This document shows, one piece after another, positions 1 through 51,834 of a stretch of 51,834 bases of DNA. Each line of letters begins with the position of its first letter. The stretch's first letter is position 1. The DNA lies in the IMG/VR virus record IMGVR_UViG_3300028581_000002, positions 1 to 51,834 of that record; one strand, written 5' to 3'. The translations under genes and the position numbers were made by a program. Source of the stretch: a virus. The notes under the pieces are model-generated. The model was not told the origin of the DNA and did not search any database. It saw only the letters and a program-made list of their open reading frames with translations.

Positions 1-127
1 CCATCCAGATTGAAGTGCCTCTCTCAAAGTATCAAAGAGTTGGGTTAAAGTTTTGACTTTAGTGGCTGCATCGTTTGCCATCTGACCAAGCTTAATTATC
101 TCATCGATTTGTTTCTTTGTGTACCCC
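1..127. repeat. 127-bp exact repeat, left copy (circular closure)
   Basis: These 127 bases are identical to 51708..51834. The reading frame of the tape-measure gene passes through the junction without a break, so the contig is a closed circle or a circularly permuted genome. A length of 127 is a common assembler k-mer size, so the duplication is more likely an assembly overlap than a biological terminal repeat. Confidence 0.95.
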
Positions 128-987
128 ATAGATTTAAGTTGACTCTCGCTTAATTCGCCAGTGAATTTAGCCAATGTTTCTGTTAGAATGTTAGAAGTTA
201 ACCATCCAGATTCAAGTGTTAGCCTGAACGAACCTTGGTCTTTAATCATCTGATCAATATTAACTTTATGTTTGCGAGCTGTCTCTTTTAAGGAGTCTTG
301 GAATACTTGACCGCCCATTCCAGCATTAACGACAGAATTCCAATCCATAAGTTTAACCGTACCAGCAGATAATGCTTGTGAAAGTTGATACATCGCTGTA
401 CTCGCTTGCATTGCGTTTGAGCCCGACACCGCGGCTAAATTAGCTATACCTTTTATGGCTTGAGTTGATGTTTTTAAATCAACACCAGCAGCAGTAAAGG
501 TTCCTATGTTACGGGTCATTTCGGTAAAGTTATAAATGGTTTTGTCAGCATAGGTATTCAATTCGTCTAAGGCAGCGTTTACTTGAGTTAACGTCGTACC
601 CTTACTTGCGGTGTTCGCCAATATTGTTTGTACAGCATTTATTTGTGTTTCGTATTCTTCAAGTCCTTTTCTTAATGGGTCTACCGTAAGGGCCGCAAGC
701 ATGGTTTTTCCAGCGTTAACGGCGGTGTTGGTTATATTCTGAATTGTTGCAATTCCAACAATACCAAGAACATCAAATTTCCTTCTTATAGCGTCAACTC
801 CTGATGCTATTCCATCAAGAGAGAATGCCCTTCCAGCAGCATTAAGATTATTTAAACTTTTTGCCGATGCATCCAAATTAAGACCCTTCTTGAGATTGTC
901 AAGGGACTTTATGCTTGTTTGAACATTAGCCTCAAACTGTTTGTTGTTAAATTGCATATCGACAACGCGTTTATCAACACCACTCAT
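1..987 (-). CDS. Tape measure protein, N-terminal part (continues at 51707)
   Basis: The open frame starts with ATG at 987 (MSGVDKRVVD...) and runs without a stop to base 1, where it continues in frame at 51707 across the circular junction. Joined, the protein is about 1911 residues. The N-terminal third is helical and coiled-coil-like, with the usual tape-measure text on tail length determination (for example TYADKTIYNFTEMTRN and LMDWNSVVNAGMGG). Its ATG overlaps the TGA of the upstream gp10-like gene (984..986), so translation is coupled. The role is to set tail length and occupy the tail tube until DNA injection. Confidence 0.9.
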   Translation of the reverse strand, partial: MSGVDKRVVDMQFNNKQFEANVQTSIKSLDNLKKGLNLDASAKSLNNLNAAGRAFSLDGIASGVDAIRRKFDVLGIVGIATIQNITNTAVNAGKTMLAALTVDPLRKGLEEYETQINAVQTILANTASKGTTLTQVNAALDELNTYADKTIYNFTEMTRNIGTFTAAGVDLKTSTQAIKGIANLAAVSGSNAMQASTAMYQLSQALSAGTVKLMDWNSVVNAGMGGQVFQDSLKETARKHKVNIDQMIKDQGSFRLTLESGWLTSNILTETLAKFTGELSESQLKSMGYTKKQIDEIIKLGQMANDAATKVKTLTQLFDTLREALQSGW

Positions 988-1361
988 GCTCTAGTTACCT
1001 CCCTCCATGCCTCGTCAGCCATTTTATCGATTATGGGTTTCATCGTAGGGTTTATGTAATCACGTCCTTGGACATATCCACCATTTCTAGTACCGTGTCC
1101 ATATTGTAGAATGATTGCTATTGGCACCCCGTCCACAATGTGTGAATTAGTCCAATTAATCACAAATGAATTTCTAAAAGTCTTAATCTCATATCCCCAC
1201 GATGAGGAAGTTAATCCAGAATCCGACGGGGTAGCAGAGGCAAGGGCAGAAACACCTTGTTGACCATACATATTCAAAATTCGTAAGTAATCAACTTTAA
1301 CTGCTTGTTTAAGAAGTTTTTCAGTATTTTTAAAACTTCCTCTATGGCTGATAGCAATCAT
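984..1361 (-). CDS. HK97 gp10-like tail completion protein
   Basis: Protein of about 125 residues. GGAGGG eight bases upstream selects the ATG at 1361 (MIAISHRGSF), not the upstream TTG. Features such as 'ATPSDSGLTSSSWGYEI', 'QYGHGTRNGGYVQGRDYINPT' and a helical end are typical of HK97-gp10-like proteins, which act in head-tail joining. Its position is odd: it usually lies between the capsid and the major tail protein, but here it sits directly upstream of the tape measure and overlaps its start. Family assignment is by motif memory only. Confidence 0.7.
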   Translation of the reverse strand: MIAISHRGSFKNTEKLLKQAVKVDYLRILNMYGQQGVSALASATPSDSGLTSSSWGYEIKTFRNSFVINWTNSHIVDGVPIAIILQYGHGTRNGGYVQGRDYINPTMKPIIDKMADEAWREVTRA

Positions 1362-1380
1362 AATCAACCCTCCTATTCAA

Positions 1381-2070
1381 TTATTGTGGTGTTATTTCGG
1401 AGAGCGGCAATGGATCAAACTTCATGGTAGCGAATCCTCCACGAGGGTACCACATATCTAATAACCATTCGGTGACTATAGTTGTATTAACGGCGTTCGT
1501 AGGGACTAACCATGCTGATGATCGTGCATTAGTATTCAGTAGGTCGTACCAATTATCGCCAATTTTATAATATATCGTGTTGCCGCCTTGCTTTAATGAG
1601 TCTATTACATTATTCACTACATAATACGTGCTTTGCATTTGATATACGTCTATTCCTACTCTTACGCTATTGTTTTCTACCGAGCCTATATTAATGGGAA
1701 AATCTGGAATAACTAGCTGCTTTGATATGGTTGGTGCTTCTGTACTACCTATTTTAAACTCTAAGGTATGTCCTCTTTTTGCTACTGGAACGGTGAATCT
1801 AAATAAATATGTGCCATTTGTGGTGCTTGCCTGTTGATCTATATAAATAATATTTTCACCTGTGACGGGAAGTCCATCCTCTATAACCAGGAATGTTAAT
1901 TGTTTATCTGAGCCTGTAGAGATGACTCCATTTACGTCGATTCTACCACCCTCATACAAATTAACGTTCATGGTTAAGCTGCCAAGAGCGAAAGTATTTA
2001 TACATAGAAGTATGGCTAATAGATTGACAACAAGAATGGAACTTATATTCCTTTGAACTGTCTTATTCAT
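1381..2070 (-). CDS. Exported protein of unknown function in the tail gene cluster
   Basis: 229 residues. The N-terminus has a basic stretch, then a hydrophobic core (ILVVNLLAILLCINTFALG), a convincing signal peptide or membrane anchor. The rest is beta-rich and extracellular in character ('YEGGRIDVNGVIST', 'YIDQQASTTNGTYLFRFTV'), suggesting an Ig-like or surface domain. The ATG at 2070 overlaps the end of the upstream exported protein by eight bases, so the two are probably co-translated. Signal peptides are unexpected among virion genes, so this pair may be a surface-modifying (moron-like) cargo. I do not recognise the family. Confidence 0.75.
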   Translation of the reverse strand: MNKTVQRNISSILVVNLLAILLCINTFALGSLTMNVNLYEGGRIDVNGVISTGSDKQLTFLVIEDGLPVTGENIIYIDQQASTTNGTYLFRFTVPVAKRGHTLEFKIGSTEAPTISKQLVIPDFPINIGSVENNSVRVGIDVYQMQSTYYVVNNVIDSLKQGGNTIYYKIGDNWYDLLNTNARSSAWLVPTNAVNTTIVTEWLLDMWYPRGGFATMKFDPLPLSEITPQ

Positions 2071-2719
2071 GCGTCACACCATCCTTAAGATAAATCGTTA
2101 ATGTGCCATTATCAAATCTGCCTATTCCTATAACCTGTTCTAACTTGATTATATGTACTTCTAACGCATCCATGTCAGTAAATATTAAAGGCGGACTTAT
2201 TATCTTACCAGACGGTAATAATTGTTTATCTATGTATTGTTGATTTAAGTAAAGTTCAAACATGTCAGCGCTTAATGCCTCAGGGACATCTATGCTAAAT
2301 TGAGATCTATAACCATCGATTTTCTTTATTTCGTACTTAGCTATTGATGTCTCTTTACCAGATATATCATATTGGACCAGTGTGTCCACTTTAGCGGGCG
2401 GGATCTCTACAACCTCAAGTACTTCAGGGGTTTGAACTTCTATAACCTCAATTGCCTTAGGTTGCTTTGTTGGTAAAGGGATCTTACTAGGAACGAAACT
2501 TGCTTTTGGAGATGGACTTGGTTTTACCACCGGGGTTGGTGTTGGTTTGGGGACCGATGTTTGTACAGTCTCTATTGGCGCTACAGGCCCTAACTCTAAT
2601 TTATCCTGTGGAACATCATTCAAGAACATTCCACCTATTCCGATTGATCCAGCTATAGCAATTGTACTTAGAGCTGCTATTACCCTTTTTCTATTTTTAC
2701 TTGTGTTTGCAGTAGACAT
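2063..2719 (-). CDS. Membrane-anchored protein with proline-rich stalk
   Basis: 218 residues. A basic start is followed by a hydrophobic anchor (VIAALSTIAIAGSIGIGGMFL) at about residues 13-33, then a Pro/Thr/Lys-rich stalk (TPTPVVKPSPSPKAS) to about residue 110, and a globular beta-rich C-terminus. The layout suggests a protein held in the membrane with its domain spaced away through the cell wall. It begins after a clear AAAGGAGG site and overlaps the next exported gene. Function unknown. It and its neighbour sit between the second tail-tube protein and the gp10-like gene, an unusual place for exported proteins. Confidence 0.75.
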   Translation of the reverse strand: MSTANTSKNRKRVIAALSTIAIAGSIGIGGMFLNDVPQDKLELGPVAPIETVQTSVPKPTPTPVVKPSPSPKASFVPSKIPLPTKQPKAIEVIEVQTPEVLEVVEIPPAKVDTLVQYDISGKETSIAKYEIKKIDGYRSQFSIDVPEALSADMFELYLNQQYIDKQLLPSGKIISPPLIFTDMDALEVHIIKLEQVIGIGRFDNGTLTIYLKDGVTHE

Positions 2720-2734
2720 AATATGCCTCCTTTA

Positions 2735-3697
2735 TTAATTTTGTATTTGTAATGTTCCTATGCTTCCAGTCTCAGTTAGAGCCCTAAATTTAAGTTTAGT
2801 CACAACTGTAGGAACGACTCCTTCATTTTCGTACGTACGTTCATCGTAAAACGCAATCGATAATCTATCAGACTCAAACGTTATAGGTAATGTCCTATAC
2901 TCTGTAGCTACTGGTAATTTACCCGTAAGATCTTCATTGTCTAATAGTATCGAATATCTTGATAAGGATATTAATGGTTGTAGTAGCTGTATTCTAAATT
3001 CACATGAAATGCCAACTATAAGATCTTCTATTGAATACGTAGCAACAAAAGACAGCATACTAGTAACTTCATTAGGGAGTGGTAATCTTGCTGGGGTTAC
3101 GTCTGTCCCATATAAAATATCCTCAAGATATGCTAATTTCACTGGATTTATTTTAGTAGAATCGATAGTTATAGACGCTGTAGGTTTGAACCCTGTGGCT
3201 AATACGGGAGTTGTTGATGCCTCCCAGGAATATGTTAATGCATCAGGCGAATCATTAACAGAACTATAACCTGTTTCTGATGGGGCAACTATTGCTCCGT
3301 AGATAAGATGCAACTTATACCCATGCTCTCCGCCATTAACATCATTGCCGATGGATGTTCTATAACACAGCCCGAATGGTTTTCTTTTCTGTTGTTTTAT
3401 TGTTACACCTGGGGTCATTAATCTTGTTCCATCGCAAACCCCAAATTCTTCTGGGTAGGAATATGCCTCAATCGTCAAACCAAGTTCCTCGACAGATAAT
3501 AAGTTTAGATATTTAATATCGTTTGCATACAAGGGACTTGCTTCTGCACCGGAAGGACTTTCGGTTATCGCTGTTAAACCATTCCACGCAACGCCTATAG
3601 GGTAATCGCCACTAATATCCTGAGGATATAGAACTCCCTGACGTATGCCGGTCTCATATAATTTCTTACCTGATTCTCCCCAAACAAGTTTTGGCAT
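2735..3697 (-). CDS. Second major tail tube protein paralogue, C-terminally extended
   Basis: 320 residues. The first roughly 215 residues are closely similar to the major tail protein at 5533..6189: both start MPKL.W.E.GK..YETG.RQG and share AWNGL.A.TESPSGAEA, KYLNL and QKRK/H-x-FGLCYRT. About 100 extra C-terminal residues (from LSFVATYSIEDLIVG) are absent from the short copy. It probably forms part of the tail tube or a specialised end or surface-decorated subunit. It is separated from the first copy by the two tail chaperones and an amidase, suggesting duplication followed by acquisition of a domain. The start has a strong AAGGAGG site. Confidence 0.8.
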   Translation of the reverse strand: MPKLVWGESGKKLYETGIRQGVLYPQDISGDYPIGVAWNGLTAITESPSGAEASPLYANDIKYLNLLSVEELGLTIEAYSYPEEFGVCDGTRLMTPGVTIKQQKRKPFGLCYRTSIGNDVNGGEHGYKLHLIYGAIVAPSETGYSSVNDSPDALTYSWEASTTPVLATGFKPTASITIDSTKINPVKLAYLEDILYGTDVTPARLPLPNEVTSMLSFVATYSIEDLIVGISCEFRIQLLQPLISLSRYSILLDNEDLTGKLPVATEYRTLPITFESDRLSIAFYDERTYENEGVVPTVVTKLKFRALTETGSIGTLQIQN

Positions 3698-3727
3698 ATT
3701 ATTTCCTCCTTATCTCTCTATCTCTTA

Positions 3728-4477
3728 TCACCCAAGAAGTTTCAATCTGTTTAATATAACAGCAAGTTGCTCTCTTGTTAATAGACCCTTTGGGTCATCG
3801 ACAAGACCGTCCGTATTACCGTCAGAAAATATACCACTAGCAACACCTTTTTGACTAGATTCTAACGCAAAGTTCGACGTTGGTAAACTTGTTAAATACT
3901 CTGTTAATCTGTTGAAAATAGTTTCTCCATCCATATCTTCTTCCTCCTCTATTTTAGGTGCAAGATTAGCATTGACTCTGTTTGCTATGTCATAGTGAAG
4001 TCTATATAAATAGTCTCCAGGGCATTCTTTTTGCGCAAACCAACGATGAACTGTCATGTTCTGTTTACTAACTTGCCCAATTAGGCTTTTATTGCCTTTC
4101 CATAACAATTCTTTAATACCATTCCTTTGACAAATGTCGGTAAGAAGTGATATCAATGCTTCATATGCTTTTTTAGACACTGACCAATTTGGTCCGCCAC
4201 TATTATTCGCCACTTCGATTGTTACTGCACGATTATCGTTTGATGACGAAGATGTACACCACGAACGATCTCTCTCATCGACGTATAAAGCAATACGTCC
4301 ATCAGATCCTATTCCATAATTGCTACTAGCTTCGCTTGACTGGAATATTCTACCACAACTTTCAATAGAAACATTGCCTGCCATACAATGTATAGATATG
4401 GTATCGATTTTATGATTTCTTGGACTGCTCTTATGTGAGCTTATATGCTTATAACAAATTAAAGGACTGTTGCTCAT
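3728..4477 (-). CDS. N-acetylmuramoyl-L-alanine amidase (Amidase_2/PGRP type)
   Basis: 249 residues. An N-terminal zinc amidase domain shows ISIHCMAGN with the first zinc histidine, a VTIEVAN strand and the late HRWF...KECPGDYLY region, which supplies the second histidine and the Cys/Asp side of the site. It would cut the amide between MurNAc and L-alanine in peptidoglycan. After an acidic linker (EEEEDMDGE) the C-terminus ends in GLVDDPKGLLTREQLAVIL, resembling an end domain seen in other gut phage lysins. The gene lies between the tail chaperones and a tail-tube paralogue instead of beside the holin, so it could be a virion-associated lysin or the endolysin itself. Confidence 0.87.
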   Translation of the reverse strand: MSNSPLICYKHISSHKSSPRNHKIDTISIHCMAGNVSIESCGRIFQSSEASSNYGIGSDGRIALYVDERDRSWCTSSSSNDNRAVTIEVANNSGGPNWSVSKKAYEALISLLTDICQRNGIKELLWKGNKSLIGQVSKQNMTVHRWFAQKECPGDYLYRLHYDIANRVNANLAPKIEEEEDMDGETIFNRLTEYLTSLPTSNFALESSQKGVASGIFSDGNTDGLVDDPKGLLTREQLAVILNRLKLLG

Positions 4478-4481
4478 TTTA

Positions 4482-5024
4482 TCACCCCTTAGTATTTAGT
4501 TTTGCTCTTCTAGCATCGTTTGTTGCTTTGTTACGAGCCAATAGTTCTTTCCTGCTCATCTTTTTCTTAGGCGCATTCTCTATATTACACACATCAATAA
4601 GTGTTAATAGTCGATTTAAATGCCATTTCTGACACTCGAATGGTATTGTGGCTGCTACCATCCAATAATAGATAATCTCAGCAGTTATTATTTTGCTGCT
4701 GAATGACTTCTTTTCGTTCTTAGAAATCACGGTCGCAGTCATTGGAGCATCTATGTAATCCCTTACCTGTTTTATTATTTCCGAATCAATAGCCGAGTAA
4801 CATTCGTCGCTAACATTTTGGGTTATGGTCATACAACGTATATAATCTATTGCCTCTTCGAATGACTTCTCGTCTTTCGATAAGAAAGGCTTTCCCCACT
4901 TCGACTCCCATTTTGAAAGGGAGACCAGCGAGTGCTCGATTTGCAATATTTGCTTATTAGAGGTTATAAACTTATTGTTTATATCGTCATATTGCTCGAT
5001 AGCAGGTATCGTGATCTTTAGCAT
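4482..5024 (-). CDS. Tail assembly chaperone-like protein, second of pair
   Basis: 180 residues, mainly helical, with a lysine/arginine-rich end (KKKMSRKELLARNKATNDARRAK). It follows the first chaperone candidate and precedes the amidase; position and size fit the second (gpGT-like) tail chaperone that coats the tape measure during tail assembly. It has its own GGAGA site and ATG, and a 9-bp hairpin lies just upstream (5040..5068). No programmed frameshift joining it to the first protein is visible. Assignment is mostly from synteny. Confidence 0.6.
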   Translation of the reverse strand: MLKITIPAIEQYDDINNKFITSNKQILQIEHSLVSLSKWESKWGKPFLSKDEKSFEEAIDYIRCMTITQNVSDECYSAIDSEIIKQVRDYIDAPMTATVISKNEKKSFSSKIITAEIIYYWMVAATIPFECQKWHLNRLLTLIDVCNIENAPKKKMSRKELLARNKATNDARRAKLNTKG

Positions 5025-5039
5025 GTTGATCTCCTTTTC

Positions 5040-5068
5040 AAAAGGGAAGTCGTTTTGAATTCCCTTTT
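5040..5068 (-). terminator. 9-bp hairpin between the tail chaperone genes
   Basis: AAAAGGGAA (5040..5048) pairs perfectly with TTCCCTTTT (5060..5068) around an 11-base loop, just upstream of the ribosome site of the second chaperone gene. It could be a partial terminator, an RNA-processing site or a translational control hairpin. T-rich sequence follows it on the plus-strand reading only. Confidence 0.55.
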
Positions 5069-5074
5069 ATTTTA

Positions 5075-5458
5075 TTATATATTATTTAGGTTCTTTTTTT
5101 CTATCTTTGGAGTGATACCATTTACAAAAGCTGCAGCAGCCTCTGCGTTTGTAGCCAACTCCATGAATAGTTCACTGTAAGCCTCTGTCTGGGCAAATGA
5201 ATTGCAAATCTCTTTATTCTTAACAAACTCTCTACCATCTGGTGATTTCTCGCCATATGATTTAAGTATTAAGTCTTTAAAGATATCGACAATGCGCTTG
5301 CTATCTTGAGACTCTACAATTTTACCGATCATTTTAACAAGACCGCCATTAACTGATAGTTCCATCTCTGTAATCTCGGCTTTGCTAAGATTGAAATAGA
5401 AATCCTCCGTTCGTGCGTTCCCATCATAGTCGGTATATGTAATCGTCTTTTTTAGCAT
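5075..5458 (-). CDS. Tail assembly chaperone-like protein, first of pair
   Basis: About 127 residues. AAAGGAG selects the ATG at 5458 (MLKKTITYTD), six codons inside the longest frame. The sequence 'TYTDYDGNARTEDFYFNLSK' followed by helices and 'ATNAEAAAAFVNGI' is typical of the small tail chaperone that follows the major tail protein. It ends in an A-rich tract (GAAAAAAAGAAC), but a -1 slip there reaches a stop within a few codons, so no fusion product is expected. Confidence 0.72.
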   Translation of the reverse strand: MLKKTITYTDYDGNARTEDFYFNLSKAEITEMELSVNGGLVKMIGKIVESQDSKRIVDIFKDLILKSYGEKSPDGREFVKNKEICNSFAQTEAYSELFMELATNAEAAAAFVNGITPKIEKKNLNNI

Positions 5459-5487
5459 AGTGTTTTCTCCTTTCAAGAGTATTTTTT

Positions 5488-5527
5488 AAAACATAGAGGA
5501 GCCCTCAGTTGAGAGCCCCAATGTTTT
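5488..5527 (-). terminator. Hairpin after the major tail protein
   Basis: Directly after the tail-tube stop codon, an outer AAAACAT/ATGTTTT stem (5488..5494 with 5521..5527) encloses an inner nine-pair GC-rich stem (GGGGCTCTC with GAGGGCTCC, two G-T pairs) with an AACT loop. A hairpin here would let tail-tube mRNA exceed downstream chaperone mRNA, as is usual after major tail genes. The T-run is short, so it is probably partial or stabilising. Confidence 0.6.
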
Positions 5528-5532
5528 GTTTA

Positions 5533-6189
5533 TCAACCTTCAGCGAATAAGTCCGCAATTTCTGCAGGAAGAGGTAATCTTGCTGGCGCGGTTTCTGTAC
5601 CATAAAGAATACCTTCAAGATCTGCAAGTTTAACTGCATCAACTTTTGTCGAGTCGATTGTTAGAGAAGCAGTTGGTTTGAAGCCTGGAACTGATACTGG
5701 AGTTGTTGTGATTTCCCAGCTAAATGTAATAGCGTCTGGGCTATCGTTAATCGAACTATAACCTTTCTCAGATGGAGCAGCCATCGCGCCATAGATAAGG
5801 TGTAGTTTATAACCATAATCACCTTCCTCAAGGTCGTTACCAAGAACAGTTCTGTAGCATAAGCCAAAGGCGTGTCTCTTTTGTTGACCAATAACAACAC
5901 CTGTAGCAAGTTCAGCAGAACCATCACACACCGCAAATTCGTCAGGGTATGTGTAAGCGTCAAGTGTTGCTCCTAATTCCTCAATAGAAACTAGGTTAAG
6001 ATACTTGATGTCATCGGCATAAATTGGGTTAGCTTCTGCACCAGAAGGACTCTCTGTTACTGCTTGCAAACCGTTCCATGCAACACCAAGAGGATAAGCA
6101 CCATTGGCGTCCTGAGGATACAGAACACCTTGACGTGTGCCAGTTTCATAAAATCTTTTTCCTGTTTCATCCCAAATAAGTTTAGGCAT
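5533..6189 (-). CDS. Major tail (tube) protein
   Basis: 218 residues, starting MPKLIWDETGKRFYETG. Its position after the connector genes and before the tail chaperones, its size, and its strong AAGGAGG site identify it as the tail-tube protein. The core contains AWNGLQAVTESPSGAEA, KRHAFGLCYRT, GYKLHLIYGA and TFSWEITTTPV, typical of phi13/TP901-like tube proteins in gut Firmicutes phages. A paralogue with an added C-terminal region is encoded at 2735..3697. A strong hairpin follows its stop codon. Confidence 0.87.
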   Translation of the reverse strand: MPKLIWDETGKRFYETGTRQGVLYPQDANGAYPLGVAWNGLQAVTESPSGAEANPIYADDIKYLNLVSIEELGATLDAYTYPDEFAVCDGSAELATGVVIGQQKRHAFGLCYRTVLGNDLEEGDYGYKLHLIYGAMAAPSEKGYSSINDSPDAITFSWEITTTPVSVPGFKPTASLTIDSTKVDAVKLADLEGILYGTETAPARLPLPAEIADLFAEG

Positions 6190-6204
6190 ATTTATTTCCT
6201 CCTT

Positions 6205-6525
6205 TTAATAATAAAGCATATATACATCATGATTAAGATTATCCTTTGTAAAATGAGTACTAAACTTACATAAAGGAAAATTCTCAATCTTATCCGGTAT
6301 AACACTATCCGGATCAGCATCAATAACTGTTACTTGATACTGTTTCATGCGATGATATTTAATATCATTAGCATATTTTGTATCTCCCGAACTACGTCCA
6401 TATACAATACATGGATAGTTCATCATTAACGATGCAGGAGGTTGAAAGTACACACGACTTACCTCTTCATTCCTTGTACCGAGTATGTCGATAAACAGAT
6501 CATGAAGTTCAAGTCTACTGCGCAT
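6205..6525 (-). CDS. Tail terminator-like neck protein
   Basis: About 106 residues. GGAGG eight bases upstream of the ATG at 6525 (MRSRLELHDL) decides the start; the longest frame begins earlier at a GTG inside the ribosome site. The text 'YFQPPASLMMNYPCIVYGR' and 'YQVTVIDADPDSVIPDKIE' resembles the small tail terminator or minor capsid proteins found just before the major tail gene. It would cap the tail and join it to the head connector. It overlaps the upstream gene by eleven bases. Confidence 0.65.
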   Translation of the reverse strand: MRSRLELHDLFIDILGTRNEEVSRVYFQPPASLMMNYPCIVYGRSSGDTKYANDIKYHRMKQYQVTVIDADPDSVIPDKIENFPLCKFSTHFTKDNLNHDVYMLYY

Positions 6526-6832
6526 TGTATACACCTCCTAATGTTAAGATGAGGCGGGGCCTCTGGACGTCGATGTTAATAACCTTCCATGAAGCCCCCA
6601 TCCATTTAACATACCTAATAGTATGAAAGTTTTGATACGCAAACGGATCAGCAATAATGCTAATTGAATTATTTATCGTTATATTACTATTGAGATTCTC
6701 TCCTGGCTCTAAACGTCTATTGTTCTTTATAACGTCTCCAGAATAATTATGTTCAGTGGCAACTTCTTTATGTACCCCAGGAGTAGTCTCAACTGTTTCG
6801 ACATAACCAATTAATCCAAAAAACTTTGCCAT
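6515..6832 (-). CDS. Head closure-like connector protein
   Basis: 105 residues, beta-rich ('NNSISIIADPFAYQNFHTIRY', 'GASWKVINIDVQRPRLIL'). The 'W.V..I....PRLIL.LGGVYN' ending is typical of small head-closure or stopper proteins in this position. It follows the capsid gene and precedes the tail terminator candidate. Assignment rests on position, size and that motif. Confidence 0.6.
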   Translation of the reverse strand: MAKFFGLIGYVETVETTPGVHKEVATEHNYSGDVIKNNRRLEPGENLNSNITINNSISIIADPFAYQNFHTIRYVKWMGASWKVINIDVQRPRLILTLGGVYNAQ

Positions 6833-6864
6833 TTCGTTACCTCACTTCCATTTTGAAGATCCGT

Positions 6865-8709
6865 TTAACCTACTGGAACAACCGCTGGAAGTCTTTCAAT
6901 GATAAGTGCAGATTTTGGTTTGGTCAAAGCACCAGAAACACGAGTTTCAATTAAGTACTTGTATTGATTGTAATCAATGTCGAAATCATCGAACATTGCA
7001 ACTTGACCACCTTTATCGGCACCAACTGTGTAATCCTTAAGATTAACAACGATACCAAGTATTGTGTGCTCATCATCGCCAACCATACGAATTGCTTCGT
7101 TCATAGCCTCAACTTCAACAATCTTACTAACGCGTAATACAGAAGCAAGCTCTGAAACATTACTGTAGATTCTGCGTTTCATGCCATCCTTGATAAGAAG
7201 CATTTCTGTAAGAAGATCTGTTGATGTATACAAAGTAGGAACGCCAGAACCCTTGTAGTGTTTCCTTTGACGGATGAATTCGTCGATGATCTCGTCAACT
7301 GGTAAATCAGCAGCAACAGTTGAGCGATGAACAAATACAGCATCATTGTCCATAGCGATAGGACGAATATTTTGCTCGTTTATTTTGTCAGGAGACGAGA
7401 TGTCGCGACCATCGCCGATAAGAATAGCACGAGCAAGTTCCTCATTAAGAAGACCTCTCATGTTACCCTTTAACCAGATAACAACATCAAAGTCTGTAAT
7501 ATCAACCATGTCGTCACGGTCAAGCTTTTCTTTCTTGTAAACCGTTGTTGGTGTAGTAGTACGTTTCATAAGAGGAATAACTTCTTCCTTCTTAAGTGCG
7601 CCTGTTACATAACCTTTGGCCCTAGCTTCCTCAACTGTCATATCTGCAACATTTGTGCGAATTCTAGCAAATGGAGTATGAGTTGTTTCGGCAAGAACGC
7701 CGTCAACCCAAGTAACGTCACGTTGAATAAGCTGTGGTCCACCTGGTTGAACGTTTTTTGCATCTGGGAATAAGATATCGATTGGATCGAAACCGTAATC
7801 TGTAGCATGAGCGATGAAACTGTCTCTAAGAGAACCATATTTTTTAGCATCGCCAATGATTTCTGCCATTTGATCATGCGATAAAGTGTTCTCCGAAGCT
7901 GTGTTTGTTGCGCCATCAAAAAGATTTTTTTTCATAGTTGTATCTCCTTCGTCATTTAGATTTGATTGTTGCATAGATCCTGATCCAGCTTCTTCCAAAG
8001 CTGCGCCTATCATGTAATACACTACCTTTTTCTGATCTTCTGTAAAGGTATCAAAGATATCTTTTACAGTTAAATCTTCATCATTACCGCCATCCCCGTG
8101 TTCTAATCCTTCATCGTCACCACCAGCAGCATGAGCTATCATGGCATAGACAACGGATTTTTGATCGTCAGTTAAAGTATTGAATATGTCGGCAACTGTT
8201 GCATCGTCGCCATGTTCTAACCCTTCATCAGAATCATCACCATGTGAGAACTCAAGGCCCGTGAAGATCATAGCTTCATCATCGCTGTCTACCCATTCTC
8301 CAGCGCTATGAGAGAAACTACAATTTTCAATTAGGGCGCCAGGATTGGCCCCAGAAAGAACTAAGCTTACCTCACGGATTGCTCCGTGTATAACCTGTTT
8401 CGCTCTTTCCTTCAATTGATTGGCAAATATAGACAACGCATTTATGTCGCCGGCATCTACAAGTTTCTTAGCATTTTGGCCTGAGTCTGTATCATTAAAC
8501 TTACCATAACAATACACACCATCCTTACGATTTTCTAAGTAAGCGTGGCCTAGAACATTTGATGGTTCATTATGTTGATGTGCCCATACCAATGGTACAG
8601 TCTGTCCATCTTGATGCTTAAATGCATCTTGTATAATGGTTCGCCCATCAGTGCATTTGAGACCGTTTTTAGTGGCATATCCACTAAAGTCATATTTGGT
8701 TTTATCCAT
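6865..8709 (-). CDS. Prohead protease-major capsid protein fusion (HK97 type)
   Basis: 614 residues in one chain. Residues 1-135 are a prohead (S78-like) protease: VWAHQH supplies His44, and REVSLVLSGANPG supplies the likely catalytic Ser115. An acidic scaffold-like linker (about 140-270) contains two copies of a 'TV.DIF.T.T.DQK.VVY.MI' unit and three acidic (LE/FS)HGD phrases. The HK97-fold capsid domain fills the rest (MKKNLFD... to LTKPKSALIIERL). The protease is expected to cut itself and the linker away during capsid maturation. Protease fusions are known in other phages; the duplicated linker unit is the notable part. It starts at ATG 8709 after AAGGAG, three bases after the portal stop. 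Confidence 0.92.
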   Translation of the reverse strand: MDKTKYDFSGYATKNGLKCTDGRTIIQDAFKHQDGQTVPLVWAHQHNEPSNVLGHAYLENRKDGVYCYGKFNDTDSGQNAKKLVDAGDINALSIFANQLKERAKQVIHGAIREVSLVLSGANPGALIENCSFSHSAGEWVDSDDEAMIFTGLEFSHGDDSDEGLEHGDDATVADIFNTLTDDQKSVVYAMIAHAAGGDDEGLEHGDGGNDEDLTVKDIFDTFTEDQKKVVYYMIGAALEEAGSGSMQQSNLNDEGDTTMKKNLFDGATNTASENTLSHDQMAEIIGDAKKYGSLRDSFIAHATDYGFDPIDILFPDAKNVQPGGPQLIQRDVTWVDGVLAETTHTPFARIRTNVADMTVEEARAKGYVTGALKKEEVIPLMKRTTTPTTVYKKEKLDRDDMVDITDFDVVIWLKGNMRGLLNEELARAILIGDGRDISSPDKINEQNIRPIAMDNDAVFVHRSTVAADLPVDEIIDEFIRQRKHYKGSGVPTLYTSTDLLTEMLLIKDGMKRRIYSNVSELASVLRVSKIVEVEAMNEAIRMVGDDEHTILGIVVNLKDYTVGADKGGQVAMFDDFDIDYNQYKYLIETRVSGALTKPKSALIIERLPAVVPVG

Positions 8710-8711
8710 GT

Positions 8712-9935
8712 TTATTGCACTCCTTCCGAATTTGGTGCATCTTTTGATGCATTTAGATTTTTGTTGCGTAACTCGTCTGCTTTTGGATCGGCAGATGGTT
8801 TGTAGCCAATCATGGCTCGTACTTCGTTAGATGACAATACCTCATTCCTAGTAAACTTATCTGCAATTTCAGCTAAGTCTTTCGTAGGTACAAGACTAAA
8901 TACATCTTTGAAATACGTGATTGACTCATTTTCTGCTCTTGCTGCTCTGCTCAGGAATTTGCGTTTAAACTCGTCAATGATGGCCATTATGATTGGAACT
9001 ATCGTCCTGTTATAATAGTTCAACATAGTTGCCTCATCTGCTGTGCCATTGAACACCGCTTCAGTTAGACCTAACTGGCTATAAAGCATACTCGTTAGAT
9101 ACTGAATCTGTGACATAAGGTTATTTTCAGCTGGACGATTTAATTGAGTAACACGTTCTGTTCCGTCTGTATACGCAATGCCGTATTTGGATCCAGAAAG
9201 TTGTACCTCGATGTCTTTGCGACGTTGGTCTGCTTGGGCTCTTCTTGCTTCCGATTTAATAATATACGGAAGTTGAATTATCAAGTCCAGTTTTCCAGAT
9301 CCACTCTGTTCATCGATGGCGTCTAAAATTGACAACTTCTTAAGTAAACGTTTCAAGGTACTATTAGGTTCATTCATAACAGCGTATAATGGGTTCTCAA
9401 TAATAGCAATGGCACTCTTTAAAACTGTCATCTCCTCCTGCGTACCTGTTACATCGTTGTATATGCGAATACGAACATGGCGAGGATACCACTGAATTAT
9501 CTTTGCTGTTCGCATGGTTTCAATGTCAAAAATTGATGAATGTGTAGGGTCTTCATCTATGTCTACTGGAACAACTGCGACGGCCCCCTCATCGAACATT
9601 GACATAACAATATCTTGTATGAACGCACGAGATGTTTGATCGATATTGGCTTCAAGAGTTAGTATACTGTTTAAACCAGATTTTATGACCTCATTGAATC
9701 TTCCATTTTGATCAAGACTGACATGTTGAATGTTTACGGCAGACACATCAAGGGCAACCCTATTATATACCGAGATAATGATGGACCGCTCACTTGTTAC
9801 ATGCATTCTAGTCCTATCTTGTCGATAATAAGATCCGTATCCTAGGTCTCGGTAGCCATTGGATGCTTCTGTTGGGGCTCGATTCCGGAACGCATTCCAG
9901 GCATGTTTAAGTTTCGTGCTTAATGACTCTGGCAA
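8712..9935 (-). CDS. Portal protein (HK97 family)
   Basis: 407 residues. The text 'SERSIIISVYNRVALDVSAVNI', 'IQDIVMSMFDEGAVAVVPV', 'LTSMLYSQLGLTEAVFNGTADEATMLNYYNRTI' and a helical end (EVRAMIGYKPSADPKADELRN) is characteristic of portals from Firmicutes siphophages. It forms the dodecameric DNA entry ring. The start appears to be TTG (at 9935), preceded by AAGGAGG at good spacing; no better ATG exists. It lies between the KWG-motif proteins and the protease-capsid fusion. Confidence 0.9.
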   Translation of the reverse strand: MPESLSTKLKHAWNAFRNRAPTEASNGYRDLGYGSYYRQDRTRMHVTSERSIIISVYNRVALDVSAVNIQHVSLDQNGRFNEVIKSGLNSILTLEANIDQTSRAFIQDIVMSMFDEGAVAVVPVDIDEDPTHSSIFDIETMRTAKIIQWYPRHVRIRIYNDVTGTQEEMTVLKSAIAIIENPLYAVMNEPNSTLKRLLKKLSILDAIDEQSGSGKLDLIIQLPYIIKSEARRAQADQRRKDIEVQLSGSKYGIAYTDGTERVTQLNRPAENNLMSQIQYLTSMLYSQLGLTEAVFNGTADEATMLNYYNRTIVPIIMAIIDEFKRKFLSRAARAENESITYFKDVFSLVPTKDLAEIADKFTRNEVLSSNEVRAMIGYKPSADPKADELRNKNLNASKDAPNSEGVQ

Positions 9936-9954
9936 TGGATTTCCTCCTTATACT

Positions 9955-10464
9955 TTATTTCTTCTTATCGGCAATCATTTTGTTAACGCGAGAATTAATA
10001 TCTTTAAGGTCTTTGGTATTTTGATATACCAGTGTTCTTCTTACGTTATCTTTAAAACTACCAGCTTTTTTCGATTCTCTATCCGCTTTGTCTGTTAGAA
10101 TTGGATGAACTAAGTTATTCATAGTTACTTTTCCAGCTTCTTTTAACCAAGAAGATCCTTTGTTGATCGACTTCTGATTAACATCTTTCATTTTCTTTTT
10201 ATCAGCGAGTATTTTGTCAACACGAGAATTAATATCCTTAAGATCTTTGGTGCTTTGATACGCCAGCGTTCTTCTAACATTGTCTTTAAAACTGCCGGCT
10301 TTTTTTGATTCTCTATCGGCTTTGTCTGTTATGATTGGGTGGAGTAGATTATTTTTGGTTACTTTTCCAGCTTCTTTTAACCAAGAAGATTTACCTTTTC
10401 TTTTTCCCCATTTCATTCCAAGAACTCCAACATGGGCTAGTTCATTTTCACTAATCATTTTCAC
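9955..10464 (-). CDS. KWG-motif head-region protein with internal tandem duplication
   Basis: 169 residues. Near the N-terminus is LAHVGVLGMKWGKRKGK, a motif shared with two other proteins here. The rest consists of two near-identical units of about 66 residues, each starting SSWLKEAGKVT and ending in DLKDINSRV.K..ADKKK. The duplication is visible at DNA level (roughly 9958..10150 and 10190..10385). Very lysine-rich and helical, it may be a DNA-contacting internal head protein. GTG at 10464 is the best-spaced start; an in-frame ATG lies two codons on. Function unknown. Confidence 0.7.
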   Translation of the reverse strand: MKMISENELAHVGVLGMKWGKRKGKSSWLKEAGKVTKNNLLHPIITDKADRESKKAGSFKDNVRRTLAYQSTKDLKDINSRVDKILADKKKMKDVNQKSINKGSSWLKEAGKVTMNNLVHPILTDKADRESKKAGSFKDNVRRTLVYQNTKDLKDINSRVNKMIADKKK

Positions 10465-10465
10465 G

Positions 10466-11116
10466 TCAAATGCCCCTCCTTTGCTTTTTGTACCCGTCTA
10501 TTATCCCCATTTTATGATCATCAGAATTCCAAATAACATTATTGACTTTTTCAGGCAGAATATTCCCTCCCCAACTTTTAAAACGTTCCTCATTTTGCTT
10601 ATGTTTTTTGGAAATCTGTGACATTTTCATCTTACCAAGTCTAGCGGCTATTGGAGCAACTATCATCGCTGTTTTTATACCGCCCTCGATCAAATCTTCT
10701 TTTGTGATTACACCGGAAGGACGGAGTTTTTTACCATTATCATCATATCGTTTAGACGCCGATTTAGCCAAGGCATCTTGTACCGCCATATTGGCCGCCA
10801 CTCTAACTGCCACATCAGTTGCCATTTTAGCAATATACTTTGGATCCTTTATCAGATATTTACCGCCTCTGCCTAAAAGAACATCCGTTATTACCTTTTG
10901 TGCAATTATACCCGATGCCATTTTGGTTGCCCTCACTGCAGCGCTGTGATTTCTATCTTTAAATCTCTTCGCATCCGATATATTTAAATTTTTATTCTTT
11001 TGAATATTGGAAAGTTTTTGACGATACGAGGCTTCTTTTTGTTTATGTTGCCCCCATTTCATTCCAAGAACTCCAACATGCATTAGCGATTCAAGAGATG
11101 GTTTATCTCCCTCCAT
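10466..11116 (-). CDS. KWG-motif head-region protein
   Basis: 216 residues. The N-terminal LMHVGVLGMKWGQHKQK carries the same H-x-G-(3)-GMKWG signature as its neighbours. A basic helical segment follows, then a middle region with small-residue helices (AVRATKMASGIIAQKVITDVLL; AVRVAANMAVQDALAKSASK) that may be amphipathic or membrane-associating, and a basic tail. It lies between the head-fibre candidate and the duplicated KWG protein. Proteins with this motif are common beside portals in gut phages; I know no established function. Confidence 0.65.
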   Translation of the reverse strand: MEGDKPSLESLMHVGVLGMKWGQHKQKEASYRQKLSNIQKNKNLNISDAKRFKDRNHSAAVRATKMASGIIAQKVITDVLLGRGGKYLIKDPKYIAKMATDVAVRVAANMAVQDALAKSASKRYDDNGKKLRPSGVITKEDLIEGGIKTAMIVAPIAARLGKMKMSQISKKHKQNEERFKSWGGNILPEKVNNVIWNSDDHKMGIIDGYKKQRRGI

Positions 11117-11155
11117 GGTAATCCCTCCTTTTATTCTATTTGTTAATTATGAACA

Positions 11156-12151
11156 CTAAAAGGAGTCGCCCAGAGCGATGCGGCGCCAATTCATACCTGT
11201 TATCGGATTAGCGATCGGACAGGTATATAGATAATCGTCATCGACCATAATTGCTATGCCGTCAGTTACTGTAGCATCTACACCGCCACTTAGAGTGCTT
11301 ACCTCTGGAGGCATTGAACCATTTGCCATATTTATATCTATTATGATATCATTACCAGCAGCACCAGCACCAGCAACATCAGCCCCTAGTATTATTGTTC
11401 CTGCCTCGCCAGGTGCGCCTGTAACTCCCTGAGCATCATTGACTAAAATAGCAGCAACAAGTTTAATTATAGCGTCTGCAGCCGAACAATCAGCACCTAA
11501 TAATAAGGTGACATCAGCAAATACATTAGTTGCTGCTGTAAAAGTCTCTGTCGTCGCAACAAGATTGCCTGCTGCACCGCCTACCAAAGCAGAAATTCTA
11601 GTTGCATTTGCTGCGAAAGCAGCAGCGCTTACTAATGGATTAGGATCGTTAAAAGCATCCGTACCGTTTATAGCAGCAATAATAGCCGCCTGAGCTCCTG
11701 CTAAGTCTACGCCTATTGATATTTCACCGTCAGCGGTGTCTGTCCCCACTGGTACAAAGGTGTATACCTTTTCGCCAATTGTCATTGTGTCTCCACTAGT
11801 TGGCTGGGTATCGATAGTTAAAACACAAGATGCTGCTGTAGCATCTTCAGAAATATTAACTGCAATATTTGTAGGATTTGTCTTTGTTTGCGCAACATCG
11901 GCCAAGAATTCATAAATATCGGGTTCACTATTTACTGGATTAAAGATTATAACTGTTTCTCCATCAATAACTACCCCAGTAATAGAAAGTGTTTCTTTAG
12001 CCGAAACAGCATTTTTAGGTGTGCCAACTGAAGATATAGCGGATATAGCACCAATAATTTCCTGAATTCTATTTCCTAGACTTACCCCTTGATCAAGAAC
12101 TTCGGATAAATTGTTTAAAACTTTCTTTTCTTTGACTGTTAAACCATTCAT
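11156..12151 (-). CDS. Alanine-rich head fibre or decoration-like protein
   Basis: 331 residues. A coiled-coil N-terminus (KKVLNNLSEVLDQGVSLGNR) resembles capsid-binding stems of head fibres. A low-complexity Ala/Gly/Thr beta region follows, with GEKVYTFVPVGTDTADGEI and AGAAGNDIIIDI phrases and a short collagen-like GVTGAPGEAG. The end reads CPIANPITGMNWRRIALGDSF. It sits between the large terminase and the KWG proteins. The composition and stem suggest a surface fibre or decoration protein. Confidence 0.6.
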   Translation of the reverse strand: MNGLTVKEKKVLNNLSEVLDQGVSLGNRIQEIIGAISAISSVGTPKNAVSAKETLSITGVVIDGETVIIFNPVNSEPDIYEFLADVAQTKTNPTNIAVNISEDATAASCVLTIDTQPTSGDTMTIGEKVYTFVPVGTDTADGEISIGVDLAGAQAAIIAAINGTDAFNDPNPLVSAAAFAANATRISALVGGAAGNLVATTETFTAATNVFADVTLLLGADCSAADAIIKLVAAILVNDAQGVTGAPGEAGTIILGADVAGAGAAGNDIIIDINMANGSMPPEVSTLSGGVDATVTDGIAIMVDDDYLYTCPIANPITGMNWRRIALGDSF

Positions 12152-12166
12152 TTTATTATCCTCCTT

Positions 12167-13912
12167 TTATTCAAACGCATCTTTATTTAGTTTATATAGC
12201 ACCCAAGCATCCATTAATGCTGAGACACTATCTATTTTTAAATCGTGTCTTTTCTTAAGAAGTTTGCGATTACCATTTGTATCTTCTAGAGTAATTGCAT
12301 TTCCCATAGCAAATTCCATAAGTTCTTGATCAAATATCAACATTCTTTCTTCAGAGAGAGTCTTCAATTCGCCAAGAGGAACTGACTCTGTTTTTACACC
12401 CTGAATAACCTTATCCACGCCATAATCTCCGTTTTCTTGCTTCCAACGGGTTACAAATTCTTTAGCATTATAAGGATCAAAGCCGAAGCAACGCACATCA
12501 AACTGAGAATCTTCTATGTACTTGTCCAGATCGTCATAAACATCCATCATATCCAAAACAGCACAATCAAGTACCATTAAGGAACCTTCTTCTATGAATT
12601 TATCATACTTAAATCTCATAGCACCTGGTAGTTTCATTAGTGTTAATGATGAAATATAGCAACGGGTTTTAATTCCAAATGTACCATCGGACAATGGAAA
12701 TAGAAAAGTAAAAGCACAGAAATCATCGCCTTGAGAAAGATCTCCGCCCAATGCACATGGCAATGACCAGAATTCTCTCCTCCTATGTGGTAAGGTTTCC
12801 TCATAAGTGAAGAAATATGTATAACCTTCCATTGGAATGCCGAATCTTTTGGCTAATATATCATTCCTTGTAGCCGGAGCATTCTCAGCACGCTCTACAT
12901 CCAATTGATAAGTTTCATAACTAACGGTTTTACCAATATTAGGATTGGCTTTAACCCACATTGATGGGTCATTGACTTCTGTTACATCGTCAAGTCGATA
13001 ATACCAAATAGAAACGTGAGGGTTTATATAGTCTCCTCTAAGGATATTCATTAGCTCCATTTTAATTGTATCACCAGAACTATTACGAACTGTTCCTTCA
13101 GAACTCATTGCTATTATTAAATAATCATCTAACTTGGAGGCTCCTTGTTCTATTGCTCCTACAACATCTTCTCTAATATCACCGGATAACCATTCATCTA
13201 CGGTCGATACCTTAGGTCTAAGTCCTTGAAGTTTATCAATACTCATTGGCCGAATCTCAAGAATAGAACCAGTCAAGAAATTTTCGATACCTTTCTTTGT
13301 AGATGCTAGCTTCAATCTTTTAGCTTTAGACCCAGTAGTATTTTGCATTGATCCCTCTGTTAAGAATTGAAACAAGGGTCCACGAGAACGTGTAATGGCG
13401 GTTCGAACTGGCGACATAACCTCATCCGCCTGTTTCATTGTTGGGGCAGTAGTTATTTGATGATTTGTGGACGTATCTACATTTAGAAAATAGTTCTGAA
13501 CACATGAACCATAAATCGATTTAGCTCCACCACGGGCAACAATTAAATATTGTTTACGAATTAGTCTAGTTTTAATACTTTTACGAACATATTTACCACC
13601 GTGGCCGTCTTCACCAGGATCATATACGCTTCTTTCGATATAGTAATACCATCCAAAAATTTGTTCGGCCCAAAGTTTAAAACTATCTAATAGTACCAAA
13701 TCAGCCCCATCAGTAAGAGTAAGCTCGCATTCACAATATTCAATAAACCCCTCAACAGCATCCTCGTCGTAATATATTCCTTTGTTTGCTATGAGATCAT
13801 CTATACGATTCATTTCCATCGAGATTTCTTTACATACCGGAATATTGCCCAGCATTACGTCTTCTCTAAATTGAGCATAATACTTAGGCGTTGCTGTGTT
13901 CGACAGTCCCAT
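12167..13912 (-). CDS. terL: Terminase large subunit
   Basis: 581 residues. The ATPase domain shows a Walker A-like VARGGAKSIYG (Lys131) and a Walker B region ending in TVDEWLSG, followed by 'YLIIAMSSEGT'. The nuclease domain has GGDLSQGDDFCAFTF with the first metal-binding Asp, VLDCAVLDMMDV, and a late acidic region near DLKIDSVSALMDAW. It packages DNA into the prohead and cuts concatemers. A small terminase, HNH protein and connector-like protein precede it, and the portal lies a few genes downstream, as in HK97-like cos phages. Confidence 0.93.
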   Translation of the reverse strand: MGLSNTATPKYYAQFREDVMLGNIPVCKEISMEMNRIDDLIANKGIYYDEDAVEGFIEYCECELTLTDGADLVLLDSFKLWAEQIFGWYYYIERSVYDPGEDGHGGKYVRKSIKTRLIRKQYLIVARGGAKSIYGSCVQNYFLNVDTSTNHQITTAPTMKQADEVMSPVRTAITRSRGPLFQFLTEGSMQNTTGSKAKRLKLASTKKGIENFLTGSILEIRPMSIDKLQGLRPKVSTVDEWLSGDIREDVVGAIEQGASKLDDYLIIAMSSEGTVRNSSGDTIKMELMNILRGDYINPHVSIWYYRLDDVTEVNDPSMWVKANPNIGKTVSYETYQLDVERAENAPATRNDILAKRFGIPMEGYTYFFTYEETLPHRRREFWSLPCALGGDLSQGDDFCAFTFLFPLSDGTFGIKTRCYISSLTLMKLPGAMRFKYDKFIEEGSLMVLDCAVLDMMDVYDDLDKYIEDSQFDVRCFGFDPYNAKEFVTRWKQENGDYGVDKVIQGVKTESVPLGELKTLSEERMLIFDQELMEFAMGNAITLEDTNGNRKLLKKRHDLKIDSVSALMDAWVLYKLNKDAFE

Positions 13913-13915
13913 ACA

Positions 13916-14494
13916 TTATACCTTTTGTGTTACAGCGCCCGTTACTGCTTTCTTGACAGCTTGTCCAAATGGAGTACTACCAAGAGCATAAAGCGCGGCA
14001 AGTGTTGTTCCTGCTGCAGTAACAGCCTTAACAGCATCTAAGCCTTTTGAATAATCACTAACTTTTAGTTCTCTCAGCGATTTTTCTAGTTGTAACCTAG
14101 TATTAAGGGATTTGAGTTCTTGATTGGTCAGATGTTTATATCCTTTTGCTTTTGCTTCCCTAGCAGCAGTATAATCATCTGCTATAGGTAGTTTCTTCTT
14201 TTTCTTACCAGGTTTATTACCACCAGAACTCCTTTTACCCCATTTCATTCCTGGGATTCCGAAGTGCGATAATACTTTATCGGCTCCGTCATGATAAAGA
14301 TTTTCAATTGCTTCTTCGGTGCTAACTTCTGGACGATCATAAGAAACAGAATTACCAAAAGAATTTATTGGCATGCTCTTACGTTTAAGACTGCCAATTA
14401 AATCTTGGGCTTCACTTTCTCTACGCAGTCTGATGATTAAATCGTCAAGCTCTTTATCCGTCGCATTTTTAATTGATTTTGATTTATCGGCCAT
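13916..14494 (-). CDS. KWG-motif basic protein between connector and terminase
   Basis: 192 residues. A charged helical N-terminus is followed by VLSHFGIPGMKWGKRSSGG, then a polybasic patch (KPGKKKKKLP), a helical segment (YKHLTNQELKSLNTRLQ) and a small-residue hydrophobic end (AVTAAGTTLAALYALG) that could be membrane-inserting. It is the third protein here with the GMKWG signature. An AAGGAGG site supports the ATG at 14494. Function unknown; an internal or portal-associated virion role is a guess. Confidence 0.65.
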   Translation of the reverse strand: MADKSKSIKNATDKELDDLIIRLRRESEAQDLIGSLKRKSMPINSFGNSVSYDRPEVSTEEAIENLYHDGADKVLSHFGIPGMKWGKRSSGGNKPGKKKKKLPIADDYTAAREAKAKGYKHLTNQELKSLNTRLQLEKSLRELKVSDYSKGLDAVKAVTAAGTTLAALYALGSTPFGQAVKKAVTGAVTQKV

Positions 14495-14516
14495 GCATGT
14501 TACCTCCTTCTTTCTA

Positions 14517-14855
14517 TTAACTTTGAGTTTCTGCTTGGGAATTAATACACCATTCTAATTCTGCAATTTGAGATTTTATTGCATCAACTAGGAAACCGGT
14601 CTGTGGAGGGTCAAATATAAGACGAGTTTTTAGATATATGTAATCTTTCACCCACTCCATGTCAATCGCATCTCCTATATAATTCGCCCATTCTGTTGCA
14701 TTGTCGATTCTGAAACCTTCTGTGGGTCCAACGCCAAGTTGGGTCAACCTTCTTAGAGCCGAATTTATATGAATTGTTACATCCATATCAAAGTGCGTAT
14801 ATTCTGGTTCAATACCAAGAAGTTTCTTAATGCTATTTAGTATTGTAAGTTCCAT
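14517..14855 (-). CDS. gp6-like head-tail connector protein
   Basis: 112 residues, helical: starts MELTILNSIKKLLGIEPEY, then HFDMDVTIHINSALRRLTQLGVGP and YIYLKTRLIFDPPQTGFL. This text is typical of small gp6/adaptor-like connector proteins of Firmicutes siphophages, which bind the portal ring. It is encoded before the large terminase instead of after the capsid gene. Assignment is by remembered motif. Confidence 0.65.
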   Translation of the reverse strand: MELTILNSIKKLLGIEPEYTHFDMDVTIHINSALRRLTQLGVGPTEGFRIDNATEWANYIGDAIDMEWVKDYIYLKTRLIFDPPQTGFLVDAIKSQIAELEWCINSQAETQS

Positions 14856-15256
14856 AAATTAGTATCCCCCTTCCGACGTTCTTTTGGTAGTTGTGTTAAT
14901 AACGAAGAATCTCCAAAGTGAATTGCGTTATGTGTGTTATGGGTAGAACATATAAGATTGTCCAGATCAAAAACACAATCTGCTCCATACTCAATATCGT
15001 CAATAGTTATTGGATTTATATGATGTACTATTATTCTATCATAAATTTCTCTATCCTCGATCCCAAGGTCGCATCCCTCATCACGAACTATTACATCACG
15101 ACGAACGAATTTCCATTCCCGTGAATTATATAATACTTGATTGAGATATCTATCGGCGCCAAAAGTTGATCGCCCAATAGTTCCACCTATTTTTAGATAG
15201 TTGAATCGTTCTTCGAATGTGTAAAGACGACGTAGGTCTCTATAAGATTTAATCAT
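14837..15256 (-). CDS. HNH endonuclease beside the terminase
   Basis: About 139 residues. The HNH core is visible as RIIVHHINPITIDDI (paired histidines) and later DLDNLICSTHNTHNAIHF (the N and final H). HNH proteins next to terminases in HK97-like phages stimulate cos cleavage and packaging, so this is probably a packaging nuclease and not a homing enzyme. The ATG at 15256 is better spaced from AGAGG than the one at 15262. It overlaps both neighbours, which supports one packaging operon. Confidence 0.85.
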   Translation of the reverse strand: MIKSYRDLRRLYTFEERFNYLKIGGTIGRSTFGADRYLNQVLYNSREWKFVRRDVIVRDEGCDLGIEDREIYDRIIVHHINPITIDDIEYGADCVFDLDNLICSTHNTHNAIHFGDSSLLTQLPKERRKGDTNLWNLQY

Positions 15257-15590
15257 CGTCATCGCCTCTTCTATTTCCAGAATAGGTTTTCATAGCGTTC
15301 AACGCATTAGTGTAGAGTTCTTCGACTCTCTTGCCGGACTGAATTGATTCTGTCTTTGCTTTTATGAGTTCCTTTTGTAGAACAAGAATTTCTTTCTCTT
15401 CTCGTTCTTTAGTGGAACCTAATTTTAAAAAGTGTGATATTACCTGAGAGCTTGCCGTTCCTTCTCGCATCTGCTTCTCTGCAACTTGAATTGCTAGTGA
15501 TATCATCCGATTCTCTATTGCCTCTGGAGTGGTTCCAGGAGGTCTTCTTTTTTGTGTCTTTGGCGTATGGTCATATGTATTTCCCAACAC
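15249..15590 (-). CDS. terS: Terminase small subunit
   Basis: 113 residues. A basic N-terminus (TPKTQKRRPPGTTPEAIENR) is followed by helices (AIQVAEKQMREGTASSQVISHFLKLG) and a coiled coil (EKEILVLQKELIKAKTES), matching small terminase proteins of gut Firmicutes phages that bind the packaging site. GTG at 15590 is the start, six bases after AAAGGAGG. It ends in GDDDD, overlapping the HNH gene. A 29-bp inverted repeat lies just upstream. Confidence 0.75.
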   Translation of the reverse strand: MLGNTYDHTPKTQKRRPPGTTPEAIENRMISLAIQVAEKQMREGTASSQVISHFLKLGSTKEREEKEILVLQKELIKAKTESIQSGKRVEELYTNALNAMKTYSGNRRGDDDD

Positions 15591-15621
15591 TAAAGACCTC
15601 CTTTCAAAACTAGTTTATGAT

Positions 15622-15730
15622 ATTTTAGAGAGACTTATGTAAGGATTAAAAGTCCTTGAAAGGAGCCCCGACTCACCACTTCGGAGAAATTAATACTGAC
15701 CTTTAATCCTTATATAAGTCTCTCTAAAAT
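15622..15730. repeat. 29-bp inverted repeat forming a long hairpin
   Basis: 15622..15650 is the reverse complement of 15702..15730 with one position differing, which would be a G-U pair in RNA. The 51-base loop has its own short inverted repeats (TCC/GGA around TTGAAA; GAG/CTC around CCCCGA). It lies between the stop of the SH3 gene and the ribosome site of the small terminase. Possible roles are an RNase III-type processing site, a stable small RNA or a packaging-related structure. No matching promoter is visible. Confidence 0.85.
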
Positions 15731-15744
15731 TTATGTAAGAATTT

Positions 15745-16257
15745 TTAAACCTCTTCGATGAACTCCATCATGATATATCCAACAATATCCGTTGTGGTAT
15801 AGATTAGGCCCCATTGACCGTCATCGGTTATGGACCTTATCTTTAACTCGAATCCTTTAGAAAGAACATCTAATATAGAGTAATCTTTATTAGGACCTTT
15901 GCGAACATTAACCTTGTTAGATGTAACCACATACACAGTAGTAGGTTCTCCACCAAGCTCGTCATCCGAGTCGTTATCCGTTTTGTCTTCTGTATCCTCT
16001 GGTATTGGTGGATTAGATGCTGATCCCTTTTCGCCATCCTCATTTGTTGGTGTTTCAGGATTTGTTGGTGTTTCAGGATTTGTTGGTGTTTCAGGATTTG
16101 TTGGTGTTTCAGGATTTGTTGGTGTTTCAGGATTCTCTAAACCCTTTTGATCTTCTGCACCCTCTGGGTTAGTTGGCAGTTGAGCGTCATCTAACTTGAT
16201 GTTAGCCTTCTCATCCACTGGATTGTTTGAATTTCTGTGCCCTCTGTTGTTTGACAT
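15745..16257 (-). CDS. SH3-domain protein with NPETPT repeats
   Basis: About 170 residues. AAGGAGG selects ATG 16257 (MSNNRGHRNS), not the longer frame. The middle is an acidic low-complexity stalk with five consecutive NPETPT-type units, encoded by 18-bp tandem DNA repeats. The C-terminus is a bacterial SH3 domain (VYVVTSNKVNVRKGPNKDYS ... GLIYTTTDIVGYIMMEFIE), which typically binds cell wall peptides. It may be a virion or lysis-associated wall-binding protein. It precedes the terminase genes. Confidence 0.8.
   Translation of the reverse strand: MSNNRGHRNSNNPVDEKANIKLDDAQLPTNPEGAEDQKGLENPETPTNPETPTNPETPTNPETPTNPETPTNEDGEKGSASNPPIPEDTEDKTDNDSDDELGGEPTTVYVVTSNKVNVRKGPNKDYSILDVLSKGFELKIRSITDDGQWGLIYTTTDIVGYIMMEFIEEV
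16048..16137. repeat. Tandem 18-bp repeat in the SH3 gene
   Basis: About five consecutive, nearly identical copies of an 18-base unit (GGATTTGTTGGTGTTTCA on the plus strand) encode the NPETPT stalk. The identity between copies suggests recent slippage, and copy number may vary between isolates or be miscounted in assembly. Confidence 0.88.
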
Positions 16258-16329
16258 TGTAAATTCCTCCTTGTAATTGTGTTTGGTTGGTCCCTTCACG
16301 GCCCATAGAACCGGAAACATTCCCAAAAA

Positions 16330-16402
16330 TGCTCCCGCGGGGAAAAATAAAAGAGTCAGGCGATATGGGCGGGGGGTATGTGGTGCGAGACCTCCCCCCT
16401 AG
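16330..16402. other. GC-rich palindromic non-coding region, candidate cos site
   Basis: In an otherwise AT-rich genome this 70-base stretch holds the palindrome CCCGCGGG (16334..16341), then a run of six G (16371..16376) and a run of six C (16394..16399) able to pair across it. It lies in the non-coding gap upstream of the SH3 and small terminase genes, where cos sites of HNH-type siphophages usually occur. No gene fits here. The call is by composition and position only. Confidence 0.35.
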
Positions 16403-16424
16403 TGTTAAATAATTTATTTTTTAT

Positions 16425-16667
16425 TTATTCAGAAGACATTGTAACTTTTTTATAGATTCCTAAAATATTTAAGTTAACAATTTCATCAATAGCTTGTTCG
16501 ATAGCCAAGTCTTCATCGGCTTCTGATAACTCATCACTTGTTTTAACTATTCTTGCCAAGTATGCACATGAATAATATCCATTGATCTCATCAAACTTTT
16601 TCCAATCATCAAACTGATCGAAAGGAGAAAACGGATTATCAATAGTTGTTAACATTACAGATCTCAT
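16425..16667 (-). CDS. Conserved phage protein of unknown function
   Basis: 80 residues, acidic, with MLTTIDNPFSPFDQFDDW, NGYYSCAYLAR and an AIDEIVNLNILGIYKKV ending. I recognise this as a protein seen in many Firmicutes phages near terminase genes, without a known role. An AAAGGAG site at good spacing supports ATG 16667. It lies directly downstream of the RNA polymerase-like gene. Confidence 0.7.
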   Translation of the reverse strand: MRSVMLTTIDNPFSPFDQFDDWKKFDEINGYYSCAYLARIVKTSDELSEADEDLAIEQAIDEIVNLNILGIYKKVTMSSE

Positions 16668-16685
16668 TAGTTTTTCTCCTTTCGA

Positions 16686-19370
16686 CTAAGTTAATGCTTT
16701 TGATAATCCAGCGGTTGAGATGCCTAAAGCTTCTGCGACTTCTGCTTGTGTGTAGCCTAAGTCAAGCATGGATCGTGCACGAGTGACACGAGCTTTAGCA
16801 ATAGATGTTGTAGTTCTAGGTGTAGCCAACTCTTTAACTCTATCAAGATTAGTGTTCTGTAGAATCTGAGTTAATCTTGATGGACTAACAGCACCTGCTT
16901 GAATAGCGGCCCATTCTTTATCTGAGATCTCAACTTGATTCTTATGCGCTCCTGTGCGTGTTCTTGCTTCTGCTAATGCTTGGTTACGTACCTTCTTAAG
17001 ATCATCGGCATCCATGTTAGGATTGGCTTGAAGCTTCCTATTAACAACAGATGTAGCAAGAATCTGTGCTTGTCTCTCAATTGGTTTGTTCATAAGCGCA
17101 ATGTTTAAGTGAGCTGTTAGAGTGGCAACTTCTGTCTCATAAGCCTTCTTTGCGGATGGGCTATATGGGGTTGGTATTGTGGATAATGCATTAGCTCTTG
17201 ATTTATTACCAAGACCCTTTAAATTATTAGCATAAGCGGCATATACCTCTTCTATGGGGCGGCCTGATGATAGTTCAAAGGCGTCAGATACTTCTGCCAT
17301 CTTTGTAGATTTATTCTTCTTCTCTATCAATGTGCCTTTTTTATTTACATACGACACCCCGGTAGGAGTATAAACTTTCTCACCAGTAATGCGGTCTATT
17401 GGTCCACCATCTTTAGCGCTTCTTGGTTTTCTGTCTAAGACTCTCTTCTCAGAAGATGCTTTAGATACTAGAGTAGATGCGCCACCACGTTTACCATTTT
17501 GATATCTTTCACTTAGAGCAGCTATCCCATGATCAATATATGATCGCCTATAATCAAGGTTATGCTTCTCTGAGTCTATTACAACCATTGAATGCCTAAC
17601 AGCCCTAGCGAGCTCGTCAATAGTGGCACCTTTAATGGTCATATCTGTAATTAGATTAGAGGCTTCTCCCATTTTGGTTTGCTTAGTTTTTGGTTTGATA
17701 GGTGGTATATTGGAACCTTCTGGAATACGGTATAATTCAATAGGATCAAAGTTTTCAAGACCTTTAAGTGATGCAGAAGTCTTTATATATCCTCTATTGT
17801 TTGGTATAACTATGACGGCATCTCCATCGAAGTCTGCTCCAGACATTTTTTGAGCAACCTTTGGATGAATACCAATGGCATCCGGAGCATTACCCATAAC
17901 ATCTTTTGCCGATTTGTTCTTATTGTTTACTATTAATTGGGGTATTTCAAAAGTTCCTCCATGAGGATGACGAATAAGAACTACGGCTTCTCCATCTTTA
18001 TATGTCGGTGCATAAACCTCATTCATTTTAAGCCCTGGAATAGGAAGAAGAACTTTAGATGCTTGTCTCGGTAAGGCTGCGGCTTTAAGATGAACTGCAG
18101 ATGAATCGCAATCATCAGAAAATGCAAGAAGAAGTTGTTTTTTAACAACAGGATTTGTGAGTGCCATGATTTCATCATATTCTTCTTGTTTGTGTTTCAA
18201 AGCCAAATCGAGTTGAGTTTTTGCTAATGGCACTGTTTGTTTTGAAAGTATTTGAGACGAGATCGTTTTAGACCAATGCTCCCAATCACCCTCTTCATTA
18301 ACAATATTAATAGAGCCTCTCTGTCCTCCTGGTTTTATAGTTGCGCCAAAAGGATTATCCGGATCAATTATTTTTTTACCAGTATCATCAGGAACTTCTT
18401 TCATTTTTTTCATAGCATCAAGCTTGTTACCCGTATCCGATTTATTAGTGTTAAATATAACATCAACACCTTTTGGCATGTTATCACTATAAATAGCCAT
18501 TCCTTTTAGGAAATGAGTACCATCAACACCAATACGAACTTGAGCATATTTAGCTCCACCAAGATCTAGATCTTCGACGCCTTTGCGAAGCTCCATAACC
18601 CCATCTTTATCGCTACCACCATCTTTGGCATAGCGAACCATGATTCTTTTTGAATCAACGCTCTGTATTGGTTTTAAACCTAAATCTGAATGATAAGATC
18701 TACCAAAGTCATCAGAAGAAGCAGTAATGCTCTTTATTTTATCAAAATCTCCAGGTTTAACTATATCTTTCCACTCTGTATCTGGTGTACCTAAAACTTT
18801 AACTATCGTAAACTGCCCAGGTATACCTATTTGCGGAACGTTTACCTTATGCACCTTATATCCTTGCTCTTGTAATTCGGCAACAGCAGTGTTTAACTTA
18901 GTAGGACTTACTCCAAGGTGATTGGCAACGCCAGCACCAATATCTATAAATCTTTTTTCATCAACACTTTCTTTCAGCATACTAGCTGTGGCTTTTGTAA
19001 TTGCCGCTCTCTCAGCAAGGATTGGGTCTATGAGACTTCTTACAGAGGATTCATTCCATGTTTTATTTGGAGAGCTCATGCGACGAGCAATTTCCATATT
19101 AGAATATCCCTTATCTTTATATCTCATAGCCACTGTTCTATTTTCTGCTCTACCATCATCTTTAGTTATAGAGTTTCTTGCTCTCAGTTGACTTGTCTTT
19201 ATTCCTTCAAATTTAGCAATTTCTGTAGCGCTTAATCCTTGATCACGGAGTGCTTGAATATGACCACGCCAACCTACAGCTCTTTGATATGGTTCCCCGC
19301 CACTTCCCCAAGGGTAACGCCCAGAACGGCGAGCCATTCCATAATGTTTTAATTCATCGCTCATGAACAT
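16686..19370 (-). CDS. Single-chain two-barrel RNA polymerase-like protein with HTH segments
   Basis: 894 residues. Residues 512-517 read ADFDGD, the metal-binding signature of the beta' barrel of cellular RNA polymerase; the flank matches too (VVLIRHPHGG upstream, then IGIHPKVAQKMSGADFDGDA). Residues about 272-307 resemble the beta-subunit barrel: a lysine-containing FLKGMA (Lys289) followed by DNMPKGVDVIFN, like beta 'KGV...DMP...VDIILN'. Beta-like before beta'-like in one chain is the plan of YonO-type phage RNA polymerases. Helix-turn-helix-like segments occur near 35-65 (LSATEIAKFEGIKTSQLR), 85-113 and the extreme C-terminus (YTQAEVAEALGISTAGLSK). The N-terminus LKHYGMARRSGRYPWGSG recalls the KWG motif of head proteins. 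Start is ATG 19370 or 19364. Polymerase activity is inferred. Confidence 0.8.
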   Translation of the reverse strand: MFMSDELKHYGMARRSGRYPWGSGGEPYQRAVGWRGHIQALRDQGLSATEIAKFEGIKTSQLRARNSITKDDGRAENRTVAMRYKDKGYSNMEIARRMSSPNKTWNESSVRSLIDPILAERAAITKATASMLKESVDEKRFIDIGAGVANHLGVSPTKLNTAVAELQEQGYKVHKVNVPQIGIPGQFTIVKVLGTPDTEWKDIVKPGDFDKIKSITASSDDFGRSYHSDLGLKPIQSVDSKRIMVRYAKDGGSDKDGVMELRKGVEDLDLGGAKYAQVRIGVDGTHFLKGMAIYSDNMPKGVDVIFNTNKSDTGNKLDAMKKMKEVPDDTGKKIIDPDNPFGATIKPGGQRGSINIVNEEGDWEHWSKTISSQILSKQTVPLAKTQLDLALKHKQEEYDEIMALTNPVVKKQLLLAFSDDCDSSAVHLKAAALPRQASKVLLPIPGLKMNEVYAPTYKDGEAVVLIRHPHGGTFEIPQLIVNNKNKSAKDVMGNAPDAIGIHPKVAQKMSGADFDGDAVIVIPNNRGYIKTSASLKGLENFDPIELYRIPEGSNIPPIKPKTKQTKMGEASNLITDMTIKGATIDELARAVRHSMVVIDSEKHNLDYRRSYIDHGIAALSERYQNGKRGGASTLVSKASSEKRVLDRKPRSAKDGGPIDRITGEKVYTPTGVSYVNKKGTLIEKKNKSTKMAEVSDAFELSSGRPIEEVYAAYANNLKGLGNKSRANALSTIPTPYSPSAKKAYETEVATLTAHLNIALMNKPIERQAQILATSVVNRKLQANPNMDADDLKKVRNQALAEARTRTGAHKNQVEISDKEWAAIQAGAVSPSRLTQILQNTNLDRVKELATPRTTTSIAKARVTRARSMLDLGYTQAEVAEALGISTAGLSKALT

Positions 19371-19925
19371 TTACCCCCTTGTTTTTAATTGTTCAATCTT
19401 CTTATCAAAATCAATTATAGTATCCATAATGTTAAATATTTCTTCTGGTTCAGGAATATAAATAAAAGCCTCATCATACTGATATATACGAAGTTCTATA
19501 TCAATGTCAATAGGTTTAATTTTATACTCTAAACAGAATATAGCGGTATAAACTAAGAGTTGTTTGATGGACGCCTGGGTATCTCCATTTTTTAAATCAT
19601 GAATTCGAAGAATATTTTTTCTAAAAGATATGGCATCTGCTGTTCCAAAACAGTTATCCGAATAATATAAAATTTGCTCACATTTCATCTTATAACCTAT
19701 AGCATCATTTACATATAGGTTTAGAGTTTTATTTGTTTTTGGCAGTTTAACGCCAAGATTTATAAGTCTACAAGCAAGGTCATGGAGATCTGTGCCTCTT
19801 TGAATTGCTCTAAATTTGGAATAAGTTGAAAATAATTTTTCTTCATCATAATTAATCCAATGGTATTTGCTAGCGCTCAGAAAAGCATGATGCCCTTCTA
19901 GGCCTAAATGTGTGTTGAAGTTCAT
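19371..19925 (-). CDS. PD-(D/E)XK nuclease, Cas4/RecB-like
   Basis: 184 residues. FGTADAISF followed about a dozen residues later by RIHDLKNG, then IKQLLVYTAIF, gives the GxxD...(D/E)xK...Q pattern of RecB/Cas4-type nucleases. An upstream RGTDLHDLA supplies a helical acidic element. It overlaps the preceding VRR-type nuclease gene by 56 bases, and its stop touches the start of the RNA polymerase-like gene, so all three are likely co-translated. Probable role: DNA end processing in replication or recombination. Confidence 0.72.
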   Translation of the reverse strand: MNFNTHLGLEGHHAFLSASKYHWINYDEEKLFSTYSKFRAIQRGTDLHDLACRLINLGVKLPKTNKTLNLYVNDAIGYKMKCEQILYYSDNCFGTADAISFRKNILRIHDLKNGDTQASIKQLLVYTAIFCLEYKIKPIDIDIELRIYQYDEAFIYIPEPEEIFNIMDTIIDFDKKIEQLKTRG

Positions 19926-20187
19926 ATAACACCGCCTCTTTATTTTCGGGACAAATCATAGAACTGAAAGACATATCATCAAGTTTTTCAATATAATATT
20001 CTTGATTTGGTCTATATGGCTCACGAAGACTTTTTTTACATTCTAAGACCGCCCACATATTTTTGTACAGTATTGTTAAATCAGGAAATCCCTGAATATA
20101 GTTTGCATCATTCTTAATAACATAACATCCAGGAAATATTTGTTTTAATTCTTGTATTAATTCCGACTGAAATGCGCTTTCTAACAT
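19870..20187 (-). CDS. VRR-NUC type nuclease
   Basis: About 105 residues. AAAAGGAGG selects ATG 20187 (MLESAFQSEL). NDANYIQGFPDLTILY gives the catalytic GxPD, and AVLECKKSLREPYRPNQEYY gives the ExK and Q elements, the full VRR-NUC pattern of small structure-specific or Holliday junction nucleases. It is the first gene downstream of the promoter at 20240..20265. Confidence 0.87.
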   Translation of the reverse strand: MLESAFQSELIQELKQIFPGCYVIKNDANYIQGFPDLTILYKNMWAVLECKKSLREPYRPNQEYYIEKLDDMSFSSMICPENKEAVLYELQHTFRPRRASCFSER

Positions 20188-20239
20188 GTGACGGCCTCCT
20201 TTTTCAAAAAATAGAAAAGGCATTTTCTACTCCTCTTCT

Positions 20240-20265
20240 ATTAGAGGCTATGTTTTTGACGCGAG
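20240..20265 (-). promoter_or_regulatory. Conserved phage promoter copy (nuclease/RNA polymerase operon)
   Basis: Reads TCGC, four bases, AAAACA, five bases, TCTAAT on the minus strand, with the spacing of the other eleven copies. It is the only copy with a one-base variant -10 (TCTAAT) and the only one in the replication region. It lies about 50 bases upstream of the VRR-nuclease start. Confidence 0.75.
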
Positions 20266-20270
20266 GCCGG

Positions 20271-21494
20271 TTAGGCAGCCATAAAACGATACTCATTAAA
20301 ATCTTTTTTATTATTAAACGCTTTCTGTATCGCCAAGTCGATGTATGATGTTGATCTAAGATAATAATAAAACAAATCAACAAACGGGGTATTTAATCTA
20401 TCAATACGACCAGCGGCTTGGGTTGTGGATTTATATGAGTAATTTTGAGAGAAGAATATTATAGCATTAGTTTCTATGCAGTTCCATCCCTCTGCTCCTG
20501 CGGTATACTGGACAATATATATCCATTGATCTGTGTCCGGTATAGGTTCATGTCTATGACCGTTCCATTGTTTTGTTGTGATTCCTAAATCTTCACCCAA
20601 CTTTAATAATAAATCCCTTTCATAATTAAAATTATAGAATATGATAACCTTTGGGTGTTTACTAACAAGTTCTGTTATTGCTTTGAGTCTGCTTGGATCA
20701 CTATTAACTACTTTTCTCATTGTGTAGCAAAGTTCACCAACATCTTTAATGGGCCTCTCTTCATAGATGTGCCATCTTTTGATTAGCACTTTCTCAAACA
20801 GTTCTCTATCAAATTCTACAGGAACATTCTTATCATGAGCAATGGTTCTTTTCTTATAACTCATATTAACAATAACTGCTTCTCGAAGTTTAATAAGTCT
20901 GCCCACATCCACATAATGATCGATCTTAGGATATTTAGAGAAGTTGTTATATACAACGTGGCGTCTAATAAATTCAGTTCTATTTTTATACCAGCCATTA
21001 GCTATGAATACAGGAATATAATCCATCCATGTGTCTCCTGGAGTGGCACTTAACAAAATCCATTCGTTGTTCTGTGTAGCTTTTATAAATGATTTAACCC
21101 ATGTTCCATTACCTACTACACGCTGCTCATCAAAAATAAAGAACGCATTTTTAACATTAGCATATTTACTTATGTTATTCCATGAATCAACAAAGACGCC
21201 AACGCCGCCAATACTAAGTTCCCTTTTTGTTGATAAAAGAAAGGGTATACATTCTTTCTCCCAATCTAAGGTGTCACGTTTTCTAGCTGTGGTTATGATA
21301 TATAAATCCTTCGGTCTTTTCATAGGCGAATATCCACCTACTTCATTGGTTTTTATTTTCCCTTCACAGACTTTGGTAAAATAGTAGGCGAGAGCAGTTC
21401 GAGATTTTCCAGAGCCGACTCCGCCTACTAGTATATTTCCATTATCTATTTTTTCAACAGCATCTCGCTGATGTTCATATAAATCGATTGCCAT
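20271..21494 (-). CDS. SF2 (SNF2-like) DNA helicase/ATPase
   Basis: 407 residues. Starts with a Q-motif-like YEHQRDAVEKI, then Walker A GGVGSGKS (24-31), a DEQR motif II, LLSATP motif III, and GAEGWNC ... QAAGRIDR (motifs V-VI). This is a complete SF2 helicase core at the compact size usual in Firmicutes phages. It lies between the ssDNA-binding candidate and the nucleases, suggesting work in replication or recombination. A strong GGAGGTGA site precedes the ATG, though spacing is long. Confidence 0.9.
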   Translation of the reverse strand: MAIDLYEHQRDAVEKIDNGNILVGGVGSGKSRTALAYYFTKVCEGKIKTNEVGGYSPMKRPKDLYIITTARKRDTLDWEKECIPFLLSTKRELSIGGVGVFVDSWNNISKYANVKNAFFIFDEQRVVGNGTWVKSFIKATQNNEWILLSATPGDTWMDYIPVFIANGWYKNRTEFIRRHVVYNNFSKYPKIDHYVDVGRLIKLREAVIVNMSYKKRTIAHDKNVPVEFDRELFEKVLIKRWHIYEERPIKDVGELCYTMRKVVNSDPSRLKAITELVSKHPKVIIFYNFNYERDLLLKLGEDLGITTKQWNGHRHEPIPDTDQWIYIVQYTAGAEGWNCIETNAIIFFSQNYSYKSTTQAAGRIDRLNTPFVDLFYYYLRSTSYIDLAIQKAFNNKKDFNEYRFMAA

Positions 21495-21554
21495 GTATTT
21501 GAGTCACCTCCTTTAAAGAATGCCCGTTAGGTCGATAGCACATCCGCCATGAAA

Positions 21555-22082
21555 TTATTCGTCGTGTGACTTACAACTACCATCGCAAGCATCGCAGTTC
21601 AGACAACCGCCTATGGTCTCTACTGCACTATCTGGAATATCTCTATATTTGCGCTCAAACTCATCCTCTGCAATGACAACATACATTGACTTCACATAGG
21701 CCTTTACTCCGCTCTTTCCACTAACTTCCCAATTATACGGACGAAGTATAAGATCAACCTCTTCTATTTCAGCCCAATCCAAAAGGGATACAGACTCATC
21801 ATCAAGAATTGATTTGCCTCTGCTTGTCATGATTATTATTTTTGGAGGTACATTTTCAAAACTAACAGATACTTGCATATATGCTTGTGGATCATCTTGA
21901 TCGTCTTTTGGCTCTAACCATCTAACGTTCCATCCATCGTTTATCAGTTGTTCTGCTAACTCGCCTTCTAAGAACACGCAGAAATTACGTCTTCCTGCAG
22001 GGTTAAACTTACCCTCTTTTCCACTAAAATTACGAAACGCTATATGCGCATTTTCAATTGATATATTACTTTTTACTATCAT
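21555..22082 (-). CDS. Probable single-stranded DNA-binding protein
   Basis: About 175 residues. GGAGA selects ATG 22082 (MIVKSNISIENAHIAFRNF). The text 'FSGKEGKFNPAGRRNFCVFL', 'WNVRWLEP' and 'VDLILRPYNWEVSGKSGVKAYVKSMYV' matches a family common beside phage polymerases and helicases, where an OB-like ssDNA-binding role is proposed. The C-terminus has a cysteine cluster (CLNCDACDGSC) that may bind a metal, and an acidic tip (KSHDE) like ssDNA-binding protein tails. Role inferred from family memory and position. Confidence 0.65.
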   Translation of the reverse strand: MIVKSNISIENAHIAFRNFSGKEGKFNPAGRRNFCVFLEGELAEQLINDGWNVRWLEPKDDQDDPQAYMQVSVSFENVPPKIIIMTSRGKSILDDESVSLLDWAEIEEVDLILRPYNWEVSGKSGVKAYVKSMYVVIAEDEFERKYRDIPDSAVETIGGCLNCDACDGSCKSHDE

Positions 22083-22103
22083 TTGTATTTCTCCTCTCAA
22101 TTT

Positions 22104-25100
22104 TTAAAATGGTAGTGCATCATATCCAGCTTTACATTCCATTCCAGTCTCTGCGCTAATACTCCAATCGGGACACCCAAGACAATCGTTTCTTCCACAA
22201 GCCATCACCCATGGGGGAGTGTCATTAAATCCAATTGGTTCATCTTTTGAGTCATTCTTTATAGTATCCGATATAAACCACTCGAAGTCTCCATATTTAG
22301 AAATGTCTTCAACCGCGGCATCAACCATGTTATTATAATAGTCTAAATCTAATTCCTCTTTTTTCTCAAGTTCAATTATCATCTCTGCTTCCAACCATCT
22401 ATATCCTTTGCTACCCGTTGCTGCGTAGTACTTACCCTCTTTTTCTCTCATAAGAAGTCCGCCACCACAACCAGGTCTAACTGGACAGAATGCTCCAACC
22501 CTACCAATGAAATGATAGTCATGATTTTCCGAGGTTTCATTCATGTCAAGATATAAAGCTGAAGTTACCGATTTTACTTCTAACATATCCTCAAATTCAA
22601 TTGGTTCATGAGAGAATAGTGTTTTGAATACGTATGGTTGCGCGAACTGCGCCCCTGTAGCTGTCCATTCTCCAATATGTTTTCCATCTGGGGTCCATCC
22701 AACTTTTGCAATGTATACCGCATCGTTAACTAGACAGAATCGGCTATATGTCTCTTCATGTTCGAAATCATAACCATATTCCTTTCCAAAGTTCATGACA
22801 AATTGTATTATTTCAGGGGTTGCATCTGGAATTTTGATAGAGTCGGTCTTAATGTGAACAACATCAAACCCTTGGTTATTTACCGCCTCTTTCAAGTCGA
22901 CCATAAACAAAGCACCACGTTTAGCAACAACATTGTCTATATTTCTAGGATCCTTAAACGGATTTTCGAAACTAGCCGATGTTAATCCATATGCAGAGTT
23001 AAGCGCAGTCTTCAATCCATTAGATACATCTTTCAATGTAAATCTCGGATTATCACTAAGAGCATTTTCTATAAAAGGTATTAGACGTCCATTTAATAAA
23101 GTTTTCAATGTATCAAAGTCTTTACGTTTGATCGCTAGGCGACCAGCCTTTAGATCGCTGTAGTTCTTAGTATAGCGGCCAAACATTTGTTCTGCTTCAA
23201 TGGTTGTTGGATGCATAGACGCGACGTCAAGCACGGCAACATTAGAATACATACCGGGTTTGGCAAATACATATCCACCCTCGCCAGTCTTTACTCCACG
23301 ATATGTACTAACCCCATTTTCAAATTTATAACCAATAAATCGTTTACTTAAGTCTGGATAATTGAAACTAGATTGGGGCTTCTTATCATTACCAAACACT
23401 ATCTTGATAGAATGTTGATTGGTTGTATCATTTACGGATAGTCCACTCAACTCTGCTAAGATTTGTCTTGCGGCCCAGTCGCCTGCTAAATGATCAAATG
23501 TGGCTTCTGTCGCGTCAACATCGTTTCCGCAATAATCTGCAACTGTACCCCATAACGCTTCGGGTACATCTTCGTCCCATGGAAGACCTAATTCTTGATG
23601 ATGAATTCCAAGTTTTATCTCCCATTTTTTTAGGCCCATTTTATTTTGCACACAAGCAAAGTCGTATACGTCGGTGTAAGAAATATTGTATGCTTCACCA
23701 AACATACAGTTACGACTTCCTTTTATTATCTTTTGACTAAGCTCATATAACTGTTTGTTATCGTACCCTATATATCGGGCATACAGTATATGATTATCAT
23801 ACCTACGACAATTGAAACCTATTAACTTTAATTTAAAAAGCTCCTCAATCTCACTTGCCGATGGATTAATCATCTTAACTTTATTACCGCCTTTTTTTTT
23901 CCATACAACAACAAACAAATTTGGGAAAACCTCAACATCATAGAATATAAGGTCTTCATTTTTAACATCATCAACAGATGCACTGCTCTCGTCAGATGTA
24001 AATTGCATTTTACTTACCAACTTAATACAGTAATCTGCTTGATGAGAGGAATTGTTTGCGAATGCTAATACTCTAGGACGCATATCTTTAACATCATATG
24101 GCATCCCTGATATATAAGCTTCATCTAGTATTTTATAAATGAAGTCTATACTTGGTTTGGTGCCTGGGTGAATTTCTTTTCTAAGATTTCGAGAAATAAT
24201 ATCTCTTAATCCCTTCTCACTTTTAACAGCTTCGAAGTTGATCACGCTCTTATCTCCTTTCAAAGGCAAGCCACTACTTATTGTGGCTATTGGTGAATTG
24301 TTGCATTTGGATAGTCTCCTCCTCAAAGATGCTTGCCCAACAAATACTTTAATTTCAATACCTTCTGAATATACTCTACTAAGTTTGCGAGCATCGCCGT
24401 CATAATTATAATGAAGATGAATCCCCGCTCCACTTTTACTAAACTCGGCATATGTAGTTGGCCATTTACTTGCGGCTTCAAGATTTAACTGCATGGACTT
24501 TTCACCACTAATATCTTTTAAATCAAAATCAATGACTATATGATTTAATGGCGGTTTAACATAATGAGTTTCCCTAGTGTTGATATCGGACAGAGTTGTA
24601 GTAGTCTCATCCCATTTACCCTTAGGCGTTTCTTTTGCCGTAGCATACTGCGCAGGGCAATCGGTTAACTCCTCGTCAAGTATCGAATTTGGATCGTCAA
24701 GCACTAGTGAATATGGCGTTTCCTCTTTTGGTGTTTCTGATATAGCAAACTTCTCAGAAAGGAAACCCATATAATAACTACGGATCTGCTTACCATCGAC
24801 TCTTGTCATGTCAAGAAACTTCTCAAAATATGACTTAAGTTCTTCCCTAAATTTATGGCGAGGCATTTTAAACTCAATAAGAGCTTCGTCGCAATAAGCT
24901 TTATATATTTCATATGCTTGGGCTAGACTTACTCCATCTTGTTCTTTGAATATATGATAGTTTGCCTCAACAAAGTTAAAGAATACATCTGTTTGAAATA
25001 TCATCTCTAATGGGCGATAACCGGCATAATAATTTTTACCTTTTTCTTGATATACTTGAAGACAGTGCCAAGCAATAGAGCCCAATTCAAAATCTATCTG

Positions 25101-26036
25101 ACTAATTAAAGTGTGATATCTCTTTGTTGGTATCTTATTATTGCTTGGTCTGACATCTATAAGTCTTCTTATAATTCCGGATTTAGCATCAGTTATCTTA
25201 ACTGGTTTGTTTGTACCCATAAATAGAAACGCATTTGATCGTGCCATATATGCTGGTTTAAATTTTTCATGCATTGTCATTTCTTCATGAGATATTATTG
25301 AGTTTAGTTTTGTATTATCCTCTATTCTTGAAAGGTCTCCATCATGTTGAATTGCAACTAATGGGTTGCCTCTAAAAACTTCTGTGGAAAATACATTACT
25401 GGCGCTTGTTAAAGCCTTTGCCTCGAACGTTGTATAGTATCCTTGAAAGAGACTTTGGATAATGTTAAGAATGGTAGATTTGCCTGTACCAGCTTCTCCG
25501 TACAAGACAATAAATTTTTGAATGTTCTTTGCGTCTCCTGAGATGATAGCTCCGATAGCCCATTCGAGTTTTGTCCTTTCTTCTGGTTCATACAAGGTTC
25601 CGATGAGTTCGTCATACGCATCTATTTTTCCTTCCTTCAAAGAATATGGTAATCTGTGACTAACATAATCGCTTTTTTTTACTTCAGTATTTGCAAATGC
25701 AATATGATCGTCCAATTGATGTGAATTATCAGACATCTCTCTAATAAAAGCTCTATAGTTCTTCCACATATTTGAAGACATACTTATCATTCGTTTTATT
25801 TCTATAGGGCCTGAGAAAGCTTTCTGCCTTTCACTTTTGTATTCATTTAGTTCTTCATCAACTAATCGCTGAACATCATACTCGTCGGTTGACCACATTT
25901 GTTTGTTGTTATCCCATATCGCATAAAATGATCTCCCGCGAATCATCAAATCTTTAGATCGACAAGCTTTGAAGTCGGGATATATTTGAAGAGTTCCTTT
26001 TTTGCTCGTTTCTTCTGTGATGTGATAGAAATCCAC
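22104..26036 (-). CDS. Helicase-primase-family B DNA polymerase fusion
   Basis: 1310 residues in one uninterrupted frame; GTG start after AAAGGAGG. Residues 150-350 are a D5/SF3-like helicase (Walker A GEAGTGKS at 180-187; FMGTNKPV at 272-279; GIIRRLIDV). Residues 498-600 resemble an archaeo-eukaryotic primase: IDFDL (502-506), SGAGIHLHY (535-543) and GIEIKVF. Residues 698-850 hold the 3'-5' exonuclease (YDVEVF with Asp700/Glu702; FNCRRYDNH; YCGND with Asp839). The polymerase has motif A DVASMHP (Asp937), motif B LKTALNSAYG (1008-1017) and motif C HIKTDSIKI (Asp1065). Motif C has KTDS where most family B enzymes have DTDS; the essential second Asp is kept. The C-terminus is cysteine-rich (CGRNDCLGCPDW). 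Together this is most of a replisome in one chain. Confidence 0.9.
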   Translation of the reverse strand: MDFYHITEETSKKGTLQIYPDFKACRSKDLMIRGRSFYAIWDNNKQMWSTDEYDVQRLVDEELNEYKSERQKAFSGPIEIKRMISMSSNMWKNYRAFIREMSDNSHQLDDHIAFANTEVKKSDYVSHRLPYSLKEGKIDAYDELIGTLYEPEERTKLEWAIGAIISGDAKNIQKFIVLYGEAGTGKSTILNIIQSLFQGYYTTFEAKALTSASNVFSTEVFRGNPLVAIQHDGDLSRIEDNTKLNSIISHEEMTMHEKFKPAYMARSNAFLFMGTNKPVKITDAKSGIIRRLIDVRPSNNKIPTKRYHTLISQIDFELGSIAWHCLQVYQEKGKNYYAGYRPLEMIFQTDVFFNFVEANYHIFKEQDGVSLAQAYEIYKAYCDEALIEFKMPRHKFREELKSYFEKFLDMTRVDGKQIRSYYMGFLSEKFAISETPKEETPYSLVLDDPNSILDEELTDCPAQYATAKETPKGKWDETTTTLSDINTRETHYVKPPLNHIVIDFDLKDISGEKSMQLNLEAASKWPTTYAEFSKSGAGIHLHYNYDGDARKLSRVYSEGIEIKVFVGQASLRRRLSKCNNSPIATISSGLPLKGDKSVINFEAVKSEKGLRDIISRNLRKEIHPGTKPSIDFIYKILDEAYISGMPYDVKDMRPRVLAFANNSSHQADYCIKLVSKMQFTSDESSASVDDVKNEDLIFYDVEVFPNLFVVVWKKKGGNKVKMINPSASEIEELFKLKLIGFNCRRYDNHILYARYIGYDNKQLYELSQKIIKGSRNCMFGEAYNISYTDVYDFACVQNKMGLKKWEIKLGIHHQELGLPWDEDVPEALWGTVADYCGNDVDATEATFDHLAGDWAARQILAELSGLSVNDTTNQHSIKIVFGNDKKPQSSFNYPDLSKRFIGYKFENGVSTYRGVKTGEGGYVFAKPGMYSNVAVLDVASMHPTTIEAEQMFGRYTKNYSDLKAGRLAIKRKDFDTLKTLLNGRLIPFIENALSDNPRFTLKDVSNGLKTALNSAYGLTSASFENPFKDPRNIDNVVAKRGALFMVDLKEAVNNQGFDVVHIKTDSIKIPDATPEIIQFVMNFGKEYGYDFEHEETYSRFCLVNDAVYIAKVGWTPDGKHIGEWTATGAQFAQPYVFKTLFSHEPIEFEDMLEVKSVTSALYLDMNETSENHDYHFIGRVGAFCPVRPGCGGGLLMREKEGKYYAATGSKGYRWLEAEMIIELEKKEELDLDYYNNMVDAAVEDISKYGDFEWFISDTIKNDSKDEPIGFNDTPPWVMACGRNDCLGCPDWSISAETGMECKAGYDALPF

Positions 26037-26293
26037 GGGCGTCCTCCTTTCACGTACTTTTTGTCGGTTTGTTACATGTTACACTTTTTTTTACAGTAGA
26101 GCTCTATATATACTCTTTTTTCTCATACTAATATAAGAGAATAAATGTAACAATGTAACAAAATAGTCAAAATGGCCCAAAACACCCGTTTTTTTAGCGT
26201 TTTTTGGCATTTTTCTGTTACGTTTCCGTATTTAAAAGTGTAACAATGTTACGAAAAAGTGTAACAATGGGCCTTTTTTGATATAAATTCTGT
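26037..26293. promoter_or_regulatory. TGTAACA repeat region upstream of the polymerase (candidate origin or operator)
   Basis: This 257-base gap has no gene. AAAAGTGTAACAATG occurs twice, at 26234..26248 and 26255..26269, exactly 21 bases apart. Related words occur at 26146..26160 (TGTAACAATGTAACA), 26071..26084 (GTTACATGTTACAC) and 26216..26222. Between them lies a very AT-rich tract with T-runs. Phased repeats plus an AT-rich stretch directly before the replication gene fit an origin or an autoregulatory operator. Confidence 0.6.
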
Positions 26294-26815
26294 CTAAATT
26301 GGGTAGTTTTCGAGCATATATTCACTCATTTGATACCACACTTCAACGCGTCTTTGGTCTTTTTTTGTTTTTTTTAGGGGAAATAATCCACCATTTCCGT
26401 CACTTTCGTACGTCCTTTCGAGCATTTGTGACACTTTTTCATCGATTTGTGACACTTCTGTCATATCTAGAAACTCATTATTGTCACACCAAGTGAGTTC
26501 CAAATTATCAATTAATATCCAAAACCACTCGCTAGGAGTCTTTTCCCAACGACTTTGTGCGGTCTCGAACTCGAGCCTAAACGATAAACCAATAAGCATT
26601 TCGAGAACAGTGCAGGGTCCATCTTCGCATGGAGAAAGGGCTTGTGGCCCCATCTCAGAAATGAAAGTTTCACGTAATTGCTGTCCATCAGCACCTCTAT
26701 TATCATCATTGGGTATTAGAGAATAAAACTCTATCCGATGTAATTTACCAAGCAACATATCGTACTTGTTTGTCTTCCCCGTAATATCACATAAGAAATC
26801 AAAATATTTACTCAT
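26294..26815 (-). CDS. Conserved phage protein of unknown function
   Basis: 173 residues, with DNRGADGQQLRE, a Trp-rich middle (WEKTPSEWFWILIDNLEL) and DGNGGLFPL...DQRRVEVWYQMSEYM near the end. I recognise this as a protein found in many Firmicutes siphophages without an assigned role. It overlaps the preceding gene by eight bases and is the last gene before the putative origin region. Confidence 0.7.
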   Translation of the reverse strand: MSKYFDFLCDITGKTNKYDMLLGKLHRIEFYSLIPNDDNRGADGQQLRETFISEMGPQALSPCEDGPCTVLEMLIGLSFRLEFETAQSRWEKTPSEWFWILIDNLELTWCDNNEFLDMTEVSQIDEKVSQMLERTYESDGNGGLFPLKKTKKDQRRVEVWYQMSEYMLENYPI

Positions 26816-27497
26816 CTAAATTTTCCTTCCCTTTACCCTTTTTCATATATCTTTCACGTGGACTTAGATTGTCTTCCATATCTATTCCATGCACAGTTTC
26901 TTGATATGATTTGTTTAAGGCCATAATCTCATAATCAATATCTAACCTTTCATTACGTACCCATACGGTCGGCTCAATATCAAGTTCTTTGATAGCCTCG
27001 AAACCAACGACGTTCTCACGGTCCATTAAGACCTCTTCATTTTCTTCTGTTAGAACATCGTCTATCCTGTAATAATACAAGCAGACTTTCTCGTGGTTGT
27101 CAAAAGTATCAGCAAATTCCTCGCTATCAATCAAATATGGTTGTGTTTTATCCGTGTTAGGTGGGTTCATTTCTTCCTCATCTACAGGATGCAAGCTCAT
27201 TGAATTATAGTTTTTTTTTGCTTTTTTATAATCGTTTTCATCTGCAGAAGACCTAGTAAGAGGATTTGTTACGTTCCTCTTCTTTTTTCTATCTATTGTA
27301 TCTGGATCTTCTTTCATCTTTTTGGATTCAGCGCAAGCAGTAGAGTCTTTAGGTTCAAACCTTTTATTCTTACCATAGTGCTCTTTAACACTCTCAATTT
27401 CGTCCTCGGCAAGATCTTTGTAATATTTCTTAACTGCTAATACACCAACTCCAACTCCAATGGCAAATATAGCAATTTTGGTGATTACTGATTTCAT
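26808..27497 (-). CDS. Membrane-anchored acidic protein
   Basis: About 229 residues. AAAGGAG spacing favours the ATG at 27497 (MKSVITKIAIFAIGVGVGVLAV), which begins with a single membrane helix. The rest is charged and hydrophilic, ending in a helical RERYMKKGKGKENLDE. The start resembles other small 'MxxK...GxGxGxx' membrane proteins of gut phages. Function unknown. Confidence 0.65.
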   Translation of the reverse strand: MKSVITKIAIFAIGVGVGVLAVKKYYKDLAEDEIESVKEHYGKNKRFEPKDSTACAESKKMKEDPDTIDRKKKRNVTNPLTRSSADENDYKKAKKNYNSMSLHPVDEEEMNPPNTDKTQPYLIDSEEFADTFDNHEKVCLYYYRIDDVLTEENEEVLMDRENVVGFEAIKELDIEPTVWVRNERLDIDYEIMALNKSYQETVHGIDMEDNLSPRERYMKKGKGKENLDE

Positions 27498-27522
27498 ATT
27501 CATTCTCCTTTCAAGAGATTAT

Positions 27523-27763
27523 TTATTTTTCATCGCCTATATCATTCATGAATACATGAATTTTCTTTATACTATAATCTTCAGGAAAACTACAAAACGA
27601 AAATTGATTTGGGTCCATATCAGATATAAGTTTCTTCTCTTCGGAATCAAAAATTATTCTGATCGCCCATGTTAGTAATAAATCCTCTTTCTTTTTCATC
27701 AAGAATTAGCATAATAGGCTGATCTTCACTATTAAATATAACATCTCCAATTTTTACTTTCAT
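27523..27763 (-). pseudogene. Small gene broken by a one-base insertion in an A5 run
   Basis: GGAGA and ATG 27763 open a frame (MKVKIGDVIFNSEDQPIMLI) that stops after about 38 codons. The next frame continues sensibly (TWAIRIIFDSEEKKLISDMD...) to TAA at 27523. Removing one A from the A5 run (T5 at 27692..27696 on the plus strand) joins them into one 79-residue protein. The 241-base span is three times 80 plus one, as expected for a single insertion. Either a real mutation, a sequence error or slippage-dependent expression. Function unknown. Confidence 0.7.
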
Positions 27764-27776
27764 ATACATTCTCCTT

Positions 27777-28028
27777 TCAAGAGAGTTTTTTACTTTCATA
27801 ATAATACAAAATATCTTTCATGTCATCATCAGTGACGAACTCACATAATATGCCCTTAGTCTCCCGGTGTGGAAACAAGCAATACCCATGATCCTTTTTA
27901 AATAACAAAAGATCATTAGGAGTTACCATTTCAAAAATATTAATAACAAGTTGACCACATTCGTCATAAAACATGTTATTTTCTTCGTCCCACCAGAAGT
28001 ATAAAATCATTTGATTCTTCTGTAGCAT
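27777..28028 (-). CDS. Small protein of unknown function, paralogue of 32021..32272
   Basis: 83 residues with aromatic clusters (ILYFWWDEENNMFYDE) and a middle EMVTPNDLLLFKK. The latter resembles HKYVTPSQIMLFKS in the protein at 32021..32272, suggesting a distant duplication. An AGGAGG site precedes the ATG. No catalytic motif is seen. Confidence 0.55.
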   Translation of the reverse strand: MLQKNQMILYFWWDEENNMFYDECGQLVINIFEMVTPNDLLLFKKDHGYCLFPHRETKGILCEFVTDDDMKDILYYYESKKLS

Positions 28029-28052
28029 GGCCCCTCCTAATATCTCTTTATG

Positions 28053-28994
28053 TTAGATGAGATCGTTAATAACACCATCAACATTGAAGTCAAGTAATAT
28101 ATTGCGTTCGTTGCCGTTGACAAATGCTCTAGCGCGTTCTCTATCTCCGTCAAATATACCGAAATCTATGAAACTATCACCCTCGCCAAACACCCAACCA
28201 ACAACCGACCCTGGTTTAGTTCTTGGAATACCAAGTGCATCATATACCTCGTTTAGGAACACGTGCCCACGAACCTTAAGCATCTCATTATGGTAACTTT
28301 GTTGACTTCTTAGGAACATTAGATTATATTCCGCGTTCTTAGACCATTGAGTACATGACTCATCATAAAATCTAGCATACAAACTTGGTACGCCTGGATC
28401 TTTAATCATGTTTGTTTTCTTAACTTTACGTACTTTCCCGTCTTCATCAACTTCATTTTCTGTAACAACTTCGCTTCGTAGACCGTTTTTATACATGTAG
28501 TCTGCTTGCTCGCCATGTTCCTCTACAACACGTTTACGATATGCATTAAAACTTTCTTCAACAGCCTTATAAGCAGCCATAAGTGCAACGTTACGTGTTT
28601 TCATGATACCGTGTGCGCCAATAATACAAGCAATAGACGCTATACCAAGCGTAATGGCTGGACCGTAAAGCTTAACAAATTCAACACTTGTCTGTACATA
28701 TGTTACTGTTAAATCTTTTCTATGATCATTTTCGGAATATTCGTCAAGAGAAATATCTCCCTCTTTAACCTTTTCCCAACAATCGTTAATTTTTTCAGCT
28801 TTCGCTTTGTGGTTGTCAAGAACCTCTTCAACTTTAAGAGTTGCACGACAAGCCAATACAGCGGATACAACTGTCCCAGCTACACCAACCACTAATAAGA
28901 TTTCAGGACTGTTTTTTTGCATTACTAGACCGGTACGGCCAGTAATTTTAGAAAGATCTTTCGTTACATTACTCAATACATTTGCTATTTTCAT
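28053..28994 (-). CDS. DUF6353-like membrane protein, copy 1
   Basis: 313 residues. Two hydrophobic helices (about 29-50, ILLVVGVAGTVVSAVLAC; about 110-130, AITLGIASIACIIGAHGIM) flank a short charged loop; a long soluble C-terminal domain follows, with EVYDALGIPRTKPG and GWVFGEGDSFIDFG. A second protein with the same plan is encoded at 37860..38663, sharing the KNSPEI/QNSPTI start. This family is common in gut phages and has no known function. The start has GGGGAC at good spacing. Confidence 0.75.
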   Translation of the reverse strand: MKIANVLSNVTKDLSKITGRTGLVMQKNSPEILLVVGVAGTVVSAVLACRATLKVEEVLDNHKAKAEKINDCWEKVKEGDISLDEYSENDHRKDLTVTYVQTSVEFVKLYGPAITLGIASIACIIGAHGIMKTRNVALMAAYKAVEESFNAYRKRVVEEHGEQADYMYKNGLRSEVVTENEVDEDGKVRKVKKTNMIKDPGVPSLYARFYDESCTQWSKNAEYNLMFLRSQQSYHNEMLKVRGHVFLNEVYDALGIPRTKPGSVVGWVFGEGDSFIDFGIFDGDRERARAFVNGNERNILLDFNVDGVINDLI

Positions 28995-29019
28995 AACCCT
29001 TGTCCCCTTTTTATTTTAA

Positions 29020-29169
29020 TTATTTTTCGAAACGTGTTTTCAATACTACAAATGTTGCCTTATTACAAATTTTTATAAGCTCATCATTACGACCTTTATT
29101 GTAAAACCAGATTATTACAAGTAGTGCTCCTCCGACGTACAATAACTTCTTCTTTTGGTTTTCATCCAT
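29020..29169 (-). CDS. 49-residue single-helix membrane protein
   Basis: Start ATG 29169 follows TTGAAAGGAGA. The sequence begins MDENQKKKLLYVGGALLVII, has one membrane helix, then a basic tail ending LKTRFEK. It is the first gene after the structured leader RNA and promoter at 29202..29302, so it is probably expressed from them. Function unknown. Confidence 0.7.
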   Translation of the reverse strand: MDENQKKKLLYVGGALLVIIWFYNKGRNDELIKICNKATFVVLKTRFEK

Positions 29170-29201
29170 TAGTTTATCTCCTTTCAAGAAATAAAAAATA
29201 T

Positions 29202-29276
29202 GAGAAGACGATACTTTGTTTCCGCTACTGTCACCCTATACTGGTGTATTCACGCAACAAAACTAATCGTCTCCTC
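29202..29276 (-). ncRNA. Structured leader RNA R0 closed by an 11-bp stem
   Basis: Immediately downstream of a conserved TATAAT, the first 11 bases (GAGGAGACGAT) pair with ATCGTCTTCTC 75 bases later with one G-U pair. Inside are a TTTGTT/AACAAA stem and a CACC/GGTG hairpin with a seven-base loop. A U-rich tract and a ribosome site follow. The stem starts within the promoter discriminator, so the exact 5' end matters. It is either a 5' leader for the 49-residue protein or a stand-alone RNA. Confidence 0.55.
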
Positions 29277-29302
29277 ATTATAGACTCTGTATTTACCGCG
29301 AA
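29277..29302 (-). promoter_or_regulatory. Conserved phage promoter copy (R0 leader)
   Basis: TCGC, four bases, AATACA, five bases, TATAAT on the minus strand, the same spacing as the other copies. It drives the structured RNA at 29202..29276. Confidence 0.8.
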
Positions 29303-29305
29303 TTG

Positions 29306-29509
29306 CTATTCGTCACATGCTTTTGTAACTTCCCAGTTCCCAATGGGCGATGAATAGTATATCTTTTCCTCTGTAAGGCGAATATCTAGAACTATATTAC
29401 CATTCGAAAGCGGGTATTTAGCAATCACAATACCTGTTTTATCCGAATTCTTACTTTTGTGCTTTACTTCATCTTGCATTTCTGGTTCTCTATCCTTTAA
29501 ATCGCTCAT
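29306..29509 (-). CDS. Small protein, paralogue of 30672..30878
   Basis: 67 residues. Shares PE.QD.V.HK, G.VIAKYP and PIGNWEV.K with the protein at 30672..30878, a compact beta-barrel-like pattern (SH3 or KOW-like). It overlaps the end of the P-loop kinase gene. Function unknown. Confidence 0.65.
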   Translation of the reverse strand: MSDLKDREPEMQDEVKHKSKNSDKTGIVIAKYPLSNGNIVLDIRLTEEKIYYSSPIGNWEVTKACDE

Positions 29510-29979
29510 ATTATTATCACCTCGTCAAAGCCCTCTTCTTTTGTTGGCTTCTCAAATTGGTCGTTCATTCTATCTATGATAGGCGTTAAATATTCTTTTC
29601 CTTCCGCTATAGCCCTCTCCTTACATTTATAGGATGCAGAACTATTGATGAACACGCATATTATTTGATAACCATATTTCTGAGCCATTTTTATAATAGG
29701 TCTTCTTCTCTCTTTCATAGTGTTTGTTTCATCGACTATAATATTCGCTCCTTGCTGCATTAACATTCGTAAAAGTATTTCCCTAATACTCCACATTAAT
29801 GGCTCGCCTTCACTCCAATATTCCTTATTATAAACCAATAATCGCATATCATCAGCAGACACAATGATGTCGTTAGTCTTATGTTGACATACCCAGGTAC
29901 TCTTTCCACTTCTAGGTAGACCACACATTATTGTTATTGTTTTAGGTGTTATTGCATATTTTACATTATTTGGATCCAT
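29506..29979 (-). CDS. P-loop kinase, polynucleotide kinase-like
   Basis: About 157 residues. GGGAG selects ATG 29979 (MDPNNVKYAITPKTITIMCG), well inside the longest open frame. Walker A GLPRSGKS lies at 20-27, SADDMR follows at the position of the acceptor-binding Asp in polynucleotide kinases, and NIIVDETNTMKERR is Walker B with its following basic helix. This matches the AAA_33/T4 PseT-like 5'-kinase fold without a phosphatase domain. It may repair nucleic acid ends together with the ligase. Confidence 0.8.
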   Translation of the reverse strand: MDPNNVKYAITPKTITIMCGLPRSGKSTWVCQHKTNDIIVSADDMRLLVYNKEYWSEGEPLMWSIREILLRMLMQQGANIIVDETNTMKERRRPIIKMAQKYGYQIICVFINSSASYKCKERAIAEGKEYLTPIIDRMNDQFEKPTKEEGFDEVIII

Positions 29980-30382
29980 TTTTATACTCCCTTTTATCCC
30001 AGCTAAAAAGATATGGTTCATATCCATCATAATCAAGTTCGGCTGTGAACTCGTCAACATTTTTACTATTTGGTAATCCGTAAACAGAATTTATAGCGAC
30101 TAATACAGAGCGTCTCATATCTTCTGTCATAGACGATCTAGGCGCAATCCACATATGATTCATATCATAATCCTTATTACCACAAGCGCATATAGTCATT
30201 GGGTCATTGTTATTTCCACATACAGGACATACCCAAAAGAACAACTTATTACCAATTTTCTGACCATCCTCTATTTTTAAAAGTTCTTCGCATACAGGTA
30301 TGTTGTTATCACGGAGGGAGTCTATATATTGTTTAATGTTGGATATACCGCTACCAACAGCAATTATATTAATATTATTCAT
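29966..30382 (-). CDS. Zinc-ribbon protein of unknown function
   Basis: 138 residues. Contains CPVCGN and, 13 residues on, CACGN, four cysteines likely to hold one zinc. A Rossmann-like start (INIIAVGSG) and an acidic/aromatic end (LDYDGYEPYLFSW) flank it. Overlaps both neighbours. No known family recognised. Confidence 0.6.
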   Translation of the reverse strand: MNNINIIAVGSGISNIKQYIDSLRDNNIPVCEELLKIEDGQKIGNKLFFWVCPVCGNNNDPMTICACGNKDYDMNHMWIAPRSSMTEDMRRSVLVAINSVYGLPNSKNVDEFTAELDYDGYEPYLFSWDKREYKNGSK

Positions 30383-30682
30383 TGTTATCCTCCTTTTCTA
30401 GTGTACCAATACTCCTTGCATAATCCATAAATTTGTTAACTTTATACTTCTTATGAGGGATGCACGATCTTCTTGTATCGACATTTGAAAATACTCCTTC
30501 ATTTCGAAGCATTTCAAATACCGAAATCATATCGGAGAACTCATTAAATATCTTTTCCGCTGGTGTCGGATTCCCTTCCCATGAGTTATTAAGTCCAAAT
30601 CTAAGACCTTTTGCTATTTCCTTTGAACCTCTGATGCTTCTTCCGATAGACAAACCAATAAATGTTCTACTTTATTTAACAT
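30375..30682 (-). pseudogene. MazG-like pyrophosphohydrolase-type gene with a one-base deletion
   Basis: AAAGGAGG and ATG 30682 open a frame MLNKVEHLLVCLSEEASEVQ that hits a stop after 22 codons. The adjoining -1 frame continues IAKGLRFGLNN...EFSDMISVFEML. Adding one A to the A3 run at 30622..30624 restores one 102-residue protein reading ...SEEASEVQKEIAKGLRFGL, an EEASE...LRFGL...E..D pattern as in MazG-like NTP pyrophosphohydrolases. Without repair only a TTG-started fragment (from 30653, lacking the first acidic helix) could be made. Confidence 0.72.
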
Positions 30683-30878
30683 CTGGTTCCTCCTTTATAA
30701 CTTCCCAATTGTAAGCCGGAATTCCATAATGTACCTTGTCTTCCGTATCTAGCACATCAAGTATAGGTAAGATCTTACTAAATCCACCATTATATTTCGC
30801 TATCACAGTTCCTGATATATTAGCTTCCTTATGTCTTACCCTATCTTGTAATTCTGGCTTTTTGTTTATTGCACTCAT
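30672..30878 (-). CDS. Small protein, paralogue of 29306..29509
   Basis: 68 residues from ATG 30878 (MSAINKKPELQDRVRHKE). Shares QD.V.HK, GTVIAKY and YNWEVIK with its paralogue, a short beta-rich fold. The stop overlaps the true start of the broken MazG-like gene. Function unknown. Confidence 0.65.
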   Translation of the reverse strand: MSAINKKPELQDRVRHKEANISGTVIAKYNGGFSKILPILDVLDTEDKVHYGIPAYNWEVIKEEPDVK

Positions 30879-31173
30879 CGTTTTTCCTCGCTTCCTCGAA
30901 CACAAGCATAGCTTTATCGAAAGTTTCCATACTTGCTACTATCGCTGGAAGAGACCGGTCAAAGGCTATCTTCATATTTTCAACAGCGACCATAAGAGAC
31001 CGGAAAGCTATTTCCTTTTCATTTTCTTCTTTGTTTCCGATGTCAAAATTTGAACTACCTACCTCTGGACTTAGATCTACACCTATTATAGGCGCCGCAT
31101 CTCCACAATCACAGTTCTCGCCATAATCAAAATTACCTTTACATATAGGACAATGCCAATATGATTTACTCAT
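30841..31173 (-). CDS. Zinc-ribbon protein with coiled-coil end
   Basis: 110 residues. WHCPICKGNFDYGENCDCGD supplies four cysteines in the first 24 residues; the remainder is helical and charged. The same type of N-terminal ribbon occurs in the protein at 29966..30382. The gene overlaps ThyX by four bases (ATGA). Function unknown. Confidence 0.6.
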   Translation of the reverse strand: MSKSYWHCPICKGNFDYGENCDCGDAAPIIGVDLSPEVGSSNFDIGNKEENEKEIAFRSLMVAVENMKIAFDRSLPAIVASMETFDKAMLVFEEARKNDECNKQKARITR

Positions 31174-31823
31174 TTGACTGCCTCCTTATACGGTGTGTAT
31201 ATTCGGATATCGTCAAATATTACAGGAATAATACCTTGTAATTCCCTAAGTAATGGTATTGTTACTTCACGCATTTGAGGGTGAGCAGCAATAGGTGTTC
31301 TTAATTTAAAGAAATGACGCCACTCACGCAAATTAGCAGTCATAATAACTTCAGTTTTCAAACTATTAGGTAAGACTGAACGTGCTTCCTGTGCTGTACT
31401 ACCATTATTGATTAGCCCTAGATATGAAACTTCCGAATACTTACAGCTAGATAACCATGTATCATATTGCTCGGTATTCTTTTTTCTGATCTCTTCCCAG
31501 AACATTGGCTTTATAAACGTAACCTCATTTTCATGACCGTAATTGCAATACCTTGTTGACTCCTGTGAGAATGAAGCAATACGATGACGTACTAATTCAT
31601 GAGACACTCCTCTATCCACAATAAATCTGATGGTGAAGCTTACATGCTCCAATACAGACTCGTGACCTCTTTTGATTATATCCTCAACGAACTTCTTACT
31701 CGACTCGTCATCTATTTTTTCTTCCGACTTATAACAAACTCTGCCACATAATTCAATCTTCTTTAAGATGGCATCTCCATCCAATACATCTATAATCTCA
31801 TAACCCGCTTTAATAATTTTCAT
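31170..31823 (-). CDS. thyX: Flavin-dependent thymidylate synthase ThyX
   Basis: 217 residues, a normal length. The ThyX signature RHRX7S is present at residues 79-89 (RHRIASFSQES), followed by TRYCNY and later LREWRHFFKLR, which bind FAD and dUMP. It makes dTMP from dUMP using methylene-tetrahydrofolate and NADPH, supplying thymidine for phage DNA. Strong AAAGGAG site. Surrounded by small early genes. Confidence 0.96.
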   Translation of the reverse strand: MKIIKAGYEIIDVLDGDAILKKIELCGRVCYKSEEKIDDESSKKFVEDIIKRGHESVLEHVSFTIRFIVDRGVSHELVRHRIASFSQESTRYCNYGHENEVTFIKPMFWEEIRKKNTEQYDTWLSSCKYSEVSYLGLINNGSTAQEARSVLPNSLKTEVIMTANLREWRHFFKLRTPIAAHPQMREVTIPLLRELQGIIPVIFDDIRIYTPYKEAVK

Positions 31824-31835
31824 TTGTACACTCCT

Positions 31836-32021
31836 TTAAAATAGATATTTACTTGTTGTGAAATGAGGACATTTCTTACATATAGGATTCTCTTCCTCAT
31901 CTGCTATACCTGAGCCATTACACTCTCCATATGCCGCCTGGCCGTTGAAATCTCTTACAAAATAACATTTCTCAACACTTATTATTGTGAATATCACACG
32001 TAGCCACTTAATAATCTTCAT
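31836..32021 (-). CDS. Small cysteine-containing protein
   Basis: 61 residues with a hydrophobic start (WLRVIFTIISV) and four cysteines, including C at 19 and 34 and a final CKKC. It may be a small membrane or metal-binding protein. A GGGAGG site precedes the ATG, and the gene abuts 32021..32272. Function unknown. Confidence 0.55.
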   Translation of the reverse strand: MKIIKWLRVIFTIISVEKCYFVRDFNGQAAYGECNGSGIADEEENPICKKCPHFTTSKYLF

Positions 32022-32272
32022 TATATGTCCTCCCTATTCTCATATGGGTCAGGATAAATCAACTCAATGATATATGAATGTGTGCTAGCGTCTATAAAAG
32101 CCATACATTCTTTTTTACTTTTGAATAACATTATCTGAGATGGAGTAACATATTTGTGTATATTGTCCACTATCTCCCCCATCTCACCAACAAACCGATT
32201 AATGCCCTCCACATAATACAAGCACATATTATGTGGGTTTTCTCCAAACGGACCAGTTCTTCCTTCGCACAT
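32021..32272 (-). CDS. Small protein, distant paralogue of 27777..28028
   Basis: 83 residues. The middle IVDNIHKYVTPSQIMLFKS resembles the protein at 27777..28028. ATG 32272 overlaps the stop of the preceding gene; the ribosome site is weak, suggesting coupled translation. Function unknown. Confidence 0.5.
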   Translation of the reverse strand: MCEGRTGPFGENPHNMCLYYVEGINRFVGEMGEIVDNIHKYVTPSQIMLFKSKKECMAFIDASTHSYIIELIYPDPYENREDI

Positions 32273-32502
32273 TATAAATAGTCCTTTAATAACTTAAGAG
32301 CAGTATTTGTTGTTCCCTCAATAACTCCCTTGTTAACCATTGAATCAGCATCAAAGAATAATGTTATATTCTGCTCTTTCGGATTAACATTTAAGAACAC
32401 ATTTGAATGAACATAGTCAATCTCACCAACCAAAGAACTATGAATCTGGTCAGCAATTACGGACACATCAACCTCTTGTTTGGTCCTTATGATAATATCC
32501 AT
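32272..32502 (-). CDS. Small protein of unknown function
   Basis: 76 residues, with a mixed alpha/beta pattern (MDIIIRTKQEVDVSVIADQI ... ITLFFDADSM). A modest AGAGGA site precedes the ATG. No motif recognised. Confidence 0.5.
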   Translation of the reverse strand: MDIIIRTKQEVDVSVIADQIHSSLVGEIDYVHSNVFLNVNPKEQNITLFFDADSMVNKGVIEGTTNTALKLLKDYL

Positions 32503-32526
32503 ATCTATTCCTCTTTTCCTAATTTT

Positions 32527-32961
32527 TTAATAAATGCCTTGCAATATTAAGCCACTAGACCAGGTGCTACCATTGCTAGTGTCGACTTTAATCACTGAAT
32601 TTACATCATTATATTTAACAGTTCCATCTGGATAAACATCCTTGAATAGGGAACTCATTCGCTTACACTGATAATTTGTAACTCCGTTTTTATCGCATGA
32701 TACATCATTCCAAATATCATCAGTATCCTCGATTGGTGTTAAAGGCTTACCGTCAATCAAAGCCATAAGGATATTCTTTGTAAACCCAATACTATAGCCA
32801 CTATGACCGTCTTTCATAAGGGAATTGAATGCTTTCATTGCACTCCTATAACAAGCAACCCCATATCCAGCGTCCTCTGGATGACCATCAACCTTAGCTG
32901 CTTTTACCTCTCTTGCACATGCTATTTTTACTTCACTCTTTGCCCATTCTTTCATACTCAT
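32527..32961 (-). CDS. Conserved phage protein of unknown function
   Basis: 144 residues. MKEWAKSEVKIACARE, EDAGYGVACYRSAMKAFNSL and NILMALIDGKPLTPIEDTDDIW are phrases I recognise from many gut phage genomes without a known role. TTGAAAGGAGA precedes ATG 32961. Predicted soluble and helical with a beta C-terminus. Confidence 0.65.
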   Translation of the reverse strand: MSMKEWAKSEVKIACAREVKAAKVDGHPEDAGYGVACYRSAMKAFNSLMKDGHSGYSIGFTKNILMALIDGKPLTPIEDTDDIWNDVSCDKNGVTNYQCKRMSSLFKDVYPDGTVKYNDVNSVIKVDTSNGSTWSSGLILQGIY

Positions 32962-32994
32962 TAGTATATTCTCCTTTCAAGAGATTAATATTTT

Positions 32995-33306
32995 TTATTT
33001 ACCTGTTCGGTTGTAGTACTCATATCTTGCCTGAACTGTTGGGTGTGTATATGCCTCTGCTATGCTTATACCGTGGTTCTTAGCGAAGTCCGCTGCATAT
33101 TGACCGTAAGGGTTTAGCAGTGATTCCCTAGGTTCAAAATATGTATGCTCGCCATCTTTTTGCTCCATATAGCGCTCTACCGCTTTTGTAAGACCTTCGC
33201 GTATGCGCTCATTATCAAGATCTTCTATACTATCAATAACATAAGCGAATGTCTGAGCATCAACTCTAGGCCCAGATGTGTCAATTACAATTCTTAATAT
33301 ACCCAT
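32995..33306 (-). CDS. Protein of unknown function
   Basis: About 103 residues from ATG 33306 (MGILRIVIDTSGPR), chosen by GAAAGGAGA; the longer frame starts inside the preceding gene. A helical end reads YAADFAKNHGISIAEAYTH. No known family recognised. Its ATG touches the stop of 33306..33515. Confidence 0.55.
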   Translation of the reverse strand: MGILRIVIDTSGPRVDAQTFAYVIDSIEDLDNERIREGLTKAVERYMEQKDGEHTYFEPRESLLNPYGQYAADFAKNHGISIAEAYTHPTVQARYEYYNRTGK

Positions 33307-33515
33307 TATCTTTCTCCTTTCAGCACATAACATTCAAACTTGAAATCGTAGGAATGATATATTAACCAATCACCTTTGCGACTAACAATTGGCTTTAAAC
33401 GTAATTTATCATGTATAGGATCGAATTCCTCATATGGATCAATATTCTTAACGATAAAGAAGATTGGGTCGATAGACATTCCAACCGCCTTCTCATAAGC
33501 CTCTTTATTTGTCAT
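33306..33515 (-). CDS. Small protein of unknown function
   Basis: 69 residues (MTNKEAYEKAVGMSIDPIFF...), ending in YHSYDFKFECYVLKGER; an alpha-then-beta pattern. GGGAGG precedes ATG 33515, and it overlaps both neighbours by one base. Confidence 0.55.
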   Translation of the reverse strand: MTNKEAYEKAVGMSIDPIFFIVKNIDPYEEFDPIHDKLRLKPIVSRKGDWLIYHSYDFKFECYVLKGER

Positions 33516-33697
33516 TAGTTCCTCCCTCTAAGTATACGTCTATTAGTATATCCTTTCAGAATTCTGTCTTGGATAATATTATATAGTTCCTCTTGTGCTA
33601 ATAAGTCCTTTTGCTTCTGACTCATCTCCGGAATTTTAGGAGGGAGCTTACCCTCCTTAGCAAGTGCAACATTTGGATTGTGTTTATGTTGTCCCAT
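33515..33697 (-). CDS. Small basic protein of unknown function
   Basis: 60 residues from ATG 33697 (MGQHKHNPNVALAKEG); this start is better spaced from AAAGG than the GTG three codons upstream. Proline- and lysine-rich start, then KQKDLLAQEELYNIIQDRI and a basic tail (TNRRILRGRN). May bind nucleic acid. Overlaps the preceding gene by 14 bases. Confidence 0.5.
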   Translation of the reverse strand: MGQHKHNPNVALAKEGKLPPKIPEMSQKQKDLLAQEELYNIIQDRILKGYTNRRILRGRN

Positions 33698-33887
33698 TTT
33701 CTTCACCCTTTAGAATCTCATAGAGATCCCTTGCTTTTGTGCCCGTTATTTTATTAACAAATACAACCGCACGACCAACTTTCTTACATACTACTGTAAG
33801 CTCTGCGTTCTCCATTTCCATGATCAACTCTAATATGTGGTTCTTCGTGACCATTGGGCTATAGCCAACAACACCAATCCTAAGCAT
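33684..33887 (-). CDS. Small protein of unknown function
   Basis: 67 residues from ATG 33887 (MLRIGVVGYSPMVTKNHIL) after AAGGAGG. A compact beta-alpha-beta pattern with TKARDLYEILKGEEN near the end. Its start codon overlaps the stop of the preceding 44-residue gene. Function unknown. Confidence 0.55.
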   Translation of the reverse strand: MLRIGVVGYSPMVTKNHILELIMEMENAELTVVCKKVGRAVVFVNKITGTKARDLYEILKGEENGTT

Positions 33888-34014
33888 CAGTATCCCTCCT
33901 TGCAATATGAATCATTATGCTTTCCGGAACATTAAACAACTCTAGTAAACACCAAGGAGCACATAATACAATAATAAAGAATATATCTTCAAATATATAT
34001 CTACACTTTTTCAT
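33880..34014 (-). CDS. 44-residue membrane protein
   Basis: Begins MKKCRYIFEDIFFIIVLCAP at ATG 34014, preceded by AAGGAGC inside the end of the upstream gene. One hydrophobic helix (about 11-30) and a polar end (IHIARRDTDA). It overlaps both neighbours, and its TAG is read through the next gene's ATGCTTAG. Function unknown. Confidence 0.6.
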   Translation of the reverse strand: MKKCRYIFEDIFFIIVLCAPWCLLELFNVPESIMIHIARRDTDA

Positions 34015-34303
34015 TGCTATGCTCCTTGTTTTCTACCATCTTCTCAAACGCTAATTCTTCAGCAGCAATAATACTATTCAACGATGCCTGTCTTCCATGA
34101 TTCTTAGGCATAGTTATGATTATCGGCGAATTATCCCAACATTTCTTACACTTCCATTTATCTTGACGATAATAGAGGTTTGCTAATGTCTTACCACATT
34201 CTGGACAAGTCTCTTGATGTATTACGCCCTTTTGTTTCCCTTGATATTTCTTAAAGAAAAGTGGGAATATGTCATCCATATACCCACCGTACGGTCCAAA
34301 CAT
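34001..34303 (-). CDS. Zinc-ribbon protein
   Basis: 100 residues. ETCPECGKT and, 15 residues later, KCKKCWD form a four-cysteine zinc ribbon after an aromatic N-terminus (MFGPYGGYMDDIFPLFF). The helical end is acidic. AGGAGG supports ATG 34303. Possibly nucleic acid- or host-polymerase-binding; function unknown. Confidence 0.6.
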   Translation of the reverse strand: MFGPYGGYMDDIFPLFFKKYQGKQKGVIHQETCPECGKTLANLYYRQDKWKCKKCWDNSPIIITMPKNHGRQASLNSIIAAEELAFEKMVENKEHSNEKV

Positions 34304-34313
34304 AACTAGCCTC

Positions 34314-35018
34314 CTAATCTAATGGTTGCGTCCGTGGAAGGTTTATCAAATATCCACCACGTACTCGGCTAACACTAGCACTGCGCAACTCATACCAACC
34401 ATATTTGTCATCTGCAAAGTTACTATCAATACCAACCAATCCATACAAATCCGCAACACTTGCCATTTGATAATCAATAGTTAGATCAACTAATTGAGAT
34501 AACACTTCCTCGGCCTCGCCACGTGTTTCTAATATAATTTCATCAAAATCATGTCTAGCTCGACCTTGCTTGGATATATCCCTCGATCCTCTAGAATCAC
34601 GGTCCCTATCTCTACCAGAATCTCTCGATCCTCTAGAATCCCTATCAGAGTCACGGTAATATGAACCATAACTGGTGTACGAGCGGTTACCATCTCTTCT
34701 AGTGTTACGTCCACGACGCTCACCAAAGAGCAACATCTCAATACCGCCACCAACCATATCACTTATCATGGCTTTAGCCGCAGGTATTAACACATCATGA
34801 AATATATAACCTCCAACACTTTTAGTGTCATCTTCGAGAAAGGTCTCCGCAAGTTTCTTAGAGAACGATCGTTTCTGTTTTTTAACTAATCCGGTGACAA
34901 CTTTCTCAACTTTCTTGTCTTCGATTCTTTCTTTTTTTATTGGCTCTTTACGAGTCAATTTCGAGTTCGATGGAAAATTGTCTTTCAATAATTCTTTTCC
35001 TGAATCGTCATTCTTCAT
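34314..35018 (-). CDS. Protein with Arg/Asp/Ser repeat region and shared C-terminal domain
   Basis: 234 residues. A lysine-rich N-terminus, a small-residue helix (LIPAAKAMISDMVGGGIEML), then a low-complexity block rich in R, D, S and G (YRDSDRDSRGSRDSGRD). The C-terminal 65 residues (EEVLSQLVDLTIDYQMAS.ADLYGLVGI...YGWYEL) match the C-terminal domain of 35485..35991. The shared domain is common in gut phages next to small membrane proteins; role unknown. Confidence 0.65.
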   Translation of the reverse strand: MKNDDSGKELLKDNFPSNSKLTRKEPIKKERIEDKKVEKVVTGLVKKQKRSFSKKLAETFLEDDTKSVGGYIFHDVLIPAAKAMISDMVGGGIEMLLFGERRGRNTRRDGNRSYTSYGSYYRDSDRDSRGSRDSGRDRDRDSRGSRDISKQGRARHDFDEIILETRGEAEEVLSQLVDLTIDYQMASVADLYGLVGIDSNFADDKYGWYELRSASVSRVRGGYLINLPRTQPLD

Positions 35019-35040
35019 TGTATAACCTCCTCTCTCTATT

Positions 35041-35148
35041 TTAGTGTCTGCGCATTTCTCTTATGAATATCCAAATAAGCCAAAGTCCACTTGTAATAAC
35101 AAACATAAATACATCAAACAAGAATGCTAATATACCATATTTTCTCAT
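35041..35148 (-). CDS. 35-residue membrane protein
   Basis: Starts MRKYGILAFLFDVFMFVITS at ATG 35148, overlapping the TGA of the preceding gene (ATGA), with AAAGGAGA upstream. One hydrophobic helix flanked by basic residues (FIREMRRH end). Very small but well supported by its ribosome site and coupling. Confidence 0.6.
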   Translation of the reverse strand: MRKYGILAFLFDVFMFVITSGLWLIWIFIREMRRH

Positions 35149-35483
35149 AATGAGTCTCCTTTCGATGCAATAGTAATAGCAAATTCTGTGCCATCAGGCA
35201 TAGTAAGAAAGAACCCCTCTGTCGTACCAAGAACATGACCACAGTCAAAGTTAACTGGTTCTAAATCTGTATTTTTTTCAATTATATCCATTAAACAAAC
35301 CGTGACTTTCTTTGGGGTCATTTTAATTAATTCTTGATATTCATTATTATGAAATTCAAAAATACCTACTGGCTGACGATCTTTATCCCAAGGTTCTCCA
35401 TCGTTATAGACATAATTATCATATTCTGTTATGAGATCAAAAAGATCTTCTTTTTTAATTTTGGTGATATCAAAGGTGGCCAT
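35145..35483 (-). CDS. Protein of unknown function
   Basis: 112 residues. MATFDITKIKKEDLFDLITE, then DRQPVGIFEFHNNEY and a beta-rich end (GHVLGTTEGFFLTMPDGTEF). GAAAGGAGA precedes the ATG. No motif of known function. Confidence 0.55.
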   Translation of the reverse strand: MATFDITKIKKEDLFDLITEYDNYVYNDGEPWDKDRQPVGIFEFHNNEYQELIKMTPKKVTVCLMDIIEKNTDLEPVNFDCGHVLGTTEGFFLTMPDGTEFAITIASKGDSL

Positions 35484-35484
35484 G

Positions 35485-35991
35485 TTATTCTCCTTTCAAC
35501 TTCATAGGGGTAGGAAATTCTATTGTATATCCGTCTTTGACTCTCTTAACCATAGCCCTACTTAAATCTTTCCACCCATATCTACTACTTGTGAATCTGG
35601 GGCTATAGCATATATGTCCAACTTCATCATACATATCTTTTATAGAACACTCTCCATAATCAACGATATTATCTATAAGATTTGATAGTACTTGATCGGC
35701 TTCGCTTCTCTTATTAAATAACACTTCGGTTGAGGGGAAGTGCTCCGCTACTTTTACAAGATCAGACTTCGCCTTTGCCCATGGTTCAATATAAGCCTCT
35801 CCAGGTGTCTCTGGTCTTTTATAATCTAGTTGATAATCTCTATCTACCTCACCAAGAACATCGATCTTCAATTTATCAAAAGCCTTTTTAGCTTCTTTTA
35901 CATCTTTTTTCTGTTGAAAATATGAACCAATCCATATTCCTATAATACATGCACCGGTAACAATAGCAGCTTCTTTTATGTTATTTTTCAT
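35485..35991 (-). CDS. Membrane-anchored protein with shared C-terminal domain
   Basis: 168 residues. An N-terminal helix (EAAIVTGACIIGIWIGSYF) anchors it in the membrane. The C-terminal region (ADQVLSNLIDNIVDYGECSIKDMYDEVG...YGWKDL) is paralogous to that of 34314..35018. AAGGAGT supports ATG 35991. Function unknown; the pair probably arose by duplication and domain swapping. Confidence 0.65.
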   Translation of the reverse strand: MKNNIKEAAIVTGACIIGIWIGSYFQQKKDVKEAKKAFDKLKIDVLGEVDRDYQLDYKRPETPGEAYIEPWAKAKSDLVKVAEHFPSTEVLFNKRSEADQVLSNLIDNIVDYGECSIKDMYDEVGHICYSPRFTSSRYGWKDLSRAMVKRVKDGYTIEFPTPMKLKGE

Positions 35992-36157
35992 GATTGACTC
36001 CTTCTTTAATTAATTTGTTAAACAGATCCCATGCTTCTTTGCCCTGGAAGGCATTTATTACATCTACTTTTCCATTTTTCTGCTCGCCGACAACTAATAC
36101 GCCAGTGCCATCGTCATCTAAAGCTACGCTTACAATAAAGGCCTTATTTGTTTTCAT
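35981..36157 (-). CDS. Small protein of unknown function
   Basis: 58 residues from ATG 36157 (MKTNKAFIVSVALDDDGTGV), chosen because AAGGAGG lies just upstream. Beta-strand pairs then a helix (GKEAWDLFNKLIKEG). It overlaps both neighbours. Confidence 0.5.
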   Translation of the reverse strand: MKTNKAFIVSVALDDDGTGVLVVGEQKNGKVDVINAFQGKEAWDLFNKLIKEGVNHEK

Positions 36158-36395
36158 ATTTTTCAGCCTCCTTATACTTTTGTTCATCGTACTCAAACCT
36201 ATTACTCTTTGAGATAGGCGTTTGATATTTGATTCCTTCTATTTCTTTTTTGCATTGTGGACATACTCTAGGATCACAACAAACATTTTTACAAGGCATC
36301 CTTGAATTGATATAAAACTCCTCTATACTGTATCCTATATCAATATGATCAAATACAAATCCACAATCACAAACTGGTTTCATTTTTACCCACAT
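36144..36395 (-). CDS. Cysteine-rich zinc-binding protein
   Basis: Up to 83 residues. Cysteines in CDCG, CKNVCCDPRVCPQCKK suggest two zinc sites. The start is uncertain: ATG 36395 or 36383 both lack a strong ribosome site. A terminator-like hairpin lies just upstream at 36419..36432, so transcription must read through or begin in between. Function unknown. Confidence 0.5.
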   Translation of the reverse strand: MWVKMKPVCDCGFVFDHIDIGYSIEEFYINSRMPCKNVCCDPRVCPQCKKEIEGIKYQTPISKSNRFEYDEQKYKEAEKYENK

Positions 36396-36418
36396 ATTAT
36401 TTACCCAAAATAAAGAAA

Positions 36419-36432
36419 GAAGCCTAAGCTTC
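36419..36432 (-). terminator. Repeated terminator, copy 1 (stop codon in loop)
   Basis: On the minus strand GAAGC-TTAG-GCTTC followed by TTTCTTTATTTT. The loop contains the TAG stop of 36424..36702. The 14-base core is shared by three identical and two near-identical copies. Confidence 0.75.
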
Positions 36433-36702
36433 CTTCCCTAATCCTTCATTTTTCTTTTCATTATCTGCTGTCCACACACTTACGGTCTTAACAACTCGGT
36501 CAATCGTATTCTCAAATTTAGTACTTGCTGCTGATGCTGCCATCCCCGCTATAAAGAAACTTCCCACCGCAATACAAACTTTTCCTATTCTTTTTGTACT
36601 GTCAGGGGTTGTTACCTTAATAAGGTTGCCTACAACCGCGCCTACTCCTATTGAGATAACTATTGCTCCTGTTATCTTTACCACATTTAGTGCTTTATTC
36701 AT
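36424..36702 (-). CDS. Small two-helix membrane protein
   Basis: 92 residues. GAGAGGAGA and the promoter at 36731 fix the start at ATG 36702 (MNKALNVVKITGAIVISIGV), far inside the longest frame. Two hydrophobic stretches (10-28 and 43-60), then a polar helix. It ends ...KEA, where GAA-GCT-TAG is the terminator hairpin itself. One promoter-gene-terminator cassette. Function unknown. Confidence 0.72.
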   Translation of the reverse strand: MNKALNVVKITGAIVISIGVGAVVGNLIKVTTPDSTKRIGKVCIAVGSFFIAGMAASAASTKFENTIDRVVKTVSVWTADNEKKNEGLGKEA

Positions 36703-36730
36703 AATAATTCTCCTCTCAAATTTAGATTCT

Positions 36731-36756
36731 ATTATAGAGTGTGTTTTACCCGCGAA
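36731..36756 (-). promoter_or_regulatory. Conserved phage promoter copy
   Basis: TCGC, four bases, AAAACA, five bases, TATAAT. Drives the 92-residue membrane protein at 36424..36702; it overlaps the C-terminal end of the upstream SleB-like gene. Confidence 0.82.
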
Positions 36757-36757
36757 A

Positions 36758-37351
36758 TCAGGACCTTGTGGTGTTTGTTTTACCATTACCATTGAAATAT
36801 ATATGATTTGTTGGTATTGACTGAATACCCGGGGCATAATGATCATATGCTCCACACCATTCTCTAACAACTTTTAAGGCTTTTTCTGATGGTGTTTTTT
36901 TAAGATTCTTAGGCATTACGCTAAATTGATTATCGCTAAGCACAACTTCTTTAACTGTGTCTGGAAATTTGTTAGAATTAACACGATTCATTGTAACGCA
37001 AAGTACTTTCCCAACCTCAGCATAATCAATTTCTTCCATAAAATCAAAATCATATTCTCCATCACCAGATACATCTTTACTACCGCATAATAACTGAGCA
37101 AGTAAATATATTTCTTTTTCTGTGAATCCATATTGCAGTTTGACATGTTCTTCGTAACGTACGTCCGTAACAGGCGCCACTGCTTCTATGTATTTTGCCT
37201 CAACTGGTATTGCGTTTGTAACAATCTCAACATCCGTATGTAAGGCACATCTTGCCATTGTCGCTATCACGAGAATAAATAATAGAAACATTAACAATCT
37301 GTTTAGAATGCTCCTTCTCTGTCTTTCCTCTTTGCTTTTGTATTTTATCAT
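36758..37351 (-). CDS. SleB-like cell wall hydrolase with membrane anchor
   Basis: 197 residues from ATG 37351 (MIKYKSKEERQRRSILNRLL) after AAGGAGAC; the longer frame overlaps another gene. A hydrophobic segment at about 18-34 anchors or exports it. The Hydrolase_2/SleB domain is recognisable: EKEIYLLAQLL, then VGKVLCVTMNRVNSNKFPDTVKEVV, DNQFSVM and a C-terminal HIYFNGNG. In SleB the glutamate of 'YAEA' is catalytic; here the aligned stretch reads CGSKD, so the active glutamate may be missing or moved. It could be an active lysin or a divergent regulator. It is the second wall-hydrolase gene besides the amidase. Confidence 0.75.
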   Translation of the reverse strand: MIKYKSKEERQRRSILNRLLMFLLFILVIATMARCALHTDVEIVTNAIPVEAKYIEAVAPVTDVRYEEHVKLQYGFTEKEIYLLAQLLCGSKDVSGDGEYDFDFMEEIDYAEVGKVLCVTMNRVNSNKFPDTVKEVVLSDNQFSVMPKNLKKTPSEKALKVVREWCGAYDHYAPGIQSIPTNHIYFNGNGKTNTTRS

Positions 37352-37365
37352 GCTTTGTCTCCTTC

Positions 37366-37485
37366 TTATTTCGTATGTGACATCATAAATAATCCTATTA
37401 TGAGTATTATAAATAATATTATATCTAACGCTATAAAACATCCAAGTATAATTTCGTAAACTTGATAATAACAGGTTCTTTTCAT
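37366..37485 (-). CDS. 39-residue membrane protein
   Basis: Starts MKRTCYYQVYEIILGCFIAL at ATG 37485 after TAGGAG. One long hydrophobic helix (about 12-34) and a short polar end. It directly precedes the SleB-like gene, so a role in lysis, such as a small holin or spanin-like partner, is possible but unproven. Confidence 0.58.
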   Translation of the reverse strand: MKRTCYYQVYEIILGCFIALDIILFIILIIGLFMMSHTK

Positions 37486-37500
37486 ACACTCACTCCTAGA

Positions 37501-37538
37501 CAAAAATAAGAAGAGACACTTAATTTCTTAAATGCCTC
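37501..37538 (-). terminator. Strong intrinsic terminator
   Basis: GAGGCATTTAA (minus strand) pairs with TTAAGTGTCTC across a GAAA loop, 11 pairs with two G-T, followed by TTCTTATTTTT. It follows the stop of 37548..37775 and closes that cassette. Confidence 0.85.
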
Positions 37539-37547
37539 TGCTTTATT

Positions 37548-37775
37548 CTATTGTACTACGTTCTCAGCGACTTCGCCAAGGTTTCCAAATCCGTCCATGA
37601 TTGCCCCATCTGGTGACAAAGTGTCCATCGCATCCAGTAGTTCATCGCCTCCGCTAGATAGCTTTCTGATTATTACAATCCCCGCTACCACGCCTACAAC
37701 AATTAATGCTCCTTTAATGATTTTACCTTTGTTTCCTTTGATGAATTCAACCAAGGTACTTTTCTTTTCGTCCAT
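37548..37775 (-). CDS. Small single-helix membrane protein
   Basis: 75 residues. A charged start (MDEKKSTLVEFIKGNKGK) is followed by one membrane helix (IIKGALIVVGVVAGIVII) and an acidic end. AAAAGGAGA supports ATG 37775. It has its own promoter (37813..37838) and terminator (37501..37538). Confidence 0.7.
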   Translation of the reverse strand: MDEKKSTLVEFIKGNKGKIIKGALIVVGVVAGIVIIRKLSSGGDELLDAMDTLSPDGAIMDGFGNLGEVAENVVQ

Positions 37776-37812
37776 GATGATTTCTCCTTTTCAATATAGT
37801 ATTTTTATTTCT

Positions 37813-37838
37813 ATTATAGCCTATGTAATTCTTGCGAG
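37813..37838 (-). promoter_or_regulatory. Conserved phage promoter copy
   Basis: TCGC, four bases, ATTACA, five bases, TATAAT. Drives 37548..37775. Its upstream element is one arm of the inverted repeat at 37831..37854. Confidence 0.85.
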
Positions 37839-37854
37839 CTAAATTAGTCGCAAG
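37831..37854. promoter_or_regulatory. Inverted repeat overlapping the promoter's upstream box
   Basis: CTTGCGA (37831..37837) and TCGCAAG (37848..37854) form a perfect 7-bp inverted repeat around a ten-base centre. One arm is the conserved TCGC box of the promoter at 37813..37838. It could be an operator site or simply a hairpin ending the upstream gene; no T-run follows. Confidence 0.5.
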
Positions 37855-37859
37855 TATAG

Positions 37860-38663
37860 CTATTTCATAAATTTTGGCACGACCTCATAATTCAGAACTA
37901 TGCAAGGTTCGCCCTCTTCTGTAAGTTGAGTGCTAAAAGATATTTCAACTAATCCTTTGTCAAGATCCCAGCCCATTTGATCACCAAGTTTATTTCCTGC
38001 CAATCCAAGCCCATAATATAACTCATTCACAGTCATGAATCCGTCTGTCATTAATGAATGATTAAGATCATTTACAACACGTCTTATTTGCTCAATATCA
38101 TTCTTGAAATATCGTCCGGATAAGCTATCATAACATGTCACACTGCCCTTGCCTGTGAATATAATCTCGTTCTTACTAGCTGGATCCCTTTTTACACGAT
38201 CAGCAGAAATATCATCCCTGACCTTTAATTCTTTATTCTTACCAATAGTCTCGACTACCTTATGCTTGTATTCTTTGAATGCCGCTTCTGTTATACCATA
38301 TAAGCTAGCTAAGGCAGCGTTACGTCGTAATGATATTTGATTAGCACTAATGATACATGCTATGGTTACTGCTCCCATCGTCACTGTAGGAATATAACAC
38401 TTCCAGGTCAACTTCACAATTTCCATCTTCGTCAAATCAGGCAATATCATATCTGGTAGACTATCGTTGTAATATCCTCGATCATCTAACTCCTGGTCCA
38501 TAATTGATAAAGCCCTCGGCGTTGCCTTAACTGCAAATATAACCGTCCCTAAAAGTCCAGCAACAGCAATCCCGGTGAGAATTGTCGGACTATTTTGGGA
38601 AATTACACCCCCGAGGTTTTTTGCCGCTTGAGTTAATCCATTTCCTTCACTAAAACTCTTCAT
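37860..38663 (-). CDS. DUF6353-like membrane protein, copy 2
   Basis: 267 residues, paralogue of 28053..28994. Two helices (about 27-49, LTGIAVAGLLGTVIFAVKA; about 92-110, TVTMGAVTIACIISAN) and a soluble end with TVNELYYGLGLAG and GWDLDKG. AAGGGAG supports ATG 38663. It lies downstream of the tRNA-like RNA and its promoter, with tiny leader frames between. Function unknown. Confidence 0.75.
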   Translation of the reverse strand: MKSFSEGNGLTQAAKNLGGVISQNSPTILTGIAVAGLLGTVIFAVKATPRALSIMDQELDDRGYYNDSLPDMILPDLTKMEIVKLTWKCYIPTVTMGAVTIACIISANQISLRRNAALASLYGITEAAFKEYKHKVVETIGKNKELKVRDDISADRVKRDPASKNEIIFTGKGSVTCYDSLSGRYFKNDIEQIRRVVNDLNHSLMTDGFMTVNELYYGLGLAGNKLGDQMGWDLDKGLVEISFSTQLTEEGEPCIVLNYEVVPKFMK

Positions 38664-38757
38664 TTGTGACTCCCTTCAAGATTTAATCTTCTGTGGTTTG
38701 CATGTCATACTAGCACATTATAAACATGATATTTCTCCTTTCAAGAAAAATATAAAA

Positions 38758-38843
38758 AGAAATGTACAGGATTCGAACCTGCGACATCTAGTGCTTCCAT
38801 ATAATTTCCGCATCTATCGCTCTACCAACTGAGCTAACATCTC
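38758..38843 (-). tRNA. tRNA-like gene R1, anticodon uncertain
   Basis: 86 bases. A seven-pair acceptor stem (GAGATGT with ACATTTC), TA at 8-9, a standard D arm (GCTC-AGTTGGTA-GAGC) and a perfect T arm (GCAGG-TTCGAAT-CCTGT) are clear. The 36 bases between the D and T arms do not fold normally: the best anticodon stem (ATAGA/ATTAT) has a mismatch and its loop TGCGGAA lacks the usual U33. The region is 13 bases longer than in ordinary class I tRNAs. No CCA is encoded; a T-rich tail follows. The promoter's -10 box ends only four bases upstream. It may be a decayed tRNA or a tRNA mimic. Confidence 0.6.
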
Positions 38844-38847
38844 TTTC

Positions 38848-38873
38848 ATTATAACCTGTGTAATTTTCGCGAA
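38848..38873 (-). promoter_or_regulatory. Conserved phage promoter copy (tRNA-like RNA)
   Basis: TCGC, four bases, ATTACA, five bases, TATAAT. The expected start of transcription falls at or within the first bases of the tRNA-like acceptor stem. Confidence 0.85.
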
Positions 38874-38878
38874 TTTAA

Positions 38879-39010
38879 CTAATCCTTTGCAATCAACCGT
38901 AGGATAAATGCTCCTGTTACTAACACGGTTCCAACGAGTAATTCCTCCAATATCTCCTTCTTCCTATTTTTTCTGTACTCTTTCACAACTACAAAATTCT
39001 GTTTTGACAT
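38879..39010 (-). CDS. 43-residue membrane protein
   Basis: AAAGGTGGG selects ATG 39010 (MSKQNFVVVKEYRKNRKKEI), well inside the longer frame, which would cover the structured RNA. A basic soluble start and one helix (LLVGTVLVTGAFILRLIA). It is the first gene after the leader RNA at 39040..39115. Confidence 0.62.
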   Translation of the reverse strand: MSKQNFVVVKEYRKNRKKEILEELLVGTVLVTGAFILRLIAKD

Positions 39011-39039
39011 GGCATTCCCACCTTTCAAATAAAAATAAT

Positions 39040-39115
39040 GAAGGGTAATCTTTCTCCAATCCACGGGTATGTGGTTCACGAATCGAACGTGACTTCCTAA
39101 TAAATTTTACTCTTC
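39040..39115 (-). ncRNA. Structured leader RNA R2, 76 bases
   Basis: The first nine bases (GAAGAGTAA) pair with the last nine (TTACCCTTC) with one mismatch. Inside are a five-pair stem TCACG/CGTGA with the seven-base loop TTCGATT, and a CCAC/GTGG hairpin. The length equals a tRNA, but D and T arms are absent. U-rich bases and the ribosome site of 38879..39010 follow. It is a stable 5' leader or an independent RNA. Confidence 0.55.
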
Positions 39116-39141
39116 ATTATAACATGTGTAATTTTCGCGAC
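39116..39141 (-). promoter_or_regulatory. Conserved phage promoter copy (R2 leader)
   Basis: TCGC, four bases, ATTACA, five bases, TATAAT. It differs little from the copy at 38848..38873. It abuts the stop of the ligase gene. Confidence 0.85.
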
Positions 39142-40389
39142 CTATCTGCCAGCACAATTGTAGCAATACAACTTCCTTGTTTTCTCGTTTTCCACGACTG
39201 TGGTTTCTTCACCACAAAATGGACATTTACGTGGATACTGTTCTGTGTTAGATCTTGTTAGATTCTCTTTAACTTCTGGAACTATTTTGTTCGCTTTGAA
39301 TACATCTAACTTATCACCAACTCCAACCATCAGGTCCTCAAATATCTTTAATGAGTGTAAATTTGCTTGTTTGACAATAGTTCCCTCAAGTGCTAACGGT
39401 TCAAACAATACTACAGGTGTAATCAATCCTGTTGCGCTTACACTCCATTTCATGCCGGTTACAGTGGTTAATGCTGATATATCCGGCCATTTAAACGCCA
39501 TACTATGCTTGGGGAACTTAGCCGTAGTACCTAATGAGTTGCCATATTCTATATCATTAAGAGATAACACAAGACCATCCACAGGGAACTCGAAATTCTC
39601 AACCCCGTCCGTATAATGCTGTATTTGGTGTTTTAATTCAAAATTCAACACTTTAGAATATGGTACAACATTGAATCCAAAATCCCTTAAATGCTCTAGT
39701 TCTTCACTTCTCTGTGTAGTATGCCAAGGTAATCCTTGGAGTAATACAACAGAATGAGCAACAAAAGATATATGTCTTAATAAGATAGACGTCGTTTTAC
39801 TAGCGTTTATAAGTCCTGCTACCATGTTACGAGGATTACTGAATCTTTCACCTTCTTGAGTCTTCTTAATTTGAGCAAACTCACTGATCGATAGACAACC
39901 TTCCCCACGGACAATTACTTCGCCCTTCATAGACTTCATATTTATGGTTTTTGGTACATTACGCATGAGTATAACATTCTTAGTAATGTCCTTACCATAA
40001 TGACCATCTCCGCGACTTACAGCTCTTTGTAATATACCGTCTAAGTAATATAATACAATGGACATACCATCGAGCTTCCATGATAATATACCTTCTCGTT
40101 CGCCTAGGAAATATAGCAAATCATCTATATTTTTGGTATCCTTTAGCGAAAGAATAGACATATAATGCCTTATCTTACCATCTTGAAGCTCTTCAAATCC
40201 AACTTTTGTTGTCGGCGACTCATATAGGGTTACGCCCGTATCTTCTTCCAGGCTTGATAGTTCAGATAAGAACCTATCGTATTGTCTATCAGTAATAGGC
40301 GATTCGTCTTCACCGGAATAATACTTACTCCTAGCATCGTATAGAATATCAATTAAATCCGCCATACGCGCTTCCTTATTAAGATCCAT
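39142..40389 (-). CDS. ligA: NAD-dependent DNA ligase, shortened
   Basis: About 415 residues from ATG 40389 (MDLNKEARMADLIDILYDAR), chosen by AAAGGAGA. The Ia domain (ARSKYYSGEDESPITDRQYD) is followed by the nucleotidyltransferase with the adenylated lysine in KLDG (105-108), the OB fold (GMKWSVSATGLITPVVLFEP) and the four-cysteine zinc finger (CPFCGE...LYCYNC). The HhH and BRCT domains of the cellular enzyme are absent, as in other compact phage ligases. It seals nicks during phage replication using NAD+. Confidence 0.94.
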   Translation of the reverse strand: MDLNKEARMADLIDILYDARSKYYSGEDESPITDRQYDRFLSELSSLEEDTGVTLYESPTTKVGFEELQDGKIRHYMSILSLKDTKNIDDLLYFLGEREGILSWKLDGMSIVLYYLDGILQRAVSRGDGHYGKDITKNVILMRNVPKTINMKSMKGEVIVRGEGCLSISEFAQIKKTQEGERFSNPRNMVAGLINASKTTSILLRHISFVAHSVVLLQGLPWHTTQRSEELEHLRDFGFNVVPYSKVLNFELKHQIQHYTDGVENFEFPVDGLVLSLNDIEYGNSLGTTAKFPKHSMAFKWPDISALTTVTGMKWSVSATGLITPVVLFEPLALEGTIVKQANLHSLKIFEDLMVGVGDKLDVFKANKIVPEVKENLTRSNTEQYPRKCPFCGEETTVVENEKTRKLYCYNCAGR

Positions 40390-40431
40390 GATAATTTCTC
40401 CTTTCAAGAAAAATATAAAACTGCTTTGTAA

Positions 40432-40599
40432 TCACAGCGAAAAGAAGAAGCCTAAGCTTCCATCTTTTTGTTTCTTCAAATATTGACGTTCCTTTATTAC
40501 TCTTACTAATGCCATCATACCAGTATCAATAATCTTAACTGTGCTATATACGCCCAATACCATTATTACTACTGTTATTACTTTACTAGTTTTATCCAT
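40432..40599 (-). CDS. 55-residue membrane protein
   Basis: Starts MDKTSKVITVVIMVLGVYST at ATG 40599 after TTAGGAGGA. One membrane helix, then a basic tail. The end (GSLGFFFSL) is encoded by the terminator hairpin at 40447..40460 read in another frame from the -EA genes. Driven by the promoter at 40629..40654. Confidence 0.62.
   Translation of the reverse strand: MDKTSKVITVVIMVLGVYSTVKIIDTGMMALVRVIKERQYLKKQKDGSLGFFFSL
40447..40460 (-). terminator. Repeated terminator, copy 2
   Basis: GAAGC-TTAG-GCTTC followed by TTCTTTTC on the minus strand. Here the hairpin lies inside the last codons of 40432..40599. Confidence 0.7.
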
Positions 40600-40628
40600 T
40601 ATAAATTCCTCCTAATATTTTATCTTTC

Positions 40629-40654
40629 ATTATATGCTAAGTAATACTCGCGAG
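40629..40654 (-). promoter_or_regulatory. Conserved phage promoter copy
   Basis: TCGC, four bases, ATTACT, five bases, TATAAT; drives 40432..40599. It immediately follows structured RNA R3. Confidence 0.85.
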
Positions 40655-40661
40655 GCAAATA

Positions 40662-40802
40662 AAAAGAATCCGTCGTCGCGTCGAACTGACTATCGCGGCC
40701 CCAATTACTTTATACTTCCTAAGACCGTCCGTTTTCGAGTTGCCACTCTTTCAGGCTTTATTGTTGTAGACAGTTACCTCTACAATCAAACTCTATTCTT
40801 TT
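40662..40802 (-). ncRNA. Stand-alone structured RNA R3, about 141 bases
   Basis: The transcript from the promoter at 40804 carries no convincing gene before the next promoter. Its first bases AAAAGAAT (40795..40802) pair perfectly with ATTCTTTT (40662..40669), which runs into a T-rich tail. A seven-pair hairpin TTGTAGA/TCTACAA with an eight-base loop (40764..40785) and a GAGT/ACTC hairpin lie inside. With its own promoter and end, it is the strongest candidate here for a true small RNA gene. Confidence 0.6.
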
Positions 40803-40803
40803 C

Positions 40804-40829
40804 ATTATACGCTAAGTAATTGCTGCGAG
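40804..40829 (-). promoter_or_regulatory. Conserved phage promoter copy (R3 RNA)
   Basis: TCGC, four bases, ATTACT, five bases, TATAAT. It starts eight bases after the terminator hairpin of the upstream cassette and has only R3 downstream before the next promoter. Confidence 0.85.
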
Positions 40830-40836
40830 CAAAGAA

Positions 40837-40851
40837 GAAAGCCTAAGCTTC
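40837..40851 (-). terminator. Repeated terminator, copy 3
   Basis: GAAGC-TTAG-GCTTTC followed by TTCTTTG on the minus strand, just after the TGA of 40857..41057. One base longer on its 3' side than copies 1, 2 and 5. Confidence 0.68.
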
Positions 40852-40856
40852 TCCTT

Positions 40857-41057
40857 TCAACTAATTTCAAATCGTTCCAATTTCATAATTTCGATTAATA
40901 TCTTTTTGTATGATGCGTCATCTATTTCTCCAATACTATGAAGTTCCTTGTAACATGCAATTGCGTTAGCACGTCTTAAAGAATCTCCTATAGTGTTTAA
41001 TGAGGGTATAGCTTGTAATGCATTTCCTAACCATTTACTATGTTCTCCATTAGTCAT
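40857..41057 (-). CDS. Small soluble protein of unknown function
   Basis: 66 residues, helical (MTNGEHSKWLGNALQAIPSL ... YKKILIEIMKLERFEIS), without a membrane helix, unlike most neighbours. AGGAGGA supports ATG 41057. It has its own promoter (41084..41109) and terminator (40837..40851). Confidence 0.65.
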   Translation of the reverse strand: MTNGEHSKWLGNALQAIPSLNTIGDSLRRANAIACYKELHSIGEIDDASYKKILIEIMKLERFEIS

Positions 41058-41083
41058 TTTAGTTCCTCCTATAATTTAGTTTC

Positions 41084-41109
41084 ATTATAACCTATGTAAT
41101 CCCCGCGAG
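41084..41109 (-). promoter_or_regulatory. Conserved phage promoter copy
   Basis: TCGC, four bases, ATTACA, five bases, TATAAT; drives 40857..41057. The terminator of the preceding gene ends about 12 bases upstream. Confidence 0.87.
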
Positions 41110-41120
41110 GAAGAAAAGAA

Positions 41121-41135
41121 GAAAGCCTAAGCTTC
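41121..41135 (-). terminator. Repeated terminator, copy 4 (stop codon in loop)
   Basis: GAAGC-TTAG-GCTTTC followed by TTCTTTTCTT on the minus strand. The TAG in the loop is the stop of 41127..41390. Confidence 0.72.
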
Positions 41136-41390
41136 TTCGTTTTTCCTTATTCCCATGATACGTTCTACCTCTGAGAATAACTCTTCACGTCCTTGATTAG
41201 TCAATCCTTCTTTTTTCTTTTTACTATTAAGTACCATTTGCATTCCTTCCAAAACTGGTTTCAATTCATTATACTTACTGATACGTCCATCGTAATATCT
41301 CATTTGACCATAACCTTTTACAAGTATTGCCAAACTACTTATTACTCCTAAACCTATAGTAATCAATAATGCTTTTTCACTTTTGTTCAT
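41127..41390 (-). CDS. Small membrane protein ending in -EEA
   Basis: 87 residues. Starts MNKSEKALLITIGLGVISSL with one membrane helix, then a charged helical domain ending RIMGIRKNEEA. The final Glu-Ala-stop is the terminator stem and loop. Promoter at 41420..41445; AGGAGGA supports the ATG. Function unknown. Confidence 0.7.
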   Translation of the reverse strand: MNKSEKALLITIGLGVISSLAILVKGYGQMRYYDGRISKYNELKPVLEGMQMVLNSKKKKEGLTNQGREELFSEVERIMGIRKNEEA

Positions 41391-41419
41391 AATATAATCC
41401 TCCTAATAATTTTTATTCT

Positions 41420-41445
41420 ATTATAGGACATGAATATTATGCGAG
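41420..41445 (-). promoter_or_regulatory. Conserved phage promoter copy
   Basis: TCGC, four bases, TATTCA, five bases, TATAAT; the most divergent middle box of the set. Drives 41127..41390. Confidence 0.75.
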
Positions 41446-41446
41446 A

Positions 41447-41815
41447 CTATTTTGTTAGTTCTTTCATGTAGTCTCTTTTTTCTTCACCGACTCCGGAACA
41501 ACATTTCATTTTTGTTAGATCCTCGTCCACAACCGCACGTAAAAGTAATAGATAGTTGATATGGTCTGTAATTTTCTCATTCCACATCTCAACCGAATAG
41601 TCCTTGTTACTTGCACACATATCATAGACCGATACTGTATGCTTAGCCATCATACCAGCAAGTGCAAAACGTGTGCTACAACCTTGTAATTCAGCAGCCA
41701 CCTTAAAGTTATGTAATCTATCGTCTGTTGCATATTCTACAGCCTTCTGTACTAATACATCCGTAGAACGTTTAATCTGTTCATCTAGTACCTTGTTAAA
41801 ATCTTCTGTTTTCAT
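41447..41815 (-). CDS. DUF1599-like protein
   Basis: 122 residues from ATG 41815 (MKTEDFNKVLDEQIKRSTDV) after GGAGG. VEYATDDRLHNFKVAAELQG, FALAGMMAKHTVSVYDM and EKITDHINYLLLLRAVV match the helical family known as DUF1599, proposed to be linked to nucleotide modification. Substrate unknown. Assignment is from memory of the motif. Confidence 0.65.
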   Translation of the reverse strand: MKTEDFNKVLDEQIKRSTDVLVQKAVEYATDDRLHNFKVAAELQGCSTRFALAGMMAKHTVSVYDMCASNKDYSVEMWNEKITDHINYLLLLRAVVDEDLTKMKCCSGVGEEKRDYMKELTK

Positions 41816-41834
41816 TTGTAATTCCTCCATATTT

Positions 41835-41954
41835 TTATTTTTTGTTAGATTTTAGTTCTTCTAATTCTTTCTTTTGCTCATTGTACATACAAATTAATCC
41901 TACGAGTAATATTGTCTCTATGCCAATTATTGCTCCGAATATGAAATTCACCAT
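41835..41954 (-). CDS. 39-residue membrane protein
   Basis: Starts MVNFIFGAIIGIETILLVGL at ATG 41954 after GAGGAGG; one helix then a charged coil (EQKKELEELKSNKK). Translated just ahead of 41447..41815. It lies downstream of terminator copy 5 and has no obvious promoter of its own. Confidence 0.6.
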   Translation of the reverse strand: MVNFIFGAIIGIETILLVGLICMYNEQKKELEELKSNKK

Positions 41955-41987
41955 TGATTAACCTCCTCTCCAATATGTAAAAAGAAA

Positions 41988-42001
41988 GAAGCCTAAGCTT
42001 C
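41988..42001 (-). terminator. Repeated terminator, copy 5 (stop codon in loop)
   Basis: GAAGC-TTAG-GCTTC followed by TTTCTTTTT on the minus strand; the loop TAG is the stop of 41993..42121. Confidence 0.76.
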
Positions 42002-42121
42002 CTCTTGTACTTCTACATCTTCTGTTCTGTTGATCCATAAAACGCCTTCGATAATTACGGGTATCAATAATAGCAATCCAATATACATTGCTTCTCTTGT
42101 TTCCATAAATTTCATAAACAT
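41993..42121 (-). CDS. 42-residue membrane protein ending in -EEA
   Basis: GAAAGGAGA fixes the start at ATG 42121 (MFMKFMETREAMYIGLLLLI), not the longer frame. One membrane helix, then an acidic end VEVQEEA whose last codons are the terminator stem. Promoter at 42153..42178. Confidence 0.66.
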   Translation of the reverse strand: MFMKFMETREAMYIGLLLLIPVIIEGVLWINRTEDVEVQEEA

Positions 42122-42152
42122 TTTTATAATCTCCTTTCTATAATATAGTTCT

Positions 42153-42178
42153 ATTATAGGCAATGTTTTGAATGCGAG
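42153..42178 (-). promoter_or_regulatory. Conserved phage promoter copy
   Basis: TCGC, four bases, AAAACA, five bases, TATAAT; drives 41993..42121. Confidence 0.85.
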
Positions 42179-42211
42179 GGAAAATATAAGACCATCTGTA
42201 AACAAAACGAA

Positions 42212-42239
42212 AAGGGGAAGGCGTGTTGTTACACACGCC
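42212..42239 (-). terminator. Intrinsic terminator with stop codon in loop
   Basis: GGCGTGT-GTAACA-ACACGCC followed by TTCCCCTTTT on the minus strand. The loop holds the TAA of 42229..42513. A different sequence from the repeated terminator but the same design. Confidence 0.8.
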
Positions 42240-42513
42240 CTTTTAAGACAAACCCCATTGCTTTACTTGTTATCACATTAACATCTTCATATGCAACAAT
42301 TATTATTATACCTAACAAACTACCTGTTACGGTGGCTATTGTATCCCAGCTAATCTTTCGATCTTTTACTTTACTTTGCGCATCGTAAAGTGTAGCTAGG
42401 TTCTTCGCCATCGCAGTGTATTCCTCTGTGTTCGGTTCTAATTGTTTCATCTTTGTCAATATTGATTCCATTTCTTTCGTCAAACTGTCTGTCTTTTTTT
42501 GCTTAAATATCAT
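42229..42513 (-). CDS. Small membrane protein of unknown function
   Basis: 94 residues. GAGGAGA fixes ATG 42513 (MIFKQKKTDSLTKEMESILT). A charged coiled-coil half, then one hydrophobic helix (VTGSLLGIIIIVAYEDVNVI). The last residues KGRV-stop form the terminator stem and loop. Own promoter at 42541..42566. Confidence 0.68.
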   Translation of the reverse strand: MIFKQKKTDSLTKEMESILTKMKQLEPNTEEYTAMAKNLATLYDAQSKVKDRKISWDTIATVTGSLLGIIIIVAYEDVNVITSKAMGFVLKGRV

Positions 42514-42540
42514 TTCGCCTTCTCCTCTCAATTTTCTTTC

Positions 42541-42566
42541 ATTATAGCGCGTGTTTTAATTGCGAG
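42541..42566 (-). promoter_or_regulatory. Conserved phage promoter copy
   Basis: TCGC, four bases, AAAACA, five bases, TATAAT; it begins at the stop codon of the holin gene and drives 42229..42513. Confidence 0.85.
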
Positions 42567-42569
42567 GGA

Positions 42570-42908
42570 TTAGGCTTTGTCTGATATTTGGTCAACCGTA
42601 AATGTAACAGTCTTCTTTTTAGCAAGGTTCTCAAGCTCATCGTTGAACTCAAATTTGTAAACATCCTTCTCAGGATTGCTTGGATCCACTTTCAATACTC
42701 CGTCCGTAACAGTCTCTGGCAGCCCTGTAACTATACTGGTAAGCATGGAATATGCGCCAGCAACTAGACAGATGGATACTGTACGACCCCAATTAGTATC
42801 GTTCATAGCACTACCAACGGTAATCAAACCTAGGGCTGTTTGGGCCATAGTCTTAATTGCACGTATTAATGCTGCCTGAAACCAAGCTATTGTCATCTTA
42901 TTTGGCAT
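42570..42908 (-). CDS. r1t-type holin
   Basis: 112 residues. AWFQAALIRAIKTMAQTAL, a WGRTVSICLVAGAYSMLTSI helix and VTGLPE are the pattern of phage r1t holins. Two membrane helices and a charged C-terminus. It makes holes in the cell membrane to release or trigger lysins. No endolysin lies next to it; the amidase (3728..4477) and the SleB-like protein (36758..37351) are the candidates. Confidence 0.88.
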   Translation of the reverse strand: MPNKMTIAWFQAALIRAIKTMAQTALGLITVGSAMNDTNWGRTVSICLVAGAYSMLTSIVTGLPETVTDGVLKVDPSNPEKDVYKFEFNDELENLAKKKTVTFTVDQISDKA

Positions 42909-42909
42909 A

Positions 42910-43209
42910 TTAATTCACTCCTTTCTCTATTTTTTCCATATTATCATCAATATGTTTTCGTGCACGAGCAAAGCGCCCGTTTAATTCTATGTCATGCCTT
43001 ACTGCGTCTCTTTGTATGTAGTCAAGAACAGCATCTAAAGCAAAGTTTTGAGTTATTGTTTGTTCCTTGTGCCAAGCACAATCCTTTTTACTGTCTGAGT
43101 AAGCCTTACTTATTCTTCTTGCCGCGTAAATAATCGCAGCAGATAATAGAGGAGAACTTGACCCTTTCATTATGTCTTGTACTGTTGATATTATTGGTGC
43201 CATATCCAT
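42910..43209 (-). CDS. Small helical protein next to the holin
   Basis: 99 residues. An N-terminal amphipathic/hydrophobic stretch (SPLLSAAIIYAARRI), then a charged helix ending DDNMEKIEKGVN. Position before the holin suggests a lysis or tail-associated role. No family recognised. AGAAGG precedes ATG 43209 (MDMAPIISTV). Confidence 0.55.
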   Translation of the reverse strand: MDMAPIISTVQDIMKGSSSPLLSAAIIYAARRISKAYSDSKKDCAWHKEQTITQNFALDAVLDYIQRDAVRHDIELNGRFARARKHIDDNMEKIEKGVN

Positions 43210-43230
43210 TATGTCAACCTTCTCTCTATT

Positions 43231-43401
43231 TTAGTTGGTTGGCTCATCTAACGGAGCCTCTACTACAACTACTTCCGGTACTACTGTTATTTCAGCGAAC
43301 TGCTCAGGGGTAATCACCTGTAGGTCAACATATTTTTGCAACTGTTCAGGAGTTATGAAGCCCTTCTCGTAGCGATCCTTTATTTTTTCAAGCTTGCTCA
43401 T
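43231..43401 (-). CDS. XkdX-like protein
   Basis: 56 residues (MSKLEKIKDRYEKGFITPEQ start). The pattern RYEKGFITPEQLQKYVDL.VITPEQFAEIT matches the XkdX family, small proteins found between tail fibres and lysis genes in Firmicutes phages and phage-like elements. GGAGGT supports ATG 43401, which overlaps the preceding gene's stop. Confidence 0.78.
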   Translation of the reverse strand: MSKLEKIKDRYEKGFITPEQLQKYVDLQVITPEQFAEITVVPEVVVVEAPLDEPTN

Positions 43402-43562
43402 ACGGCACCTCCTAACTCAATGATTTGTAATTCCAAGTCAGTCTGCATTTGACCTTGTTCGATTAGAGTCAGTTCTTGATCCGTTTGATTCTGTCCCTGC
43501 TCTATCAAAACAAGTTCTTGTGCGGTTAACTGCTGTTCAAGTCTTTGTTCCATTGTTAACAT
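43398..43562 (-). CDS. Small protein with internal LIEQGQ repeats
   Basis: 54 residues from ATG 43562 after GGAGG. A unit of about 14 residues (TAQELVLIEQGQNQ, TDQELTLIEQGQMQ, TDLELQIIELGG) is repeated three times, giving a heptad-like helix. Lies between the fibre protein and XkdX, where similar short coiled proteins occur. Function unknown. Confidence 0.6.
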   Translation of the reverse strand: MLTMEQRLEQQLTAQELVLIEQGQNQTDQELTLIEQGQMQTDLELQIIELGGAV

Positions 43563-43573
43563 ATTTTGGCCTC

Positions 43574-44971
43574 CTAAGCACAATATAGAGAAATCTTATC
43601 GACAGCTAAGGTTTGATATGTGGTCATGTTTGTAAACCATATATCTGTCGCTAACGTTGAGTCATCGATCGTAATAGGACCAAGCGTTGACGGTGTGCTG
43701 TTTATTATATTCTCAACTACATTGTACACCTTCTTATTAAACCCGGTTAGCGCAAATTTTGGAGTTGTACGTACTGATACACCACCACCGTTGCTGCCAC
43801 TACCCCAGATGACTTTAAATCTATCAGCCAGGATCTGAGTTGTACCGTAAACCTGATATGCAGTATACCCATTTGTTAATGTTAATTTCTGATCGCCCTT
43901 ATCATATACAACGACTGGTCTATTAGCGTTAAATACAACGGTTCTAGCGGCATAATTAGCCAATAGCATAGGTCTTAACGTCGCACTAAATAAGATAGTA
44001 TTCCATGCAGCATCACTTATAGGTCTTGTTAAATTGAATACGACTGAGGTCGCATATGGACTAGCCAGAATCAAAGCTAAGAATGTCGAATCCGTAGCCA
44101 TCAGATCTCTAAGTGTTATATCGTTGCATATATCCAATAACGTGTTCTTAGTTAACAACGTTGTATACGGATTAGCCATTTTATCTTTACCTTTAAACCA
44201 TGCGTACATAGCTAACTGTTTACCTATATTTACAACTTCAGTTTCATTTAATTTTCCAAATGCAGCATCCAAATTTGTCGAATTCACATTTGCACAAAAA
44301 GATAAATATGAATCGGTTCTAGTATTAGATATTATACCTGGAAGATCGTTATTAATATCATTTATCTGATTTTGAAGATTACCAGCTACATCCCCTGCAA
44401 GTTGGGCTTGAATATCCTCAAACCAAGCATTAAACTCGGCTTCCAATAAACTGGTTACTCCCTCGATGGTCATAGTTTCTAGAATCCCAGTAATAAATGG
44501 ACAGGTTGCCGTCCCTACAAGGTTTGTGATATTTGCCTGGATAATATTTGTTACACTAGCGCCAACCGCAATATAGCATAAAGGGTGTTGATGTACGGTA
44601 GCAGTTTCTACCATAACCGGATTAACTGGCACTGATGCCGGTATACCTTTAACAACTTTAATTGTGTTCAAACGTACTGCGTCTGTAGTATTAACCTCCA
44701 CTACTACAGCGTCAATTCTATTTAACACCATCTCTGACGCTGGTACCACTAGAGGTAATATCGAATCGTTGTCTGTCCATGTGAGGTTAAACCATGCTCT
44801 ACCCACTCCGACATTAACGTTCATTCCGGCATTAGCAGTAACCACAAGCGAAGTACCAATAGAGGCAAACACGCCATCGTTAATGATACCCTCAAATAAT
44901 GTAGAGAACTGGTCAGCATTATATTTTCTATCACCATTTACTGAATTATAAAATCCAGATGTTACAGCCAT
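43574..44971 (-). CDS. Tail fibre or receptor-binding baseplate protein
   Basis: 465 residues. The first 190 residues (SGFYNSVNGDRKYNADQFSTLFEG; VGRAWFNLTW; VVPASEMVLNRIDAVVVEVN; FNAWFEDIQAQL) are the conserved N-terminal structural region seen in upper baseplate or fibre proteins of Firmicutes phages. The rest is variable, ending in a beta-rich tip (SGSNGGGVSVRTTPKFAL). It follows the Gp37-like tail gene and probably recognises the host surface. Confidence 0.8.
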   Translation of the reverse strand: MAVTSGFYNSVNGDRKYNADQFSTLFEGIINDGVFASIGTSLVVTANAGMNVNVGVGRAWFNLTWTDNDSILPLVVPASEMVLNRIDAVVVEVNTTDAVRLNTIKVVKGIPASVPVNPVMVETATVHQHPLCYIAVGASVTNIIQANITNLVGTATCPFITGILETMTIEGVTSLLEAEFNAWFEDIQAQLAGDVAGNLQNQINDINNDLPGIISNTRTDSYLSFCANVNSTNLDAAFGKLNETEVVNIGKQLAMYAWFKGKDKMANPYTTLLTKNTLLDICNDITLRDLMATDSTFLALILASPYATSVVFNLTRPISDAAWNTILFSATLRPMLLANYAARTVVFNANRPVVVYDKGDQKLTLTNGYTAYQVYGTTQILADRFKVIWGSGSNGGGVSVRTTPKFALTGFNKKVYNVVENIINSTPSTLGPITIDDSTLATDIWFTNMTTYQTLAVDKISLYCA

Positions 44972-44984
44972 ATAAAGGCCTCCT

Positions 44985-46052
44985 TTAAACTTTTATAAAT
45001 GTCGGATATACATCTATACCTGACAAACTTTGAGAATGAATCAGCTCAACTACTCTTGCTTTTGCCTCATGACCGTACTCATTAGCTATTTGAATAATAT
45101 CACCCATGAAGAAGTCCTCACCGTACGTATACATACTAGTGGTCTCTACCTGTCCATCAAAGGACTTGGTGGCCATGCTCTCAGCAAGTGACTCATATCC
45201 TTTTTGAACGAGTTGTGTCGTATATACTGGTAGAGTAAGGGTTGCCCCGTCTACAGACGAAGAAACATCCTTGGCATCCGTAAACTTTTCCCTCCTGGAT
45301 AATCCAGATCCTCCACCAGATGGTATCTCGGCTATGGCAGTTTTACGAGCTGATCCTTCACCTTCTCCTCCAATAAGCGTAATGGTTTTAAGTGCTTTTT
45401 TTGACTCCGTATAATTGCTATTGATAAGATTGCCAAATTTTGGAGAGAACACGGTGTATGGATTTGCTATTTGATCGTACGATCTATCGGCGCCCGCATA
45501 TAGTTTGAATTTGAGCTTATTATCAGCCGTAAGTATTATCTTGAAGCCAATATTATTAGTCTCGCATAGTTTCTGAATAGCCTCATATAAATCCTCTCCA
45601 CTATATTGAGCGTCTATAGTTAACGAAGTGATTAATGGGTCAGTAGAAGCCTCAAATATGAAGTTATCTATAGTCCTATCAACTATTGTAGGTGCAATGA
45701 TGTTCTCATTTAACAACTTTTGTATCCCATTTTGAAGACTTCCTGTAAGGGTTGTTTGCCCCCAGATAATCCTACGATCAAGAATAGATTCCATAGATCT
45801 ACCAGTAACAGTTAGGTAATTACCATTCTCAGCGTCTGTGTTTATCTTCAGCTCCTCAACAATCATAACATGCTCGGACCCTCTCAAATAAAGGAAGTAG
45901 TCCTCAGTTAATGCTACTAAAGCCTCTGGATTAACTTGTGTATAGATCTCAAAATCTCCATATTTAGAGTATCGATCAGTCCATATGAGGGACTCAAAAG
46001 TATCCAATACACCAATAGCTTTTAAGTTAGTATCTAATACTAATAAGTCCAT
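44985..46052 (-). CDS. Siphovirus Gp37-like tail protein (Tal-like)
   Basis: About 355 residues from ATG 46052 (MDLLVLDTNLKAIGVLDTFE). SLIWTDRYSKYGDFEIYTQV, LTVTGRSMESILDRRIIW, TNNIGFKIILTADNKLKFKL and GDIIQIANEYGHEAKARVVE are hallmarks of the ReqiPepy6 Gp37-like family, which forms the tail tip below the distal tail ring. GAGGGGG precedes the start; the stop of Dit lies next to it. Confidence 0.87.
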   Translation of the reverse strand: MDLLVLDTNLKAIGVLDTFESLIWTDRYSKYGDFEIYTQVNPEALVALTEDYFLYLRGSEHVMIVEELKINTDAENGNYLTVTGRSMESILDRRIIWGQTTLTGSLQNGIQKLLNENIIAPTIVDRTIDNFIFEASTDPLITSLTIDAQYSGEDLYEAIQKLCETNNIGFKIILTADNKLKFKLYAGADRSYDQIANPYTVFSPKFGNLINSNYTESKKALKTITLIGGEGEGSARKTAIAEIPSGGGSGLSRREKFTDAKDVSSSVDGATLTLPVYTTQLVQKGYESLAESMATKSFDGQVETTSMYTYGEDFFMGDIIQIANEYGHEAKARVVELIHSQSLSGIDVYPTFIKV

Positions 46053-46053
46053 A

Positions 46054-46959
46054 TTAAACCCCCTCATATATTGTTTGATTTTCAATCATAAAATGCAGAT
46101 TATTTACCCCAGTCTCAGCCGTATAAGTAAATACATTATCGCCTTTAACAAGATGAAACCAATCGACATTCTTATCGAGACAATTAAGAATATTAGTGTA
46201 GACGCCATGCCTAAGAAGCTTGATGTACTTGTCTCCTTGTACTGTTGAGATAATTATATCGTCGCCTGCAATAACGCCTGATCCGGTTAAAGTTAATAGT
46301 TTTGCTGTGTCTATCTTCATTAACTCGTACGTATCAGTGTTGTATATTGTGATGTTCGTTGCGTCGCCGAATGCATGCATAGTGATTACTACACCGATTT
46401 CGGAATCTCCAGAATAGTATATGTTCTGCATCGTAAGGTTAAGTATGTTACCGAATTCAAGAGTCTTATCGACTAAAGAATCATTTTCAAACTCAAACTC
46501 AAACGACGATTCAACTCCAGAGAATATGGTGGTTGTCTTACCAACCGAATAGAAATATGGATCTGGACATACGATTGAGATTTGTGTCGTTTGGAAGCTA
46601 CTGAATATATCTGGTTCGTTTGCCTCCACGTATCCATAAATCTCGCACGAACGCGTGTCCGTCTCGAATAATAATTTTATTTGCTTCTTAACAGGGAAGT
46701 ACTTGTATGATTGCTGACGTACTTCTTCTATTGTTGGCTTGAACAAGAATTTCAAAGACATCACAATGTTACGTGAGTTAGTCCTTGCCGAGTTATACGA
46801 TGCTCCGTCCGTAGTTGCCGAAGACGTTGTGTTGATGTTCGCTTTAACAGGACCGATACCGTCTATTTTTTGAACAGCAAACCCAGATTCCTCCGGGTTG
46901 GCCAATTCAAGGGTGATGGACTCACCTAAGTAATTTGTAACTGTTACGGATTTGATCAT
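46054..46959 (-). CDS. Distal tail protein (Dit)
   Basis: 301 residues. NSRNIVMSLKFLF, YKYFPVKKQIKLLFET, EIYGYVEANEPDIFSSFQT and ISIVCPDPYF are the standard Dit N-terminal ring-domain phrases; the C-terminal half is a galectin-like beta region. It forms the hexameric hub between tube and baseplate. ATG 46959 overlaps the tape-measure stop by one base. Confidence 0.9.
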   Translation of the reverse strand: MIKSVTVTNYLGESITLELANPEESGFAVQKIDGIGPVKANINTTSSATTDGASYNSARTNSRNIVMSLKFLFKPTIEEVRQQSYKYFPVKKQIKLLFETDTRSCEIYGYVEANEPDIFSSFQTTQISIVCPDPYFYSVGKTTTIFSGVESSFEFEFENDSLVDKTLEFGNILNLTMQNIYYSGDSEIGVVITMHAFGDATNITIYNTDTYELMKIDTAKLLTLTGSGVIAGDDIIISTVQGDKYIKLLRHGVYTNILNCLDKNVDWFHLVKGDNVFTYTAETGVNNLHFMIENQTIYEGV

Positions 46960-49900
46960 TAGGTTGTCCTCCCCGCTAATAGTCTTTGTGTTTGCCTATA
47001 AATATCTATCCGGTCTAAAGCCTTAGGAGAATTATTGTATTGTTGAAACACAATAGATTTTTCCGCAGCAGTAGAAGTACTTCCATTTTGACTTGTTTTG
47101 TCAGTGGTCGATTTTGTCTTGGCAATCGACTGTGCCTTATTGGTAGAGGTGGAAGCACTAATGGTTTTCGCCCTAGCAGACGCACTTGTTAGGTCGATAA
47201 TCGGACTAATGTTTGACCCTCCATTTGCAACTGATACTCTATTCATCTCCGAACTTAGATTGTTTAAACGATTCTGCAGTTCAGATTCTAAAGAGTCAAG
47301 AGCTGTTTTAATACTGTCCATAACTACGTCAAACGCATTTAAGAAGCCAGTCCCAAGTGACTCAGCATAGGATTTGCCATACTCGCCAAACGAACTAACA
47401 AGTCCAACAAATGTTTGATCTGCTTTCTGCTCATAGACGGTTGTGACCGTAGTCATTGCGTCCGTAACAGCGCCTTCCACATTTGTCTTCATGGTTTGTG
47501 CAATCGTAGAGTCTGGATTATAACCTGAATCTTTTCTTGCCGCTTCATCAATTTCCGCCTGACTAATGCCCATATCAAGTAACATTTTGTTGTTCTTAGT
47601 CAAATAATTGTAGTAATTAATCCTTGCGGTATTGAGTTTATCGGCATTTGCCTTATTTGCCTCCTGGTATTGACCAAGTAAAGCGCTCGTAGCCACTTGT
47701 TCTTGTAAGAATGTCTTATAAGCGTTAGTAACCTCGCTATTACATTTACCAAGAGTGTTTAATTTTGTATTATAATCATTAGCTGCAATGTTTTGCTTCT
47801 CTTGCTGAGCATTTAACTTCTTAGTAAGAAGAGCTAATTCTCTACTAGATTTCTCCAAATCAGAAGCAGTGCTTCCATTTTGAGCATTCCATAATTGATA
47901 CTCTAAATCGCTTGTTTCTTCCATATTCCTAATGAAATCCTCTTTTACTTTAGCAATTCTTTCTGATTCTTCCTTACGGGTATCGGTAAGTTTATTAGAC
48001 AATTGAGCCAATGCAGATTGCTCCGACACAAAATCTTTATATGCTTGTTTGGTATCATTATTGTCGCCACCAAATTTAGTACGCATTGTATTATACTTTG
48101 CGTCCGCAATTTCTACCTTCTTCTTTTGGCCTTCTATGTCCTTTGAGATCTTAGAAATGTTCTTATCGAACTTCTCAGATTCGGAAGCAGTATCTCTGTT
48201 CTGAGCATTCCATAGCTCATTCTCTACCGCAGTTGTGCTAGATGATAGGTCAATCTTATCCAGTGCGTCCTTAAAAGCACTCATAATGTTCTGGGCTTTC
48301 TTAGTAGCTGCCTCTTCGGCACTCATATCTTTCGTTATGCCTTCGGCTATACCCTGGACTATGTAATTACCTACTTCATCCCTCATTAAACGCGATGGAG
48401 ATTTGATCCTGAAGAAGCTTTTAATAGCGTTCAAGATGTTAGAGCCAACGTCCTGTGCAGACTTTGTTACATCGGCAACATTCATACCAAGGCCTTGTAT
48501 TAGACCAGTAATAATCTGTTTACCAATGGATAGGATGCCAGTAATTGGATTTGTTAATACGCTAACCGCTGCGTCAAGTAATGCACCTATAAGATTGTTC
48601 ATGGAAGTTATAGCTCGGTCCTTGTTATTTGTAACTGCCGCAGCCAAACCATCAATGAAACTAATAATTAGATCAACGCCCGCTTGAATGACATCTGGTA
48701 ATTTATTAGCAATACCTTTGAGTATATTAACAACTATTGATATAGCGGTCTCAACTACCTGTTGGATATTGTCAGAAATACCTTTAAGAAACCCTATAAG
48801 TATTTTCATACCAGCATCAACTAACTTAGGCACAAATTTTACTATGGCGTCTAATAGGGCGCCTAGTAATACCAATATTGTATTTACAATTGCTGGAATA
48901 GACGTTACTATTACCTGCATAAAAGCTAGTAGAACTGCTCCGATAGCATTAGCAATAGCAGGTGCTCCGTCCGTAATAACTTTAGCAAACGCAACTATAC
49001 CTTCCCCAATTTTTGCAAGTAGTACAGGAATAAGGTCAAGTAGTGCTTTAACTATAGCTATGATAGCTGCTCCACCAGCGACTCCTGATACTGCTATGGC
49101 CGCCAATCCAGCAGAAAGAGCTAATAAACCTGCTCCAGCGGCTAGACAACCTACGCCTATTATGGCTATAGCTGCAGCCAATGCTAGGATTACTGGTGTT
49201 AGTGGAGCTAATATCAATGCAGACACTCCGATAACCGCAAATGCCCCGGCTAACGCTAAGAGGCCTGTACCTATAGATGTTAATGACATTGCTCCTAACG
49301 CTATTAACACGGGCGTTAGCAACATTAATGCGGCAGAGACAATCAATAAAGCTGCTGCTCCAGGGAGAGCAGTTGTCATGAAAGCCATGGCTACAGCAAT
49401 GATGGTTAGAGAACCAGCTAGACCAATTAAACCTAACTTCATTTGCTCCCAATCCATGCCTCCAAGATTTTGCATTGCATTTGACAAAACAACAAGAGCT
49501 GTTGACACTATTAGTAAAGCCGCAGCAGAACCTATCATATTTGGTGGTAAGGCCCACATAGCTGCTACAATAATGAGTAACGCTCCACCCATTCCCTTTA
49601 ATCCTAATTTAAGTTTCTCCCAGTCCATATCCCCAAACGCACTTACAGCTTTCGCTAATATGATCATTGCGGAACTGAGTATGGTCATGCCTATTGCTGT
49701 GGATATAACATTTGCTGGGTTGCCTGTGAGTTGTATAAATAATACAAGTTCTGCTAGGACCATTCCTATAGCAAGAAGTCCTTGTTTTAGTTTCTCGGTA
49801 TCCATATTACCAAGGGTGCTTACAGCGATAGCCATTATATTTATAGCTGCCGCTAAGGCTATTATACCAAGACCCTTAGTGACTCCCATTTTGTCGGTAT

Positions 49901-51834
49901 TTGTAAGTTTCATGAACAAGACCAATTCTGCTAAAACAACACCTACCCCAATTAAACCCTTTTTAAGAACTTCGAAATCCAGTTTGCCTAATTCCTTAAC
50001 TGCGTTCGTAAGAATCACTATTGATGTGGCAAAGAGAATCAAGCCTACAGATCCTTTTACCATCTTAGCCGAGTTCTTTTCAAGTACCATCGATACCGCA
50101 ACTAATTCGGCCATTAATATGCCGATAGCTGTGAGTCCCTTGGCTATTTGATTCCAATCGAGCTCAGAAAGGTTTTTCATAGCGAACGAAAGGAGAAGTA
50201 CGGCCGTAGATAGACCTATCATTGCAAGTGATACTCTACCCATTGATTTGAATCCCTTATCGCCGGCAATCTTTTCAAATATGGCCATCGAACCAAATAG
50301 TTCAACGAACATTATAGTTATCGCAGCAAGAGATGAAGTCAATTTTACAGGATCTATGGTTGACAGTACAAGTAGGCTAAGTGCCAATATGCCAATAGCC
50401 CCGGCAATCTTTAGCAAGGTATTTGCTTTGAGATCGTTCTGAAATGCTGTAAGGCTACCCTTAACCCCATCTAAGAGAGCCCTTATCCCGCCAATCCAAC
50501 CTGGTCCATTTTTAGCTAGATTACTAAATGTAACCATCAACTTTTTAAGACCTAAAAGGAGAGCCGCAATTAATCCACCGTTAAGAACATCAAGCATAGA
50601 ATCAAATCCAAGATCATCTAAGGATTTACCTATGGCATTCTTTAATGAAGTGAAAGCTTTTCCTATCATTCCTGCAACGAACACCAACCCATCAAATAAA
50701 TGTAGGTCAACATTGCCAAGTCCGGAAAATGCTTGTCCTATGGCTGTTGCTGAATTTCTAACAACATCGGCAACAAATTTCATTGCGTTTGCTACCCCAT
50801 TAAATGCTAATCCAAAGAAATTAGTTTTCTTTACAACATCATCTAAATATGTAAGAAAGTTACCAATAGAAGACGTCACATCAAGAAGACCAGTGCCAAG
50901 AGGACTGAAATATGAGATAAGATTAATCACGCCAGAGACAAATCCTTTGATGACTTGTATCCCTATATCGACAACAGCAAAAACGCCCTTGAATGTGGAT
51001 TTTAGTTTAGCCGCTGTTTCGTCTCCTATTTTGAAGTTAGCGGTGAACTCTTTGATTCTCTCTGTTAGAGCGTATAATTGTTCACCAGTTGCAGGAGGGA
51101 AGATCTCAGAAAATGCTTCTTTTACTGGTTTAACAACGCTCATAAGACCTTCGAACGCATTCCTAAGAGCTTGTATTATATTTTCACGACCAGAACTAAT
51201 CAGCATCTTGTCCCTAAACTCGCTAAGAGATATTGTGCCTTCTTTAACACCCTTATCAAGCGCTTCCAATGCCGCAATCTGATCCTTAGTGTATCCAAGA
51301 TCTTTTAATTTATCGGCAGAGAGACCTCTTGTCTTACCAGCAAGGTCACTTAATGCTTTACCTAGATCATCCGAAGTAATTACACCACTTTTTAACACGT
51401 TCGTAAAAGCTTGTCTATCGTCTATCGTCTTTCCATCAGCTATAGCAAGGAGTTTCTGAGCCTCTATCATTTGATCTAGACTCTTACCATGTGCTTTAGT
51501 GATTTTATTGATAGATTCTTTATAGCCTTCCTCGTCGGGAATACCCTGGTTTAGAAGTTGATTCCATCCACTGGATAATCCAGACGATAGGACTGCATTA
51601 CGAGCCTTGGAAGATTGATTGATCATTCCACCAAAGATATCACTTATTTCTGTGAATAGTTCTTTTGCTTCGCCAAAGTCGCCAACTATAATTCTCCAAC
51701 TTTGAGCCCATCCAGATTGAAGTGCCTCTCTCAAAGTATCAAAGAGTTGGGTTAAAGTTTTGACTTTAGTGGCTGCATCGTTTGCCATCTGACCAAGCTT
51801 AATTATCTCATCGATTTGTTTCTTTGTGTACCCC
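46959..51834 (-). CDS. Tape measure protein, main and C-terminal part
   Basis: This is the rest of the roughly 1911-residue tape measure begun at 987. A long, very hydrophobic central block repeats a unit of about 60 residues at least five times; each carries a version of 'lg-x-MDWEKLKLGL-x-x-G' followed by a membrane-like helix. Towards the C-terminus a segment of about 80 residues starting 'ELWNAQN..TAS' is followed by a second copy starting 'YQLWNAQN.STAS', a tandem duplication. The size, repeats, hydrophobic centre and the Dit gene immediately downstream (TAATG overlap at 46957..46961) fit a siphovirus tape measure. Long plus-strand open frames over it are shadows. Confidence 0.93.
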   Translation of the reverse strand, partial: GYTKKQIDEIIKLGQMANDAATKVKTLTQLFDTLREALQSGWAQSWRIIVGDFGEAKELFTEISDIFGGMINQSSKARNAVLSSGLSSGWNQLLNQGIPDEEGYKESINKITKAHGKSLDQMIEAQKLLAIADGKTIDDRQAFTNVLKSGVITSDDLGKALSDLAGKTRGLSADKLKDLGYTKDQIAALEALDKGVKEGTISLSEFRDKMLISSGRENIIQALRNAFEGLMSVVKPVKEAFSEIFPPATGEQLYALTERIKEFTANFKIGDETAAKLKSTFKGVFAVVDIGIQVIKGFVSGVINLISYFSPLGTGLLDVTSSIGNFLTYLDDVVKKTNFFGLAFNGVANAMKFVADVVRNSATAIGQAFSGLGNVDLHLFDGLVFVAGMIGKAFTSLKNAIGKSLDDLGFDSMLDVLNGGLIAALLLGLKKLMVTFSNLAKNGPGWIGGIRALLDGVKGSLTAFQNDLKANTLLKIAGAIGILALSLLVLSTIDPVKLTSSLAAITIMFVELFGSMAIFEKIAGDKGFKSMGRVSLAMIGLSTAVLLLSFAMKNLSELDWNQIAKGLTAIGILMAELVAVSMVLEKNSAKMVKGSVGLILFATSIVILTNAVKELGKLDFEVLKKGLIGVGVVLAELVLFMKLTNTDKMGVTKGLGIIALAAAINIMAIAVSTLGNMDTEKLKQGLLAIGMVLAELVLFIQLTGNPANVISTAIGMTILSSAMIILAKAVSAFGDMDWEKLKLGLKGMGGALLIIVAAMWALPPNMIGSAAALLIVSTALVVLSNAMQNLGGMDWEQMKLGLIGLAGSLTIIAVAMAFMTTALPGAAALLIVSAALMLLTPVLIALGAMSLTSIGTGLLALAGAFAVIGVSALILAPLTPVILALAAAIAIIGVGCLAAGAGLLALSAGLAAIAVSGVAGGAAIIAIVKALLDLIPVLLAKIGEGIVAFAKVITDGAPAIANAIGAVLLAFMQVIVTSIPAIVNTILVLLGALLDAIVKFVPKLVDAGMKILIGFLKGISDNIQQVVETAISIVVNILKGIANKLPDVIQAGVDLIISFIDGLAAAVTNNKDRAITSMNNLIGALLDAAVSVLTNPITGILSIGKQIITGLIQGLGMNVADVTKSAQDVGSNILNAIKSFFRIKSPSRLMRDEVGNYIVQGIAEGITKDMSAEEAATKKAQNIMSAFKDALDKIDLSSSTTAVENELWNAQNRDTASESEKFDKNISKISKDIEGQKKKVEIADAKYNTMRTKFGGDNNDTKQAYKDFVSEQSALAQLSNKLTDTRKEESERIAKVKEDFIRNMEETSDLEYQLWNAQNGSTASDLEKSSRELALLTKKLNAQQEKQNIAANDYNTKLNTLGKCNSEVTNAYKTFLQEQVATSALLGQYQEANKANADKLNTARINYYNYLTKNNKMLLDMGISQAEIDEAARKDSGYNPDSTIAQTMKTNVEGAVTDAMTTVTTVYEQKADQTFVGLVSSFGEYGKSYAESLGTGFLNAFDVVMDSIKTALDSLESELQNRLNNLSSEMNRVSVANGGSNISPIIDLTSASARAKTISASTSTNKAQSIAKTKSTTDKTSQNGSTSTAAEKSIVFQQYNNSPKALDRIDIYRQTQRLLAGRTT
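51708..51834. repeat. 127-bp exact repeat, right copy (circular closure)
   Basis: Exact copy of 1..127. It should be counted once in the genome. Confidence 0.95.

What the first reader, a model, noticed from the sequence alone, without database searches (positions are those of the whole stretch)
16686..19370. Single-chain two-barrel RNA polymerase-like protein with fused HTH segments
The protein contains ADFDGD at residues 512-517 in a beta'-like setting (IGIHPKVAQKMSG before it) and, about 220 residues earlier, a beta-like barrel phrase (FLKGMA...DNMPKGVDVIFN) with the conserved lysine. Both halves of the multisubunit RNA polymerase active site thus appear in one 894-residue phage protein, in the YonO-like order. 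Unlike cellular enzymes it carries helix-turn-helix-like segments at both ends, which might replace a sigma factor. It lies at the border of the replication and structural regions, so it may be the late-gene polymerase.
Basis: partly seen in the sequence, partly recalled or inferred. Interest (0 to 1): 0.9.

Follow-up and report, generated by a model that had tools for sequence, protein, structure and literature searches.

The report
Tagged single-chain phage RNA polymerase
This phage protein is a one-chain RNA polymerase of the same deep family as the enzymes that copy genes in cells; it carries a short tag shared with proteins of the phage head, and its phages share an unusual early-gene promoter, so it is probably carried inside the virus particle and switches on the first viral genes, although that has not been tested in the laboratory.

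Summary
In detail: minus-strand ORF 16686-19370, 894 aa, ADFDGD at 512-517. AlphaFold plus Foldseek place both barrels on QDE-1 and on the P23-45-type phage RNAP. It belongs to a known family (phrog_4291, 'RNA-dependent RNA polymerase') found in 250 phage records and many Firmicutes prophages. No sequence kinship to YonO was detected. Two things are new. (1) The N-terminus is an almost invariant disordered tag (HYGxxRxSGRYPWGSG). It is related to DUF7211 (HxGxxGMKWG), carried by head-module proteins of the same phages, some fused to enzyme or toxin-like domains. One relative carries the RNAP-type tag in the slot where the window has the DUF7211 type. The phage 1706 homologue was deposited as 'structural protein'. 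(2) These phages share an early-region promoter, TCGC-N5-TTACA-N5-TATAATGA (11 sites here). Of 39 metagenomic phage contigs found by this motif alone, 34 encode the RNAP; 0 of 10 control contigs do. Diverged relatives have diverged promoters with similar spacing. Packaging, promoter recognition and catalysis are all inferred.

The parts
16686..19370 (-). Single-chain two-barrel RNA polymerase, 894 aa (phrog_4291 family)
19299..19346 (-). N-terminal tag HYGMARRSGRYPWGSG (residues 9-24), predicted disordered, DUF7211-related; proposed virion cargo signal
   Evidence: intact in 176 of 183 relatives' genes; pLDDT about 37; DUF7211 HMM hits RNAP N-termini; profile comparison
19182..19271 (-). N-terminal helix-turn-helix (residues 34-63)
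   Evidence: Pfam HTH_23 E 1.3e-5, 48/48 members
18858..18929 (-). Winged HTH (residues 148-171)
   Evidence: Pfam HTH_24 E 1.1e-5
18300..18644 (-). Beta-like double-psi barrel (about residues 243-357) with invariant K289
17802..18062 (-). Beta'-like double-psi barrel (about residues 437-523)
   Evidence: partial match to Pfam RdRP over 504-601, 43 of 48 members at E<=1
17820..17837 (-). Catalytic ADFDGD loop (residues 512-517)
   Evidence: invariant in 48 relatives
16692..16796 (-). C-terminal HTH, sigma-region-4-like (residues 859-893)
   Evidence: Sigma70_r4_2 in 48/48 members, best E 3e-11
13916..14494 (-). DUF7211-tagged protein directly before terminase (SHFGIPGMKWGKR)
   Evidence: PF23847 E 5e-8; its positional and sequence counterpart in L030 bears the RNAP-type tag
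10466..11116 (-). DUF7211-tagged head-module protein
9955..10464 (-). DUF7211-tagged head-module protein next to portal
42541..42565 (-). Early promoter-like site TCGC-N15-TATAAT
42153..42177 (-). Early promoter-like site
41420..41444 (-). Early promoter-like site
41084..41108 (-). Early promoter-like site (TCGCGGGGATTACATAGGTTATAATGA)
40804..40828 (-). Early promoter-like site
40629..40653 (-). Early promoter-like site
39116..39140 (-). Early promoter-like site
38848..38872 (-). Early promoter-like site immediately before tRNA-Pro
37813..37837 (-). Early promoter-like site
36731..36755 (-). Early promoter-like site
29277..29301 (-). Early promoter-like site

Best explanation
The protein is a single-chain two-barrel RNA polymerase that is probably packaged in the virion through its N-terminal DUF7211-related tag and enters the host with the DNA. 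Its HTH domains would recognise the phage promoter TCGC-N5-TTACA-N5-TATAATGA, so that it starts early-gene transcription without host sigma factor. Status of each step: the two-barrel fold, the invariant catalytic residues, the tag, its sharing with head-module proteins, and the link between promoter motif and RNAP are shown computationally. Packaging, promoter recognition by this enzyme, and catalysis are inferred.
For: Fold: full-length model pLDDT 80.6, top PDB hits QDE-1 E 2.4e-9, RDR2, P74 gp62. Core-only model: QDE-1 E about 1e-10, TM to 0.55; phage gp62/gp64 RNAPs 4e-8 to 1e-7; cellular beta' matched over about 140 columns at rmsd near 3.3. Tag: intact in 176/183 genes. DUF7211 tag found in 40/43 RNAP-bearing records. 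In 57/65 loci with at least 8 kb downstream it lies downstream on the same strand, 0/65 on the opposite strand. The DUF7211 HMM also hits RNAP N-termini at E 1.7e-4 to 0.007. A relative of window 13916-14494, in the same slot before TerL, carries the RNAP-type tag instead. Tagged proteins include fusions to 2H/LigT phosphoesterase, Gln_amidase papain-fold toxin, GNAT and portal domains. Phage 1706 orf75, the homologue, was deposited as 'structural protein', as was tagged orf7. Promoter: 8 sites against 0.40 expected, 0/100 shuffles; 11 sites in all, one strand, early region only. Present in actinophages, always on the same strand, 0 reversed controls. IMG/VR scan at least 120 stretches against 11 for the reversed pattern. 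34/39 motif contigs encode the RNAP against 0/10 controls. Diverged RNAPs go with diverged -10 elements in a similarly spaced architecture: TATAGTAG in 1706/CHPC971, CTTTATGG in FP_oengus, TATATG in G022, which argues against host sigma-A reading. 8/11 sites are followed within about 20-31 nt of the predicted +1 by an RBS and ORF.
Against: No proteomics or enzymology could be run, and the 1706 and ReqiPepy6 papers are not held, so 'structural protein' as a mass-spectrometry result is inferred. Tag, promoter and RNAP occur in one phage lineage, so co-occurrence may partly be common descent. TATAATGA contains a perfect bacterial -10, so host sigma-A plus a phage activator could read the window's version. 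The tag can be internal in other proteins and its binding partner is unknown. One relative (G021) showed no enriched promoter in the stretch examined. The gene sits next to the late operon, as yonO does.
Confidence: 0.6

Rival explanations
1. It is the phage's late-gene polymerase, made after infection like YonO of SPbeta, and transcribes the neighbouring terminase-to-tail operon.
For: Position: last large gene before the terminase/head operon in this and other relatives, comparable to yonO lying shortly upstream of the late operon in SPbeta; YonO is shown experimentally to transcribe late genes (PMC5467207).
Against: The only clearly enriched phage promoter is in the early region; no repeated motif clearly above shuffle level was found before late genes. 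The virion-type tag and the 1706 'structural protein' label are not expected of a purely late enzyme. No sequence kinship to YonO.
Confidence: 0.17
2. The early promoter is read by host RNA polymerase with a phage activator or sigma-like factor, and the phage RNAP has another task; co-occurrence is only shared ancestry.
For: The window's motif contains TATAAT, a perfect sigma-A -10; all phages concerned belong to one lineage by shared gene order.
Against: Other members use TATAGT, CTTTATGG or TATATG in a similarly spaced architecture, unlike host -10s. The element at about -31 (TCGC) is not a -35. The motif is conserved between low-GC and high-GC hosts. Sigma-70-like sites are not enriched over shuffles.
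Confidence: 0.17
3. The N-terminal tag is not a packaging signal but a general interaction motif, for example for a shared phage or host partner, and the RNAP is not in virions.
For: Some tags are internal; function of DUF7211 is unknown and no paper on it was found.
Against: Apart from a few upstream copies, tag-bearing genes other than the RNAP cluster in the head/packaging module; two tagged proteins of phage 1706 were deposited as structural.
Confidence: 0.25
4. It is an RNA-dependent RNA polymerase, as databases name it, copying RNA in infection.
For: phrog_4291 name; partial match to Pfam RdRP in 43/48 members, best E 1.3e-4; nearest fold QDE-1, which uses RNA and DNA templates.
Against: A dsDNA phage with a linked DNA promoter motif and several DNA-binding HTH domains; YonO, of the same superfamily, is DNA-dependent (PMC5467207).
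Confidence: 0.04

Closest known systems
phrog_4291 family (RefSeq 'RNA-dependent RNA polymerase', SEA-PHAGES 'helix-turn-helix DNA-binding protein', FP_oengus 'putative RNA polymerase')
   Same: Same protein over full length, E=0; same operon place after VRR-Nuc and Cas4-like exonuclease.
   Different: Existing names disagree; I found no mention of the tag, the virion link or the cognate promoter in the records and papers searched.
QDE-1 / eukaryotic RDR polymerases
   Same: Best fold match; same order of two double-psi barrels.
   Different: No phmmer or profile hit to these PDB chains, only a partial Pfam RdRP match; added HTH domains and N-terminal tag; DNA phage setting.
YonO of SPbeta
   Same: Single-chain phage RNAP with DxDGD motif; lies shortly upstream of the late operon.
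   Different: No sequence homology detected; YonO lacks the tag; YonO reads late genes.
P23-45 / P74-26 RNAPs (gp96 virion RNAP, gp64/gp62 non-virion RNAP)
   Same: Fold match to gp62 and gp64; shows that siphophages can carry a two-barrel RNAP in the virion (PMC10770324).
   Different: gp96 is fused to the tape measure; here the RNAP is a separate tagged protein with HTH domains.
crAss-like phi14:2 gp66 and phiKZ virion RNAPs
   Same: Two-barrel RNAPs packaged in virions and acting early (general knowledge; phi14:2 structure listed).
   Different: Much larger or multi-chain; no DUF7211-type tag known.
T4 capsid targeting sequence (internal proteins, Alt)
   Same: Works alike: a short tag on unrelated proteins that brings cargo into the head (from general knowledge).
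   Different: No sequence relation shown; tag here may be internal; cleavage not shown.

Membership tests
Two-barrel RNA polymerase superfamily | DxDxD metal-binding loop in a double-psi barrel | tested here: met
   ADFDGD invariant; barrel region matches cellular beta' at rmsd about 3.3 over about 140 columns
Two-barrel RNA polymerase superfamily | Second (beta-like) double-psi barrel with conserved lysine in the same chain | tested here: met
   Core 236-640 aligns over about 540 columns with QDE-1, E about 1e-10; K289 invariant. Residue-level superposition was not available
Two-barrel RNA polymerase superfamily | Template-dependent RNA synthesis | not testable with these tools
   needs enzymology
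phrog_4291 | Full-length profile match | tested here: met
   E=0, residues 4-893
YonO-like proteins | Detectable sequence homology to YonO | tested here: not met
   tblastn of YonO lists no member of this family; hhalign finds nothing around the catalytic site, Prob 2.6
Late-gene phage RNAP | Cognate promoter before late genes | tested here: not met
   Motif only at 29.3-42.6 kb; no repeat clearly above shuffles elsewhere
Virion-associated RNAP | Protein present in purified virions | tested here: inconclusive
   Homologue in phage 1706 deposited as 'structural protein'; source paper not held
Virion-associated RNAP | Reads early genes from phage-specific promoters | tested here: inconclusive
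   Early motif linked to the RNAP, 34/39 against 0/10, but recognition is not shown
DUF7211 (PF23847) | Match over the curated cut-off | tested here: not met
   RNAP N-termini score 12.5-17.8 bits against cut-off 27: related variant, not a formal member

The most novel reading that the evidence does not exclude
DUF7211 and the SGRYPWGSG variant are two forms of one virion-cargo signal used by a large lineage of siphophages of Firmicutes and Actinomycetota to load diverse proteins (a two-barrel RNA polymerase, 2H phosphoesterases, deamidase-like toxins, acetyltransferases) into the particle for delivery to the host. The RNAP then transcribes early genes from a promoter that has co-diverged with it.
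Probability: 0.5. Interest if true: 0.92.

Novelty: new variant of a known kind. Interest (0 to 1): 0.82.

Why it matters
If true, a widespread phage lineage (over 500 metagenomic relatives in one scan, 250 phage records, many gut Firmicutes prophages) starts infection with its own packaged RNA polymerase and a defined promoter, which would be independent of host transcription control. The tag would give a handle on which phage proteins are injected, and the enzyme-promoter pairs would be a tractable single-chain model of the cellular RNAP active site and a possible orthogonal expression tool. The prediction can be checked by virion proteomics of laboratory-grown actinophages.

Tried and rejected
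phmmer and profile searches of PDB chains found no RNAP; only fold comparison did. Profile comparison with YonO gave nothing. The idea that the N-terminal 40 residues are widely mobile across unrelated phages was only weakly borne out by tblastn; the wider sharing is of the shorter DUF7211-type core. Literature on GMKWG or DUF7211: none relevant found. The reversed-sequence control inside my first pair-enrichment scripts was uninformative, because mirrored motifs keep their counts, and was replaced by Markov shuffles. Host sigma-70 promoter scans were not enriched over shuffles.

Full report
What is there. The ORF at 16686-19370 (minus strand, 894 aa) is as described. It matches phrog_4291, named 'RNA-dependent RNA polymerase', over its full length. 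Tblastn finds relatives in 250 of 50,697 phage records, all below 60% identity: Arthrobacter, Gordonia, Streptomyces, Lactococcus, Curtobacterium, Rhodococcus, Microbacterium, Faecalibacterium. IMG/VR yields at least 516 relatives and bacterial genomes 135, mainly Lachnospiraceae and other Clostridia. In most records examined it sits after VRR-Nuc and Cas4-like exonuclease genes and is followed by a small ORF; in linear records it is near the right end. Public names disagree: helix-turn-helix protein, hypothetical, structural protein, tail fiber protein, RNA-dependent RNA polymerase.

Is it a two-barrel RNAP? The AlphaFold model (48 sequences, pLDDT 80.6, pTM 0.69) has QDE-1 as best PDB match (E 2.4e-9), then RDR2 and the phage RNAP P74 gp62. 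The isolated core 236-640 (pLDDT 84.5) matches QDE-1 over about 540 columns (E about 1e-10, TM up to 0.55), P74 gp62 / P23-45-type gp64 (E 4e-8 to 1e-7), and the beta' barrels of actinobacterial RNAPs over about 140 columns at rmsd near 3.3. A partial match to Pfam RdRP over the catalytic region appears in 43 of 48 members, best E 1.3e-4. SGADFDGD and K289-G-M-A are invariant. So both halves are present in one chain. YonO is not a detectable sequence relative.

The tag. Residues 9-24 (HYGMARRSGRYPWGSG) are predicted disordered, yet the motif is intact in 176 of 183 relatives' genes; at least two of the exceptions are truncated contigs. Related tags (HxGxxGMKWG, Pfam DUF7211) occur on three head-module proteins of the window: 9955-10464, 10466-11116, 13916-14494. 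DUF7211 is found in 40 of 43 RNAP-bearing records, 1-9 per genome, and its HMM also reaches RNAP N-termini below the curated cut-off. In 65 loci with at least 8 kb downstream, 57 have a tagged ORF downstream on the same strand, 5 upstream, none on the other strand. A tblastn search with a DUF7211 consensus gives almost the same phage counts by genus as the RNAP (Arthrobacter 95/95, Gordonia 55/55, Streptomyces 54/54). I did not compare the two lists record by record. In MT835616 (L030) the gene directly before terminase is related to window 13916-14494 (56% identity over an 18-residue body motif, E 8e-4) but bears the RNAP-type tag (68% identical to the window RNAP over 28 residues), and a second such gene follows terminase. 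The two tags therefore look interchangeable. Tag profiles align with probability 94.6 over a [DE]-x-L-x-H-[YH]-G core; the HxG part was used for selection, the leucine and acidic positions were not. Tagged proteins include fusions to 2H/LigT phosphoesterase, a papain-fold deamidase-type toxin, GNAT, DUF5662 and portal domains, the kind of cargo expected of injected proteins (inference).

Virion evidence. In the original phage 1706 record, orf75 (the RNAP homologue) and orf7 (two DUF7211 tags) are deposited as 'structural protein' while most neighbours are 'unknown'. ReqiPoco6 repeats that label. I infer that this reflects virion proteomics; the source paper is not held.

The promoter. Intergenic reading of the window showed a repeated element. 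TCGC-N4-ATTAC-N6-TATAATGA has 8 sites with up to 3 mismatches against 0.40 expected. TCGC-N15-TATAAT has 11 sites, all on the gene strand and all at 29.3-42.6 kb; 8 are followed within about 20-31 nt of the predicted +1 by an RBS and ORF, and another directly precedes tRNA-Pro. The same motif recurs in actinophages (Qui 19, ReqiPoco6 10, Petito 9, DevitoJr 9), with none on the wrong strand and none for the reversed pattern in 32 records. Scanning IMG/VR for TCGC-N5-TTACA-N5-TATAATGA gave at least 120 stretches (limit reached) against 11 for the reversed pattern. Of 39 large motif contigs, 34 encode the RNAP (one of these only as a weak partial match, E 8.9e-9); of 10 control contigs, none. The other five motif contigs are 32-46 kb long. 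Diverged relatives have diverged but similarly spaced elements: 1706/CHPC971 TTTACA-N5-TATAGTAG; P162 TTTACA-N5-TATAATGA; FP_oengus CGCGAAA...CTTTATGG; G022 TTCGCA...TATATG. All exceed Markov shuffles. Elsewhere in the window the same pair scan gives nothing clearly above shuffles.

Mechanism. A promoter that diverges with the RNAP lineage and drops the host -10 consensus in some members is best explained by recognition by this RNAP; its HTH domains, including a sigma-region-4-like C-terminal one, are candidates for reading TCGC and TTACA. Because these promoters head the early region, the enzyme must be present at once, which fits delivery in the virion through the tag. Shown computationally: fold, conservation, tag sharing, motif linkage. 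Inferred: catalysis, recognition, packaging, timing. That the 29-43 kb region is 'early' is itself inferred from its place between tail and replication genes.

Known or new. Virion-packaged two-barrel RNAPs are known (phiKZ, crAss-like phi14:2; P23-45 gp96, PMC10770324), and this protein family is in databases. New here, as far as I could search, are the cargo-tag relation, the cognate early promoter and hence a separate, tag-delivered class. I therefore call it a new variant of a known kind.

Noticed in passing
L030 (MT835616.1) 1305-1898 and 3657-4214: Two small proteins flanking terminase carry the RNAP-type tag (HYGLPRRSGRYKWGSG) although they are not polymerases.
   Followed up: yes
L114 4088-5725, L115 3948-5651, L106 7946-8941, L070 15372-16283, L090 18129-19013: DUF7211 tags fused behind 2H/LigT-type phosphoesterase domains, possible injected counter-defence enzymes; other tagged proteins match a Gln_amidase papain-fold toxin model.
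   Followed up: partly
window 16425-16667: Small ORF (80 aa) directly downstream of the RNAP; a small ORF of roughly 75-95 aa holds the same place in most annotated relatives, a candidate partner of the polymerase.
   Followed up: no
window 15622-15731: Near-perfect inverted repeat with about 30-nt arms (TTTTAGAGAGACTTAT.TAAGGATTAAA) in the intergenic stretch between RNAP region and terminase cluster; function unknown.
   Followed up: no
window 16327-16424: C/G-run-rich intergenic stretch next to the small ORF, a candidate cos site by comparison with ReqiPoco6, whose cos end lies in the corresponding place.
   Followed up: no
window 22104-26036: 1310-aa protein combining a DUF5906/primase-helicase-like N-terminal half with a DNA-polymerase-like region (phrog_4210, phrog_1252).
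   Followed up: no
Qui MN183282.1 and pSs2407 PV588688.1: Tblastn reports a second place for the RNAP in these records; not examined.
   Followed up: no

Follow-up and report, generated by a model that had tools for sequence, protein, structure and literature searches.

The locus raises the question of whether one open reading frame supplies a phage with helicase, primase, proofreading exonuclease and DNA polymerase in a single chain, and whether such a chain is as unusual as a preliminary description of this DNA had held. We consider it very probable that this gene supplies the phage with a replicase of its own, one that belongs to the HelPrimPolB group and resembles an orthologue of GP55 (Lactococcus phage 1706, Fremauxvirus), with activities predicted from this kinship. 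GP55 is reported as a 'four-in-one replicase', purified and assayed in 2025 for helicase, RNA primase, polymerase and 3'-5' exonuclease activity (PMC12205980). The reading is based on the domain order and catalytic residues held in common with GP55 and on the predicted folds of the primase and polymerase.

The predicted replicase gene and its genome

The window, i.e., the whole stretch of DNA analysed, is a virus contig of 51,834 bases with a G+C content of 0.376. The same 127 bp stand at both ends as a perfect direct repeat, the pattern expected of a circular or complete assembly, and the window is therefore probably one complete phage genome. Genes for terminase, portal, head protease, tail and tape measure flank the region. 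The single 1310-residue frame that had been described, with its strand unstated, is present and is read on the minus strand, from 26036 down to 22104, as 1310 codons with zero internal stops; the plus strand across this interval has many stop codons. The gene starts with GTG, and a Shine-Dalgarno-like sequence precedes it (Table 1). In a PHROG profile search, residues 1-1263 matched phrog_4210 ('DNA polymerase') with 1977 bits, far above chance.

The unusual length of the frame alone speaks for an assembly chimera or a fusion of frames via sequencing error, and an assembly join had been named as a finding that would overturn the reading. This origin is refuted by independent full-length relatives and we give it practically no weight: 83 of 87 IMG/VR loci contain one unbroken frame of at least 1200 aa, and in many named isolate genomes a single tblastn piece extends over 96% of the query. 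The four shorter frames (L007, 878 aa; L009, 579 aa; L054, 1178 aa; L098, 1196 aa) come from loci in which the match reaches or nears the locus end.

A tblastn search with the replicase matched 361 of 50,697 phage records, and in 252 of them a single stretch accounts for 80% or more of the query. The matches are mostly actinophages (Arthrobacter, Gordonia and Streptomyces phages) in which the gene is annotated 'DNA primase/polymerase'. Enterococcus matches, among the matches listed, cover the polymerase part only (27-29% of the query). An alignment of 93 rows was made from the window, 83 IMG/VR loci (at least 1200 aa; four of 87 omitted as shorter) and nine named phages. The BitterVaud1 insert was considered as a homing endonuclease, intein or intron and rejected as such, with no Pfam or PHROG family, no Rfam intron and no other phage record found for it.

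Domain organization

The chain begins with an SF3 helicase, followed by an AEP (PriS-like) primase and then a small domain made up of helices only; a 3'-5' exonuclease and, last, a family B polymerase complete it. The helicase-primase-exonuclease-polymerase reading of the preliminary description is thus upheld by profiles, motifs, predicted folds and GP55 homology, and every motif it named was found: Walker A (GEAGTGKST, with K186), DFD (D503, D505), GIHLHY (carrying H540), ExoI (DVE; D700, E702), ExoII and ExoIII, and polymerase motifs A (D937), B and C. Coordinates are collected in Table 1.

Table 1. Features of the replicase gene and of the replication genes around it (positions in the window; residues are those of the replicase)
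Feature	Positions	Strand	Basis
Whole predicted replicase gene, HelPrimPolB type	22104..26036	minus	1310 aa, GTG start
Shine-Dalgarno-like AAAGGAGG, 6 nt before replicase GTG	26043..26050	minus	read directly
SF3-type helicase, residues ~150-425	24762..25589	minus	PF19263 at 178-291, motif conservation
SF3 helicase sites: Walker A K186, Walker B D232/D234, sensor N276, Arg finger R290/R291			
AEP/PriS-like primase, residues 449-595 (D503, D505, H540, E561)	24252..24692	minus	AlphaFold model, structure search, motifs
Helical domain (GP55 aHD equivalent), residues ~600-683 (Y647, F659)	23988..24239	minus	model helices, mapping to GP55 Y655/F667
3'-5' exonuclease, residues ~696-888 (D700, E702, N742/D747, Y835/D839)	23373..23951	minus	motifs, phrog_1252 at 678-888, model
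Family B polymerase, residues ~917-1250 (D937, K1009, Y1016, D1065)	22287..23288	minus	E. coli Pol II profile at 917-1067, fold search
Motif C, KTDS instead of DTDS, residues 1063-1066	22839..22850	minus	93/93 rows
Variable C-terminal tail, residues 1258-1310, Cys 1280, 1285, 1288, 1301, end ...DALPF	22107..22265	minus	sequence, alignment
SSB-like gene (phage ssDNA-binding / annealing), next gene, Cys-rich end	21555..22100	minus	PF24083, phrog_4787, sequence
Separate DEAD-type helicase, replication region	20271..21494	minus	phrog_62; Helicase_C and DEAD weak
Exonuclease-family gene, replication region	19371..19925	minus	phrog_3953
NAD-dependent DNA ligase	39142..40407	minus	PF01653, PF03120, phrog_3869

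The helicase was called from profile and motifs, and the folded models cover the primase plus helical part and the exonuclease/polymerase part. PF19263 scored 50.5 bits against a cutoff of 27.6, as for SF3 helicases of the D5/P4 kind; TIGR01613 (P4 primase C-term) scored 54.8, below its cutoff of 108.7. K186, N276, R290 and R291 are invariant in all 93 rows; at the Walker B position D232, 91 rows have Asp and two have Glu. For the N-terminal 150 residues the PDB search yielded a weak match, 'Gp29.2', at E 0.0016; with the whole chain as query the E value was 0.026.

The AlphaFold model of the primase part was made with 65 sequences (64 relatives of 72 non-redundant) and has a mean pLDDT of 89.4. 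It matched NrS-1 prim-pol (Foldseek E 3e-5; VIA-align Z 9.9 over 141 residues, 3.6 A) and ORF904 (Z 6.8). The preliminary description had made its reading depend on a match of the 500-600 region to AEP primases, and the predicted fold at 449-595 provides it. On this fold lie the hDhD, SxH-like and third acidic motifs of AEPs, with D503, D505, H540 and E561 unchanged in 93/93 rows; S535 is Ser in 84 and Gly in nine. Sequence profiles by themselves are weak here. Alignment of the primase alignment to a single AEP sequence by hhalign gave 44.7% probability (E 0.00022). Searched as a profile against PDB sequences, the primase alignment returned no AEP, only a chance match to a bacteriocin immunity protein (E 0.62). 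For this reason the AEP assignment rests on the predicted fold, the motifs and GP55 homology. A structure search with the helical domain at 600-683 returned unrelated helical proteins only (Z at most 5.6), a result that excludes nothing. Its Y647 is Tyr in 83 rows and Phe in 10, and F659 is Phe in 92 and Arg in one.

The exonuclease/polymerase model (696-1250; 42 sequences, 41 relatives of 72 non-redundant; mean pLDDT 89.7) matched family B polymerases with a Foldseek E of 3.4e-16 and a best Z of 16.7. Exo I-III and motifs A, B and C are present with their catalytic acids, apart from motif C, where Lys replaces the first Asp just as it does in GP55. The exonuclease residues D700, E702, N742, D747, Y835 and D839 and the polymerase residues D937, K1009, Y1016 and K1063-T-D-S are invariant in 93/93 rows.

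Motif C of the polymerase

Motif C had been noted as KTDS in place of DTDS, and this spelling was confirmed. Since motif C is reported to contain two aspartates in most family B enzymes (PMC7544198), a Lys at the first of these positions could be taken as catalytic decay. Decay would not preserve K-T-D-S in every aligned row, GP55 included, and GP55 is reported to extend primers at 1.25 nM enzyme (PMC12205980). Loss of polymerase function is therefore very improbable. Because the motif is invariant in the alignment and present in an enzyme with measured polymerase activity, KTDS is a signature of the family and not decay.

The variable C-terminal tail

After about residue 1250 the sequence is highly variable among relatives. 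The tail counts below are a sample from 534 relatives (80 among the matches listed) and 252 named phage records, and refer to the 92 rows with a complete C terminus. At least three tail cysteines occur in 25/92 rows, and 25/92 fit C-x(2-14)-C-x2-C-x(2-16)-C; the four-cysteine knuckle of the tail is probably metal-binding. PF, or PF plus one residue, ends the chain in 27/92 rows; when each tail was shuffled 2000 times, such endings numbered 1.2 on average and never more than 6. The Pro-Phe tip is absent in the other 65, including GP55 and all nine named phages. In a FastTree phylogeny from which the tail columns were left out, a minimum of 16 changes of state is needed for the tip and of 11 for the cysteine trait (changes in either direction). 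Given at least 16 changes, the Pro-Phe tip is not one inherited accident.

The seven residues before PF contain on average 1.83 acidic residues in 23 distinct tips and 0.93 at 122 internal PF sites; none of 20,000 resamplings was as high as 1.83, with rows that are related by descent. The IMG/VR loci contain 762 further codirectional ORFs of 100 aa or longer; seven of these end in [LIVMQWY]PF, and their locus, length and ending identify all seven as SSB-like genes. The window has the tip on the replicase, and the SSB-like protein lacks it and has its own cysteine cluster. The window tip, GYDALPF, has one acidic residue in the seven positions before PF, so its SSB likeness is weaker than that of relatives ending, e.g., in ...DEEYLPF or ...DADEELPFN.

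The idea that the tip sits on the replicase or on the SSB and never on both was refuted: 88 pairs divide into 18 with the tip on the replicase only, 10 on the SSB only, nine on both and 51 on neither, and the link is not significant (Fisher p 0.09). Four-cysteine clusters tend to co-occur (eight both, 16 replicase only, one SSB only, 63 neither), with a Fisher p of 8e-5 that is too small because the rows are related.

In T7, the SSB and the helicase each carry an acidic tail whose last residue is Phe, a precedent for a shared tail. The E. coli SSB tip, DDDIPF, is reported to dock many partners (PMC5872125). By analogy, we tentatively propose, as a possibility we hold to be somewhat doubtful, that part of the replicase family bears an SSB-like docking tip (acidic, ...LPF/...IPF), often behind a four-cysteine knuckle, that the SSB-like protein of other members does likewise, and that both might compete for or jointly hold one partner. 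The shared partner could be a host protein that binds SSB, the helicase of the phage or a pocket of the replicase itself, and the tip could then mediate hand-off within a replisome built from one protein. Against a shared docking tail stand the poorly acidic window tip, the many rows without a tip and the lack of a significant replicase-SSB tip link. No earlier description of the variable tail was found in the literature searched, and the strings 'tail', 'cystein' and 'zinc' are absent from the text of PMC12205980. If real, the docking tail would hint at how a self-contained replicase plugs into SSB traffic.

Proposed role in phage replication

In the proposed role, the N-terminal SF3 helicase would open the duplex and give strand displacement, the central PriS-like domain and the helical domain behind it would synthesize a short RNA primer at a site of loose sequence requirement, and the C-terminal family B polymerase would extend this primer with proofreading. 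The SSB-like neighbour, the separate helicase, the exonuclease and the ligase would complete a small phage-coded replication set.

An exonuclease and a protein of the single-strand annealing type are encoded beside the gene, and de novo synthesis by GP55 on ssDNA is reported to be independent of its helicase domain (PMC12205980). Both observations would also suit an enzyme for recombination-dependent or repair synthesis in a phage whose genome is copied by host DnaB and Pol III. A PHROGs scan of 38 window ORFs called no second DNA polymerase or primase, which argues against such a division of work. The GP55 authors use the same argument, the genome of phage 1706 being described as having no other replication genes except SSB (PMC12205980). 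We consider a recombination or repair enzyme unlikely and retain the phage replicase as the preferred reading.

Comparison with known systems

The closest characterized relative is GP55. The two proteins (1310 aa in the window, 1317 aa in GP55) align end to end with 496/1316 identical residues (38%; BLASTP, 841 bits over window residues 1-1250), and phrog_4210 covers 1-1263 of the one and 1-1312 of the other. Domain order, catalytic residues, KTDS and a helical domain after the primase are common to both. All seven functional residues mapped from the published GP55 mutants are kept: K189 (K186 in the window), D509 (D505), D712 (D700), E714 (E702), D949 (D937), Y655 (Y647) and F667 (F659). In GP55, mutation of K189 is reported to abolish helicase activity, D712/E714 the exonuclease, D949 the polymerase, and D509, Y655 or F667 the primase (PMC12205980). 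The same source describes UTP/dTTP-dependent unwinding, a preferred priming site 5'-CCAAC-3', a need for aHD in priming, cooperation of primase and polymerase in trans, and dimer formation; more than 1000 homologues were counted by its authors. The window replicase differs from GP55 in its four-cysteine tail and Pro-Phe end, and the window phage differs from phage 1706 in host group and neighbouring genes.

Arthrobacter phage Mudcat gp58 and Gordonia phage Petito gp64 ('DNA primase/polymerase') show 56-58% identity to the window replicase over the whole chain. The tails of the actinophage relatives differ, all five actinophage rows in the alignment being without the cysteine cluster and without the Pro-Phe end. 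The founding paper on this type of protein is reportedly that of Kazlauskas, Krupovic and Venclovas in 2016. HelPrimPolB was named by Kazlauskas 2020 for family B polymerases with an N-terminal SF3 helicase and PrimPol fusion and a divergent motif C (PMC7544198); compared by description, the window replicase has the same fusion, and its motif C, KTDS in all 93 rows, appears divergent too. Judged by its sequence, it is a further example of the already described HelPrimPolB/GP55-type chain. The rarity claimed for an all-in-one chain is thus not borne out, and that view is out of date: such chains occur in many actinophages, the architecture has been published (PMC7544198), and the biochemistry of GP55 was done in 2025 (PMC12205980).

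The remark that helicase before primase reverses the usual order is fair, yet this is the defining order of the HelPrimPolB group. Eggerthella phage EL753P1 shows the other order, with primase before helicase in a 785-aa AEP-D5_N-SF3 gene, and its 665-aa family B polymerase is encoded separately by the adjoining gene. The NrS-1 and ORF904 prim-pols have the AEP catalytic fold in common with the window primase. In the full-length prim-pols the helicase follows the primase, and to our knowledge their chains contain no family B polymerase.

The window replicase is a further, divergent case of a one-chain replisome. Relatives from soil and freshwater and the named actinophages retain the seven mapped residues and KTDS, which shows GP55 to be representative, and this conservation lets its biochemistry be carried over. 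The division of labour proposed here would be transferred from GP55 by homology; the UTP/dTTP dependence and the CCAAC site need not carry over with it.

Genome ends, duplicated families and a putative RNA polymerase

The window carries an exact terminal direct repeat of 127 bases (1-127 = 51708-51834), and the contig is probably a complete genome, circularly assembled. Two gene families are each found twice in the window: phrog_2152 (unknown function) has two paralogous genes at 28053-28994 and 37860-38663 (-), and phrog_2645 (major tail protein family) is matched by two genes at 2735-3697 and 5533-6189 (-). The 894-aa protein at 16686-19370 (-) contains MSGADFDGD, a signature that binds metal in two-barrel RNA polymerases. 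It is probably a single-chain phage RNA polymerase.

Features of the window and of related loci
Feature	Locus and positions	Strand	Remarks
894-aa protein	window 16686-19370	(-)	phrog_4291 ('RNA-dependent RNA polymerase')
SSB-like neighbour	window 21555-22100	(-)	C-terminal cysteine cluster
Replicase C-terminal tail	window 22107-22265	(-)	cysteines 1280, 1285, 1288, 1301; terminal Pro-Phe
Naturally split replicase, two genes	Bifidobacterium phage BitterVaud1 (L013) 3986-8616
Unfused neighbouring replication genes	Eggerthella phage EL753P1 (L021) 1492-5851

C-terminal ends of the replicase and its neighbour

The cysteine feature of the replicase tail is found in 25 of the 92 relatives with a complete C terminus and the terminal Pro-Phe in 27/92. 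GP55, the characterised replicase of Lactococcus phage 1706, lacks both. The last 45 residues of the SSB-like neighbour hold four Cys; at other loci the SSB-like protein has an acidic ...EELPF tip at its C terminus.

Split and unfused replicases

The BitterVaud1 replicase is encoded in pieces of 959 aa and 368 aa with the break directly ahead of motif A, and between them lies an unrelated 213-aa gene without known family. This polymerase thus comes as two pieces. In EL753P1, a 785-aa AEP-D5_N-SF3 helicase gene, in which the primase precedes the helicase, is followed by a separate 665-aa family B polymerase gene. This pair possibly pictures the replicase parts prior to fusion and reordering.

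Follow-up and report, generated by a model that had tools for sequence, protein, structure and literature searches.

The window, by which we mean the whole stretch of 51,834 bases analysed here (an IMG/VR record), encodes terminase, portal, head and tail proteins, a holin and an NAD-dependent DNA ligase, and the terminase, portal, head and tail genes identify it as a tailed bacteriophage. Two parts of it were compared with 50,697 phage records by nucleotide search and gave no match, and no named phage with similar DNA came up. Relatives (19 from viral contigs) were found via the DUF6353 protein that adjoins the tRNA-like RNA described below, and loci bearing the same promoter are also present in MAG contigs labelled Eubacterium, Lachnospira, Blautia and Lachnospiraceae. 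The window holds two DUF6353 paralogues (PHROG 2152) on the minus strand, at 28053-28994 and 37860-38663, the second of which matches 246 named phage records. On the same strand, the protein encoded at 32527-32961 matches Pfam Tad3 at E 1.9e-31; Tad3 inhibits the type I Thoeris defence against phages. The features under study are as follows.

16686..19370, minus strand: RNA polymerase candidate P0001, 894 aa, with an SGADFDGD motif; proposed reader of the promoter
29202..29276, minus strand: fourth RNA cassette; the relative G001 has a family D RNA between the same flanks
29274..29301, minus strand: promoter of the fourth RNA cassette, weight-matrix site
38741..38758, minus strand: U-rich tail 3' of the acceptor stem, with no CCA encoded
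38758..38847, minus strand: tRNA-like RNA, from the first base after TATAAT to the U-run; acceptor, D and T arms with a 36-base centre and no anticodon
38784..38819, minus strand: centre in place of anticodon arm and variable loop, 36 bases; best fold TAG-A-TGC/GCA-CTA with a 15-base loop
38845..38872, minus strand: promoter TCGCGAAAATTACACAGGTTATAATGAA of the tRNA-like RNA, weight-matrix site, one of 12 in the window
39040..39115, minus strand: sibling RNA of family D, with a closing stem and a T-arm-like hairpin TCACG-TTCGATT-CGTGA; relatives in G001 and G013
39113..39140, minus strand: second promoter copy, found as a repeat and by weight matrix
40662..40803, minus strand: family C sibling RNA of about 140 bases, with a relative in G004 and a comparable 3' hairpin in G007
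40801..40828, minus strand: promoter of the family C sibling, weight-matrix site

Structure of the tRNA-like RNA and its relatives

The cloverleaf part of the RNA occupies 38843-38758 on the minus strand. Its acceptor stem (GAGATGT/ACATTTC) is paired at 7/7 positions with one G-U, the D stem is GCTC/GAGC, and the T stem (GCAGG/CCTGT, 5/5 paired) carries the T loop TTCGAAT. The Rfam tRNA model (RF00005) scores it at 47.6 bits when the whole window is searched (cut-off 29, E 3.7e-7), and the outer arms are as intact as an earlier note on this DNA had described them. In the anticodon region the alignment passes over 22 bases of the RNA, against 9 in the model. That note's estimate of a centre about 13 bases too long is right, because 32 of 36 promoter-free matches to the same regular expression have a 23-base centre against 36 bases here. 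ARAGORN does call a tRNA, labelled tRNA-Pro(cgg), yet not one with a normal anticodon arm, since position 33 is G and an A-A mismatch closes the loop; the abnormal arm without U33 had been noted beforehand. By ARAGORN and by Rfam the RNA lacks a normal 7-base loop with its U33 and anticodon triplet, as do the promoter-linked relatives compared. Folding energy is unremarkable (z -0.54) and uninformative as evidence, and the case for the RNA rests on the tRNA model and on comparison with relatives.

Several further searches were made at the RNA. A permissive Rfam search of window positions 38600-41000 and five loci returned nothing but tRNA above the gathering cut-off, ARAGORN called no tmRNA, and an exact search of viral contigs with the D arm and the start of the centre gave no match. 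The G3-U70 pair, an alanine signal of tRNA, is present here and in just 4 of the 15 RNAs of the alignment described below; alanine identity was rejected because most relatives are without the pair. No CCA is encoded, and in most relatives the base that follows the acceptor is able to form an outward pair. An open frame of about 18-19 codons runs from the centre onward; that it encodes a tag peptide or a concealed gene was likewise rejected, since the G028 homologue ends after three codons (ATG CTG AAT TAA). Behind the RNA (38725-38708, minus strand) a good ribosome-binding site opens onto a frame of five codons; the gene that G001 has in its place is 63 codons long.

The relatives show more than random sequence at this RNA, with intact outer arms and varied, anticodon-free centres. 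In an alignment of 15 RNAs, 91.7% of cells are paired under a cloverleaf with a short central helix; both sides have changed in 17 of the 21 pairs, and covariation is 0.634 vs 0.241 in shuffled alignments (0/500), in all four helices. RNAalifold, unprompted, returned the same four helices and an eighth acceptor pair. The elbow bases U8, A14, R15-Y48, U54, U55, C56, R57 and A58 are kept in 13-15 of the 15, so that, together with the helices, the L-shape is retained and the code-reading end is not.

The missing anticodon separates promoter-linked RNAs from other tRNAs. Among 108 distinct ARAGORN calls, a 7-base loop with U33 is found in 0/12 behind the promoter vs 92/96 others (Fisher p 6.5e-13), with the L080 RNA, near the end of its locus, counted as promoter-free though its promoter scores 34.5. 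By the independent regular expression, centres are 20-36 bases and never 23 in 14 promoter-linked RNAs, vs 23 in 32/36 others; two short centres counted as promoter-free, those of L181 and of the L153/L168 phage's second RNA, come from phages that do carry the promoter. A centre could be read in 22 of 26 tRNA-like RNAs (G028c, G007_E, G013_F and P1046 are left out of the count), and none has a 7-base loop. Fourteen have a 4-base loop (the hairpins of G009 and L178 were read by eye), two have 5 bases, three have 6, one has 8, the window RNA has 15 and one is without an arm. Many of the caps are GNRA or UUCG, and 8 of the 14 4-base loops are GNRA or UNCG (chance 1.7e-8). Most of these anticodon-free centres are shorter than normal; the window RNA is an outlier, with a longer centre and a weak fold.

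These comparisons also bear on how the centre arose. TAGATG does occur twice, as the earlier note stated, but duplication as the cause is not supported: the repeat is poor evidence for it because the second copy falls within a block that relatives conserve (CTAGATGTC in G009, CAAGATGTC in L153). An intron or insertion in a normal tRNA was rejected, most relatives' centres being shorter and not longer. The options of decay, insert and mimic had all been raised at the outset; relatives that keep the outer arms, have anticodon-free centres and covary in four helices favour the mimic and disfavour decay and a single insertion. A tRNA gene in decay is a very improbable account of the missing anticodon and of the G-U pairs in the acceptor and T stems, because decay would not repeatedly yield covarying helices across 15 RNAs with elbow bases kept, 0/12 normal promoter-linked calls and stable 4-base caps far above chance.

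Anticodon-free tRNAs were also sought without regard to the promoter. A search of viral contigs for a D arm with a GNRA-capped centre turned up five loci, of which one has the promoter and the other four (L191, L192, L193 and L194) lack it; L191 and L193 carry the same RNA. In L191/L193 and L194, which are larger phages, the capped tRNAs (L191:1372-1442, L193:10725-10795, L194:1667-1736) stand among ordinary tRNA genes. Such RNAs thus extend past this phage group and do not require the polymerase, since these phages carry them without the promoter. Two other loci are of note. The promoter-linked tRNA-like RNA at L167:11416-11491 has an 8-base loop, immediately precedes ordinary tRNAs and is possibly a frameshift tRNA, and from L181:15485 onward Lactococcus phage P1046, isolated on Lactococcus lactis, has a tRNA-like core within a larger closed RNA behind a variant promoter.

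The promoter, the phage polymerase and the RNA cassettes

The promoter motif TCGCnnnAATTACATannCTATAATGAA was found from repeats around the window RNA, and the window contains it 12 times. Across 20 related phage records (708,762 bases) there are 238 sites at the scoring threshold, on a single strand per record, vs 0 in 3 shuffles, and in a wider set 339 sites in 32/33 records, again on a single strand in each. Distances from promoter to gene are mostly 20-60 bases; for 57 of the 238 sites the gene lies over 65 bases off or none was identified, and many copies precede small RNAs rather than genes. The motif is also present in Arthrobacter phage Lewando and Streptomyces phage Rima and, in weaker form, in Lactococcus phage P1046. 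These three have widely different hosts, an argument against a host sigma factor as the reader of the motif.

At the window RNA, TATAAT ends four bases ahead of the acceptor stem, as previously reported. Among 44 RNAs with a terminal helix, 20 have it end exactly at the first base after TATAAT. This suggests, with moderate strength because a U-run alone can make part of the boundary, a transcription start at that base and an acceptor stem of more than seven pairs reaching into the U-run. The proposal that a mature 5' end might form without RNase P is supported by the same boundary, with the same partial confounding by the U-run.

P0001 matches PHROG 4291, labelled RNA-dependent RNA polymerase, at 1210 bits, and its DFDGD catalytic motif is invariant in two alignments of eight sequences. 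A PDB sequence search with P0001 gave no match. The AlphaFold model is of moderate quality (pLDDT 72, pTM 0.48); most of the 50 structural matches listed for it are large subunits of cellular RNA polymerases, all weak (best E 6.3e-3, TM 0.09; none with E at or below 0.001). The gene is found in 250 named phage records, often labelled as a helix-turn-helix protein among the 60 matches listed. Gene and promoter mostly occur together: the polymerase gene is present in 18/20 promoter-bearing IMG/VR records of at least 40 kb vs 0/5 promoter-free records that long, the promoter of G021, G035, G037, G039, G040, G046-G048 and G050 having been scored on loci only. Of the loci fetched by the polymerase alone, 8/9 carry the promoter. 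The promoter occurs without a real polymerase match in G011 (a stub), G028 and MT835485; Lewando has the polymerase. From this co-occurrence across records and loci, on which the link rests, the promoter is probably read by the phage's DFDGD-type polymerase, and this polymerase family thereby gains a promoter candidate.

A closing stem with a U-run follows 38/339 promoters vs 51/1980 random positions and 6/244 other -10-like positions, so as a general criterion for RNAs it is enriched at promoters and misses many RNAs. The records and loci used for counting contain 439 promoters; 85 units of RNA type were counted there, which fall into 50 sequence clusters, and 85 is an upper figure because some are long leaders or genes with an unrecognised start. 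A T-loop (TTCRA) hairpin is found in 27/85 units vs 59/4,800 background windows. No cluster is larger than that of the tRNA-like RNAs, with 17 members and another 5 in a related family. Families B, C and D also recur, and the sibling RNAs match no Rfam family in the parts searched. Two other promoter-driven RNAs, from L069:2594 onward and at G020:27717-27829, hold several near-identical hairpins within one closing stem.

The cassettes differ between close relatives. G001, the closest relative, shares the promoter and downstream flank of window position 29276, with a different RNA between them, and that RNA is the one found at window position 39115 (113 bases aligned, 89%). At the window's tRNA-like site, G001 carries a family B RNA. 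Exchange of cassettes between close relatives, as these alignments indicate, fits an arms race.

Function and alternative readings

The conserved helices, elbow bases and anticodon-free centres very probably mark a real, selected class of non-decoding tRNA-like RNAs. As an overall explanation we lean towards a tRNA-shaped, non-decoding small non-coding RNA that is made by the phage and acts by its shape. The phage's own DFDGD-type polymerase would transcribe the RNA during infection; its 5' end would be the first base after TATAAT and its 3' end would lie at the U-run, so that no tRNA processing would be needed. The RNA could then serve as an uncuttable, untranslatable competitor for a protein that recognises the elbow of acceptor, T and D arms, candidate targets being a tRNA-processing enzyme or a tRNA-targeting anti-phage defence. 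We favour such a decoy function as a guess, given that it is the elbow that has been preserved and that close relatives have different cassettes, though as a specific role it is still doubtful. Defences that attack tRNA are known: Septu cleaves tRNA-Tyr in its variable loop, according to the accessible text of PMC13096335. Taken together, we tentatively propose, at less than even confidence, a new class of phage non-coding RNAs, comprising anticodon-free tRNA mimics and T-arm-bearing siblings, served by a DFDGD polymerase and a dedicated promoter, carried in exchangeable one-RNA cassettes, and occupying elbow-recognising host or defence proteins.

The tRNA fold might instead be a protective scaffold, stabilised by the elbow, for an RNA that acts by base pairing or as a cis leader. 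The ribosome-binding site and start codon (38725) follow the RNA with no promoter between, the central arm is the most variable part, and the window RNA has a 15-base open loop; given that long loop, a scaffold for base pairing or a cis leader is possible for the window RNA. Overall this reading is rather unlikely, as the closed 4-base loop of most relatives leaves nothing to pair, the RNA in G002, G009 and G013 is followed by a separate -10-like element or promoter for the next gene, and the downstream frame in the window is 5 codons only.

It is improbable that these are working tRNAs with unusual decoding (frameshift or four-base) or a removable insert: the 8-base loop of L167 beside ordinary tRNAs and the ARAGORN tRNA-Pro call would suit such a role, but 4-base loops cannot present an anticodon, there is no CCA, the acceptor helix extends beyond seven pairs and centre lengths span 18-36 bases.

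Small RNAs copied by phage polymerases are known, and the RNA might be a template or regulator of the phage polymerase, with sealed ends and a tRNA-like tag for RNA-dependent copying or binding. Its two complementary ends and the PHROGs label of the polymerase family would agree with this, yet a terminator also needs complementary ends and capped tRNAs are found in phages without the promoter. YonO, the only enzyme of this general kind with direct data, is described as DNA-dependent in the accessible text of PMC5467207, and a role as template or regulator is equally improbable.

The preferred reading, an RNA acting by shape, can be taken to the bench: Lactococcus phage P1046, Arthrobacter phage Lewando and Streptomyces phage Rima are named, cultivable phages of the same group, in which questions about both RNA and promoter are testable.

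Comparison with known systems

No description of such RNAs was found in open papers; subscription papers and preprints were mostly outside coverage. Plant-virus tRNA-like structures, which lie at the 3' end of genomic RNA, are likewise virus-encoded tRNA look-alikes, whereas the present RNAs are separate short cassettes of a DNA phage. The pseudo-tRNAs of Bacillus cereus are tRNA-like RNAs thought not to serve translation; they are found in the host genome, unlike the promoter-linked phage cassettes seen here. In tmRNA no D stem is expected, unlike the window RNA, which has one and shows neither an ARAGORN tmRNA call nor a conserved tag frame (the G028 homologue is cut short). The likeness to tmRNA is a tRNA-like domain without an anticodon, as the accessible text of PMC3985003 describes it.

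YonO, which serves late transcription in phage SPbeta, is a single-chain phage polymerase like P0001 in general kind. The promoter present here was not found in the SPbeta stretch of 35 kb examined, and the accessible text of PMC5467207 leaves the promoter of YonO open. SPbeta also has about 1.7 kb without annotated genes between yonK and yonN (L195:4154-5834), with an Rfam DUF3800-VIII RNA match at 4475-4410.

Ordinary phage tRNAs (RF00005) have the acceptor, D and T arms and the elbow bases in common with the window RNA class. Unlike them, the class is without a 7-base loop, an anticodon and CCA, its acceptor is sealed into the U-run, and it has its own phage promoter. Phage-borne tRNAs are usually taken as help for translation; a phage group that keeps the tRNA shape and repeatedly drops its code-reading part, with various stable caps in its place, points to a use outside translation.
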